Positions 1-64,000 of a stretch of DNA of 64,000 nt are shown piece by piece. The translations under genes were made by a program, and so were the position numbers. The notes beneath the pieces were generated by a model. It ran no database searches, had not been told where the DNA came from, and worked only from the letters and a program-made list of their open reading frames with translations. The DNA is taken from assembly GCF_019649055.1 (NCBI RefSeq), contig NW_026570449.1, forward strand, positions 1 to 64,000, given 5' to 3'. Each line of letters begins with the position of its first letter. Position 1 is the first letter of the stretch. Origin of the DNA: Paramacrobiotus metropolitanus. Taxonomy: Eukaryota > Tardigrada > Eutardigrada > Parachela > Macrobiotidae.

Positions 1-3000
1 GTAACCTTACCCTAATACATACGCAAATATGATTTATTCATTTTAAATTCGTGGAAATTACTATCTTCCAGTGAAAAGCAATGAAAGCTTTCATATCCAT
101 TGCTCAGAAGTTGTGTGTAAATATGTACAGCCCTTCAGTGTCACTTCGTACTTAGCGTGGATGATTTTAAAGTTAAATCATTTATATTTTAAAGCTACCT
201 GCTCATAATTTAAAAGTTACCTGATTACTAACGTTTGCTCTTACTTCTTAGCAGTCGTTTATCGTGCGCTATATACTTTTCTATATGTGGGGATCATAGT
301 ATGGGTCCAGACATCGACCTTTCGCTAAACTAATTATGCCCGTTATTACGTACGAGTCGGTACGACTTCGTACCATAGATGCTGATTTAATATCACCATG
401 AAATAAACCACATAACCGACACAAGAATTCAGACACCTACAAAAGTCTGAATGAATCGACTGCAGTCTCTTCTAGTTGATCATGATTCATGAGCCGGGCA
501 AACATAATCAACAGTCTTGTTGTGTGATCATACAACTGGTAATATTATGTAAAACAGTGACGCCCAAATGTAGTCAACCCAGTTTTAACCTATTTTAAAA
601 TATACATTGTCTGCGTATGATAAACTAAAATACAGTTATGGATGGTTTGTTTTGAGTTGCGCGTGCGCCATGAGAGCTGAATGGTACTAGCCAATGTTTT
701 CTAGGTCATAAATTGCGGTCGCATGCAGGCGCTGTATACTGTGCCGTATGCAAATTGTTTACCATTCTTTTCTTGGAGAGTTTAGTGAAAATTTATATCG
801 GGGTGGGTTTGGCGGCTGCAGTGGACGCTCCGACTAAAACCCGAATACCATAATGCTTCGTCAGTATGTAAGAAGCGGTACGATTTGTGAATAATGCAGT
901 CTTTCACAGGAAGCGACATTAACTTGTAAAATAAGATTGTTTCCCAACTGTCTGCGAGCCGAGTAAATTAAACGCCGAAGATATTTTTGTCGTAGCAATC
1001 AGGCCGGGGTCGCAACGAAGGTCCACAACCGCGCAGTTTGTAAAACTGGTGCAGAGATCCGATCATTCACACCTCCCACTTTATATACGAGCAATAGTAA
1101 TGTCTCTCGGTTCGTAGCTTTTTGCATATATATGGAAGAACGTCAACTTCCTCTTCGTACTCTTTGGGGAATGGAATCGGTACCGGAAGTTTCGGCTCTT
1201 CTAAATTTTTTAAGCAGTTTTCAAGGTTTTGTGTCCGGATAAATATGAAATTGTTCTTCTGCAGATTACAAATGTTAACAATTACTTAGCTGCAATATGT
1301 GCGTCTAGCTTGTCCCTTCTATATTCTGTGGACGTTCTGACGAATAACGATACTGAGCACTCTGTTTATTTAGAACGCACAGAATGGCTTAAGTATACTA
1401 TTTTGAAATGCCTACAATATCATATCCATTTAGTCCCTATACGTCATACCAGTAATTTATTAACAGCATGCAGCCCGTTGCAAACTGTAGATAAGATCCA
1501 GTAGTAATCCATACCATGGTTAGATCGTTCAATGTGTCGAAACATTTTACTACTAATACAGAAACTAAACGAACACAACATATTCCAAAACTGACATCAA
1601 GTAAACATGAAACTGAGACGGCATTATCATTAAATTCTTAATAGATGCTGGTTGATGCACAATGGTTAGATATTCTTTATATTAATGGTCACAAAAGCAA
1701 ACCAAGCTGTATTTGGCGAGTACCGGCAGTGGTGATTGACACGCGTACGCAGCGGCTAAAACCAAACGTTTCTTTTATGCATGCAGAAAAAAAATTCCTT
1801 TAGGTACTAAATGGTTTAGTTTTCAGCCGCTTTGGGCTTGTCCTAGACCTAAGTTATTTATCGTTTGTGGATTGCTAAATTTATTATGTAGTGCTACGGC
1901 ATAATAAACGATCCGTGCTAAGTCCGCGTCTACAATACTTTCTTATACATAAGCGTTTAGTACAGAAGACACATCTGTACTACATCGTTTACGCACAAGA
2001 TGAGCACTTCGTGATAATAATTTGCCAGTCCGTTCTTTTGCCAGTATTACGTATTACACTAAGTATTGATGATGCGGTGTAAAGGGTAAATGCGTAAAGA
2101 TATTCCCACCCGCTTCGTCTCCTTGTGTAAAACTTGCAGTAGTTAAATTTTCGGCTATGTATAATTGTACAGTATATATATGATAAATATATATACATGC
2201 GCCGTTCCGAGTGCGCACAACTTTTATCGTCTAACTTGCCGTAGTATGCTGTCACGCGTTTTGCCGCCATTGGTTTCTTCGTAGACAGCCGAGCCAGTAG
2301 TACAGATATATCTGTATATCCTGCCATGCAGAGCAATATGTATGTGATAGTTCTATGTATTCGCACAGAGCCAGTTAAAGATTTGCGCGGGGTGCGCGTG
2401 GGAACGAGCTAGTCTGTTTGGGTACGTGTTGGTTAGCCGGTTGCACGGTGTATCTTGGCTGCCGGTGAAGATGGATGCTGGTCCGATGCAGCAAAGTTTT
2501 ATTGCTTTTTGCGTTATTGGATATCGCATATTACAGCATCTTTAACGATCTTCTCTTTAGCATTTCTTTTAGCTTCGCGCTTGTGTGTCTGCTAAAAGCG
2601 ACCGGTTTTGCGTTATACCTGCGCTCTACGGTTAGCTGCTCGGCTGTATACAATAAAATTCTCCATGTATCGGTTTTATTGATACCGCCAAATTGCCAAT
2701 CCCATCCTTCTCGTCCAGTATCTTGACCAGTGTCGGCTTCACTGTGTATATGTGCGCGCGCTTTTGCAGCTGTTTCCAGCAATCATACATGCATTTATTC
2801 ATTAAAGCAGACACTAAAACCGGCGACAATAGCTTTTACTTTATTTTATTCCGAAATATAATGTTACGTGGGCAAAGGGAATTATTTTCACCAGCTGAAT
2901 GTTGCGAGCGGCCATGATCCGTTTCTTTTGGAATAATTTATATTACAGCACATCTTCCTCGTGGATCATCGCCGGACGTTGTTTAACTGACAATGTTTCC

Positions 3001-5458
3001 ACTTTTCATATTACGGATGATTTACAGACAGCCGCATATGCAACGGATGCAGGGTTTTTGTTGTATTCTGTGATCGGGAGCTTATTATTTATCTGGATTG
3101 GTCTCTCCTTTGCAACCTCTCACCGGGCAGTGGCGCTCATTGCTTGGGTTTATCTGTGACAAAACTGTTCTTCCGTGCCGACCGGGTTCAGTGGCGATTT
3201 CCCGCTCAGCTGCAGGCGGAAAGGCGTCCGCTTGCATACAAGGGCCACCATGTTCCATCCGTCAGTGCCTTTATGCTTTGTTCGTTGTTGCAGCATTTAT
3301 ATATTTTCTTCTTCTTCTGTATATTCCATATTTAATCGCCGGTATGAAGAGCAGCATTGTGCGGGTCGTGTCGACATATGCTGCTACCCGCAGCAAAGAA
3401 TATTACCATATAATATACCGGCTATATGGCGGACACTGCCGGGTATTGTCGTATCGCACGAGCTAAATATCAACAAATATACAAATGTTTATATGGACAA
3501 CTTATACAGTCGGGATCATGATGTGAGTAGCGCCGACGACGCCCCAATGCGAGTATTGTCTGTCAGGCGAGATAGAGCAGTATGCGTTGATGAGATGATG
3601 CATCAGGAATACTGCAACAGGAAATGGAGTCCAATCGCAGCTGATTATCATACCAATCAGACTCTGGTATGGCACTGGAAGATCTCTAACACGGTTAGCC
3701 CTTTATCTGGCCACAATTGTCAGCTGTCTGACAGGCAACCTTGGCCGTCTGTACAACGCCAACGCCGGCTGCTGCTGCATCAAATGCCTTCCCATATTGT
3801 TGCTTGTCATCCTTTAACACATTTCGCAAGAACAATTGAAAATGTCAACACAACGATTTATGCTGCCAACATTCATCATCGTTACTTTGTAGCACAAGGT
3901 AACAACGCATGCACACGTACTGGGGCACTATAGCTAAGACAATGCAAGTGCCGCTTTTAGAAAAACCGTGTGCAAAATTTATTTAAATGTCTATTAATAT
4001 TAATGTGCTCCTTATTAGCCGTCAAGGAAAAAGTCGTTCGGTTGCCAACATGCCGGCAATTATTTTGACAATATTCTTTTGCGGTTCCTAGAATCTTTTG
4101 CATCCAGTGCTTTATTTAACTGAAACCTATGTTTGTGCAAAAATTTTACACCAGAAATTACATACATCGACGCATAACAGCAAAAAAAAGCATACTTTTG
4201 AAATAGCCGCATTTCATAGGCCAACCAGCTTTTGCTGGAAAACGTAGTTTTTTCTGTGCTTTGTAATGCATCTCCACAGATCTCTTGAGACTTAATTACT
4301 GTGCATAAGTGATGTGGAATCAGCGTATTTCGCATATTTGAATTGAAGTTTTGTTGGCGTTAAGTAGACCACTTCTTGCGATACAGTGTTCTTCACGGTG
4401 AATTGGTTGGCTTATGAACTATTACGAACTACTACGCATACGATGGCGACTATAGTGTAACCATTTGCGACAAAATCGGATGTGTGCACACGAAAAGTCC
4501 AAGTCACCCTTTATATCAAAATTTAGATAAGAATAAAAATATCAATCAAAATAATTCTGTTACGGTCGATAACAGTTTTGTAGTTTTATGATAAAAGCAT
4601 ATATTTTTACCGGTTTTTCTTGTTATGGCTTTTATACTTAAATTTTAATTGCTGGCTGCAAAATGCAAGTTTTACTACACAGTCAGAAAAATAAACTTCC
4701 GATTTTGCAAAGGCACCCATTTGAATTACCTATTAAAAGGGTTTAACACCTTGGGTTAGTACCCGATTGCACCAGTTTTCGCCAAAGAATTTTGACTTTT
4801 TAAGACATAAACCTGGTAATAAAATTGCGATAGGCTACCGAGACATAGTAAACAGAATGTCGGGCTGATTTGTTTAACAGAGCATGGATGATGGTATCTA
4901 ATGGCTGGAATTATAAATGGGATTCTTTCTGTTTTTATTTGATTCTTCAATACAATTTGCACAGTATAACGCATAAAGCAGAAACGCTTTTGGCATTACT
5001 AAATAGCTAGCAGTTAAAGAAGAAAGAACACTTTCAAATGTAGTCAGGTATATAGCAGTCATTTTAAACAAACTAATTAAAAATTTTCAGATCGGCTGAA
5101 CAGACGAGCAGTTTGATGTATCTAACGCGAATTTCGTGTATCTAACGTCAATTTTAAATTTAAAAAAACTGAAATTTTTTTCACATTTGCAAACGAAAAC
5201 TGGGGCCTTTAATTTCGATACACAGCAATTCAATTTAAAGCATGGTAATAACTGATAAGTTAAAAGTTAAAACCAAAAGTTGATGCGAGTTGACTTTGTA
5301 TCTGGACTTTCAGAATCTTCCGGGAATATTAACCGGACTATGAACTAGTTTACCCGGTCACATCCGCACGGCATTACAGCTACGATGCCGATAGCAGCCA
5401 AAAAACCGATCCACTGCCGACATCCGAAATTGATAAAACGGGCCGGGCGCGACGTAGT
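1..5458. other. Region without a secure gene; probably upstream part of ADAMTS locus
   Basis: I see no recognisable protein family, RNA gene or repeat family here. The stretch is AT-rich with short chance frames. The missing first exon of the ADAMTS gene (start codon and signal peptide) should lie here or further upstream, but I could not pick it out. A block at about 2464-3933 has unusually many long plus-strand frames and is listed separately. Confidence 0.5.
2464..3933 (+). other. Frame-rich block, possible fast-evolving or decayed membrane-protein gene
   Basis: Several overlapping plus-strand frames cluster here: 2475-2726, 2899-3159, 3098-3466 and 3175-3933, the last being 252 codons. 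Three have strongly hydrophobic runs resembling membrane helices, for example around 3050-3150 and 3280-3345. No frame matches a family I know, no convincing splice chain links them, and the frames switch repeatedly. It could be a decayed multi-pass protein, a rapidly evolving receptor or chance. I assign no function. Confidence 0.2.
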
Positions 5459-8400
5459 CTTTTGCACCCACTGAAGAATGAAACCGACTATCTTATTCAA
5501 GCATTTGGCAGAAGTTTCCATTTTGATTGGATTGAACCTAGCCAGCTGCTGTCAGGGTGGAATATTTTATCACCAGGGTTCACGGTGCAGCATGTTGGCC
5601 ATCAGATGACATGGCTGGATACGGAAGCCGCGAGGCGGGATGTCACTTGGCTGGACAATTGTTTACGGGTCGGCACGGTCAACGGTGACGTAGATTCTAA
5701 AGCTGTGATAGATTTATGTTGGAACACGTTGCACAATATCCAAAAGCCGGCTCGGCTCAGCGCCACGGCCGCGGATTACCCGGTTGGGCAATTTGGTTTG
5801 GTGAGTCAGCACGTTAAAGGACAATTAATTAGCCAGAGTACGATGCAGATCTTCTATACGTCAGCCGAAGTCGGTAGTTGTCGTTTATACTAAACTGAAA
5901 TAGTTAAACAGTTTTTTTTGAAACAGTTATGTCACTAAAACATTTGAATTGTCGTTTTCGGATAGTCGCAAAAAAATTTGAATGATTTTGGCATGACATT
6001 ACATACTTGTATATACACGTGTACAGCGCTGTGCGCATCTTTATTTAATTAATCACATATACGATGCCGGAGCGTACCTTATTACTTTGCTCGAAAACGC
6101 CAGTTCTTATTACATTTAAAAACGACTGCAGTTTTTTGCTGTTGTGGCTGTTGATTAGAGGAAGAAGTTTTTAAATTATTTCCCTTCCAATTTGTTCATA
6201 AAACTAGCGACGCGTGAAAAGTTTGTGCATTTTGACGTAAGACACTATTATTTTAGCGTGCGACTGCTGTAGTAGCGTATTTGAGCGGGAGCTCATTAAC
6301 ACTGTGACGTCACAACCGCCGTCTACGACTTTCGGGCCATTTACTTTTCGTAACCCAATTCCTGACCCTCAGCATGGTGCAGGAAGCCATCGCCGCCATA
6401 CAGCTCTGCGTTCATGTTAAACAATATAAAATTTTATTCTATAAATATTTCTTGCGAGTATCTTCGACAAAATCAAATTCCACTTGGGTAATTATAGATG
6501 GTGTTCCAGGCGTCCAATTATACGCATCGCCACAACCGACTTGCTAAGGTCAAATTGATAACTGTTGATACAAACGGTGGTAGACCATACCGCGACGTTC
6601 ATAACAATTTTTCATTGCCGAGATAAGCGGTTTTTATCCTCGTGCCTGGTTTGTGAAATGGTAGCGTGGACGTGGAGCACATAAACTACGATACAAATTC
6701 TAGAAATATGTGTGACTACATCAACGTGCAGCATAACAAGCTGTATCTGTATGTGCATAAATGCAACCACATTTAATTTAATTAAGGAATGTCGTTAAGC
6801 AGTTAATTTTCCTTTGAAATCGCAAAATGTTTTATTCCCAAATGTGTTTTCTTTTTTTTATTATTTGATGTATGGGTTATCCCCAAAAAAATTATATAGT
6901 CTAGGAACATGGCGAACGTGCTTGTGTCTTGCTTAATATTACGAAGACTCAGACATTCCCGTATCTTTCCAACGCCAGTTGGTTTTTTGTGCATAATGCG
7001 CAGTAGATAACGACGGGTAACGTGTGTCATCGATCGGAACTTATCTGCGCTCGAATGGTCAAAACAACTATACCGCACGTATTCAAGATACCGCGCTGCA
7101 CACCTCCGTTTTCTAACATACCCGTCCTTATCTCTATGAATCATAACTTATGCACCATAGTGCGCTGCACTGGCCGTATACCAGCCAACAGAGAAAGATG
7201 TCTGACTTTTCGTATTATAGTAAAGTAATAAGTGTTTTCACGTTTGCACTCGTATTCCAAATACGTACTGTTACAGTAGTTCTTATTCTTAATCAAATTT
7301 AATCAGTGAAGCTTATGCTGTTATGGGTCATTAAATCCCGTGTAATACTCATTTTCAGCATAAGAAACTTAATGTTATAATTAAATCTATACAAGTCGAA
7401 ATAAAATACTGCGCATAATAATCGAGATTTGCTTGCATTGTTTGCGTCGCTGAGGAGGTCTAACTAGAGCAATAATCACGTTACACGAGACACAATATGT
7501 CATAATATGTTACACCTAATACTTAATAGCACTTGTGCAATCATTAAAAGCCACAAAGCGTTCTAAAGCACGTTTAGCACTTTAGTTTCACTGATGAATA
7601 TTTCAATGTTTCCGCACGTTGATTTGATCAAATCGGATCCGTTAATAGTAGTGAACTGCTGATGATCGCGGGTATGGTAATATTGCGGTTGCAGGAATTT
7701 CGGCGTTTTTATTGCCAGACGGAAGTGTATTGTTGTACCGCGCGTTGGCAAATGTTAGCCACGTGGTAAAAGTAAACGTGCCGCAAAGGTTCAAAGCACA
7801 CAAAATTGTTGGCTTAACTGAAACAATATTGATAAATCATAATTTTCTGCTCATGCTTTATTGAAGCCATATTCCTGATATGTTGCATTCGTAAGCAAGC
7901 ATTGTGTTAATGGAAAACCTCACACAACACCTGTTCGACCACAAGTACTCCAAAGAAAAACAAGAAGAAAAACCTTTGCCGCACTTTGTCCACTTGAGCA
8001 AGTGTAAGAGGAAGTTACATAGCCATATATAACACTAGACATAAGTTTTATCATGTAGAGCGAGCGTTTAAAGAGTTATTTTACAAATGCCGCCCACATC
8101 AAAATACTGATACCGATCTCTCAGCGATATTTATAATACTGACCATTGCGACCATTAGGATCATAATTCTGGTGCAATGTCGTATGCCGCTTCCGTCGCC
8201 GATGCAAAACTCTTAGCATCTCTGACTTGCTAAACTTTCTTGAGAATCAGGTTAATTGTCGCTGCACCATCAATAACGCGACAACAATACTGTTCGTTGT
8301 TGGTGTCAACCTAGTAATGTAAGCTTTTACTGGCTCATGCCGCATTAAGGGCCGATTCATCAATGTTTTCCTTACTGTGTTAACTTTGCGCAATATAATA

Positions 8401-11400
8401 TCTGCTATGGTGTACCGACGTTACATTATTACCATTGTTCGTGGTGTGGAAAGAACATGCAATTATACGAATAGTATCGATGAAACTGTTCGACTCTGTG
8501 AAAGTGGCCATACTTTATAGAAATACACATACGAAAACGAAATTAATAAATTATGTACGTAAGCCTGTTACGATCGATGTCATCTTGGAAGGCATTTTAA
8601 GTTTGTAAGCTATTGTTTTGATTGTGCAGTGAACTAAACACACCAAATTTATCGATTAGCAGTTTATCGTCTACTATGTTTTTCTGCCAGAAAATGTTCG
8701 CACGTCTTGCACACCGTATACGGCAGTCGCGCTTGGGTCGTTAAGTGCCTTGTTGAATGTGAACAGTTGCCACATGCTTCCGCTTTAATGAGAAGATTTA
8801 TTGGCTTTAATAAATGCATGTTATATTCATACGTGTTTGTGATATTTTTAAAATTCTGCATTAATTTTCAGTGCATATGAAGCAGAAATCGTACAAGTGT
8901 TTGTACTCGGCAAGCGCTGGAAACGATTGCTATTTTATTTCGATACGAAACACCTGTTCGGATTTGCCACATTTTATGATCATGATCATCGCTAACGATG
9001 ATACGACGATACGATTTTAACAAGTTACTGAAAATTTCGCAGAAACAGCAGGTGATCATGATATGGCTAACGTCATACCGTACCAAAAAGTTCTGAAATT
9101 GTAGATGAATTGTTTGTAAAGTGCAACAGAGCTCACTGAACAGCGGAGACAAAAATAAGATTGTTCAGTTTAATCTACAGAATAGTATTGCAGACTACAA
9201 AGTAACACTAATGTATTAGTGTTTTCCTTTCTTACTGACTCTGGTGCAGTGAAACCCTTGACCATATTATTTATGGTCCATTTGACCGCCTGGATAATCG
9301 CGATATTTTATTTTCCTTAACTGAAGGGTTCTAAGTGGCTTGCAAAAATTCTTTAGTGAAAATTTAAATTCAATATTGATGAAAAGTTTTAAGCACGGCA
9401 AAAGTATGCTGGTTCTTTGTGCCGGGTCAAATATTAAAATATGCAAGTCGTTCGTTATGTTTGTTCAGCCGATTCTGTCAAGCTGTTCATTTCCTGCAGC
9501 GACAGGTGCGTGGGCATTAAATCCATTGATAAAAGTGAATAATTACATGTATATTGAAGAATGCTGAAAACGATGAATTTGATTTAACACAGTTGAAATT
9601 ATGGCGTCCTGCGTGCAAGCATGATGTGCATTAATTGGTCAAATACTGAGAATTCATTTCGCAACTTGCGGCTTGCGCAGCCCACTTGCGGACAACCTAC
9701 TGTCTGCCTGGGAGTTCGATGATTGTCATCGAATGCCGCACAGATTGACAGTAACTAGCATTAGGTTTGTTCAAGAATTTTTACTGAATAAAAAAACGTT
9801 CCTTCTTGACGTCAGAGGAATTCTGATATCGTTGAATTCTTTCGGAAACATTGTACGACTCACTACGACATGATTTCGGTGATTCAGTAACCAGATAATA
9901 GAGCATGACGTACATTTGCGGTTTTGGTGGTTAAACATAGAATATTAATTTTTAAATGATCTGGGCGTAATCGATAGTTTCATGTCCACCGGTAGCAAAT
10001 TATGGGGCTAATGCTGTGAAGTGTGATGTAAAAACGTTGACCGCTTTTATAATAAAAAAGATTACAAATTCAACGAAACATTACACTACTATTCTCTGTC
10101 TTTTAATATACAATAGTTTTTATCTAACTGTTTTCCACTGCTGAAAAATGAAGCATATATTCGTAGAATTATTACTTACTGTTATTTACGCACAAAATAC
10201 TTCTAAATCATGCGTAATTGCACCTGGTGTGTATTCTTAGATTACAAAGCATCGTAACAACTAGACCGCGTTGTTATGTACGTTGTTATTTTAACCCTGA
10301 AACTGCAGAACGCAGGGCATAAAAATGTATTACCATTTTGACAAGAAATTAAAAAGTTTGATAGACGGCACTGTTCATATGGAATACATAATTTTATATA
10401 CTAATTAACGATAAAATAAACTATAAAATACAGTATAACTATATAACTATAAAATAATACTATAAAATACAGTATATTGATAACACATGTCTTCCATCAC
10501 GCAACATTTAGATCGCTGATTAGGTACCTAATAAGTAACATGAAATTTCAGATGGGAGCATTTCATTTACCGGATGCTGACTATCTTTTGCAACCAATGG
10601 CGGATATTTCTTCCAGTATACCGCGAAACGAAAATACTTTTAATTTTCCTCCGCACATTTTATATCGAACTCGGCATATGTCAGACGACATACTTAATTC
10701 ATCCATGATGACGGTCCGAAATGTAGGAATGAATCGGACAACTGGCCGAATGAAACGCGAAACCGACATGAGCGAATTCACTTCCACAGCGTGGGAATAT
10801 CATGTGGAATTGCTGGTTGTCGCTGATTATTCAATGCGGCAGTTTCACGGGAAGGAATTGAATGAATACATTCTAACACTGATGTCCATTGTTGCAATGA
10901 TTTACCGCGATGCAAGGCAAGTGGTTTGAATAAGGCAATCTTCAAGGTTACAGAATCAATTTTGTTGCCATCAAAGCCTAATTAGAACTGTGCTTACACA
11001 AAATGCAGTTAACAGCATTTCAAGTAATAAGCAATTAGTATTAACTATTAAGTATATATTTGCCTTGTTAAGTATCAGTACTTTTACTCTTTTAGTAAGA
11101 ATTTCCTGAGTATGAATATTAAATTATATTCTCCATAAATGTTCCTCATAAATGGACTTTTTATAAAAATATTGACATTTACTTGGTTTTGAAAGTGTTC
11201 GTTTTATAAATACCGCAAAAATTGACGTAAAAAGGCTCTTGTTAGGCCTGGCAGAGTTAAACAGCAAACGTTTCCCAGGGCATAACGTCAGACCTTTGGT
11301 GTTGAAGAATTATTGTTACATATCCGTATTTATTGAAAAGGCAATCAATTATATTTGCTGGTTGTAGCATTGGCAACTCCATTAGTATAATAGTTGGAAG

Positions 11401-14400
11401 ACTAATTGTACTCGAAAACGAAAGTGATGGACCGCGCATAACCTGGAGCGCCCAAGAGACATTGGACAGCTTCTGCAAATGGCAATCGGCTTATAACATG
11501 CAAGACGACACCCATCCATTCCACCACGATGCCGCCATTCTCTTGACCCGGCAGGATCTCTGCCGTATTAAAAAACAAATGCGACACGCTGGGACTGGCT
11601 GAAATCGGCACCATGTGTGACCGTCAAAAATCCTGTGCGATCGTCGAGGATAGCGGTCTGAGTTCGGCCTTCACCATTGCACACGAGCTGGGTCACCTTT
11701 TTAACATTCCCCACGATGATGACCGGATGTGTCGGAGTTTCATGCCGGGAGTGTTCTCCACCTACACCAATGTCATGGCGCCCCGTTTAGACCATAACTC
11801 CAATCCGTGGACGTGGTCGGCGTGCAGCGCGAAAAAGCTGATGGATTTCTTGGAATCCGGTGAGGCCAGCTGTCTGCTGGACGAGCCGAGTGCGGCCAAC
11901 AGTATCACCACCCGACTGGAATTAGTGCAGGGCCGAGATCCCTATCAGATGGAGCGGATGTCCGTCAATTCCTTTCTGTTTCCCGGTGAGATGTTTGATG
12001 TAACCAAACAGTGCCAGTTGGTATTTGGTGAAGGCGCCTCGGTGTGCCCTTTCATGCCGGTATGTAAGCGGCTGTGGTGCACAACCAGTCTGGGCAACCA
12101 GACGGGCTGCCGCACGCAACATCTGCCCTGGGCGGATGGCACGTCGTGTGGATGGAATATGTGGTGTAAGCGCGGAGAGTGTGTTAAAAAGGATTTTACC
12201 CGCCTGGATCCGGTGGACGGCGGATGGGGACCGTGGAGCCGATGGGGACGATGCTCGCGAACGTGTGGTGGGGGAATTAAGGAATCAGTCCGTGAATGTG
12301 ATAATCCAAAGTATGGCGCTGATGCATTGGTGCGGTGATTGTAGCACGTTCCATGTATTCCATAATATATTTTGCAGACCTCAGAATGGTGGTAAATATT
12401 GTTCCGGTCAGAGAATTCGCTACAAATCATGCAACTTGAAGGACTGCGGAGCGACCGAGCTGGACTTTCGGGAAGAACAGTGTAGCGCATTTAATGGCAA
12501 AACGATGGGCTACCAAGGTGTTGAACCCAGCGTGGTATGGACTGCCAAAGTTTATGGTCGTAAGTGGAGTTGTGTTTGTACTGCATTAATATTTGATATT
12601 TGTTGTGCAAGGTCTCCGTCTGGACAGTTACTAGAATTCTCATATTTTTAGAAACAAGTCGTCAGAAATGCAAGCTGTATTGTCGAGTTGAGGGAACGAG
12701 CAAGTTTTTCTTACTGAAGGACAAGGTCATCGACGGAACAGCCTGTGGACCGGATTCTTCGGATATATGCGTTAACGGCGTCTGCAAAGTATGAGCGATA
12801 AACAAAAATTATCATACGTATGGTAGAATAATTTAATATTTATTTGAAAAATTACATAATAATGAAAAATTTATTATATAAAATTGTTAGGTGCAGTATA
12901 TCGCAGCAGGGAAAATGTTGTTAGATAACAGAGATTATGTTCTTTACAACATATCTTCGCAGAAACTGTAATGTGACATGCTAATATTTACGACCATGTT
13001 GGCCCGCATGTCTTTTGTTGATGTGGTTTTTTCTGCATGTAGTTCTCACTATCATTCAAAATTTACGATCGTCTTTACCAATGTTCCACCTTATTATTTC
13101 CGATACATAAAATCACTCATCCGTGGCTATCTGTCATGCTTCCGCGTAAACTTATCATTAATGTGTTGTACAAGATCAACACACATAAAAAAGTCATGTT
13201 TTCTCAAATGCAGAAAGCAGGATGCGACGGCAAGCTCGGGTCACAAATGAAGCGTGACACGTGCGGTGTGTGCGGCGGGGATAATTCAACGTGTCGCACC
13301 GTGACGGGAACATATAACGAACGCAATTATGGTATGTTGCAACATGCTCTGAGAACACGGAGAAATGGCACGTTTTACGACAGCGTTAGGTGCATTGTGT
13401 TCAGAAATGTCTGTCGGTGTTTGTACAGGGTATAATTTCATTGTGGAAATTCCTGAAGGCGCTTCTAACATTGATATACGACAACATGCCTACGAAGGCC
13501 GGAAGGATGATCACAATTATCTCGGTCGGTAGTCGACAAGGCAACCTGTTTATGAGCCGTTAAACTGTGCCGCTTAATGGATTTACTTTCACAGCCCTTG
13601 TCAACAGCGAAGGCGCATATCTCTTCAACGGGGACTTCATCGTTTCCATGTTCCATAGAGAATATCCAGTGAAAAATGCTGTGATCGATTATACCGGTTC
13701 CGATACCGACGTCGAGAGGATAAATTGTACAAGAGCAATTGGTGAAAAGTTACTACTTTATGTAAGTGTTTCACGACTGGATTTTCAGAATTGCCATTAC
13801 TGTAAAAATTCCTTTGGCATTTTATGTTCTTTCTTGCAAAAAAATACATGAATGCATGCTGCTCTTAAAATACAACACGCACAAAACACGTGCCATTTCT
13901 TAATTTTATTAGCGATGCGACTGGCCGATGAAGTTTTGAGTGGATTTTAATCCGCTTAAATCTTACACCATTTTAGGTCAGACGCCAGCGCTAAAAGCAT
14001 GATAATTTATTATACATTTAATTTGAGTGCAAATGGTGCAGAAGGCCTTCCGCAGTAGAGAATTTCCGAGAATTCAGATGATTTTGTTAGGAAGATGAAG
14101 TGACAGTTAGAATTTAATGGCCCTAAATAACCCGCTTGATATGCCGCATCAGTCGGTCAAACGGACAAAGCGGGCGCTCATTACGAACTTGTTTGACTGC
14201 CGCGGACTTTTTGATTAGTGACTGCTGGTTTTATCTGCCCCCATGTTACCGCATAACTTGGACATGAAATATTGACACATTTTCTCTAAATTTCCACTTG
14301 CCTCATTCAATCGGGTGTGATATATGGTCTAGGTTTTGACAGTTGGGGAATTGCGCCCTCCGGATGTTTACTACGCGTATATGCTGTCGGTTGGAGATGA

Positions 14401-17400
14401 ATACAGGTGGGATCCAGAAGGACCATGGAATTCATGCAGCAAAGAATGCAAAGGTAAGCACAAACACATTGTATAATAAGTTAATAACCAATATAAACAA
14501 GAATAATTCACAGACATAAACAAACAAACATAAAAATGCTAAAACAATAAATGTGATGGATGTGCCGTTCACACTGTTACGCATGTAATGCAGTGCACAA
14601 TTCGACAGTTACTACGAGTGCGGGGTGATAACACTTCATAAATAATTTAGAAATTTCTGTTTAGGCTTGCAGTTTCGTAACTTACTCTGCGTAAGGAAGA
14701 ACGACCGGCATCCAGTTACGAAAGGCAACTGCGTCGGCCAGCCACCCCCGTCGGAGCATTCGCGCTCCTGCAACGATCACTGCGCACTGCGCTGGGACGT
14801 TGTCCAGGATCCGGATGCACAGTGCAATGCCCTGTGTAATGAGCCCGGCCGAATCCGTCGGCAAGTGCGCTGCTTGCGGGAAATGTTCGACGACAATCAG
14901 CGCCACGGCGAAGCGCACTTGTGGTATCAGGACAACCTCTCCTCGGCCGATCAGCGCAATCAGGCGCCGCGTATCCAGGAAGTAGATGTCGAAAAGTGCA
15001 ACGAACTAGCGGAACCCAAGCCAGCGGAAGAGATCGCGTGTACCGGCAGCTGCCGGCTGGTGGCCTGGAAGTACACCGCCTGGTCGGAATGCAGTCGGCC
15101 GTGCGGCGGCGGCGTACAGAGTCGCTCGTCGGTCTGCGTGGATTTAAGCACCGGGCATAGTGTTCCGCCGTACAACTGCTCGTTCCACCAAGCGCCTGAG
15201 CCCAACCAAAAAGCATGTAATCCCCAACCGTGTGCGGCCGACTGGACAGTTGGACCGTGGAGTGTTTGTTCGACAACGTGTGGACCGGGAATAATGCGAC
15301 GCGCCGTTAAGTGTTTGTTGCGTATGGAAGGCACGGAAGCGGAAGATGCACTGTGCGATCCGGTGAAGAAACCCGCGCCGGCGATTCGTTGCCCGGATGT
15401 ACCCTGTCCGCCACCACCTATTTCCGGTCCGCCTCCTGTACCCCGGCGGCCGGTTGTAGTTTACGCCACCACGCCCAGTTACAGTGGTAACGTGGAATGG
15501 GTGACTGGATCGTGGACACCAGTAAGCCGTAAAAATAATTAAAAATAGTAATTTTAGTCTTGAGATTGATAGTTAGATGCTAATTTACGCTGCTCTGATT
15601 ATCCAGTGTTCGAAAAGTTGTGGGCATGGTGAAAGGTATCGTTCAGTTGGGTGCCGAAGTCGCGACGGAAAATATTTGACCCACATCGCCTGTGCGACCC
15701 TGCCTAAACCCCATGAAAAAGAGCAGTGTCTGGTTTCCGAATGTGGTTCGTGGCAGTATGGCGAATGGGGTCAGGTAAGCAACACGATCGCCGGGGAAAT
15801 GTTTGATAAACAACTCAGCACCGTGTTTGGGTGACATAATATTACATGACATTTCGGTTAATTATCAAAATCGCGGTCACAAAATCATAATTACAGCTAA
15901 TGAAATTAGAGAATTATATTGAAGAGCCTGTGAAAATTGCTGCCAATAGCTACTTGATAATGTATTTTTTATTGGTAAACATTTTAAAAGCAAAAATTAA
16001 AATTGAATAACATGCTCTGTGGTTTGTGCAGTGCACCGCTAGTTGTAACGATGGTCTCGGGGGAGCCATGCAGCGACGATATGTGGCATGCGTTGTTAAC
16101 CACCGGCCGGTCAAGGATGAGGATGAGTGTGACAAAAACAGCCGTCCACCCAGCACGCAGTTGTGTCCGGATCTGGCCATGTGCGAAGTCCGCACTCTGA
16201 TCCGAATGAAAGACAGCGGAGACCGGAACGCGGATGACCCGTTAGTCCAGGTCAGATATGAGCAATACTATCAATCCACGCCGGAGACAACGACAACGAC
16301 AACAACAACATCGACGACCACACAAAGAACCACCATTACCAGGCGACCTTCTAATATCTCGACAACTGCAGCACGAAAAGGCATCTGGATTACAGGTGGC
16401 TGGGGAAAGGTAAGAGAATAGGGACTACAGAGTTGAAATCCGAGTGGAAAAACAATGGTCAACGATAGTACTTTAATGGCGCTTCAAAGTTCAAAGTGTA
16501 GAAATTTGTTTTTTGCCTAGAATTGTGTTGCTCTATTTATTTTACATTCCACATTTGTATGTCAGTACGTTTTATTATGTGTCTGCAGTGCTCGAAACCC
16601 TGCGGTGGCGGAATGCGGCTACGTCTGGTAGCCTGCCAAATGCCCGACAATAATTATAGATCGACATCCGATGGTCCCCTGTGTGACGAGAGCAATAGGC
16701 CGACAAATACGTCCCGCTGCAACGAGCAACCCTGTCCAGAGTGGAAATACGGCCAGTGGGGACCAGTAAGTACCGTTAAACCATGCATCTGCTGAATCTT
16801 GTCAGGCAGTTGGCAACACGGCAACACACTTCTGCAAAAGGTTAACTTTTAAGTGTAATTACAATACAGATAATGCCAAGTTGCTAACGATGCTTGCTTC
16901 CTTGAGTAAAATGTCATAGCAGCACCAATCCCGTCTAAATATTCACTTTTTTAAAATGAAGATGCACATAAAATCGGAACGAAAAAACACGCGGAAGACC
17001 TTTGCTAACTTGTTATAATGTAATGAGAGCTGAAGCAATATTCATTACAGAAAGTGACGATCAGTGATCATTTACGCCAGCTGACAGCCATCACAATTTG
17101 TTACTACTATAGTCCAGCTGCTGTCAGTCAAGAGTTATCTGGCAGCCATTCTAATGACGGTGTTATTTTTAGTGTAACAAATCCTGCGGTGGGGGATATC
17201 AGCGGCGTATGGTACAGTGTATAGACTCCCGCGGATCCACCATGGCCAGCTACCATTGTAGCCGCTCACAGCGCCCGGTCAGTGTCCAGCGCTGCCACAA
17301 GACCCCCTGCAGCAGTACACCGGTGGATTACTGGAACACCGTTGCGGCCGCATCCCAGATCCAGGCCGTGCACGAAGTGGGTCCAGTGCTGCAACCGGAT

Positions 17401-20317
17401 CAAGTGCAGCCGACCACCACCTCGGTGCAGGGAATCTGGCAGGCCGACGCCTGGTCACCGGTACAGACACGTAGAACTACACGTAGGGTACATCCATCTG
17501 GAAGCGGCCTGGCAAAATCTAAACAGAAAAAATACTTGCAACGTTATCGGTACAGAAGTGCTCGGCTTAAGAAAATAACCGGGATGTCATCGTTTGTAGA
17601 TGATGATATCGACTATGATTATTAAAATTTTCCGCGTTGATGCGATTGATCACTGTCTCTGCCATGACCTTTTACTTTGTATTCAAATTTGCACTGCCAT
17701 TGTGGATTTTTTATTATTTTTGTTGAAGAATATTTTGACAGTCCACCGTTATACATCGTTTGTTAATATGTTGTAGTTGTTAGAAATCTATTGGAAAATA
17801 GAAACCCAAGTTTGTCTGCGATTTGTGCAGTATGTAGTATGCAGTATGTAGTACATTAGACTGTCGCTGTTCCAAAGATTCTAAAATCGGATGTATAAAA
17901 ATAAACATAAGTTCTCTTTAAAAACCAGGCACATTGTCAAGTTCAGCTAGTATAACTATTAAGCAGCTGGCGTATGAACTGGTTTTGTTGTCTAATTGAC
18001 ATTGCCGCAGGGTATGCATGGCAGAGCCGCATTAATTTTCTTACCCACAATGCTTCGAAATTGCTCGTATGTAAAATGGCACTTCTGTCCGAGACGATGG
18101 CGTCAAACATATGTGTTTTATTGACCATTCCTTCTGGTGTAACGCCGCTTCCAGATGTTGATTTTTTGGCTCTTGGGTTGTATATTTTTAGGCAGTGGGT
18201 TCTAGGTACATCGTTAAAAGGCAACATACGCGTCTTCTTAAGCTTAAACTTATGCCCTAGCCCTATAGTTTTAATAGTCAGAGTTAATTGCGGTACTATG
18301 AATGCTCATTTTTACATCAACGCTTTTACTTGCTATCTGGTACCTACTACCCTAGTAGACTATAGAATTAATAGTAGGTACACCACGAGATGCTGCAGAT
18401 AATGCCATCATCCGTTCGTATACTGTACGGATACCTGCTTATATATATGTATTTTGATATAATTATTCTAATACCGAGTGCTTTCCACTTTTCAGCGCTT
18501 TAAATATTGTTTTAATTTCGGTTTGAATTACAGTGTAGTGTGACTTGCGGAAAAGGAATCAGGAAACGAAAGGTAAACTGTGTTGATCCGCGCAGGACGG
18601 ATATTCAGATAGATGAAACAGTCTGCAGTGCGAGAGAAAAACCCCCCTCAACCGATGAATGCAGACTGGAAGTTTGCCCCAAATGGCGAGTTTCGAAATG
18701 GTCGGAGGTGAGCACAGTTACTATTAAAACAGTATAGAACACCTTACCGTTCTCCAAAAGTTACTTTATGCCTCGTTTAGGATCACACCGCCTCTCAAAT
18801 ATTATGTCCACATGCATTTTTCTTGCAGTGCTCCACGGATTGTGGTAACGGTTATCGCACCAGGGACGTTCTGTGCGCTCGTGGTGGTCTCAGTCAGCAT
18901 TTCCAATCTACCATGGTAAAAGTGGACGATGCCTTATGTAAAGGTCAATTAAAGCCAAAAGGAAAACGGGTGTGTGAAGAATACCAGTGTGGGAATCTGT
19001 ATCGCTGGACTGTCTCTCGGTGGTCAGCGGTAAGTCCAAAAACCGGTGCGAAGTTCGTTCAAACTCGGGAATTTCACTGTGTGCTTCTATTTATTTATTA
19101 TACCTGACAACGAACCTTTTCTATAAAAAAAGATTAAACATTCTGAGTTTTTTTACTGTTTATGTCATTGGTCATAATGGTTTCGTTTCCAGTGTTCGGC
19201 TAGCTGTGATAGCGGAAAACAGTTCCGCCAAGTCCAGTGTGTATATTCTGTCAACAACACAATTGTTGACTCTTCCTATTGCCGACTACGAGGCAGTCGA
19301 TTGAAATCTCCGCCATCCGTCAGGGTGTGTAAAACCACCAAGGCCTGTGCTTTCCGCTGGATGGCTGGCGATTGGTCAAAAGTACGTTGTGCTTATCATC
19401 AGCTGCACATTTTTTTTGCTGTACTATACTATAGTACTATACTTCTAACGGGTAGCGACGTACCAATAAAATTTCTTTTGCCAATGAGCCGCTGCAGTAA
19501 CGGATTGCACGTAGGTTCATAAATGACTCCAAGTAATTCTACTTAGATTAACTTAACAAACTAATTTTTGCCAGTCTCCCACGTGTCATTGTTTTTAGTG
19601 TTCTCGAACTTGTGGTTCCGGTGTGCGGTGGCGCCGCGTCACTTGTCACAAAGTGGACGAATTAACCGGTGCGACTATATGGTGGCCCACAGAGAGTCCC
19701 TATAGATGCGATACCAGAAACAGGTAACGTGAGTTTGATCCTTTTCAAGCTACTTTAGACAATCAGGAGTTCGCTCCCGGTGATACACGTATTTCCGACT
19801 GGTCATATTATACTAATGCTTTGCTATTTTACACAGACCAAAGGAGAGGCAGATATGTTCGTTCGGAGAATGTTCCGATCATTTTATATGGCAAGCCGAT
19901 AACTGGACTGAGGTAAGTGCTTCTACTTTATCAGACTCATAATAATTTGCTTCGAAATTCTTAACAATTTTCAGATAATTATTTGCTTACTAATAATATT
20001 ATGTTTTTTAACTTAAATCCGAAAATAATATGAAATTAATATTAAATATATTTACAATAATCGTATTGTGATTTGTAATTTTATGCTCTTTAAAATAAAA
20101 TAAAATCTCATTCTTCAGCGTCATTGTTGTATTTGCTTGATAGTGCTCAAAGACTTGTGGAAATGGCATTTCCAAACGTAATATCTTTTGCCTGCACCAA
20201 AAATCTCAGCAACTTTTACGGCATTCCTTCTGCAAAGCTAGTCTGAGACCGGAAACTACGAAATCCTGCAATCCTGAGCCATGCAGCCGGCTGAATGAAG
20301 TACTAAATCGAATCTAA
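5459..20317 (+). CDS. ADAMTS-family secreted metalloprotease with 14 TSP1 repeats (5' end missing)
   Basis: Secreted zinc protease of extracellular matrix. Exons read: ~5459-5800, 10552-10916, 11368-12310, 12378-12559, 12652-12788, 13214-13331, 13429-13524, 13595-13761, 14333-14453, 14665-15521, 15607-15774, 16032-16409, 16589-16765, 17173-17460, 18534-18707, 18829-19029, 19193-19381, 19599-19723, 19837-19912, 20144-20317 (TAA), about 1,758 residues. Domain order: prodomain (exons 1-2) with a furin-type RMKR site near 10753; catalytic domain with [13 protein letters not shown] at 11682 and a Met-turn NVMAP; disintegrin-like and Cys-rich regions; central TSP1 repeat ([17 protein letters not shown]); spacer (exons 4-9); then 13 further TSP1 repeats. 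A Thr-rich linker sits in the 16032 exon. Repeat number resembles ADAMTS9/20/GON-1, but no GON domain follows. A +1 frame break lies at 11570-11575. The start is unknown: the first frame opens after a stop at 5456, without an ATG. Confidence 0.93.
5801..10551 (+). other. Large intron of the ADAMTS gene
   Basis: This joins the prodomain exon ending in a good donor (GTGAGT at 5801) to the next exon starting after TTTCAG at 10551. The joined protein reads through the prodomain in frame (FGL then MGAFHL), as the family requires. I see no nested gene, RNA gene or repeat family in its 4.75 kb; short frames inside look random. A small AT-rich tandem-like stretch (repeats of ACTATAAAATACAGTAT) is at about 10420-10475. 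Confidence 0.8.
11570..11575 (+). other. Frame break in a run of six A in the ADAMTS catalytic exon
   Basis: The reading frame that carries the first half of the catalytic domain stops at about 11600. The family sequence continues in the next frame ([14 protein letters not shown], then the zinc site). Both frames are strongly ADAMTS-like on their sides of this A-run, and there is no GT..AG intron between them. One extra A in the run explains the shift. It could be a sequencing or assembly error, a polymorphism or a disabling mutation. The otherwise intact exons downstream favour an error or a recent event. Confidence 0.8.
17461..17625 (+). CDS. Possible alternative C-terminal extension of ADAMTS (retained intron)
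   Basis: The exon ending at 17460 has a donor (GTACAG) that fits splicing to 18534. If it is not spliced, the same frame stays open for 54 more residues: a strongly basic stretch ([27 protein letters not shown]) and an acidic end (DDDIDYDY), then a stop at 17623-17625. An AATAAA follows at 17900-17905. This would give a short isoform lacking the last five TSP1 repeats but carrying a heparin-binding-like tail. Open length and composition support it only moderately. Confidence 0.45.
   Translation, partial: VQTRRTTRRVHPSGSGLAKSKQKKYLQRYRYRSARLKKITGMSSFVDDDIDYDY
17900..17905 (+). terminator. Candidate polyadenylation signal for a short ADAMTS isoform
   Basis: An AATAAA hexamer lies 275 bases after the stop of the alternative exon, inside the intron used by the long form. 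Position fits an intronic polyadenylation site; the hexamer alone is weak evidence in AT-rich DNA. Confidence 0.3.
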
Positions 20318-21510
20318 GCCGCGCATACAGCGTTGGCGTGGCCGCACTGTTCTCATCCAGACGGGCCAATTCTGCGATCTGACGTTTGTTATCTCCTCAG
20401 AGAAAGCTCTTAAGTAATCTCTAAGTTCTTCCTCTTTTCCCTCTCGCTGAGCAACTCAGCCCCAACAAGTACTCACTTGTGCATCACACACACACACCAA
20501 ACAGGACCGCCAAATTGCTCATGAGGTTAAAGTTGATGGAAAGGCTTTTTGTTTTTTTCCTGGTTCTTTCCGGTTCTCTCTTTTGCTTTTTCCAGTTTAC
20601 CTGTTTTGTTTTCACTTAATTAACGTTGTTGATGGATAATGCGCGTGTGTGGTGTTTTGGGTTGTCCACATCTTTTTTTTCATAAGCGAAATTGCGTGAG
20701 GTAGCCTTGCATTTATCTGAATGGACACGTGACAGGATCGGATAACTGCCAATTCATGGAACTGGAGACTATCCGAATGGCATGCGACAAAGACAAGTCA
20801 CTATTTGTGTTGCATTTTACAAAGTGTGCATTTTCTTTTCAAGTGTGCATTTCTAATTATGGTCGCGCTTTTGCGTACTCGTGGCCAAAGTATTACGTGT
20901 TTCAACTGCCTTTTTGGAATATTTCGTTTTTTTATGGATAGCGGTAGATATTTGGATTTTTGTTTGTTTGTTACCGGTTAAATATTTTGTGTTAATTATA
21001 TTATTAATATTTGTTATGTATTATTATAAATCAGAATGTGAAAGACAGCATCCGAAACCGTGTTGTTTTGTATTGAAATGAAATTATTACAAAAAAACTG
21101 TTCCGTTGCATTCCTTTTCTTTAGTTATTGTACTTTGCTCTGGGTACAATCTACTACCTAATAGGCAAGAAGTACACTCGTATGCTCGAGTCAAAATCTA
21201 TATATTATAAGTAAGAAATAAATCATTTTTGTGACAATACACAATATACAAATACAGAGAGTTATTTACATTTAAGATAAAGGTGTTACGAACACCAGTG
21301 CATCAATATCTTTTCATGTGATATTTAATATTTATTACACCATATTTTTCATCAAGTTTAACAAACGCTACGCAAATCAAAGCAACAACAAAATTCCCAA
21401 AAGGCTATTGATCAGGCATGTCTATTGATGTATCAACATGGAGAAAAGGCGCCACCGGCAAGGAAGATATACAAAGACATTGTGGTAGCTTATAAGTCAG
21501 TGCAAAAGGG
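20318..21510. other. Convergent intergenic/3' UTR region between ADAMTS and CNG channel
   Basis: The tails of two convergent genes meet here. Candidate polyadenylation hexamers: AATAAA at 21217-21222 for the plus strand, and TTTATT at 21331-21336 (AATAAA on the minus strand) for the channel gene. There is a short CA run at about 20487-20500. I found no GON domain or other coding exon. Confidence 0.5.
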
Positions 21511-24500
21511 CTAAACAGGAGTTTGAGCAAAGGCTAATTTGGCTTTTGTCCTTGTCGGATGTGGTCGCTCCCGGTTGGATGCCAGCGCCTCCAGAGCAGC
21601 CAGGCGTTTTTTGAGTTTGACCGTATCGGTTATAATTGTCTTGGTAAACGATTCAATCAAAAGGACCGTCTCTTGGGATAGATTCTGCAGTCTTTCGATT
21701 TTATAGCTCAAATCCGTGTCTTCATCGGCATTTGTATGTACCACTTCCGACAGCGTGCGATCTTTCAGTAGCTCTCTGCTTTTGGCGATCATCTTTTCCC
21801 GGGCTACAGGGAAACTCTCCAGAACCTCCTTAAAGTCTCCACTGGATAAACTGAAGAGTTCGGAGTAAGAAAAACTTTGGACGTTGGCAGTTCGACGATT
21901 CTCGTGTTTGGTGAAAATACTTAATAAGCTAATCTCTCCGAAAACGCTGCCCTGGGCCAGATTAGCGAAGACTTCGCCCTGCTCCGATACCACCTGTAAC
22001 GTCCCACTGCGCACGATGTACATTTCTTTCCCAACGTCTCCTTTCCGGCAGATAAGATCACCAGGAGAAAACACTTGTAGCTCCAAGCGCATAATCAGTT
22101 CTTCCAAAAACTGAGGCTCACAGTCGACAAACAACTGCACTCTCTGCAATACAGGACATGGATATATGAAAATAACTGCTGGTGCGATCGTAGGTCAGTC
22201 TTGTGTTAGCAAACTCAATAATTAATCCTTTAATCGTTTTACATGTGCTTTACAGATACGTACGTGATTTACCGTATCAGCAGCATGCAAAAAATATGCA
22301 AAACTTTAGCCCTGAGCGCATGCATGTGCAAGTTTTTGAACCCACAACAATTGTTATGTAAAGGTTTTTTTGAAGGTTACACGTTGACGCAGCTTAATTA
22401 GCCCTAAGCTTCTTTGAACATACTTTAGAAAGGATTTTTCAAAGGTCACTCTCTAGATCTGAAAGCTTTGACACTGATTAAGGTAATGTTCCACCCACGG
22501 TAATTTGTTTCGGCATCTTCGATGTATTGATTTGCTGTACATTCAGTGTACTCAGTACACTCTACCGCTTAATTAATAATACCGACGTTTGCACTAGCCA
22601 GTAAGTACAAGTATGTATACTGTACATACAAAGTGGACATATTCAAAGATCGGGATCACGCTCGTGTAGGTACAGGTATTAATGCGCTTTCCAAAAAGAA
22701 CTGAAATATTCCTGATTTCTATAAAATAAGCATTCACATTGCAACTTGGTACAGTAACAGTGCCGACATTTACGATTACATCTTCTGTGACAGACAACAG
22801 CGCTAAGCAATTCAAAGCAGCTGCATTACAATCGATTGAATTTTTAAAATAATCAAAAGGTATATCTGTAGAACTTCATATTGGTAATGTTTTAAAACTC
22901 GATTTAAAAAAAGCACGTTCTGAACAGTATGCCATGGTAAAACATTCTGATGGTTTACAGACCTACTACAACCAGCAGTGAAAACCAATTATCTGAACGT
23001 TGTTCTTAATGTTTCCGGGGGATGCCATGCAAATGCTGAAGAGCGATCGATGTGCAACTATCCCAAGCGCTTTATTATCCCAGTGGGAAAAAATTGTAAA
23101 TGACAAGACAGCTATCCTTCCCAATCAGATTTCAATAATACGCTCATGATAAACTCTTACGCAAATGACAATTCCATTGGACGAAAATTTCACAAAGTTG
23201 ACATTCAATTTCCGCTCTAGACTTAATTCGGATAATATGAAAGTGTACAGGACTACGTGCGCCATATTAAAAAGCAGTGAGCCATACATTTTGATTTTAT
23301 AGTCCAGACAATTGATTTGTTACGAGTGATGCTGAAGTTATTGATGTCCTTCAAAGCATGGCGATTGTATATAATTTTCGATGGATATCTAATCACGGCG
23401 CTGCAAACGAACTGCCTATATATAATGCGTCTGCATGTATGCAAGTATGGGTGCGTTTTCTTTCTTATTTCGTCTGCAAATTCGCTGCCTATAATAATTC
23501 AAAATTGTCAAAAATTGTGATGGCATCAAAAGTCAACATTACGTGCTGCACGAGAAATGTCGAAGCCATCGTAATAGAGCGGATGCAGCACTATCCTCAT
23601 TTCTGACAGATAATCATGCAAATTATATCGTCTGAATTAAATATGGAAAACACACAATCTAACCTGCATTAAGTATCGTTATCCATATTTAAAGAGTGTG
23701 CTGAAGGTCTTGACGCAGTCAGCTAATCAATCGATTTTTTATGGTGCCAAGCAGCAAAGGTTATTCAGCGATCGATGCCTTTAAGACAACGTAGAAATCG
23801 AATGTCTCAGAGGTGCGCGCGTTTTTACCGTTTTTCTATGCCGAAGAGAATTGATGCCTGAATTGAAGTATCGATCGCCAATATACAGAGAGCTATCGTA
23901 CCAAATTCAAGAAAACCAGCACAATTTACAGAACCGTCAAAAAAGAAATAACTGATCCAGTGCATATAACTTGTTACCTGAAACGTGTCCATTTGTGCCG
24001 CTTTGGCAATGCTCCTCCGCAGCGGCACCGGTAAGATCTCCAGATCATTTTCGCTGTTCTGAAATTTTCTCTCTTCCCACATGAAGGTGGCCCATTTTAA
24101 CACGCGGTCCTGCATCTCTTCATCAACATGTCGGAATGCCATGTATGTCTTAATTCCATCCAGTTGCTGACGAAAACGCGTTAGTTTGCGCCGATTGTTT
24201 CCGAATATGGAGGCCACGATAGCGATAATGGTACCAACCAGTATATGACCTTTGAGAGTGAAGTAGCAGCGGAACAACAATTCGATGACAAGTGAGGCTT
24301 TAGAATTATCCCCTTCGTCAGCCAGAATCACAGTAGCCCAGTGCAAACAACGCACGTACAAATTAACAAATTGTCCTTCGCTGGAATTACCGTAATTTTC
24401 GATCGTCCATCCGTCATACCCAAATCCAATGTACACATTAAGGGAGTAATACGCACAGCCGGTTAAATGAATTAGAACCAAAAGGTAGAAAAGAATCCGA

Positions 24501-26254
24501 CCCAGTCGGAAGGCCATGGGAAAGGAAGAATGACTGGTCATACGTTCGATACATTCAAAGACGCGGTGAACTTTAAGGCAACGATTGAGCCGCCATGCCC
24601 AATTTCCTCCTTGACGAGTGTGGAAAAAATAAGCAAAGTCAGTTGGCACGATACTGACGACATCCAATACAAACACCACAGATTTCATATACAACTGTCG
24701 GGAGCGGTGGAGGTCTTGTTCAATGATCCCAGAATATGGGGTAACTGCAAAACAACCGAAATTGAGTAAAACGACAAACATAATCGCACGGCAGAAGAAG
24801 CACAATACATTAACATATGAAAATGCAACAATATCGGTAATCAACTGTAAAAATCATACGCGAAATATCTATGAAATAGTTCCGCCATTGAATATTGACC
24901 TGAAGGCTACAGGTAAAAACAATAGTCACTTTTTCCGAATGGCAACCTTATAATAAAATAACGAGACACCAATTTGGTGATTTGAAGACTCAACAAAAAG
25001 CAATAAAATGTCTATGAACTGACGTTAAATGTATTAATTATTCTGCATTACGATCATGTCTCACGCAGGATAATAATTTTACTTACTGTCATTTGTGTAG
25101 AAAACCTAAAATCGAAAATGGATATAAATCTGATTGGCTTATTATATTAATTTTTTCAAAAGAGAACTGAATAAAATCTATACTGGATAATGGCTACGTT
25201 GGTAAGGTTGAAGTACGCTTCCCGGATTAAAAAGCCTGGTACTTTAGTTTCACTGCTGGTTTTTACGTGTCAGAATGTTGGCTGTTTTCATTTAATCATA
25301 GCGCCTAGTTGCCGACCATTCCATGTGCTGTCAGCTGATTGGAAGTTAACGTAGAACGTACAGCAATGAATCTTCTGTTTCAAATTCAAATTAATCAACC
25401 TCGTTGTTAACTTAAATTATGATCAAATAAAAAAGAAATACTTCACGAAGGAGAAAATGCAGTTATGCATCGTATACTTTTGATGTGTCATACGCTTTGC
25501 AACTCCAAACAGAATCGTCGACATCTTAAACTTTTATTCTGACTCGTGCAATACAGCATTAGAAAATTCGTATAAGTACTTATTTTGTTTACTATTGTGA
25601 GTTTGTGTTTGTGTAATACCATAGCGAATTCAGTCCAACCGATTCTAGTAAACAAAAAATGGATCCGCGACTTAAGTAAGACTCATTAGCAATATAGGTC
25701 AACATATACACTTTACGGGAAATTGGCTTCCAGAATCGAATTAACGCTTTCTGATAACTGTACCATGGATTAAATCTAAGTAGCCTGTCCTTCCTATTGA
25801 TTAACAAAGAACTATTCTGAAGAGTCCACAAGTATATAGAAAAACAATAAATGCCAACGTCGGCAAATCAGACGGCACTTGAACTACTCAAGCTGTGCTA
25901 GTGTCAGACCACAATCGAGTCGACACATTTTCCTGTCCATAACAGGACCCTCTAGTGCACCGCACATACCACATACACAATACGCCGAGTGCGTATGGCT
26001 TCTTTCGGAACCCAATTACCATACAGCTATTACGTCTTACTCATTAGAAAATGCACGCCGATATCCATTATGTAGAAAATATCACAGATAAAATCCGGAA
26101 TCCACCACAATCCGTGCTGGACTTGTTCGAACGCCATCCGTAATGGTACGGTGTACCAGTTGTAGCAGACGCTGGACGATATTAACACCAACCAGGCAAA
26201 ATAAACTGATCCAAAGGGATCCAAGTTCATCCATGGGGGCACAAAGCCCGCCAT
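21511..26254 (-). CDS. Cyclic-nucleotide-gated cation channel subunit
   Basis: Plasma-membrane cation channel opened by cGMP/cAMP. Three exons: 26041-26254 (start), 23978-24744, 21511-22143 (stop), 537 residues. Exon 1 gives S1 and the S2 region (DPFGSVYFAWL, YNWYTVPLRMAFEQ, DFICDIFYIMDI). Exon 2 gives S3, the Arg-containing S4 (WRLNRCLKVHRVFE), S5, pore, S6 and most of the C-linker. Exon 3 gives the cyclic-nucleotide-binding domain (SPGDLICRKGDVGKEMYIV, FGEISLL, RRTANV) and a leucine-zipper-like coiled coil typical of alpha-type subunits. The pore reads LADEGD where related channels have TTIGE. The cytosolic N-terminus is only about a dozen residues: an in-frame stop lies four codons upstream and no acceptor lies between, so the ATG at 26254 is the likely start. 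Confidence 0.93.
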
Positions 26255-29175
26255 GTCATAAAGCGGTCACACAACCACATCGAAACAGCTTACAATTGTA
26301 TGCCGATTCCCGTAGCATTAGTATTCTGGAAACGGTTGACGGCGCGTCCGCGTCCACTCGGTTACCATATAGTACAACTGATTGGGAATGCAGCCTTCAT
26401 TATAATGTGGATAAACACAGCACACCGACTAGTTACAGCTGCTGCACGTAAGGAGGAAATGACCGTACATGCCATAAGGATAAAAGATTACACGGGCATT
26501 TTGTTGCCGTAAACCGGGCAAGACATTTACAAGGATGCGTCTCTCAACTGTCAGCCGATGAAGAGTTGGGCCTTGCGTGATCGAATCTATTGAGCGCATC
26601 GTCATGCACGGTATAAACCGGCTTTACGGGAGTATGTGTGTACAAGTTTATAGCCTATAGGAAAGCCTTCTCCTATTTTGTTCCCAATTGTGCTTGTAGG
26701 TTTCCGGTGCAACTACAGCTTGCTAATATTCGTTCTCCCTTAAAGGGCAAATGCTTTTTGTTTGACAGTGTGCCCAGTGCGATCTTCTTGGGCGGGATGA
26801 ACATGCCAGTCGAAAATGAAAATGACGGCCGAAATTAAAATTCATGCCCACCCCGAGAATGCTGCCATTGGCTGGTAATTATCGTCGCGCTCGGAATTTC
26901 GTCGCGTTCGGAATTTCCGCTCTGGCAGACCGATTCTGAAGATTCCAAAAACTTCGATTTTTGGCATTTTCGTTTGGGGGGCTTGGGGCAGTGTAGGGCG
27001 GAATGACTGGCATGACCAAAATGCAGTCGCAATTGCCATCTCCTTTTAACGTCCAGCTACGTACTATATACGTATTTACTTATCCGCATTTATTTTCGTT
27101 CTTGCTTGTGTACTAGAAGTGTAGAACACGAATCCTATCCCGAAAGAAAGTTTACCGTTCAGCCGTGCTAGAGAAGCCATGCGTGTTGCTATTGAATTTC
27201 TTTTAAGAAAGTTTGTGTTATCCCAGGTTATAAGTACATAGTGCTGTAGACTTTTATAATCAGCAGGGAAATTCTGGAGGCAATTAGATGTTGATTTTAG
27301 ACTACGTATGCGTAAGTCTGGTGTCTCCACTCTCCGGGTCAATTGATGAATTTCATATTTTCGTGTTATGAATAAAAGGGGACTCCCCGAAGCGGTTATC
27401 CGCGAATGCGATGAAAAGATTTGAATATCAAACATCAAAACAGCGCCTAGTATAAAAAAGACGTTGTTGAAATGCAGTGGAGACACTGCCTGGTTTGATC
27501 TTTCATTACTTTAACAAGCTACCAAGTTACACCAGCTCCTGCTAAGCCTCTAAATCATGATTTCCTGCAGACCGAATTTTATGGCTCTTGCCTGTTTCAG
27601 TACAATAATACAGTTTTTTTTATAATAATCAAGTAGATAAAACTAAAGCCAGAAAAGGCTAAACAAAAGTTACAACAACGACAAACGGTATCTGTCGGTA
27701 TGTTTTCAAAAAACCACGAATAATACTGTTGTACTAGTACGAGTACTAGTACAATTCAGACAGCGGATAATTTTTTTACAGTCAAATCATGCTCATTTAT
27801 GGCGTTGCAAATCGCACGGCTGTGTAAAGAAACTGACACGGCAGACCAAAATGAATTGAAAATGCCAATCGAGCACGGGGCGGAATTTGAATTTTCGTAT
27901 CCTTTTGAATTTTGCCACGAGCGGCACTTTGTCATCGCACGCGGTCTAGTATAATTACGCTTTTGGACGGCGGATGGCGCACAGATAAGCACTGATGGTA
28001 GTTTAACAGATACTGCACTGATTTATTGTGGTTCTTTGTTGATGATAAATACCAATAAATCCTTGTTGAGCTGTCGGCACTGATATATTATCACAAGACA
28101 AAAATAATCCTACAAGTAGGGTAGTGAATGTACGGTGTACGCGCACTTTGATTTATAATGCACAGTAGGTCGGCTTCAGGCTATTGAATGATTATCCCCT
28201 CAAACCTTCACCGGACACTGCAGAATTCAGGCGATCCCACGCGGGCGTTAATTAGGTCCCACAATTTCGATCGTTCAACCGGAAAGGATCGGTCCATTCA
28301 CAGGCACAACAACATCATGGTGGAAGGGTTCACCTACTTTCATTCATCGTAGCAAAACAATGCTAAAAGAAAACCACCCGAAAATATTGTCCGCTTTTAT
28401 TTATACTGCGCTACATACGGTACTCATTCTCATGTATATTATGCTGTCAAAGTACCGACAACGAAAAGAGCAAAAATGACTATAATTGTGTAAATTATCC
28501 GTAAAATGCACATCGGCAAAACGCATTAGTGGATAAACTGTAATGGCACGCAGAACATTAATTACGAAGAGTTCGGGAAGTGCCCGTATCGCGGGCGGAA
28601 CATTAGTAATGTCAACGATAATAATCATAGCAGCTGCAAGGTGGCTGAAAACGAACGCGTCGGAATGCGCGCAAATGTGGAATGCAAACCAACAGATACT
28701 GCGTTAACGGTGTTTGAGTAATTCATCGCATTCATATGGGATATTATCAAGTCCAAACAAATCATTCCTTAATGGACGATCGCGAAACAGTAACCCGATT
28801 TTAAGTTATGGCCAACGTAGCGGCGTATGGTTATACATACAGAAATCACAATGTGCCGCTCTGTCAGGCTAAAACAGAATTTAACAAATGGCAATAATCG
28901 ATACCTGTTAGCCCATAACTATTTTATGTGATGGTTCATATATAGATGATAGACCTTTTTATGTAGGCGTTCCTAGTCCTCTACCCATCCAACTTTGAAG
29001 ATACTTGCCATCGTTATGATGCTGAGCGTCATCACAATATAAAAACCCAAAACAGTTTTAACTACAGAGAAAAGCTGGTGCGCTCACTTGACGGCTTGAA
29101 AGTTTTTCACACACATTTTTTGCAATTTTAAGTATAAAATTAGTATACGTATATAGGACTTGTAGTCTAGAATCT
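26255..29175. other. Intergenic stretch with no recognised gene
   Basis: The channel gene starts to the left and nothing recognisable starts here. It holds short chance frames only, for example 136 codons at 27076-27486 on the minus strand. A short tandem duplication of about 18 bp (units around TCGCGCTCGGAATT) lies near 26884-26918. The channel promoter should be in the first few hundred bases, but I see no clear core element. Confidence 0.4.
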
Positions 29176-29211
29176 ATGCCAACAAGGCGAAGATGCTCTC
29201 CTATTACGCAG

Positions 29212-29415
29212 CTCACCAACCGCATTCGTGAAACTCTTCCTGGTCTACGGGGTAAACTGCAGAAACAACTATTAGCCATGGAAAAAGATGTGGCCGATTA
29301 TAAAAATTACCGTCCAGATGATCCTGGTCGTAAAACCAAAGCGATGATGCAATACGTTTGCGATTAGCAATTTGGACTGATTTCAAAATGCGGTGTATTA
29401 ATTGCTCCTACCATA
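29212..29415 (+). pseudogene. Orphan, decayed dynamin exon fragment
   Basis: After an acceptor-like CTCCTATTACGCAG at about 29211, the frame reads [20 protein letters not shown], then [17 protein letters not shown]. This is the stalk (middle) region of classical dynamin, the membrane-scission GTPase, where the family has LTN-IR-TLP-LR-KLQ-QLL and K-YRPDDP-RKTKA. The frame hits TAG at 29365, after which QFG can still be read like dynamin's QFG/QFA. No G domain, PH domain or flanking dynamin exon is visible on either side. I read it as a duplicated exon fragment gone dead; a very long-intron gene is the less likely alternative. Confidence 0.7.
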
Positions 29416-29420
29416 TTTTT

Positions 29421-32400
29421 TAGCAGTTCTTAGAATAAAAATAATACGTCTTCAAAATTATCATCCATATTGTACTGTGGAGTGTGGAGTATTACTATTA
29501 CTTACTTAAATGTATATCACGACCCGTAATCACCTACAGCTGCTCATTTCGATTTAAATTCGAGTTCCAGACAGTAAACAGTGTGCCGGTTAACACTTAA
29601 GGAGAATTTGTACTATGGTCGCAAGATAGAAAACGAGATTTTCGAAATTCTACAGTTGTAATAAGAAGGGTTACATCTATCACTGGGCGGAAGTTTAGTA
29701 AAATTACGGTGAAAAGAAAAAAGTTATTCAAGTTTTTTTCGTTGCCGACCAGGAGCGATTTGGCGGGCTGGCGTATCTTTCTACACTACTGCCACCTGTG
29801 GTCAAAATCAGTGAAAGAAAGATTGCTTCAAGAAGCGCTTCTTTCATTCTGAAAGATGCCTTGTGGGTGTTATATACCATGCCAGTTAGCAAGTGTAGTA
29901 GGAGCAGACAAGGCTCATGTTTACACAGTGAGGACGCATAGAGCATGACAAAGGCGCTAGACAATGGAAAGATATAGCGCTGTCCCGTGAGTGCACCTGA
30001 AAGAGTGGCCAAAGTCCACTCTTCGGTGTGCACACAATCTAGTGTGGCGGCACTGCATGCGCAGAATCGGTAAGACCAAAGGAAAGCGCAGTACAAAGAA
30101 GGTTCTTCGTCCCATCCTGAACAATTTTCGAAAAACAACTTCTAAAATCAATAACAATTCGCAAAGGTTTCAGAAAATTTCTAACTTTGATCAGACTTCA
30201 GAAAAATCATTTTCAAAAAGAATTGTGAAGCGTTTTCGTGGAAAATGTTTATGTACTCTTTAACAAATAAAAAAAAGTAACTTTGGGTGTAAAAAAGTTT
30301 GTTTTTTGCAGCACCGGATGGGTTTCTTTGAAAAATCGCTCCACAATACTTCAGTCATTCCATCGGAGCACATTGTTGTGCTTGAATGAAAAATTTAAAA
30401 AATCTGCTTGAATTGTTATTGCGTCCGCAAAATAACGACTTTAAATCAGTAACTTTTACACTTTAAAATACCCAAACCGAGTTCAAACTTCTAACTTATG
30501 TAGTGAAAATATAGCGTTTGGTGAAATGCATAGTTAGCATGCAGCACAAGGACACGCATTTCGCCAGCGAGAACAGTGAAAAGAGGTCGAAATCGGTAGA
30601 ATCTCTACTTAACAGTATGGTCTGGTTATTTTCACTACTTATTTATTTGTAGTAGTTATTAGTTATTTTGTCTGGTTACTTTGATTGGTTTTTTCTGAGC
30701 CGGTGACTGTAAAGTTTTTTGCGAATGCTTTAAGCATGCTTTTTAGGCGTTGTGATTATCTCGTAGCATCGCATATTTCGGCATGGTGTCCTTATTTGTC
30801 AGTATATTGCTGAGTCAATTCTGATGATTTTTGGGATGAAATTAAATTAGAATAAGTAGCTGTTATCGCTGTAAATTTTGATGGACATGTTTTCTCGTGG
30901 CGTCGGTACTGAATGTCCCCAAGAGTAGCCATCGACTGGTGTAGTTTCACTATTCATATTTTGTATTTTTGGCAGGGAATTTCACACTGAAAACAGTTCT
31001 TGGCTTTCTGTTCGTCAATTTTAATGTCGAAGATGCTTAGACTTAGGCCTTAGAGTATTCTTTAAGTACTGCGCTCTTTATACACATTTTCTCTGTAATT
31101 TTATTTGGAAATTAAAAACAATTTTGTTTTATACTGATTCCAAAAAATTACAATGAGAAGTGAGGTTTCGATTAGGTCAATTTACAACTGTTAGGTGGGC
31201 TGTGGGCAGTATAAATTGAGTTTGCAACTCGTAGGCGTAAATCGCCCTCTGTGTGTTCCTGTATTCCGGTAAATCCGAAGTCTCGCGGAAAGACACTGCC
31301 GGTTGGAAAAACATTCCGTACTTACCTTTGCGTGCTAGTATTTTGTGGTTACTATTGTTGTACATGTACTACTGTTTACATACAATAATTATACTGGAAC
31401 ATTTAATAGCTTCGCTGCATGCCGTTTGAATTGAGGAATGGGATAAGATGGCGTATGTATTTAAATACACTTGGTTTTAACTAACAAAAAGGACATTGTA
31501 TTATCGTACGTACTGTGCCCAGTTTTAATTTTCCTTGTTGTTTTTTCAATTCTAAAGTAGCATTGTTGGTAGAATACCGAATCCGTTCAGTGTTGTACAC
31601 TGTTTATGATGCTCAGCGCGCACAATAATGCATAATTATAATTACTGGAGCTTTTCAGTGACCTTAATACTAGTAGCAGGACCTACTGTATACAGTAGGT
31701 CCTGCTAGTAGGCATAAGCAGTGCTGCGCAGGGCGCACTACTTTTTGGAATACTGGAACATTTGCAGTTTTGACTAAGATGACTGATGTCGAATCTTGCT
31801 TTATCCTTCGACTGAAAGCCAAAAACCAACGATATTTGTGGTAATGATAATTAATTTCGATTTGCTCAAATATTGCGTATTTCGGCCCGAATTGCGACCT
31901 GCTTCTTGTGTTATTAAATCAATCGGCAGTATCTGTACTCGTATGCCCTTATTTAAATTTTTGTAACAGCGTTATTAAAGTGTTAAAAAATGCAGTTAAA
32001 TGCGAGTTACGATAATCAGAGCAACAGGTGTGTAATAGTCATAAGAACGCCGCCCTCTCTTTCTCTCTTTCGGTTTTCACTCCGTCTCCTTACTGGTGCA
32101 CGATAGATGATGTCATCCATAGTTCAACCTATGCTACAACCGTATGAGTCACCTTCCATTGTTTACATGCTGCCATTGGTTTTGGGATTCTGCATTCTAA
32201 TTGTAAAGCCTTTTTGTCAAGTTATTGTCAGTTCATGGGTCTTCAAAGCCTGAAAGGAATTTCAGTACTTATTTCAGCACCAGCGTATCCTGCTTTTAGA
32301 AGTTATGCATCATAATGCATGTGTTTTCAATTTATTCTCTTAGATAGTAGGTGTTTTGCAGCTTGTGTGATAGTTATCGGACATTCAGAGCGAGGATAAA

Positions 32401-33581
32401 CCCGGATAATGGATTTCGTGTCGGGAATGTGCTATTGTCAAGGTGGGTATATACCCATTATGCTATTGTGATATAGTCTTCATATAGATATAGCATCGTC
32501 GTAATCCATTTTGCTGCTGCGACCGTTACGGTTCCCTCAGTTTCCCTGGGAGAAGTCTGATCATGGCATGCGTCGGAAAGGTTCGCTAAAATATTGGTAT
32601 TTATATAATATACCGTAAGCGCATTATTTTGATACTCTGAAAAGTAACGCGATTACAAGTGCGTAAAGGTAACAACTAACAACATACGTGAGTCGTGAAG
32701 CTATGGATCCTTCATATTGTTTCTGAACTGTTCTTATCACTTCTTATCATTGACTCGATAAATGACTGCAGAGCATGTTACTGGTGGTTATAATTATTAG
32801 AAAAATTAATGTTTTTTCTCCGTAGTAGACCTTGCTTGTTGAAAATTAGAGCGCTCGGAGGATAGCGAACCTTGTGCATAACTACGTTGAAGGTACGCTG
32901 GTGACATTATAATTATCACCAGTTATTAATTATCGGATCATGATTTGAAATTTGAAATTGCATCATCTTTGTTTTCTGAACTCTTCATGATTTGATGATA
33001 CGACAAGTAGGACGTACAACTGTAACATACACTGCTTATGAGCTTATGTATCCAGAAGTTATCCTTACCAGTTAGTGGCTGACTGGTGAGTACTGTGTAC
33101 CTAACCTGCCAAGTACTGTATTATAACTACTTACATAATTTATTATGATTTATGGTAGACAGCATTTCGTTGTGTATATAAGGTTTTCTTTTGTTTGTTT
33201 TGGCTCGTTGTGCTAAATTATTTGCGTATTATGATCTGTTAATCATGTGGACTCCTGGAAAGTTCCAGAAATACATTATCAAAAAGTCTGATAAGTCTAC
33301 TTTGTACGTACTCGCAGCAGCATACGAAGCGGTTGTATAGAACTTCATCAGCGTAGTGCTTATCGCCTCCTAGTCGACCATACATTTTGCGTTTAACGAT
33401 TAATTCACACACCCTGTTACCGCAATATAGATCAGTTAAATTCCAGAATCCATTCAATTAGTTCATTAATTCCTTTTGTCAGGTTTTGTTAAGTTATTTT
33501 ACGAACTTTCACAAGTTAGTATTCCTCGGCTTGGTGCACTTTACTGTTGATTTGCAGAACAGAGAAAATTTGCGGCTGAGA
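29421..33581. other. Gene-poor stretch upstream of the CED-4-like gene
   Basis: No recognised coding exon. Overlapping frames at 29728-30138 (minus) and 29991-30263 (plus, Lys/Arg-rich) match nothing I know. A perfect palindrome lies at 31674-31707. Close to the next gene, a donor-like GTGAGT at 33086 and an acceptor-like GATTTGCAG ending at 33557 could bound an intron in its 5' UTR. Confidence 0.4.
31674..31707. repeat. Perfect 34-bp palindrome
   Basis: The left arm TAGCAGGACCTACTGTA (31674-31690) is followed directly by its exact reverse complement (31691-31707), with no spacer. No open frame or transposon end is visible around it. It may be a hairpin-forming scar or a dyad regulatory site. 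Confidence 0.85.
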
Positions 33582-36379
33582 ATGCCGCCCAAACCTGGAG
33601 AACATGGAAAAACACCTTTTCGATTCCTGCTCATATCCGAAGTGAGAAATCGCATCGAACAGCAGCTGAACGTCACTGACATACTTCCCAGCTTGTGCGC
33701 ATGTGGTTTGGTGAGCGATGACTTACGGAAAGAACTCCGCGCCATCACAGGTGTCAACGCCAACATGGACCGATTAAATATGCTCCTCAATCATATTGTT
33801 TCCGCTTCCGGTCCTCAGACCTTAGAGAAATTCCAGCTGTGCCTCCTTAATTCTGGCTATCGACATACGCACGAAATCATTCAATCGCAACTGGAGAAGA
33901 TGCGCTCTAAAATAGATGTTACGCGGACCATCGCGCTGAAAGTTGGACTCGTCCCTGCAGAACCGGAAATCTACGTCTTACGGGAGGATTACGTTCATCG
34001 GATCAAAGACGAGATTATCAAAGCGTCGGAAAGGGCACGTGATTCACATGGAACACACTGGGTAGTTATTCACGGAATGCCGGGAAACGGGAAGTCCTAT
34101 TTAGCAGCTGCGGCCTTGCGCGCGCCGGACATGAGTACATTGTGTTTCAGCAGTGGTGTTTTTTGGCTGGATATTGGGAAGCCTGGAAAGGATAAATTGA
34201 GCATTAAATTGGGCATATTGCTGCAGATGTCGGAATCTGTTGGCAACGATTCTCCATCAACTGTTTTAACGCCAGCTCCTGGCGACATTGATCTGACCAT
34301 TCAACGTTTGGCATCAAATTTCGCGCAACGATATCCGAACGCAGCCATTGTATTGGATGATGTTTGGGATGAGAGTGTTTTGAAGATTTTTGAAAAAATA
34401 TCCTGCAAGGTAGATACCGTTTGTTTCATAGCTTTTGGATTGGCTGGCAGACGGTGGCAGATTAATTTAACTAAATTTAGTTATTTACTTGTTATGCTTT
34501 GCGTATATGCCTAATGCTGTACGCCTATCTGAAACTTCTTCTTATGACTATCAGAACAAATTACGATTTCATTGGGGTTTGCAGGTGATTATTGTAACTT
34601 CTCGGCGTGCCGACATCGCTGTAGGAGTTAGCGCTCCTGTGGCAAAAATCCTGGTCAGTTCGGGATTCAGTGAAAATGAATCGCAGCAGTATTTCGCCAA
34701 GGTTTTGGGCAAAACTGTGGACGATTTGCCCGACGAAACGCGGCTGATTCATCAGCATAGTCGAGGCGCACCTCTGACAGTTTCTCTGATCGGAGGCATG
34801 GTACGAGATGATCCCCAGCGTTTGAAACGGTTTTTGACTACATTAACGGAGAAGCCGTACAACGTTTTGGAGATGCAGAACAACAACCCGTATCAGCATA
34901 AAACAATTCAGGATACAATTGCTTTGAGTGTTGAAAACTTGAAGGACGACTTGAGGGAAAAATTATTCGATTTTGCCGTATTCGATGATGGTAAGGTTAA
35001 GATTACGATTTCGAGGTTGCTCGTGTAGTGGTTTGAGTGTTTGTGCAGTGCATTTAAAACGCACTGATTGTTCGATGGACGGACGCGTTATAGTTCGTAG
35101 TGCACTGAATTGTACATATAAGCAATTAAAAGCTAATATAGATATCACAGTTTCAGTAACTTGCTCGTCGTAAGATTTCAATGTACGGTAAGTTTGTAAA
35201 CATGGTTAATTTTAGAGTTGTGTTTTATATTCCCGGATATATTTTCAGAAAATTATATTTTGCTTCTGGATGACCGTTATGTATTTTTGTTTGTAGATGT
35301 TGCTGTACCGGTTGATGTGTTTCACGTGCTGTGGTCAACGCAGACGACGGATGATGCGGATGATGTAATGGCTGACTTTGTCAATGCTTCTTTGTGCTCC
35401 AAAGAATATTGTACCGTTCGCGAGTGCAATGTCTATCGTTTCCACGATCTGATCCTGAATTACATTCGGAAGAATATTCCGGTGGACAACGTTTCTGTGC
35501 TGACTGACAAGGAAGAAAAGTCGGCTCGGGAAAGGATGCTGCAAGCAAAACATCGCAAATTGTATTTGAAATATTGTGAAAAATGTGCTGGGAAACTGGC
35601 AAATTTAGAAAACGATTACTACTTCCACAATTTTGTCGGTTATCATATGAGCCAAGGAAAACTGATGTCAGACATGGAGAAAGTTTATCGCGACATGTCC
35701 TTTCTGGATAGACGTCTCCAGTTTGTCGGCCCTGAAGTAGTTCTTGTTGACACCACTTTGCTTCGCAGACAGCACCCCTATCTTGAGCCGATTCTTACAA
35801 ACATTGAAAAGACCCTGAAAGAAAAGGTATGTGCTCCTGAGGGAGTCATATTGTTCGTTTCTTCAGTATCTGGTTAATTTATGTATTGCCTAATCAAGTA
35901 TTGGGATCGATGTTATCAGATTATACCTAAATTCAATGGATTTTATATTGCAGTATTCTGTAAAATCTCCGGATTTGAGTACGAACAGTAAAAGCTCAAA
36001 CCGTCAAAGCTGGCTAGTTACGGATCCGGATTTTTTGGTTTCGAATTCTCGCCGTGGTTCAGAAGTCAGTATTTCAAGTCTGGCTTCTCCCTGCTTGAGT
36101 GCCAACGGAGAGAACTTCCGTGGGCGCGCTGCTTCTGGCAAGAAGGAAAGTGTGCGAAAGGTCTCTTCAAACGATCCTCCCACTTCTCGTCGCGGAATGC
36201 GCCGCAATAGCATCTCCGAGCCTGCGCAGCTGGTTTCGCCTGCAGACAGCGGCAACGAGCATGTCTTTTCCAATTCCAGCTCGAATACCACCTCTCCCAG
36301 CCCCGCCCTCGATGCGCGTGTGCCCAGCAAACTGAATTTCGAGCGGGATCTGCGACGTGATCATTTTGAAGATTACTAG
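33582..36379 (+). CDS. CED-4/Apaf-1-like apoptosome protein (CARD + NB-ARC, no WD40)
   Basis: Cytosolic ATP-binding adaptor that activates caspases. Exons 33582-34409, 34585-34990, 35297-35826, 35954-36379; 729 residues. The start is the first ATG after an acceptor-like TTGCAG; upstream codons in frame lack an ATG. Residues ~12-101 form a helical CARD. The NB-ARC follows, with P-loop GMPGNGKS (165-172), Walker B AAIVLDDVWDE (254-264), sensor IIVTSRR, the GAPLTVSLIGGM motif, a winged-helix region (DVAVPVDVFHVLW) and a helical HD2 region. Residues ~588-729 are a Ser/Arg-rich, probably disordered tail with RRGS and RRNS phosphosite-like motifs. The frame ends in TAG without any WD40 repeat, so the layout is like nematode CED-4 (about 550-570 residues) rather than Apaf-1 or insect Dark, but with an added tail. 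Confidence 0.92.
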
Positions 36380-37214
36380 GGCGTTAATTGTCCTATCATA
36401 CGATGTTTATTACTCTGATATGACTTTTGTGATCTAGTGCGGTTCAGTTACGTCGTTTGCTCATAAAAGTGGCTTTCGGCAAGTTTGCTTGTTAACACGG
36501 GATTTATTTGTTGATCCACAAGTTTGAAGTAATTTTTTACATTTGTTTTCTATTAATTTTATGAACGTTTTTATACGTGTCTATGCTGAATGTATAGAAA
36601 TTAGTGGGTTAACATGTTGGAAAAGGTGTTTAAAAAAATTGTAAATAAAAGGCCGAAGAAAATCCTTTCCGGTTCACATGCAGTTGCGGTTACTGTAGAT
36701 ATAAATAGCAAATGACCAGAAGTACGTGCGTGTGTTTGTTCACTTTCAAGTTCCAGTTAATTAAACCCAATACCAACTTGTACAGTACATACTACGTAGA
36801 GTCTGTTTGTATTTTGTACCTTGCTGCCGCTAGGCGCTAATCCATGATCAGCGACAGCATCTGATAAGATTACCAACTTACCACATACTCGTATATGCCA
36901 TTCAGCTGATTAAAGCATAAAGTAATCTGTCGGTTTGGTGAGTCTGCATTGACTCTGCAATCGAATCGTATTGGAAGCTGACCAATTCGCGCTTTTTCAA
37001 CAGGACACAAATGTTAGCACTTGCTTTTAGGTGAAAACACATTAGTTTTCGTTCTATTCTAGTTTCATGTGCATTGCAGAATAACCTACTAATTTTCTCA
37101 GTATATCATAATCGACTGACGACATCGCTAGGTAGCTTCTTGGTTTTGGGAAGCAATAATTCTCCCTAGTTTGCGTTCCAGAAGTAATTCATATTCGCCT
37201 TGCGAAAGAGCAAG
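36380..37214. other. 3' UTR / intergenic between CED-4-like gene and oxygenase gene
   Basis: Both neighbours are on the plus strand. The stretch holds the upstream gene's 3' UTR and presumably the oxygenase promoter. I see no other gene, RNA or repeat. Confidence 0.4.
36644..36649 (+). terminator. Candidate polyadenylation signal of the CED-4-like gene
   Basis: AATAAA 265 bases after the stop codon, on the coding strand, before the next gene starts at 37215. Confidence 0.45.
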
Positions 37215-39032
37215 ATGGCATCACACATCCCAGTTTTGGATTTTAATGAATTCCACAATCCAGCAACTAGAGCAGCTTTTGGTAAACGTCTAGTGGAGGT
37301 TTTCTGCAGCACCGGGTTTGTCTATCTGAAAAACCACGGCGTTGATCAGCAGCTGGTATGCATACTTTAAAGTTTTTGATTAATTGCTACGAATACGTCT
37401 TCTAGCCATATTTATAATTTAGCTATGAAATATTTAGCGTACCCTTTGCAGTTATCATTAATGGTTGTCGCTGTGTTTCTTGGATTCTTTTTTTGTAGAT
37501 CGACGCAGCATTCCAGGCTTCCAAAGACTTCTTTACTTCGCCAATCGAGAACAAAAAGAAATATTCGCGTCCGACTGGATTTGACGCGAACGCCGGTTAC
37601 GTTTGCCAGGGAATGGAACGGTACTGTAGTCTGTATAGCGTACATACACCAACTCCATAAAATTTATGAAATTTCCATTAATTTTGATATGTCTGCGTCT
37701 GTCGCTGCAACTGCGATCGACGCTGTGCGTGCACATAAATATTACATATGTACTACGGGTAGTATTCAAACTGCAAATTGAAAGTCACTATATGATCAAT
37801 ATACACTTTGAGGATTTAAAGTCCGTTAAATTATTATTTTTACTGGAATCAGTTGGGTTATTTCAGAAAATAATGTTGCTAACGTCATTTACTTATTTGG
37901 CATATCTAATAATCTTTTATTTATTGGGTTATTCCAGAAAATAATGTTGCTAACGTCATTTATTTGGCATATCTATTTATGTCAGTGTGCAACAGGCTGA
38001 ACGCTTTCCTGGATAAAGAGCATGAAACGATAGAAGTGCGTATAATTTCATTTATTTGGCTCGCGGTTATGTCGTGATATCGGTGCTCTAATTCCTGGAT
38101 AAAGAGCATGAAACGATAGAAGTGCGGGAAGCCTATAATTTCCTCCCTTTCGACCTCGCGGTAATTAGGCGGATATCGATGTAATTTGCTCTAATATTAT
38201 GACGTTTATAGACTGATACACCAGGTTTGATGGTAGTATAATTTTTTTAGATTTACCATATCAATATGTGTCGACATGAATACCGTAGACGTGAACGACT
38301 TTTTTTTAAACCACTGCAGTGCATTTTTGACATGTACAGAGAGTGCCTCCCGCTTTACCGCTGGCCACGTTTACAAGACTGTTCCATGCCTCCTGGGAAC
38401 TGACCAAAAAGATCTTTGACTGCTTAGCAGTGGGCCTGGATTTGCCGGTGGCCGATCTGTTCCAGCGCAGTCACGCCCTGGTTGGTCAGCGGGGCAATCC
38501 GACCACGCTGCGCACTCTGTGGTATCCGCCCGTGGATGGCGACGCCGGGGCGAAAGACCACTTCACGCGCTGTGGTACACACTCTGACTACGGCACGCTG
38601 ACGTTGTTATATCAAGATGATGTGGGAGGATTAGAGGTGGAGAATCGGAAGGACGAATTCGTCCCGGCCACACCCATGCCCGGCTGCGTGCTGGTCAATG
38701 TGGCTGACCTTTTACAAAGATGGACAACGGATAAACTCCGCTCTACGGTAGGGCTTTCCATTTAGCCATTTTTCTTTCTTATCACGTCGCTATCAGTGTC
38801 CGTACCAAACGCAGTTAATTTCTTTCGCTTTACGTTTATCGTGGTCTTTCTGCACTTGCAGCGTCACCGGGTAGGGTTTAGCGGGAATGTTGCCAATCAG
38901 GCTCGACAGAGCATGGCTTTCTTCGTGCATCCCGATGATAATTATGTCATTAGATGCCTCGACGGATCAGAGAAATACCCACCGATATCGGCCGGAGAAT
39001 ATTTGCAAGAACGATTCAAGCAGACATATTAA
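37215..39032 (+). CDS. 2-oxoglutarate/Fe(II)-dependent oxygenase, isopenicillin-N-synthase-like
   Basis: Soluble non-haem iron dioxygenase; the substrate cannot be told from sequence. Exons 37215-37355, 37499-37620, then a duplicated exon zone, 38340-38747, 38862-39032 (TAA). The start MASHIPVLDF is typical of the family. Iron ligands are visible: HSD in THSDYGTLTLL and the distal His in RSTRHRV; the Arg that binds 2-oxoglutarate is in RQSMAFF. Between exons 2 and 4, one exon is present as two imperfect copies (37996-38060 and 38094-38160). The only in-frame solution I found uses 37996-38035 then 38107-38160 and yields a repeated HETIE, total 311 residues, a normal length for the family. Other solutions, or a broken gene, are possible. 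Confidence 0.88.
38008..38160 (+). repeat. Imperfect tandem duplication inside the oxygenase gene
   Basis: A 33-base block starting CCTGGATAAAGAGCATGA is identical at 38008-38040 and 38094-38126 (offset 86). Similarity continues in the following bases with small deletions in the first copy. The first copy keeps the acceptor side of the exon (37995), and the second keeps the complete 3' half (EAYNFLPFDLA) and the donor at 38161. Confidence 0.9.
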
Positions 39033-39293
39033 GTTACTTTTTTTAGTTGATGTCGCGTCAACACTTGGCAGTTTTGTCCATAAACTTCATTCGTACAGAT
39101 ACTTCGTGGTTATATGCTATTAATATGTCGTGTGAATTATATCAAGCAATGGGATCATTTTTTTTTATTATCTTTCCTACAGTAGCCAACTTATTCAGCG
39201 TAAGCTGATGAAGATATCTTACCAGGCTAATGGAAAATTTTTGGTTATTTTGAAAATTTTATACTTTTTAGTTTGATTTTATGAGATAAAAGT

Positions 39294-39363
39294 TACCCAC
39301 CTAGGAATCGAACCCAGGACATACAGTCTTAAAGCCAGACGTACTACCACCAGGCTATGGGCA
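39294..39363 (-). tRNA. tRNA-like sequence, copy 1 (probable tRNA pseudogene or SINE head)
   Basis: Seventy bases on the minus strand. The acceptor arms TGCCCAT and GTGGGTA pair with two wobbles. The T-arm CTGGG-TTCGATT-CCTAG is good, with a perfect internal B box (GGTTCGATTCC) and a close A box (TAGCCTGGTGG). The D stem and anticodon stem are poorly paired, so the anticodon is not assignable with confidence. This argues for a pseudogene or SINE rather than a working tRNA. Confidence 0.55.
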
Positions 39364-39516
39364 GATTAACATAAATTTGGTTTTATTATCTTTCCTACAG
39401 TAGCCAACTTATTCAGCGTAAGCTGATGAAGATATCTTACCAGGCTAATGGAAAATTTTTTTGGTACATTTTGAAAATTTTATACTTTTTTTGGTTTGAT
39501 TTTATGAGATAAAAGT

Positions 39517-39586
39517 TACCCACCTAGGAATCGAACCCAGGACATACAGTCTTAAAGCCAGACGTACTACCACCAGGCTATGGGCA
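39517..39586 (-). tRNA. tRNA-like sequence, copy 2 (probable tRNA pseudogene or SINE head)
   Basis: Identical in all arms to the copy at 39294-39363, with the same A and B boxes and the same weak anticodon stem. It lies in the second unit of the tandem array. Confidence 0.55.
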
Positions 39587-40947
39587 GATTAACATAAATT
39601 TGGTTTTATTATCTTTCCTACAGTAGCCAACTTATTCAGCGTAAGCTGATGAAGATATCTTACCAGGCTAATGGAAAATTTTTTTGGTACATTTTGAAAA
39701 TTTTATACTGGTAATTGATTTTTGGGATTTTTCGCTTTTTGGTAGTTTTATGCAAAACTCTTTTGGGCACTTATTTGATTATTTCCGTGCGTATGACTAT
39801 GGGTAGAATTGGGGGACTTATTTTTTTTACATACAATGTGTTGCGTAAAACTGTTACATTAGATTGCAGTAGTCATTTATGTTGCCGTCCGTGGCCGTGA
39901 AAGGATGAATGCTGAGATAAAAACAAGTGACAAATTTGTACAGTATACAGAGCGCTTTTTGCAAATACTGTACCGTGCCTTTTTGGTTTATAGCATTATT
40001 TTTCATCGTGAAAGCGCAGGCGGCGACCTTTAGGAACGTTAATGTGGCTTTTATTCTTTTGTGCATCGCTGTCTTTTCCCGGCATTGCACATTAGCATTA
40101 GTAGTAAGTACTAGTCTCTTACGGGCGTAGAGGCCAGTTCAGAGAGCGTACTGTATACAGCAGCAGTGCGGTATTGTTCTGTGTGTCTGCTTGAGTACGC
40201 GACTCGCAGTCCGCGCAGTCTCCCAGCTGATCAGCAGTGATTGCCCTCACAAGTCAGTCAGAGGCAGCGATTTCTCAGATGGCTGCGAAATCTCGAATCT
40301 CCTCGCAATCTGCAATCTTTTATAAGTTTCTTTCGGACGCTTTTATCTCTTTTCCGTAATTCATTTAGTGCCTGCTTGGTTGTGCTCTTTTCTCTGGTCA
40401 TTGGGTTTTCGCATTTTGCTTTCTTCTTGACAGAACGTGATACTGAAGGATCGTGGAATACGATACGATTCTCTTTGTGGCCTTTCTTTAATTTCCATCC
40501 TAGACTGAAACCTTCCACCATAATTTTGATTGCTCTTCTGTGCTAAGTGATAGTGTGCAGCTGTAAGTTCGCATCTGGTGTGTTGGTGTCGGTGATATTA
40601 GTAATTGTTATTATGATTCTTGTTGTACCTGTATGGATCTGGCAGTGTCAGTAATAAACAACATGAGGACATCTCGATGTGGATTGTGTTCGATATCAGA
40701 GACATCATATCGTGTTTGATTGTTTCTTTTGAAATATTTTCATGTAAACAGTAAACCATAAACACATCGTTTCATGCGTTGTGCATAGTTAATGGTTGCA
40801 GTCTTGTAGATTACATAAGAACTTTTCTTTAGTAAACCTGTAAACGCTTTGGATGCTCTCACGATCAGGATCTCAAGCAAGACAGGTTTGGATCCGTGTT
40901 GTTGTTGCCAGTTAACGCGCACGGTAGCACGCCACTGACAGGACAGA

Positions 40948-43617
40948 ATGGGGAAACGCAGTTCGCGCAAGCAGAAGCCGTCTCATAAGAACCACAACAG
41001 CCGTCCGAAGAACGGGCAAAGCCAGCTTGCTCGCTCCTTTCAGCCTGGCGGATCGGACATTTTCTCCTGTGAACCATACGTGTACACGGTCAGTCCGCAG
41101 GATGCCCATCTGCGCTGTCATTGCTGTCTCAAGTTGCTGCCAGATGCCGAGCTGCGGCCGACGGAGTTCTCTTGCGGCTCCTGCAAATACTTTCGATACT
41201 GTGGAAAAGAATGCCAGGTAAAAATTGACTGCGCTTACTGCTTACAGCTTACTGGTCGGATTCGTTTGAATTTTCCGATTTCTTTTTGTATTTCTATTTA
41301 TTTTTGTTTTCATGAAATAACCTGGAGTACTCTTTCGCAAAACCGTGGAGAAGAATGGAGAGCGTAGATAATTGCTTGTGAATATTCACATAAGGGCGCT
41401 ATTATCATTATCAGTACCATGACACTGACCTTTTCCTGCACGAGTTTTTCTGCGCATTATCATTATTTTTATTGTTTGCAAATATGTTATATTTTACAGA
41501 ACAAAGACAAGCTGCGCCATCAGAACGAGTGTGCGTTGTGGAAGCGAATCAAGGATGCCGGTTTGGTGCCTAATGTGACATTTATCCTTGTGTTGCGGGC
41601 CGTTCTGGCGATGAAGGCAAGTTTCTGTCGTTAAGAGTAGGAATTCTTCTGTTGTGTGTACGTTAGGTGCTTGAATGCTTCCGTAATTTTTGCTGTCTTG
41701 ATGCAGCTATCGTCTCTTTGAACAAGAAATTTATTGGATTTTACGGTTACATCCTTGTAACTGCTGACGTAATTATGGTTTTATAATTCCTTTTTTGAGA
41801 GTGCAAAGTTAGTAAATAGAGAACAGCCAATATAATACACAGGATTTTCCTTGAAAGCGGTATAGAGCGGTGTTTTTGGGAAGAATTCGAACATGCATTT
41901 ACGTGGTGGCACTGAATCTCGTAGGATGCTGGACAGGAAAATGACTGGGAGCTTTTGAAATTTTCGGATCTCCTCTCTCACGTGGAAGTGCTGTTGAAGG
42001 ATGAGGAAGAAAAAGCCTTGGTCACTTCCACCAGAAAATCTCTTGCCAAGATCTTGAAGATGACAGAAAAGAACCTGCTGGATCCCGATAGTTTCCCGGA
42101 ATTGTACGGACGAATCCGCTTTAACGCCATGGCCATTTACGATACGGATGTTATACAGTCTCTGAAAGGGCACGGAATTTACAAACATTTTGCTTACCTG
42201 AAACATTCCTGTATGCCCAGTGCTTGTGCCATATTCGAAGGTGTCCGTCTGAAAGTTCGCGCTATGAAATATGTTCCGGATATATCGAAGGTAGCTGTAT
42301 TGTTGAAATAAATTCGCTATACATTTCAATTACCCCTGGTCGGTGGAAATCCTCGCAGGTAACGGTTTCCTTTGTGGACCAACTTTTGCCTCGAAGCTGT
42401 CGATGCAAGATCTTAATGGAAGAATATGATTGCGTTTGTGACTGCCAGCGGTGCTCCACACCGGGAACAGTAAGTTTTTAATACAACTGTTACATTTTGT
42501 ATTTTACTCTGGAGTTTATGAACGTTGACACAGGATGCTGAAATGTACGCACTGAGATGCCCACGAAAGAATTGTTCTGCCGTTATTCCTTCGGATCACC
42601 GTGCTCTGACCGAATGCGTGGCATGTGGTGCCAGGTTATACGACAACAGTGCATACAGTTCAGCATTGATTCTGATGGCTGAGTTTCCACTCCTGAAAAG
42701 CCAGTTGGCTAAACGAATTGGCAGCGTGACCGGTCCCGAAAACAGTTATCGTGTACTCTGCGAACTCAATACCGCAATGGAGAAGTACGACGTTCTCCAT
42801 TACAACAATCCTTATTTCTCAGCACTGATGCTGTTCATGGGGAACGTTTATTTTAAACGGCATGAATATTCTCAGGCAGCCGTTTGGGTGGAATTTGCTT
42901 TGGAGAGTTACCGGTAATTTACGTTAATACTTACTACTTTGTCCTATACACATTTACATACATTTTGCATACTTTGTTTAACACAGCACTGAATTTAGTT
43001 TCCTGCTTTTGGTTTACCAAACCTGACGTCACGGCGATCACCTTCTTCGTTTCTATGGATGTTTTTCGTTGTTCATTAGCAAATAAGAGGGAAAAAATAT
43101 TCTGCCGCACTAGTTTTCCGAAGCTTTGCTCTGGACTCTCCTTTTTTCTTTGGATATTTCTTATTAACTTCTGTTATTGTATTTGTTAACCGTGTTTGTT
43201 GACCATATCTCTTGCAGAAAATTGTTGGATGCCAATGATCCGCGGGTTGGGATGTTGCTCCTTAAAATTGCTGAAGCGCGGTATTTGGATTCATTGTTGG
43301 AAGGGCCACGCTTCGTTGCTACTTCGGACAAAGAGCGATTCGACCTTTCCGCACAAGAAGCCCGACGAGCACTGGAAATCGCATACGGCCCGGACAGTCC
43401 TTTGGTAACCAAGGCATTGAAGCTGGTGCATGCCAGCCGAACTCGTTTGCACCCTGGCAGAGTTAACTCATCGAAGGACTACTCAGAATCTGAAGACGAT
43501 GAAGAATGTTCGTGCGGTCGCTGTTCGACAAGCACTAAGGTTGAAGAGGAGAAGAATTATAAAGACTTCTTTGATGACCGAGATTTCTATGCGCGATCCA
43601 TGCGACAGGCTAATTAA
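40948..43617 (+). CDS. SMYD-family SET/MYND lysine methyltransferase
   Basis: Transfers methyl groups from S-adenosylmethionine to lysine of histones or other proteins. Exons 40948-41217, 41500-41616, 41925-42290 (start could be 41937), 42359-42469, 42534-42913, 43218-43617; 547 residues. A basic N-terminus is followed by the MYND zinc finger (CHCC, CGSC, CGKEC, then HQNEC after the first intron). The SET core has RFNAMAIYD, GIYKHFAYLKHSC (LNHSC in most relatives) and VRAMKYVPDISK, then VSFVDQLLPRSCR. Post-SET cysteines (CVCDCQRC) follow, then a TPR-like C-terminal domain and an acidic tail (SESEDDEE) with a further Cys cluster (CSCGRC). The second intron has a GC donor (AAG|GCAAGT). I cannot tell which SMYD paralogue it is. 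Confidence 0.93.
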
Positions 43618-44439
43618 CGGCTTGGTAAACTGGTTTTTATGGATTAGATGTACTATTTTTTCAATTTTTTTCTCCTTTAAGTTGTGATGTTTATAAGACA
43701 TCTGCGCAGCAAGAACTTACAGCATTCTTGTACATTATAGAAATAAGCAGGTGATACAAATGGTTTTCGATTTTTGTAGCTTGATTTTCTCATGACACAG
43801 TACGCAATAACATGTTCAAGTCTGCTGTGAAAATTGGGTTGGACGGTTAAAATTCTTCTGTAAGATAAAGGGATTTTGAAATAAAGACTTTTTGATTGAA
43901 GTGCTCCTGGTTAATGCGGTTAGTGCGCATTTCTGAAATTCGCAGTGCAGGAAAGCATTGAGGTAATGCGATGCAGGAGGTGCAACTTCGTGCGTTGTAC
44001 ATGAACGTCTGCTTGAGACCAATATGTGCATAATACCAATCGAGATCGCCGTTTTCATGTAATTTTGATGAATTTGGAGGATGAGAACTTGAGAGAGCTT
44101 GATCTAAAAAAGGCGAAATGCAATTGCAGATTACTGTAGCAGTACACGCCGATACTGTAAAAGTTTTAACAATAACTTTTTTTCCTTGTACACAGGCTAA
44201 CCAAAATCAGCCCAAATTGTTTCTGTATTTCGGAATTACCGGTACTGGGGTACCCCAATAATTCCGGCAAAAGACTGCATGAAATGCAAATTAAAACTAC
44301 TACGATTTGGCTTCAAAATACACTTGTAGATGCAAAATATTAATGCCGCCTCTATCCATATCGCCTACTCCCTTGTTGGTAAAATTAATAAGTTAAGAAA
44401 CCACACACACATCACTTTCCTTACACATACCCTTTGCTT
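43618..44439. other. Convergent 3' region between SMYD and guanylyl cyclase genes
   Basis: Two genes end toward each other here. Apart from the SMYD polyadenylation hexamer I see no coding exon or RNA. A minus-strand AATAAA overlaps the guanylyl cyclase stop codon itself (44437-44442). Confidence 0.45.
43880..43885 (+). terminator. Candidate polyadenylation signal of the SMYD gene
   Basis: AATAAA about 260 bases after the SMYD stop codon, within TTGAAATAAAGACTT. Good position and context for a 3' end. Confidence 0.5.
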
Positions 44440-47400
44440 TTATTGATTTTCCGCTGGTGCAGTTGGAACATCAGCCGTGACCTCTTGTGTTGCGGTTGGC
44501 GCAGCAGCTTCTCCTTCCGGCACGCGTTCCCCGTTTAGCCACCTGTCAAGAAGAAGCGCTAGCTAAGAATGATGTGTGTCCTATAAATTCTATCAACTCT
44601 TGATCCTACCAAGTGGTCATCAATCCTTTTCCCTGGAAACAATATGCACATAATCAGAAAATTATTATGCGCTACGATATATATACTGTTCATGTGCGGC
44701 TTTAAGTTGCTGATCACTTGAAATCTCCTGTTTTACGACAACATGAATAACATAATTTTGAATGCGCCTTTAAGCGCGCAGTTTGTGACAACATATATGA
44801 ACTGTGTGACATCTTTACAACTTGCAAATACACTCAATAATAATCGTGGTTAAACGTTGTTTTTGTTTGTTGTATGCGGTCACATACTTTGATCTCCACT
44901 TCTCCACGTAGTGTCAAATCAAATGTCGGGAAATCGTCCAGGATGGTTTTCAGATCAGGACTGACGTGAATCTTTAAGGCTGTTAATAAATTGAATACCC
45001 ATTTAGCACATTGCATCTATCAGTATAAGGCTGTAAATTTTATCAAACGCGCCTTCTCCGTGACTTTCCATTTTGTTCGCCGTATTGACCGTGTCTCCAA
45101 ACCTACCAGTTAAATGAAATTACTTGCAACACTTATTAAGGATATCCTTTAATTTCGTTATTAAATCTCGTCGAGAGCTTACAGGCAGTATCGAGGCATC
45201 TTTAATCCGACGACACCGGCAACTACAGGACCCGCATGTAGACCCATGCGTAGTCGAAGCTGCTCATTGGGTCGATGGCGGATCTTGAAGCGCATAATTC
45301 CGTCCAAGAGTTTCAGCGACATGCGAGCGATTTCGCGAGCATGGAGGTTTCCGTTGCGAATGGGCAGACCGCTCACGACCTACATTATAACTTATAATTC
45401 GCGTTGCAATAAATTAAAAAATTTATCAAAATTAACGCAAAAAGAGCAAATAATTTACCATGTAGGCATCACCGATGGTTTCCACCTGTCGTTGAACAAA
45501 GGGTTAAGTTGCATAAATAGTTTGTACTGAATTTAGTATGTAAAGTACCCACCTTATACACATCGAATGCATCCAGAATACTATCGAAAAGTGCTGTAAA
45601 ATAATTTTGATAAAGTTAATAGATAGATTTTGATTTTGATATTTTTGTAAGATAATTTTGATTGCAAACTGGAACCTTGTCAAACTACCCAAACTTACTG
45701 TAAAGGTCATTCAGAAGGTCGACCACTTGCATGGGTGTACTGGATGCACTGAGAGTGGTGAAGCCAACGATATCGCTGCAATCCAGAACAAGAATCAGCA
45801 TGTCCATATGCATTACGCAGTTTATAGCAAACAACGTAAGTTACATTTTTTCTGCAGAGCTTTCTTAATTAATCGCTGAACAACTGATCGTAAAAGTAAT
45901 GTAGGCTAATAAGCGCTATATACTGTCTTTCTGTACATGACTGGTGACCTTTTACGAGCTATCAAAAGATTTTACGTGATGGGTATACAAGCTAAACTGG
46001 TATGAGCATATCCATAACCCCAGTGAACAACCCACCACATTGCATGCCAGATACTGTGAACTGTTATAATTTTACGTTTGACTTTACCTGAAGTATATAG
46101 AGACTTTCTCGAAGGCTTCTGGTTCGACCGATTTGCCTTGCTTGAGTCTCTCCGCCACAGACCTGACGATGTAATATTCCGTGTGAAACAACATAAATTT
46201 CGATAATTATGTAAAGTAAAGCATGTTTAGAATTTCCTTTATGATACAATTTCTTTCAAGTGCCTTAATCGTATCAGCCGTACTTAGGTAACACTTGATA
46301 AAGAAGCTCCTCAGATTTTCGCTTTTCTTCGAGGAAAGCCTCCGTTCTTTCCATAACCAGTGCTTCTAGATCGGTTGCGTAGGTTTCCATGCGTTTTAAT
46401 AAGTTATCCATCAGATTGCCCGTTTCTACGCCTGGAATCTTTTTGAACTGCGAGCGAATCTCTTTAAATGTCGGTCGCTTTTCGGGCTCTTCGCTCCACG
46501 AGTGCTCCATAATAGCATAGAGCTCGGGTGGGCAAGCGTCTTTCGGAACATGCGGACGCAGCGGGGGATTGGTGCCCTTTATGACTTCGGTAATGATGGC
46601 TGCAACGTAATTAGCATGCTATATATGTTTAGCCGTATAAGCTGATACCTCTGTGTGTGCTCACTACGCTGGGTTCGGTTTAACGCAGCAATATCGTCAA
46701 TAACATGAAAAAACCGGGCGGCTGTTTTTATATCACATGCCCTTTATTGAATATTAATAACGGATGCAAAACAGTAGTCTGCCTCTCTTCCCAGGATTAT
46801 CATCTATCTAACAGGCGGACATCAATGCTGCGATCGCAATATTGAGTATCGATCGCGACCATAACGCAGTGCAATTTTTACCGACATGTCATTGTAGGTT
46901 TTACAAGCGCACGCCTCAAGTGCACTCCATCCTGCTTGTTATAACAGCTTGTAATGAAATATTGCTTACCATACGGATCCATAGGTAAACGTTTCACATC
47001 CGGTGATCCGAAGGGTTCGCAACGCAGGATGATTTCTTGCACTATGATACCGAAGCTGTAAACATCGCCTGCAAAATGAAATTAGACCCCAAAATTAGCC
47101 GGTATCCAGCAGAAATACAAACCGGAGGTAATGGAATAATAATAACTTGGAATGGAAGTAATAATCTGTAGGCTAGGCTTATTGAGGTAAATATGACGGT
47201 CAGCCAATAGCAATAATTCGAGCCTAGACTGACGCACGGACTATGCTGCCAAAACTGCAATGACTATTAAATTTCATGTTATTAAAAAATACATATGATG
47301 TAATTAATTCAGTTTTCGACTGAACCGCGCATCAAACGTGAATATATCTAATTACATAAATTTTATACTTTAATAATTGCCTGCGCCTGTGGTTATTATG

Positions 47401-50400
47401 CCAACGCCGTACCGGCTTTAGTTCCTTTAGGTGGCATCGGGGCGCGAAGATGTTCCGGTGCGCGCCACAAAAGTCTGAAGTAATCGGATTTGTTATCTCC
47501 CTCCTTGTTACTAACAAACGGCTGCAGGAAAGCCAATCCATAATCGGTAATTTTCAGGACGAATCGACTGTCGATAACGCAGTTAGAGCTGGTTAAATTT
47601 CCATGGGATTCGATAGGGCTGTCGTGCAGATATGTCATGCCCTGTATTCATGGAAAAGGTTATGCGCTAGCATTACGCTATTGTTCGATCCAAATTAAAT
47701 TTTGCGGTCCAGAGGAAAAATTCTGGCTCGCTCTTTTTATAATGCACGCATTAGCGAAACCAGGTCTTCTTAATAATTTTTTATAAACACGCACAGAGAT
47801 AACATCATTGGTCAAGGAAAATCGGAACGGCCAGTCCAGCTTCAGAGCATCATTTTCCATCACATCGGATAAACTTCCTTTGGTACAGTATTCGGTCAGG
47901 ATTTGCACTTGGTTATCTTCGATGCAGATACCAACGAAACGATTAATATTTTCATGAACCATGTCGCGCAGCTGTAAAACAAGAAATATTATCAAAAACT
48001 GATAATTCGGCTTCGGATTATTGATCTACCTTTTTGATTTCTTTCAGTTCGTTTCGAGAAGGATGGAACCGACGTGTGGTTTCCATTTTCTTTACTGCTA
48101 CCGTTTTTCCTTTATATGAAGCAATCTTAGCAAACACCTGAGTTTTTCCCACAGAACTGGCATGGGATGTGTTGTCAGCCGTTTTCTAAACAATTAGATT
48201 TCGATGCAAAATACAGGCCTCCAAGTGACCGCACGAGTTTCATGAATGTCTGCAATATGCCTCGTACCAAACTCAGCTTGCTGAGAGACTGGCTGGAAAC
48301 TTTCATGGATGCCTGATTTAGTTCCTCCTTTTCAACTCGCCACCAGGGATCGCTCAGAGCTGACTCCAGTTTAATTTTGCTGTAATAATACGGTACCATT
48401 TAAGCATTTTAATCAAATAAAAAGCTAGTAAGAAACTTCTGCTTAGTAAGTATTAAGTACCGGTAAATCAATAAGGTCGCTATGGCGCAAATAAATACCA
48501 AGCCTACAACGGAACTTAGGGCAATGGCTAAAATCCGGCGTTGTTCTGAAAAGAAAATTAGTTGTAATCGAAGTAGCAACATTTTCTGATAACTATTGGC
48601 TATAAGCGAATCTCAGTAATTACCAATCTCGCACTCCTGTTTGATGCCGCGGTAGCCGCATTTAGGTTCGTTCGGAGGTGGGGAATCGCGGTTATACCAG
48701 ATAATTGGGCGGATGCTGCCATCAGCATCACGACTACTTTGCAACACTTTGCGACTCGCAGAGTACTCCATAACCGGCTAAAAATGAAACAGTCGAAAGA
48801 TGAAAATCGATAGTATTAAAATTTTATTTATGTTCGATGTGCTTTTCTCGCGCCTCAAACTAATTGTAAGGGAAAACAGACGTCTGCATACGCATGTGTA
48901 CATGTAATGCCATTAAACAAAACAATAAATTTTTATTTTTTTATTATTTTTTAAGTCTGTTTAAATATTTATTGTTAAGGTCACTCTCTACCCTAAAAAT
49001 GCCGTTTGAATCCATTTGATTCAGCGCCCAGTCCGAATCTCGGTCGCCATTACTGTTGATGACGATATCTTTGCCTAGAATGGTGAATGTTCGATTCCAC
49101 ATCAACTTGGTCAAACTGGCGCCGTCATTGGGATTTCCGCCGGCTGCTATAGTTTGGTTTAGCACCTGTAAGCCATATTTATGTAAGGTCGAGAATGGAA
49201 TGAAAGGAGAAATCAATAGGCAATATATCGATCCTTCTTGCTGCTGCGCTGCGGGATCTGTCCTAATCACGAGAGAACCGACGCGGCAACAGGAACCGAT
49301 GATAAAAACACAGCATTGGATTGCAAATTGCGGGTCTCACTGTATTACCTGTCCGTAAATGGCGAGCGCGTAATAGTACGACACGGCGAATGGGTTAACC
49401 TTTCAAATTAAAGAAAAAGCATGCTCAAAGGCAGTACGCGGGTGGCATGATGAATTTAATTATCAATAATAGACAGCACCGTGTGATATAATTATTGTTC
49501 AGGCTACAACAGCCTGCCACTATCCCGCTTACTTCCTCTCCCGGGGCATATGTATAGTCATATCTTTCTTTGGATAGCCGTTTCACTTCATTGGTGAAAT
49601 TGAGGTATTCTGGTGAATCCGCGCTGCGTAGCGATATTATGAACAAGGAACGATATGCTGTTCTAGCGTCCTGATCAACACAACAAGGTCACACACTTGA
49701 AAACATCGCATCGCAGCTTACAACATTACGGTATTTGATACTAAATAGTAAGCCAACGCTAGCCATTCCGGATTATAATTCCAAACATAGAAAGTATTCG
49801 ACAGTTTTTGTCAAATAGGGAGACTGCATTGCTTTTCAGTTTGCTTGACTAACGCTTACCACATCGCGTTTATCGGTATCCCCGGTATTCCAGGATATAT
49901 TGCCGAAAAAGGTCGCGCTTGGATACAGTTCAAATGCAAAATATACCTGTAATACGTAAGTTTAAAAGCGGGGCTACTATAAAAATTAAACTGGTTTCTG
50001 AACTGCAGAACTCTCAATTAGCAAGACTTAACTTTGCCACAAAAGAATAAAATTTGGTTGTAAAGGTCATCGGACTCACGAAGGTAGATTTTCGTTTTTG
50101 TACTTACATATTCACCATCCGTCATTTGTTTATCAAAAGCCGCCAGCTAAAAATCAAAAAATTACTTTGAGTATCGCATATTAAGATTAAGATAATACGT
50201 CCCGATCCGAAGGCATGATTTCGCGCGATCGTGCAGCGAGCAGAAACGGATACAGATTTCGAGCACCCAGCGGATCGCTTGGCGATTGACCAGAACTGAT
50301 TAATTCAAAATGGCAATAACTTTATTCAGCCATCACGCACGACAACGTTTTTGGTATCAAAAATCTTCCCAAATATTTCTTCATCTTTTGACGCATGGTT

Positions 50401-52722
50401 CGCAAACTTTATCCAGAACCAGATCCCGTATTACCAGGATCTGGTTTTGGATGAAATCTCCTGTTATAGCAGTATCTGGTTCATGAGAGATACCAACCAA
50501 AGCTTCAAAAGATTAAGAAACATTTGGGAAGGTTTTTGATACCAAAAACGTTGTCGCGCATGATGTCTGAATAATGTTATTGCCATTTTGAATTAATCAG
50601 TTCTGGTCAATCGCCAAGCGATCCGCTGGGTGCTCGAAATCTGTATCCGTTTCTGCTCGCTGCACGATCGCACGAAATCATGCCTTCGGATCGGGCGTAA
50701 TCAAACAATATAAAAGTCTCAGTATTCTGCTGGCAATAGCTAAATTCAGTTTACCATGATCGGCCGAATGCGATTGCCATACGCAATGATGATGACCACT
50801 AAAAACATTATAATTTAGAATTATAACATCAGGACAAAGAAATACTTTTTAACTTACATTATATCGGAAACTATTTTGTTTCTTGTTTCTCAGTTACAAT
50901 TTTTTTAAGACTGGCTATGGACAAACTACTGAGCATTAAAAGCACTGAGCACCTTCTCAGTACTGAAAGAACCTTCTGAGCACTGAAAGAATAATACAAT
51001 ACAATACATATCTATATATCTAACAATTAAATGTGCTATAATTCGCATGTTCATATAATCGTCGAGCGCGTGTTCGCGGATCTCTTCTAGATCTGCATGC
51101 CTTTTTTATACAGTAACCATTGTAGCTGAGACCTGCAGTTTGGTTTACAAACCTCTGGCAATGGATCTAATCTCTTCCAGATAGTGTTTTACGTTGTCCT
51201 TATCACTGGCGTTCACATAGAAACGACTGGCACTAACGTTATACGTCAGACGAAGTGTATCGAATAATGCCGTGCACATCGGCACATAAATAGCTAAAAT
51301 ATCGTTGGCATCGTCGCATAAAATTCCCACAGTGCTATAGCCATAGGTATTCAATAATTTGTAAAAGAACTGGTTGAGATCTTCCTGAATGTAGGGAGAA
51401 AGCCTTGTCAGCGTAGGGTAACGCTTTTTGTTTGAAACCGCTGTATCTCCGGCAATCCTAGAAGGATTGATGCAGTTAAAGTTGGTTGCACAATTGTGAT
51501 ACACTTGGCTGTAATACAGCAATACCATAAGCCAGCTTAAACTTACGTGATTAGCATTTGTTTATTCCACGCTGCAAAAGAACACGCTCATTAGTTCAGA
51601 AAAACTTTGTGCTTTTTCTGCTTTCCAATAATATTGCACAGGATCCAAAATTTTCCCGTTTCTTAAGCACAGCATACGAATTTTAAGTGTTATATTTGCA
51701 TACCAGTCTGCTAATGACAGATGCGGCTCATGAGATTACGCCGCGGTTGTCTAATTTACTGAAGAGCACCCGCAATTCAACAACCTAATCACCTTTATAC
51801 TTCTTTAAATTAGGAAATTACTTTAAATTAGAGAAACGGATTAAATCATTTAGTCATAAATTATGCGAATAGACAGTAGGTGAACTCCTTTGAAACTGTT
51901 CTTAAATTTATGTATGCGTTCAGTATGCCAAATTTTTCGTTGCCTATGCGATGTGCTATAACGAAAAAATGTGAGATTTGTAATCGACTAGATATCCATT
52001 TCGTTACTTCCGGTCACTTGTATAAATCGGCTTACTTCAATTTTCTGTTTTCAACAAATAGAACGGGAAAAAATCGGGAAAGCATCTCTGTAAAATTATA
52101 AGTCATAAAAAAACAATTGCACGAAAAAATGCAAATGTAAAAAAATAAATTAAAAGTGTAAAAAGTATGTTAAAAATAATTAAAAATATTGTCATCCCTA
52201 AACTGTCAAGTTTGAGCCTTTTTCTGTATAACGTCGGGTTGTAATACATTTGCGATGCATAAATTACTATATATTTGTTTACTTTTTGGCTTACCTCTAG
52301 CTAAATGGCCAACAGATGCTGCTGCTGTTGGACACCCTGCAAAAAACAACTTATCAAAAAATAAATGTTCGAAAATAACTATGTTGTACATTACCTGGAC
52401 CAAACATTCCCATAACTGGATTTCCTTGGGCTTCCCGATAATAATAGCGAGTAGCCCAGAAAGTTGCCTTCTGATCCATCATGTCGCAAGTGGTCACATT
52501 TTTATCATATATCGGCACCTTGGTTACGTTGATAACCGAACTGTACCGTCGCATCTCTTCCTCTCCTTTATCAAGCAACGCACCGGCAATGCTTAAACTC
52601 GTTGTTGTCTTATTTCCCCATAGAATGAATTCTACCAGGGCCACGTCCACTGTGGCTGCTGCGTAGCTGATTACAAGCAAAACGGAAAGAAGAACGACAG
52701 ATGACCTTTGCGTTGGTTCCAT
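44440..52722 (-). CDS. Receptor guanylyl cyclase: sensor cassette 1 plus shared signalling body
   Basis: Single-pass receptor that makes cGMP from GTP. Twenty-seven exons give 1,081 residues. Cassette 1: 52395-52722, 52295-52336, 51547-51571, 51153-51457. Shared body: 50755-50798, 50108-50146, 49860-49946, 49533-49670, 49349-49399, 48992-49165, 48624-48777, 48461-48545, 48268-48379, 48030-48185, 47795-47971, 47413-47641, 46970-47068, 46284-46599, 46088-46162, 45699-45775, 45553-45593, 45459-45485, 45183-45379, 45053-45102, 44888-44979, 44610-44632, 44440-44542. Signal peptide [20 protein letters not shown]; ligand-binding domain; membrane helix (~466-489); pseudokinase with [15 protein letters not shown] (catalytic Asp lost) and DYG; dimerisation coiled coil; cyclase with [18 protein letters not shown] (guanine-selecting Glu), RYCLFGDTVN (Cys) and LRGEVEIK. 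Exons of 23, 25 and 27 bases occur. The 45053 exon uses a GC donor. Confidence 0.95.
50201..50695. mobile_element. Foldback MITE-like element in an intron of the guanylyl cyclase body
   Basis: Two inverted arms of about 200 bases (50201-50400 and 50496-50695) are near-identical in the outer 170 bases. The ends are CCCGATCCGAAGGCATGATT and its complement. A CGT triplet flanks both ends (50198-50200 and 50696-50698), a possible 3-bp target duplication. It has no coding capacity and carries internal smaller palindromes around CCAGAACCAGATC. It sits in the 608-base intron between the first and second exons of the shared body, on no exon boundary. The long arms fit a non-autonomous DNA transposon; the superfamily is not assignable by eye. 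Confidence 0.85.
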
Positions 52723-53682
52723 TTTGAATGGAACTACTTAACCGATTTGATAGAAGGCTGGGTCTTCGGCTGTAAGCTTAAGATTCTCAGCAGCAGCTGT
52801 AGCGATCATGAAGATTCAGCATCATATTTGTGCAGGTGCTTGATTATCTATTGACTGCTCGTATGCAGGCAGCAAGCGGCGACCTAGCACACCAACTTGG
52901 CAATGCGCTCTGAGTTGGAGCTGAGAATTGATTTTTCCAACGCTAAGGGTGTTGTTTCTGGAAATGAACACAGCATTCGCGCACCAGTACCTGCCACGGC
53001 ACCTTGTTGGGAAAATTGTTTACGCCCTGTTTCCGCTTCCGACTATATCGTATACGGATGTAATATACGTATGTACGTATGCGATGTCGGCCTCACAAGC
53101 CAGGTTCAGGTGCAACTCGAAACCGTTGATGTTGGCCATCGGAATATTGGTAATAACGGTATCCGTGAACGCGCCGATCGCAGTATACAAATTACCCATT
53201 GCTTAAAAGGGCTAATACTTAAAAGGGCATGACCATGATCAGATGTAAGGTATGCCGATAAAAATCAATACTCGTATTCCTTACAACCCTTATTACACAA
53301 ACTGTACATATCAAATTTTAAGCTACGGTTGCTCACTATAAGCAGCTAGCCTAAACCTTATCCCAACAAATGCTACCGTGAGAATTTAAACCGATACCAC
53401 AAGAACCGCGCTGGAAAAATACGGTACACTGGGAGTGGGAAGTACAGCTTTAAAGAGTACCTCTGTGTTATCCTGTGCGAAATCGGTATGCAGTATGCCG
53501 ATTCCCCACAGGATAACAGAGTCCTGTGCGGTAAGTTATCCTTTTATTACTGATCGATTACACATATTTTCAGTACACGATTACATCCACAATTACACGA
53601 TTATATCCACAGTATTTTCAGAGAGGAATTGTCTTATAGCTAGACCCATTCCACAGTTTGTCTAAAAGCAATTAAAGTTTAC
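52723..53682. promoter_or_regulatory. Gap between cassettes 1 and 2: putative promoter region of cassette 1
   Basis: This 960-base stretch lies between the start codon of cassette 1 and the last exon of cassette 2. No membrane, pseudokinase or cyclase exon is in it; it is far too short for the roughly 2.5 kb of coding needed. It contains the long imperfect hairpin at 53461-53521. If cassette 1 has its own transcription start, the promoter should be here; no clear core element can be named. Confidence 0.45.
53461..53521. repeat. Long imperfect hairpin between sensor cassettes
   Basis: CTCTGTGTTATCCTGTG on the left matches, as a reverse complement with a 2-base bulge and few mismatches, the right side ending ACAGGATAACAGAG. 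Pairing continues inwards through AATCGGTATG / CATGCCGATT-like bases almost to the centre, giving a stem of about 30 pairs. It may be a small foldback insertion, a structured RNA element or a dyad regulatory site. Confidence 0.75.
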
Positions 53683-54937
53683 CTCGGGCTTGTGAGCGAA
53701 CTTCCTCTAAGTAGCGGTTGGTACTAGCGAGATCGCTGCCGTTAACGTAGTATCGGTTAGCGCTGATGTTGTGTCTCAGCCGCAGATCATCGAAAATTCC
53801 CGTACACATCGGTACGTAAATATACAGCTGTGCGTCATTTGCGTCATCACACAGCACTCCGACAGTCGTAAATTTGAAAGCCTTTAAGATTTCCACAACA
53901 AATTTTGTCAGATCCTCTTGTATATACGGCGATAATCTCGTTAATGTTGGGTAACGTGTTTCTGTGGAACATTAGTTTTTTTACCAAACGGTACAAAAAA
54001 CACAGCAATGAGTGGGTACCCTTACTGGCAGAAACTGCAGCGTCACCAGCTACTCTAAATAACAAAACAGCAGAACATTAAACCATGGAACAGTTCGTTT
54101 TGAAAACAGCACAAAATACCCTTCAGGTCAACTTCAAATATTCAGAAAAAAATATATAAAAATTGAACGAACTTACGCTATAAGCATCTGCTTATTCCAT
54201 GCTACAAGCAAAACAGGTTTGACACATGCCAGATGACCTTTCTTATATGTAAGTATGTACAATGACCGATATTCTGTACCTCGAGCCAAATGACCCACAG
54301 ATGCGGCAGCGGTCGGACATCCTAAGCAATTTACAAATCGTCTGAGACTGTAACATAAGCAGTAACCTTCATCCGCACGATTAACAATCTGCTGCTGTGA
54401 CTCTTACTTTTTTAAGCCAAATTTTCTAGTTTAATTAATACTTTAAATACAATATATATTAGTTCCCAAAAATTTTGAAATGACCTCCGCTTCTTTTCAG
54501 CGCTTAATCTTTTCATTCGTACCTGGTCCAAATAAACCCATTACTGGATTGCCCACAGCTTGCCTGTAGAAATACCGAGTAGCCCAAAATGTGGCTTTTT
54601 GGTCCATCATCTCACAGGTTGTCACGTTAGGATCCGAAATGCGCACTTTAGAAAAATTCATAGCATTCCCATACTTTGAAGAGATTTCTCTTACACCAAA
54701 CTCAAAGATTGCCCCCGAAAATGCATCGCTAGTGGTAGTTCGATTTCCCACCAACACAAATTCCACAATAGCCACGTCAAAACCGTTTGCAAAGGGAGAA
54801 ATATATGCAAAGGTCACGAACACAAATATCACAGTTGCATATGCCTTAGCCATTCTTTGCATATGTGGCATAGCTGTAAAGCCAGCTAGCCACACTTTTA
54901 GCATACAGGAATTACCAGCTTGTAGATATTGTTGCAC
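53683..54937 (-). CDS. Guanylyl cyclase sensor cassette 2 (alternative N-terminal half)
   Basis: Encodes a signal peptide and the first half of a receptor guanylyl cyclase ligand-binding domain, closely similar to cassette 1. Exons 54523-54937, 54280-54321, 54177-54201, 54026-54054, 53683-53961. Shared landmarks: [61 protein letters not shown]. The last exon ends CGA-G before a GTAAAC donor: phase 1, the same as cassette 1 and compatible with the shared body acceptor at 50798. It has one extra intron (53962-54025) that splits what is one exon in cassettes 1 and 3. The first Met of the frame is at 54937; the Met at 54853, before a hydrophobic run (AYATVIFVFVTFAY), is the better signal-peptide start. 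There is no body of its own downstream. It is either an alternative first part of the 44440-50798 body or a partial duplicate. Confidence 0.85.
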
Positions 54938-55749
54938 GAAGCTTCCGAAGCACGTTCACTGCATAAGTCTTTTTGTGGCACTTGAAATGCATTTTCTGAC
55001 AACGCGCTCCCTTTAAATATGCCCGGCTAGTTCTGGGCCTCCTCACCTGCTGGATATCGTATTGTTTGCTGATCAACAGCAGCAGTTTTTAAAACAGGAT
55101 ACCAGCAGGAAACAGACTTTACTTGTCCATACATATCAGCTAACACTGTTTACCTTTGCTGCAGATGTGTAATCTTGCGAGTGATTTGCCATAGGCTCAC
55201 GATAGCATTTGTAGAATACATTACTGCAGTTCTCAAATGTTTTTTAAGTAACTGTCTACTTAATTGGGATAATTATGTGAATGCGATTTTTCTTTTCTTT
55301 TTTGCTGCATCGCCTGACGGTGTGGGTTTTACCGGTATCGGTGTCAACAAGCTGGCAGGAACATGAAATTATTTTCATAGAATTACTCGTATGTTATTGC
55401 TGTACGATCGATCGTATTCCATAGATCTGTGCAGCGCAGACTTTGTCTTAAAACTTAAGTAGTAAAGTTTGGTTTAGTAATATTAAAGTTTATACCTGTT
55501 TGTACTCTGGATATGACCTAGTTAATATGTATGTACACATTACCTACGAAACGTTAACACAACTGTGAATGAAACTTGCTATAAAACGTTTGTGAAGAGG
55601 AAAGCGTTTCGTTGCTCGGAGCGAATACACGAATTAGTAATTACAGCAATCAGCCATTCAGGAGAACTGTGCAATCATGGCGGACCACGCTAGAACATTT
55701 TCTGATGTTGTGATAATTTGCTAAGTAAGGGAACGAATTAGTTTCTCAC
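54938..55749. promoter_or_regulatory. Gap between cassettes 2 and 3: putative promoter region of cassette 2
   Basis: About 810 bases without any guanylyl cyclase body exon. If cassette 2 is independently transcribed, its promoter is here. I see no clear core promoter motif or repeat. Confidence 0.4.
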
Positions 55750-57248
55750 CTCGACTGTTGCGTTGGATTTCCTTGAGTTTATCATCCAGATCGGCCGCGC
55801 TGAAGTTAGCCTGTGGGTTGAATGCCGTCCGCCAGGCATTCACGTTTTTTAGGCGCAATGTATCAAACATATACCGGCAACTAATGTAGTAAGATGGGAA
55901 GACGCCACTTTCCAGAGAATCATCACATAGACAACTGACATTTGTCCAGTGAAAATATTTCAGGATAACCAACATCAAATCAACAGCTTGGTGGTTCTGG
56001 TATGGCGAAAGTCGGATCAGTGTCGGGAATCGTTTTTTGTCTTGAAGTCCAAGAGCGGTGTCTATTCCCAAACTGTTATTTCCATCGAAAACAAATCGTG
56101 AGGTGGAACATGAATAAATTCAACTCGATTACTCTGTAATCCAACTTACTTTGTAAAAAAAGGCACGTTCCAGGCTGCAATCAGCAATATAATTAAAGTC
56201 TGTTAGTTTGAAACATCTACTGTACAAAAAGTTTCGTTTCCTCATCCGCACATGTACGAGTACTACACTGAAGCGTGCAGTAAGCTAGCTAGTAGCAGAT
56301 ACCTCTTGCTAAATGACCCAAACTGGCAACGGCTCCTCCACAACCTAAAAAGATAGTACTAATAAGTCCTGGTTACAACTGTTGGAATTTTACCACAGAT
56401 TTACAAATGCTTGCATGCTTATTTATATGAAATTGATTCTGTCGTTAACAAACCCATATACTGCTGGGCAAAGAACGTAAGCGACTACTACGAGTAGCTA
56501 ATTACAGTCCAAACAATATTGTCGGCGTTGCACCTCGTAAGCGGCTCGTTTTTTTATCTATATGGGGGATACAGGTACAAACCACCAACTATACAGACTA
56601 TCTTGGCCGTTAAAAATTAATGTGCACAATGAACAAGAAGACAGTTATTCACAATTCACAGGCAATAAGGCTGTAGGAGCTACCCTGACGCAGTTGTTAT
56701 GCACTGCCATACTTTACGGCACTTGGGTTTGACCATTTCCGGTCCGAATCGAAATCCTCAAAGGTGAATACGGAAGTACATTAACGTTTTCCTACTGTTT
56801 TTGCTTAAAAACACATAATGCCTCAAAATTTTGGTAATGATAACAAAATTTTTCTACCTGGTCCAAGAAACACCAACGTGGAGCCTTTTCCTCCTTGCTC
56901 GTAAAAGAATTTCGATGCAAAAAAGGGACCTCGCGCCTCCAAATTGGAACATGATGTTCCAGGTGTCTCGCCACCGGGTATGGAAATAGCGTGTGAAAAG
57001 TTCCCGAATTCGCCGTATGTGGTTTGGAGAGCATCCACTCCATAATCCATAACCGCCGCGGAAGACCTGAACCCGAATTCCGTTGTAGATCCATTATTGA
57101 TAACCGTTAATAAGACGATGTTCAGTGATGTGGCATTTTTCCCGGCAATGTGGTTACCGCAGTACAACAACACAGCCGAAACGAAAATAGCCCGCCTTAA
57201 TTTTGCATCTTTCTGTGAGTGTAAGTTCCATTGGGGCAATAAGCACAT
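55750..57248 (-). CDS. Guanylyl cyclase sensor cassette 3 (diverged alternative N-terminal half)
   Basis: The most diverged of the three sensor cassettes. Exons 56858-57248, 56303-56344, 56150-56174, 55750-56072. The sizes of the second and third exons (42 and 25 bases) and all junction phases equal those of cassettes 1 and 2. Landmarks: signal-like RRAIFVSAVLLYCG, FLGPG at the first junction, CGGAVASLGHLAR, AWNVPFFT, KKRFPTLIRLSPYQ, SCLCDDS. It ends CGA-G before a strong GTGAGA donor, phase 1. The [12 protein letters not shown] block of cassettes 1 and 2 is replaced by NLEARGPFFASKF, so ligand or dimer contacts should differ. Open frames and intact splice sites argue against a long-dead pseudogene. 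Confidence 0.83.
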
Positions 57249-59771
57249 TGCCGGAATTTGTATCCAGACCGTTCTGTAATTATTAGCAGTTAAACAACCG
57301 ATACTGCAACAAGTTTAAACCGATGTATGATAGTTTTGACACTGGCTGAGCTAATTAATGATACAGCGTTCAATCCGAAAAACTTGAACATTTCCAGGGA
57401 AATCGCAGAATTTCAAACTACTGCACCATTCCAGTCCATGTGTAGCGACATACAAAAAGCGTTTTCATTCTGTTTAATTATTACATTGCATATAGTTTCA
57501 ACTAATTGTAAAAATTAAATAATATAATTAATTCAGTTTTTAAATTTAAAACAAAAATGTTAATCGCACTAAACGCTGTAGCAGCCGTTTTACCAATTAC
57601 TTACTTATCGAAATCAAGTACCGAAATTGTTCTCTACGGTCTTGTACCTTTTCGAAATGTACTGACGTACGAAGTCAATGCGAGGGCACATTCATGGTTC
57701 CATCATCATCTGGGTGCCTGCAATATATTTCTTCTCTGTTTTCTGTAAAAAGAGCTAACCAAAAAACTAAGAGCTAGTCGATAGTATGGATCTAAAGGGA
57801 AACATACCGAGCATTTGCCGGCCTGGCGCGTTGCCTGTGGTTCAAATGTCGAACGATCATTTTGTGAATTTATCCTGTACTATTATGTACACACACTAGG
57901 AATATTTTTGCGTGTGCGGTTAGCAAACAAAGTAGCACAATTATCGTATACCATGGAATATCGCATAGGAATATATTGCAAAACAACCGGTCACAACAGA
58001 GCCTGGAATATATTTGGTTTTGCGTACCAAGAGGCATCTTATAGTTAAACGCACACGATACGATGCCTTACTGCGGTCACGCAAGCTCATAATAATCAAT
58101 ACAGATATTTTCCAATCACTTGGAACTCTCGCGCATCGGATACAATTTACCTGTCGGCTTCGCCTAGCTAATGCCATTGCAAACAAGCACTTCATTCTTT
58201 CGTCGTGTTGAATTTGCATTTTTTATGTCCTGGGGTTTTTGCATAATTGGAAAATAAGTATGTTCCTTCTTATGACCACGTCATTGTACAATGAACATGT
58301 GCACGTTTAATTGAAGTGTAGACAGGAATACTGCAAGCTGAGTCTTTTTAAATGTCGACCTTGACCATTCCATTTCATCTTCTCCACGCAAGGAACTACA
58401 GTGGAACATATTTGTCTTAATACCCGTAATCGTGTAGAAATATTGTACTCTATCTATCTGACTATCTGTACATTTTAATACATTTTTAATTCATTTTATT
58501 ACATTTTTAGGAGAATGGCGGCGTGACTAGAATAAATACAGCCATTACACGAGCACGCGCCTGCAGTTTTTGTTCCCATTTGATAAAATTAAGTACGTAC
58601 TTCTAGCGCATGATGACTATTATCATTTTTGTGATATTTTGTATTGGCAATCTTGTTTTATTGCGAACTCGCATCTGCGCGTTGGTTAATCCGCTATCGC
58701 AATGGTCAAGTTCAAGCATTATAGAACATATAAAGTACGTGCAAGAATTCATTAAAACCTATCAAATTTTTATCCAAAGTGCGATTTTGTCCCCCAATCA
58801 GACTGGAATCTATTGGCTTCAATCTTTAGATGGAACGCCGCAATTTCTGGCCAGCATAATTTCGATTAGATGTGAAAGAATGCGTCTGTTATTATGTCCT
58901 ACTCTGTCTGCCACACAAGACTGACCACAGCACACTGTCAGTATGCCCAGTTGTCCACACTGAGACGCTTGGGCTAAATTGAGGGGATGTATCATTTGCG
59001 CCCGTCTCTCAGCTTCGTATTCCGTGTGGTTGGTTTATGAACTTTGGGCTTGTGGAAGAGAAAGGGAAGCCAGCCAAATAGAGCTGTCAAATATACCCGT
59101 GATTATTATGTGGATGAGCATTCGCTGACCAGAAAATTTTTATTTCGGCAAGCAGCAAGCTACATCTTTTTGATTCGTTTTAAATCCAGCTATCCATCGC
59201 AACTATACCGTTCCTCTTCGGGTCAGCGCGTCCGAATTAACCTTGTACAAGGTAGGCAGAACTTTAACATTAGAACGAAACTATTTTCACTGCAAGATTG
59301 AGTGTATATCTTGTATATAAAATTTTTTAAAGAATACTATCGAAACTTAGCTCAGTCAATGTTGTTAGTGCTTAACTTAATCGAGTGATATTAATGTCAA
59401 ATTGATGTTTTCTATGGTATAATTCAATGATTATCTGATTTGGGAAGGTAGCTGACATCTTAGAACGCTCCAAATGATCTTTACGCATCATGACGCCGCC
59501 GCCATTTTGTGACACTATAAAATTCTAAACGATCAAAGCGGTGTAATTTTGCCGGTAATTCAAGGCTTTTGTTCAAGAATTGTGCTGCTTTATAGCGGTT
59601 TATTTTTCGTAAAATCGTTTTAGTGCAGCAAACCAGAAAATATAAAGAATAAGAATTAATAGATTTGAATATCTCGACACTCGTGGATCTTCTCAGTATA
59701 GGCCTACACGCAATATTTGATAGTATTCGTATGTAAAAATCACTGAAATTGCGATAATTTGCAGCGCAACA
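57249..59771. other. Divergent intergenic region between guanylyl cyclase cassette 3 and caveolin
   Basis: The two neighbours are transcribed away from each other, so promoters of both should be here. I looked for a fourth cassette on the minus strand (GHLAR-type exon, 25-base exon) and found none. An unassigned 104-codon plus frame (58610-58924) with a hydrophobic start matches no family I know. Confidence 0.45.
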
Positions 59772-62008
59772 ATGGACAGTAAAGCTGATCAGCCACTATT
59801 AGAGCCCACTCAGCGCCATCCCAGCTACATCCACGCCGAGACGAAGGAATTCTATGAAAAGGATCCGAAAACCGTGGAGCACATTGAACATATTGAGCTG
59901 CATGATGCCGAAACACCGCTGACCACTGCTGACGGAGCACAAGGGGAAACGCTCCAGGTTACGACCACCGAAACCACCACCGACATCAGAACCGGTAAAA
60001 CCAAGAACAAGACCGGCAAGCATGCGGCACAGCATACACCGCTGACCATCGGCCTGAATGTGCTGGATCGGGATGAAAAGAATATTAATGGCCAAGTCCA
60101 TGTGAGTACTGCTATTAGCTGTAATAAACGTGGCTTTCTCATAATCGACATTGGCATGCATATAAGCGTGAGTCGGCGTGACTATATGCTCGCACTTGTA
60201 ATGCGGTACACCGCTTTTCCCATTACTTCAACAACAAAAGATAAGTAGAAACTGCAAAGAATCGCTTAGTGAAAACCCTTTTAAATTTACGGCTGCATAA
60301 TAATATTTCGTGAAATGTTTGTCTGAAAAATTTTTAACCCAATGCTTTGTATATTTCATACCATATGCAGGCATTAGGCAGCAAAATAGTGGAGACAAGA
60401 ACGTCACACGTTACAACTGTAACTTTTAGGGGCATAAAAAATTTGTTACCAATTGTGTATGTTTATTTATTTGGGGTTCTTGCATTTTCCAAACCGGAAA
60501 ATTTCTAGCAAAATTTTAACAAACAAGAATTCGTAAAACGGCCAATGACATTAGATTTTATTTGTACCCGAGGGTTGTGAATCAATGTGCTTAAGTGGTA
60601 ACCTGGCCTTGTCAGCAGATTTATTCCGATAGTCAACTGTCCAAGACTCCAAGACCAGCGTAAACATAAGCACATAAATTACTACATTTTGTAATATTAT
60701 TCTATTTGGTTGTGATCTTTTGGGGCTGAATGTTCTAAACTGACCATGCACATGAATCCATTAGTGCAACATCTGGCGTACGTTTCTAAATTCAGACGAT
60801 ACTAATCCAGCATATAAACAGATGGATATGTATTGTACATATCCATCTGTATGTGCAATGCGTATCGATGTATTGCACATAATGCACATTAATCTTATTA
60901 ATGTAACATGTATCGGGTAACTTTCAAAATTCTGAATAGACTAGACTGATATGTCGCCAAAGTATATTTATCTCGAAAACATGAAAAATCCTGAAGCGAT
61001 TTGCCCACCATGAAGACGTTATCTTAATACACAAATTCGTGAAAACTTTGAAACCACACAAGTTACACATGACCTTTATCGTCTTCTGCCACCTGACAAA
61101 ATTTCATTCACGGTCTTCGCTTGACTGATCGCTGGTCCATTGAAACGGTCTTACAGTTTATTTTGGTTAACTGTTACCGATTCGGTTTGGTAATCTGGTC
61201 GATCGATTGCTAATTGTTAAAAATCGTCGGTCGGGGTTTCGTTGATAATAATTGCAAAGCATTAAGTGACTTTATTAACTATATGGGTTTTCCAGATTAT
61301 GTTCGATGATGTTCTCGCTGAGCCGGATGGGACGCACGGCTTCGAGCCAGTATGGCGTGGAACATTCGTCATGTTCCACTGGACCAAGCTCTGGATGTAC
61401 CGGCTGCTTGTGGCTATTTTCGCGCTACCGCTGGCATTCGTTTGGGGTGCGTAAATGTGAACATTTGAACGTGCAGTCCAGTGTGTAAAATAAATAGCGA
61501 TCCAGAAATTTTGTCATTGAATAGCGATCCAGAAATTTTATCATTGGTAAATCAGACTCAGATCGTGTGGTGTTGCGTTTTGGTAACGTGGAGTGGGTTT
61601 TTCGTGACCTTTTACGATATTTTTCAGGTCTGTTGTTCGCGTTGGTTATTGCCATCAACAACTATTTCTGCACACCATTCTTCAAATTGTTCTCCATTGT
61701 TTTCTTCTGGATTGGACGTGTAAGTATTCGGCTTAGCATAAAGAAAGTGCTGTAGCTTTTATTTGGTAATGTAACTAATGTTTATGTTGTAGATCTGGGG
61801 CACAGTTTTCCGGGAGGTCTTCTACCCTGTCTTCGATTCGTTCGGACGCTGCTTTTCTGGCATTCGGGTCGCTTATGGCGGCAATACGAAAACCTTCGAT
61901 GGACCATTCCGCGAAGCAGTGAACAACGTGGGAACCAACACGACGTGCGGAAAACAGCCCACAACTGGTCCATACGGAGCTGGCAGCAATGCCCCAACTT
62001 GGGCCTAA
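59772..62008 (+). CDS. Caveolin with long N-terminal extension
   Basis: Membrane scaffolding protein of caveolae-like domains; a hairpin-inserted protein with both ends in the cytosol. Exons 59772-60101, 61296-61446, 61628-61719, 61793-62008; 262 residues. Caveolin signatures: FDDVLAEPDGTHGF (family FEDVIAEP), then the scaffolding/intramembrane part (TKLWMYRLLVAIFALPLAFV) and LLFALVIAINNYFCTPFFKL. Exon 4 (IWGTVFREVFYPVFDSFGRC) is the C-terminal membrane-attachment region. The first 110 residues, all of exon 1, are charged and Thr-rich (TTTETTTD) and are longer than in vertebrate caveolins of about 150-180 residues. The C-terminus adds about 40 Gly/Thr/Asn-rich residues. Start: the first ATG of the frame, preceded by CAACA. 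Confidence 0.93.
60819..60849. repeat. Perfect 14-bp hairpin with 3-base loop in caveolin intron 1
   Basis: CAGATGGATATGTA, loop TTG, then the exact complement (60836-60849). Directly after it a second, weaker inverted pair (TGTGCAAT ... ATTGCACA) follows. Both lie within the 1.2-kb first intron. No transcript or transposon signature is visible. Confidence 0.8.
61491..61547 (+). repeat. Short direct repeat in a caveolin intron
   Basis: AATAGCGATCCAGAAATTTT followed by G/A-TCATTG occurs twice in tandem, with one base difference. The unit is about 28 bp, inside the 181-base second intron. It is probably a small slip duplication. Confidence 0.85.
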
Positions 62009-62617
62009 AGACCGCTGGCAGACATTCGGAATCGCTCATATTCAGTAATACATGTATCCTTGCGCAACCTTCAGAGCAGCTGGTTAACTTCAAATGTTTA
62101 AAATGCCATTTTTTATTTTCATGGTGTAAGTGTACCGTGCACGTAATGGTAACGTTTATAAAAAATCATTGATGTCTGGTATCAGTTTATTATAATCACT
62201 GTGTTGGAGCAGGAATACTCAAAAGTCAAACCGTTTTTTATGGGATGACATCAGTTTGTTAAGTTCAAAGTTTTTTGTGGAACATAAAGTAATAATGGAA
62301 AAAATTAAGAAATCGTTTGTTCAGTCAAGGGAGCATTCGCTAGACATGGCGAGACTTTAAAGCACGTAGCACAACAGTTGCAAATTTGAGCGATTTAAAA
62401 CGGAAGAAGACATGGGCGGATACAAATCATTCAATTACTATAAGAATGCAACAGCGCATAAGTCAAGACCCGCATTCCGACGTCGAAATTTTGTCAGCAT
62501 ATATTACAAAGCCTAGGCGCAAATAGCCAAACACAACTGCAAAGACAGGCAGGAACTTTATCCACATAAAATAGGCCAGAGAAGAAAATCACGCCAGAAA
62601 TTCTAGGCAAGTCGGAC
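62009..62617. other. Convergent 3' region between caveolin and PCNA
   Basis: Six hundred bases between two convergent stop codons. It holds the two 3' UTRs; I see no other gene or repeat. Confidence 0.45.
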
Positions 62618-63989
62618 CTACTCGGTCTCTTCTTCAATTTTGGGAGCCAGGTAGTAGCGGATGTGGCCGACCTCCACCATCGGATACTCAATGCACAAAG
62701 GATGATTGTTGGACATACACAAACGCACCGTCGGAGACAGCGGCGTAGCCTTAGCAAAATTGTTGAGATATTTCAGAGCGAAAGTCAGCGTGACTGGGTT
62801 TTCCAGTTCAATGGAGATCTCATCCTCCGGTTTTTCCACTGTACCACTCTTTGCTCCCAGACGAATATGCCCTGCAAAACAGCGATTTCATAAATTTCAG
62901 AAAACAACAAAAACCGGATGAAAGAAACGAAAACTATTGGGAACAAGAAAGGACGAGAACTGAAAATTACTGGGAACAGAAAACTTTTAAGAACGGTACA
63001 AATTTGTAAATACAGCTAACTTTAAATCAATTTATGTTTTTGCGTCAAGTCAAGAAGATTACGCGGACAGAAATTAATGTAACGCAACCCAAGATACGTT
63101 CTTTTCAATATTCACTTCATAATTTTAAAGAATGGGTAGAAAAAAAGGAGCCCCAATCTGAAGAAGAAAAAACGACGAAAAAATGGAGTACGTATGACTA
63201 GAGAAGGAACATGATAAAACCAAAAACAGGCCAGCTTATCATCTTATGTCAAAAACATCGTAATAAAAGTTTTATTCGGCAACAGCCAGTATCCATACAA
63301 ATACGCCTGCGCGGATTTAAACTACTTAAGGTGATCAAATTTAAACAGTAAAAAAATAACCGTAATCGTTGGCGTCGTTCGAATTCTTAGACATTCTATT
63401 CAGTGTGCCAAAAACAGCTGCAGCATTTCCTTTAACGATGTTTTAACCAGCTTAGCGGTAGTCAAAGTGACAAAGCTGAAAAACTAAGTATTAATTGAAG
63501 ATATTAGACTTTAGAGTTTAGAGAATAACCAAATTTTCAACGTGCAGTGGATATTATCATTACAATAGTTACCTGTTCCGATATCTCCCTGGGCCTCAAA
63601 ACGCACATCGGCCTTCGCACACGATATGGTAACGCTGTCACCAAATTGGCTCAAATCTGCGCAGACGCGGCGAAACTCCTGCGATGGCATCTTGATGATG
63701 CAGTCGTACGCTGTGTCCTAAATACAAAAAAGTTTAATAAGGTTTACTGCAGTTCTTTAAAGAGTTCTGAAGCGTTCGAACTTCGAAGTAATTTATAAAT
63801 AAACGTCACAAGCGTTCACTAATAGCAGGTTATCAGGGATGGTCTTTTTATCAGACAGGATGTTGGCTAGTGAAATTTTTCCCTAGCCGCTGTTATTGAC
63901 TATTTCAACGAATTACTGTAACTTACCGGAATGCCCAAATGTTCCACATCTATGTTCATCAGTTTAAGCTCGAATTCCGCAGAACGATC
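62618..63989 (-). CDS. pcna: PCNA sliding clamp, C-terminal part (gene continues past window end)
   Basis: Homotrimeric DNA sliding clamp that tethers replicative polymerases and repair factors in the nucleus. Three exons visible: 63927-63989 ([20 protein letters not shown]), 63573-63717 ([20 protein letters not shown], then [16 protein letters not shown]) and 62618-62871 ([34 protein letters not shown], ending [12 protein letters not shown]). Together they give about 153 residues, the C-terminal 58% of a typical 260-residue PCNA. The YYLAPKIE segment that contacts PIP-box partners is intact. All junctions are phase-consistent with GT..AG introns. The N-terminal exons lie beyond position 64000. 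Confidence 0.96.
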
Positions 63990-64000
63990 CTGAAAAACAA

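Follow-up and report, generated by a model that had tools for sequence, protein, structure and literature searches.

Three candidate 5' coding cassettes upstream of a single receptor guanylyl cyclase body in the tardigrade Paramacrobiotus metropolitanus

The minus strand of the window, by which we mean the whole stretch of DNA that was analysed (contig NW_026570449.1, positions 1 to 64,000), carries a receptor guanylyl cyclase gene in which three cassettes, C3, C2 and C1 in transcription order, are followed by one body (Table 1). In the rebuilt exon models each cassette is an intact multi-exon block that opens with an ATG, has an in-frame stop 18 (C1), 54 (C2) or 69 nt (C3) further upstream, begins with what looks by eye like a signal peptide, and encodes the N-terminal half of an ANF_receptor domain; these translation starts are predicted ones. 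Taken alone, C3 and C2 score 52 and 50.7 bits against PF01094 (Pfam). The preliminary description had already placed three cassettes here, and its spans for C1 and C3 stand, but C2 starts at the first ATG of its open frame, at 54904 and not at 54937, and holds an additional intron of 64 nt (donor GTAAGG) that had gone unrecorded. With this intron, which C2 has gained and C1 lacks, C2 stays in frame and matches the length of C1 at that place (16 residues in each).

Downstream of the transmembrane segment the body encodes a kinase homology domain, a linker and a guanylyl cyclase domain. Joined to C1, it scores 121 bits for ANF_receptor, 142 for the kinase and 225 for Guanylate_cyc (Pfam), with a hydrophobic segment of 24 residues called as transmembrane by eye, and the receptor guanylyl cyclase set of ANF_receptor, transmembrane, kinase homology and cyclase parts is complete in one chain. 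Its domains mark the locus as a receptor guanylyl cyclase, with predicted enzyme activity and cGMP output. All three cassettes leave in phase 1 after an Arg codon, at the donors GTTTGT (C1), GTAAAC (C2) and GTGAGA (C3), and the acceptor of the first body exon, B1, fits each of them, as had been proposed. Each of the 13 sibling genes compared has a homologous B1 exon. The joined proteins, expected at about 1,080-1,110 residues, are open frames of 1081, 1100 and 1108 residues, each closed by a single stop. Both gaps between cassettes are under 1 kb, and their coding strand gave no match to lobe-2, membrane, kinase or cyclase sequence at the thresholds used, in agreement with the earlier reading; the opposite strand of a gap gave a 33% match to an exon of 17 residues, which we attribute to chance. 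No second body was found on the contig among the scored matches listed.

Table 1. Features of the cassette locus (contig positions; all exons listed in transcription order)
Feature	Position	Strand	Exons and remarks	Length
C3, first in transcription order	55750..57248	-	exons 57248-56858, 56344-56303, 56174-56150, 56072-55750	260 aa
Gap C3-C2	54905..55749	-	up to the C2 ATG	845 nt
C2	53683..54904	-	exons 54904-54523, 54321-54280, 54201-54177, 54054-54026, 53961-53683	252 aa
Gap C2-C1	52723..53682	-	one AATAAA at 53548	960 nt
C1, adjoins body	51153..52722	-	exons 52722-52395, 52336-52295, 51571-51547, 51457-51153	233 aa
Shared body (putative)	44440..50798	-	23 exons; stop codon ends at 44440	
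B1, first body exon	50755..50798	-	acceptor TTTTTAG ending at 50799, phase 1; candidate common target of the three cassette donors	
Palindromic repeat, MITE-like	50200..50701		inside first body intron; many genome copies	~500 bp
Body part: rest of ligand-binding domain	48624..50798	-		
Body part: transmembrane segment	48461..48545	-		
GC-AG intron of body	44980..45052	-		

The cassettes resemble one another in structure as well as in coding content. Nine of their ten internal junctions have the homologous phase; the exception is the extra intron of C2. Four cysteines are common to C1, C2 and C3, with three more in C3. When scored with a matrix built from the body's own 21 GT donors, which reach 4.5-10.3 bits, the donors of C2 (7.2 bits) and C3 (5.3 bits) lie within the range of the body, and only 0.15% and 0.41% of minus-strand positions, respectively, score as high. 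The agreement in internal phase, the common cysteines and the rare donor scores are more than chance. In their second exons C1 and C2 encode the same 13 residues, while the 42 nt differ at nine codons, all silent as judged by eye. By the NG86 method dN is 0.31 between C1 and C2, with dS beyond estimation, and 0.80 between C1 and C3, with a dS of 2.76. A codon branch model was fitted to 227 codons of 14 sequences out of the 18 aligned, with no pseudogene as negative control. Setting omega to 1 lowered lnL by 22.9 units for C2, by 6.4 for C3 and by 7.4 for C1 (2 delta lnL of 45.9, 12.8 and 14.8); saturation at synonymous sites makes the estimates of omega unreliable in themselves. On an alternative, less likely topology, run for C2 and C3 only, the losses were 51.0 and 11.3 (2 delta lnL of 102.0 and 22.5). 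The tree omitted the copies C29b (frame breaks), C233b, C15b and C163b, the C8 copy at 1468836 and the 20-kb copy on contig C79, and C3 formed a long branch, whose length hit the set upper bound in the fits with omega of C2 at 1. Under these codon models neutrality is rejected for C2 and C3. The cassettes are under purifying selection and their frames are intact.

These results bear on a reading in which C2 and C3 would be decaying, unused leftovers of genes for ectodomains or receptors that stood in tandem and lost their 3' parts by deletion, leaving an ordinary C1 receptor cyclase. Such leftovers could come from the tandem ectodomain arrays with truncated members present in this genome, C3 is very divergent, and the omega test is compatible with selection that lasted until a very recent loss; a second, inverted copy of C2 (described below) even shows small frame-breaking deletions, though these resemble unpolished read errors. 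With both frames intact, every splice site present and omega of 1 rejected for C2 and C3 alike, we consider this account quite unlikely. Three maintained alternative 5' coding cassettes with one body are supported by the anatomy of the locus and by the codon-based evidence for selection.

The assembly searched comprises 169.8 Mb in 533 contigs, and the excerpted genome report gives 170 Mbp for the species and an assembly made with Canu (PMC11191345). Queries with C1 and lobe 2 returned close relatives on contigs C8, C15, C29, C132, C233, C367, C163 and C79, of which we read 18 stretches; more distant lobe-1 matches (for example on contigs C54, C260, C77, C43, C14 and C104) lay outside this set. 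At least 16 are ectodomain copies, with lobe-1 and lobe-2 exons and no convincing transmembrane, kinase or cyclase match (short weak ones only). Some of these show frame breaks or, within the stretch read, lack a first exon; haplotypic duplication may account for some, and the C8a, C8b and C132 copies may have one further exon. Their frames often stop shortly past the juxtamembrane cysteines, which alone proves nothing, since the receptor cyclases of contigs C163 and C79 show the same early stop, there with a donor ending the exon. The four copies on those two contigs are receptor cyclases or parts of such and, among the matches listed, are nearest to our body, with kinase and cyclase exons 59-92% identical and a lobe 1 of their own. 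The family suggests that the cassettes originated from tandem ectodomain genes in which no cyclase was detected.

In all 21 siblings counted (a further one at the edge of contig C233 was left out), the last lobe-1 exon ends at a phase-1 GT at the homologous place, after Arg in 19 and after Lys in two. In 20 of them it is followed by lobe-2 exons through B6, and in the C8 copy at 1000196 by B1-B2 only. Unlike these 21 siblings, C2 and C3 have no lobe-2 exons after them. Among the relatives read this orphan state is specific to the C2/C3 locus, and truncation still occurs in the family: the C8 copy (1000196-1001915) and extra first exons in C233 show that orphan 5' parts also arise as debris. 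The repeats on contig C233, with two first exons before one second exon, have what appears to be a smaller case of the cassette layout.

The last 20.4 kb of the contig (98602-118984) are an inverted copy of 74000-53466 at 96% identity, ending just past C2; because the comparison on the left side went no further than 74000, the inverted repeat may be longer. Second copies of C3 and C2 lie in this terminal repeat, and the assembly here is not simple. We dropped the idea of a fold-back artefact, given that the arms match at 96% over 20 kb or more and differ by 292 substitutions, of which 149 are transitions and most fall in the 61-74 kb part; no simple palindrome centre was found at 82-91 kb. The inverted repeat is at least partly real or haplotypic. 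Opposite 53-60 kb the inverted copy has nine mismatches and 37 missing bases against one extra, an imbalance on account of which we did not read its C2 as a pseudogene. The repeat, with its second arm ending at the contig edge, might suggest that C2 or C3 has a body of its own which the assembly dropped or collapsed, since identical copies can collapse. Against this, the second arm repeats the same C3-C2 spacing with no body between, and continues without one for 217 nt beyond the C2 donor, and among the scored matches listed for the 169.8-Mb assembly there is no other near-identical body. A collapsed second body had been named at the outset as a finding that would overturn the shared-body reading; none came to light among those matches, and we regard an assembly error of this kind as very improbable.

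Good donors at the ancestral place are the strongest argument that the sequence offers for splicing of C2 and C3 to something downstream, and their in-phase targets are B1 or exon 2 of a later cassette. C2 and C3 could instead be independent short genes for secreted half-ectodomains, for example decoys, ending either just past the last donor or at a poly(A) site between the cassettes, with C1 the sole user of the body. Reading through the donors meets a stop after two (C1), three (C2) or nine codons (C3), and for C2 and C3 this would suit short genes, as would the single AATAAA within the C2-C1 gap, the 16 or more ectodomain copies without detected cyclase exons and the C8 1000196 copy, which has only lobe 1 and two lobe-2 exons. 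Nothing in such an arrangement, however, would preserve good phase-1 donors at the homologous place after synonymous saturation; the C3-C2 gap contains neither AATAAA nor ATTAAA, and the cassettes stop inside the second lobe of the ectodomain, not at a domain edge. We hold short genes to be unlikely, and that the three cassettes share one body in use, so that one gene would give three receptors, to be probable.

Our proposal for a shared body is as follows. Transcription would begin separately at each cassette, and the last donor of that cassette would be spliced to the common B1 acceptor, so that the one membrane, kinase homology and cyclase body would be made with three alternative N-terminal halves of the ligand-binding domain. 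The three products would respond to different ligands and share one cGMP output. By analogy with chelicerate sDscam, it may be the cap-proximal cassette that is spliced in. Exclusion could follow from donor strength: in a transcript started at C2 or C3 the distal donor would win, and the C1 block would leave with the intron. The C1 donor GTTTGT is indeed weak, at 0.3 bits equalled or beaten by 41% of the GT sites of the strand, and C1 is the only one among the three cassette and 21 sibling donors with a T at +3. Its weakness is not unique and may mean nothing, because one of the 18 sibling donors scored is lower still (-1.2) and two are near 1. The acceptors also complicate the scheme. That of B1 is mediocre (2.9-5.3 bits), and that of C1 exon 2 is stronger (11.1-13.6 bits), nearer to C2 and C3, and in phase with both, so that chimeras may be favoured; C3-C2, C3-C1 and C2-C1 chimeras are all in frame, and with such competing internal acceptors clean exclusion is not assured. 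A further point against the scheme is that a motif search upstream of the cassettes found no shared promoter signal: none of the ten top 8-mers came from C2 or C3. The sole promoter-like element noted was a TATTTAA that lies 115 nt before the C2 ATG. Promoters, splicing, ligands and the exclusion rule are what we infer, and the suggestion that C2 or C3 may override C1 through its weak donor comes from one locus. The full scheme, in which three old, selected cassettes are swapped by promoter and splice choice and the order of donors lets the distal override the proximal, is put forward tentatively, at somewhat short of an even chance.

A swap at this junction would have consequences for ligand binding. 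In an alignment to the natriuretic receptor A structure (1dp4, E 5e-40), the junction between cassette and body falls at residues 208/209. In the excerpted docking study, a computational one, human NPR-A contacts lie at 59-192, and NPR-B contacts also at 338-419 (PMC9699598). As far as those excerpts go, the NPR-A contacts are all within the cassette-equivalent part, and the NPR-B contacts at 338-419 fall in the part equivalent to the body, which counts against ligand contact through the cassette only. Crystal contacts of NPR-A agree with those from docking. Given the place of the junction, a swap would replace most of the part that faces the hormone. Most of the ligand contact would depend on the cassette, while the remainder of the fold and the enzyme would stay with the body. 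The preliminary description assigned the cassettes to the membrane-distal lobe; they do include that lobe, but are not confined to it, as they reach the equivalent of NPR-A residue 208. Were the cassettes used in this way, a single cGMP engine would respond to three ligands, one cell could contain mixed dimers of the three forms, and the locus would offer a natural domain-swap set for mapping ligand specificity.

To our knowledge receptor cyclases follow a plan of one gene and one ectodomain. Our searches of the open-access literature (receptor and tardigrade cyclases, alternative promoters and exons; titles and the openings of abstracts) returned no receptor cyclase locus of the present kind among the matches listed, which agrees with the earlier impression and is not proof of absence; within these searches, the shared-body cassette plan is new for receptor cyclases. 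Natriuretic peptide receptor A (GC-A), with one N-terminal half per gene, has the order ANF_receptor, transmembrane, kinase homology and cyclase, and our locus has the same order and the ectodomain similarity given above. The receptor cyclases of contigs C163 and C79 share its exon series across lobe 2, kinase and cyclase, with cyclase exons 72-92% identical (64% for one cyclase exon of a truncated C79 copy); unlike the three-cassette locus, they have one N-terminal half each, and no extra cassette among the matches listed. If the proposal is correct, exchange of the ligand-binding half while the enzyme stays the same would be a new route to diversity among peptide or sensory receptors.

The locus was likened from the start to UGT1A and the vertebrate clustered protocadherins, and the likeness holds in so far as alternative 5' parts stand before one constant 3' part. 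The variable units of UGT1A are single large first exons. Those of the protocadherins are likewise single large first exons in the excerpted account of PMC4835542. The cassettes here are not of that strict type: they have 4-5 exons each, with competing internal acceptors. What the locus does have are the marks of a tandem 5'-cassette gene, namely homologous 5' units upstream of one constant region, with the same phase, a donor (only 0.3 bits for C1) and a predicted ATG of their own. According to the same excerpts, chelicerate sDscam genes carry 2 to at least 40 tandem 5' cassettes of 2-4 exons, with promoters before them, joined to constant exons, and both transcripts and promoters were demonstrated, cross-cassette forms among them (PMC4835542). 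On that partial account the present layout appears closer to chelicerate sDscam than to UGT1A or the protocadherins, having 5' cassettes of several exons that begin at their own predicted ATG downstream of an in-frame stop, one constant membrane part, and cassette-internal exons in frame with their neighbours, which would make cross-cassette isoforms possible. It differs in that sDscam belongs to the Ig-domain Dscam family, whereas here, on sequence evidence, a guanylyl cyclase receptor has three cassettes with their boundary inside the ligand-binding domain. If the shared-body reading is correct, the multi-exon cassette plan of sDscam would be found in a signalling enzyme.

Beyond the cyclase locus, we found at least 16 copies of a natriuretic-receptor-like ectodomain, comprising both lobes of the ligand-binding domain and arranged as a tandem family, some of them broken or perhaps haplotypic. 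No convincing match to transmembrane, kinase or cyclase exons was seen in these copies in the stretches read on six contigs, and the products are possibly secreted binding proteins. In repeated units on contig C233, one second exon is preceded by two different first exons; some copies carry small frame breaks, which may be assembly errors.

Features in and beyond the window
Feature	Strand	Location	Remark
Ectodomain copies		contigs C8, C132, C233, C367, C29, C15	stretches L005, L006, L007, L009-L015, L021, L022
First-exon pair, C233		L010 1108-1427 with 676-978	
First-exon pair, C233		L010 5826-6092 with 5412-5626	
Inverted repeat, window's contig (C229)		53466-74000 and 98602-118984	96% identical; stretches L001, L024, L025, L026
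Neighbours of cyclase locus		window 59700-64000 and 40939-41367	three found
Caveolin gene	+		neighbour
PCNA gene	-		neighbour; 3' part
MYND-finger exon	+		neighbour; score slightly below Pfam cut-off
Palindromic repeat		window 50200-50701	about 500 bp; inside first body intron
GC-AG intron		window 44980-45052	within conserved cyclase domain

Substitutions between the arms of the large inverted repeat are many at 61-74 kb; near the contig end its indels are biased to deletions and mismatches are almost nil.

Within the locus, AAAC directly continues the GTTTGT donor of cassette 1, the one next to the body (window 51143-51152), thus creating, 4 nt downstream and out of frame, a GTAAAC resembling the donor of cassette 2; this arrangement perhaps reflects a small insertion. 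The palindromic repeat matches about 29 places in the genome at 70-96% identity and is a MITE-like element.
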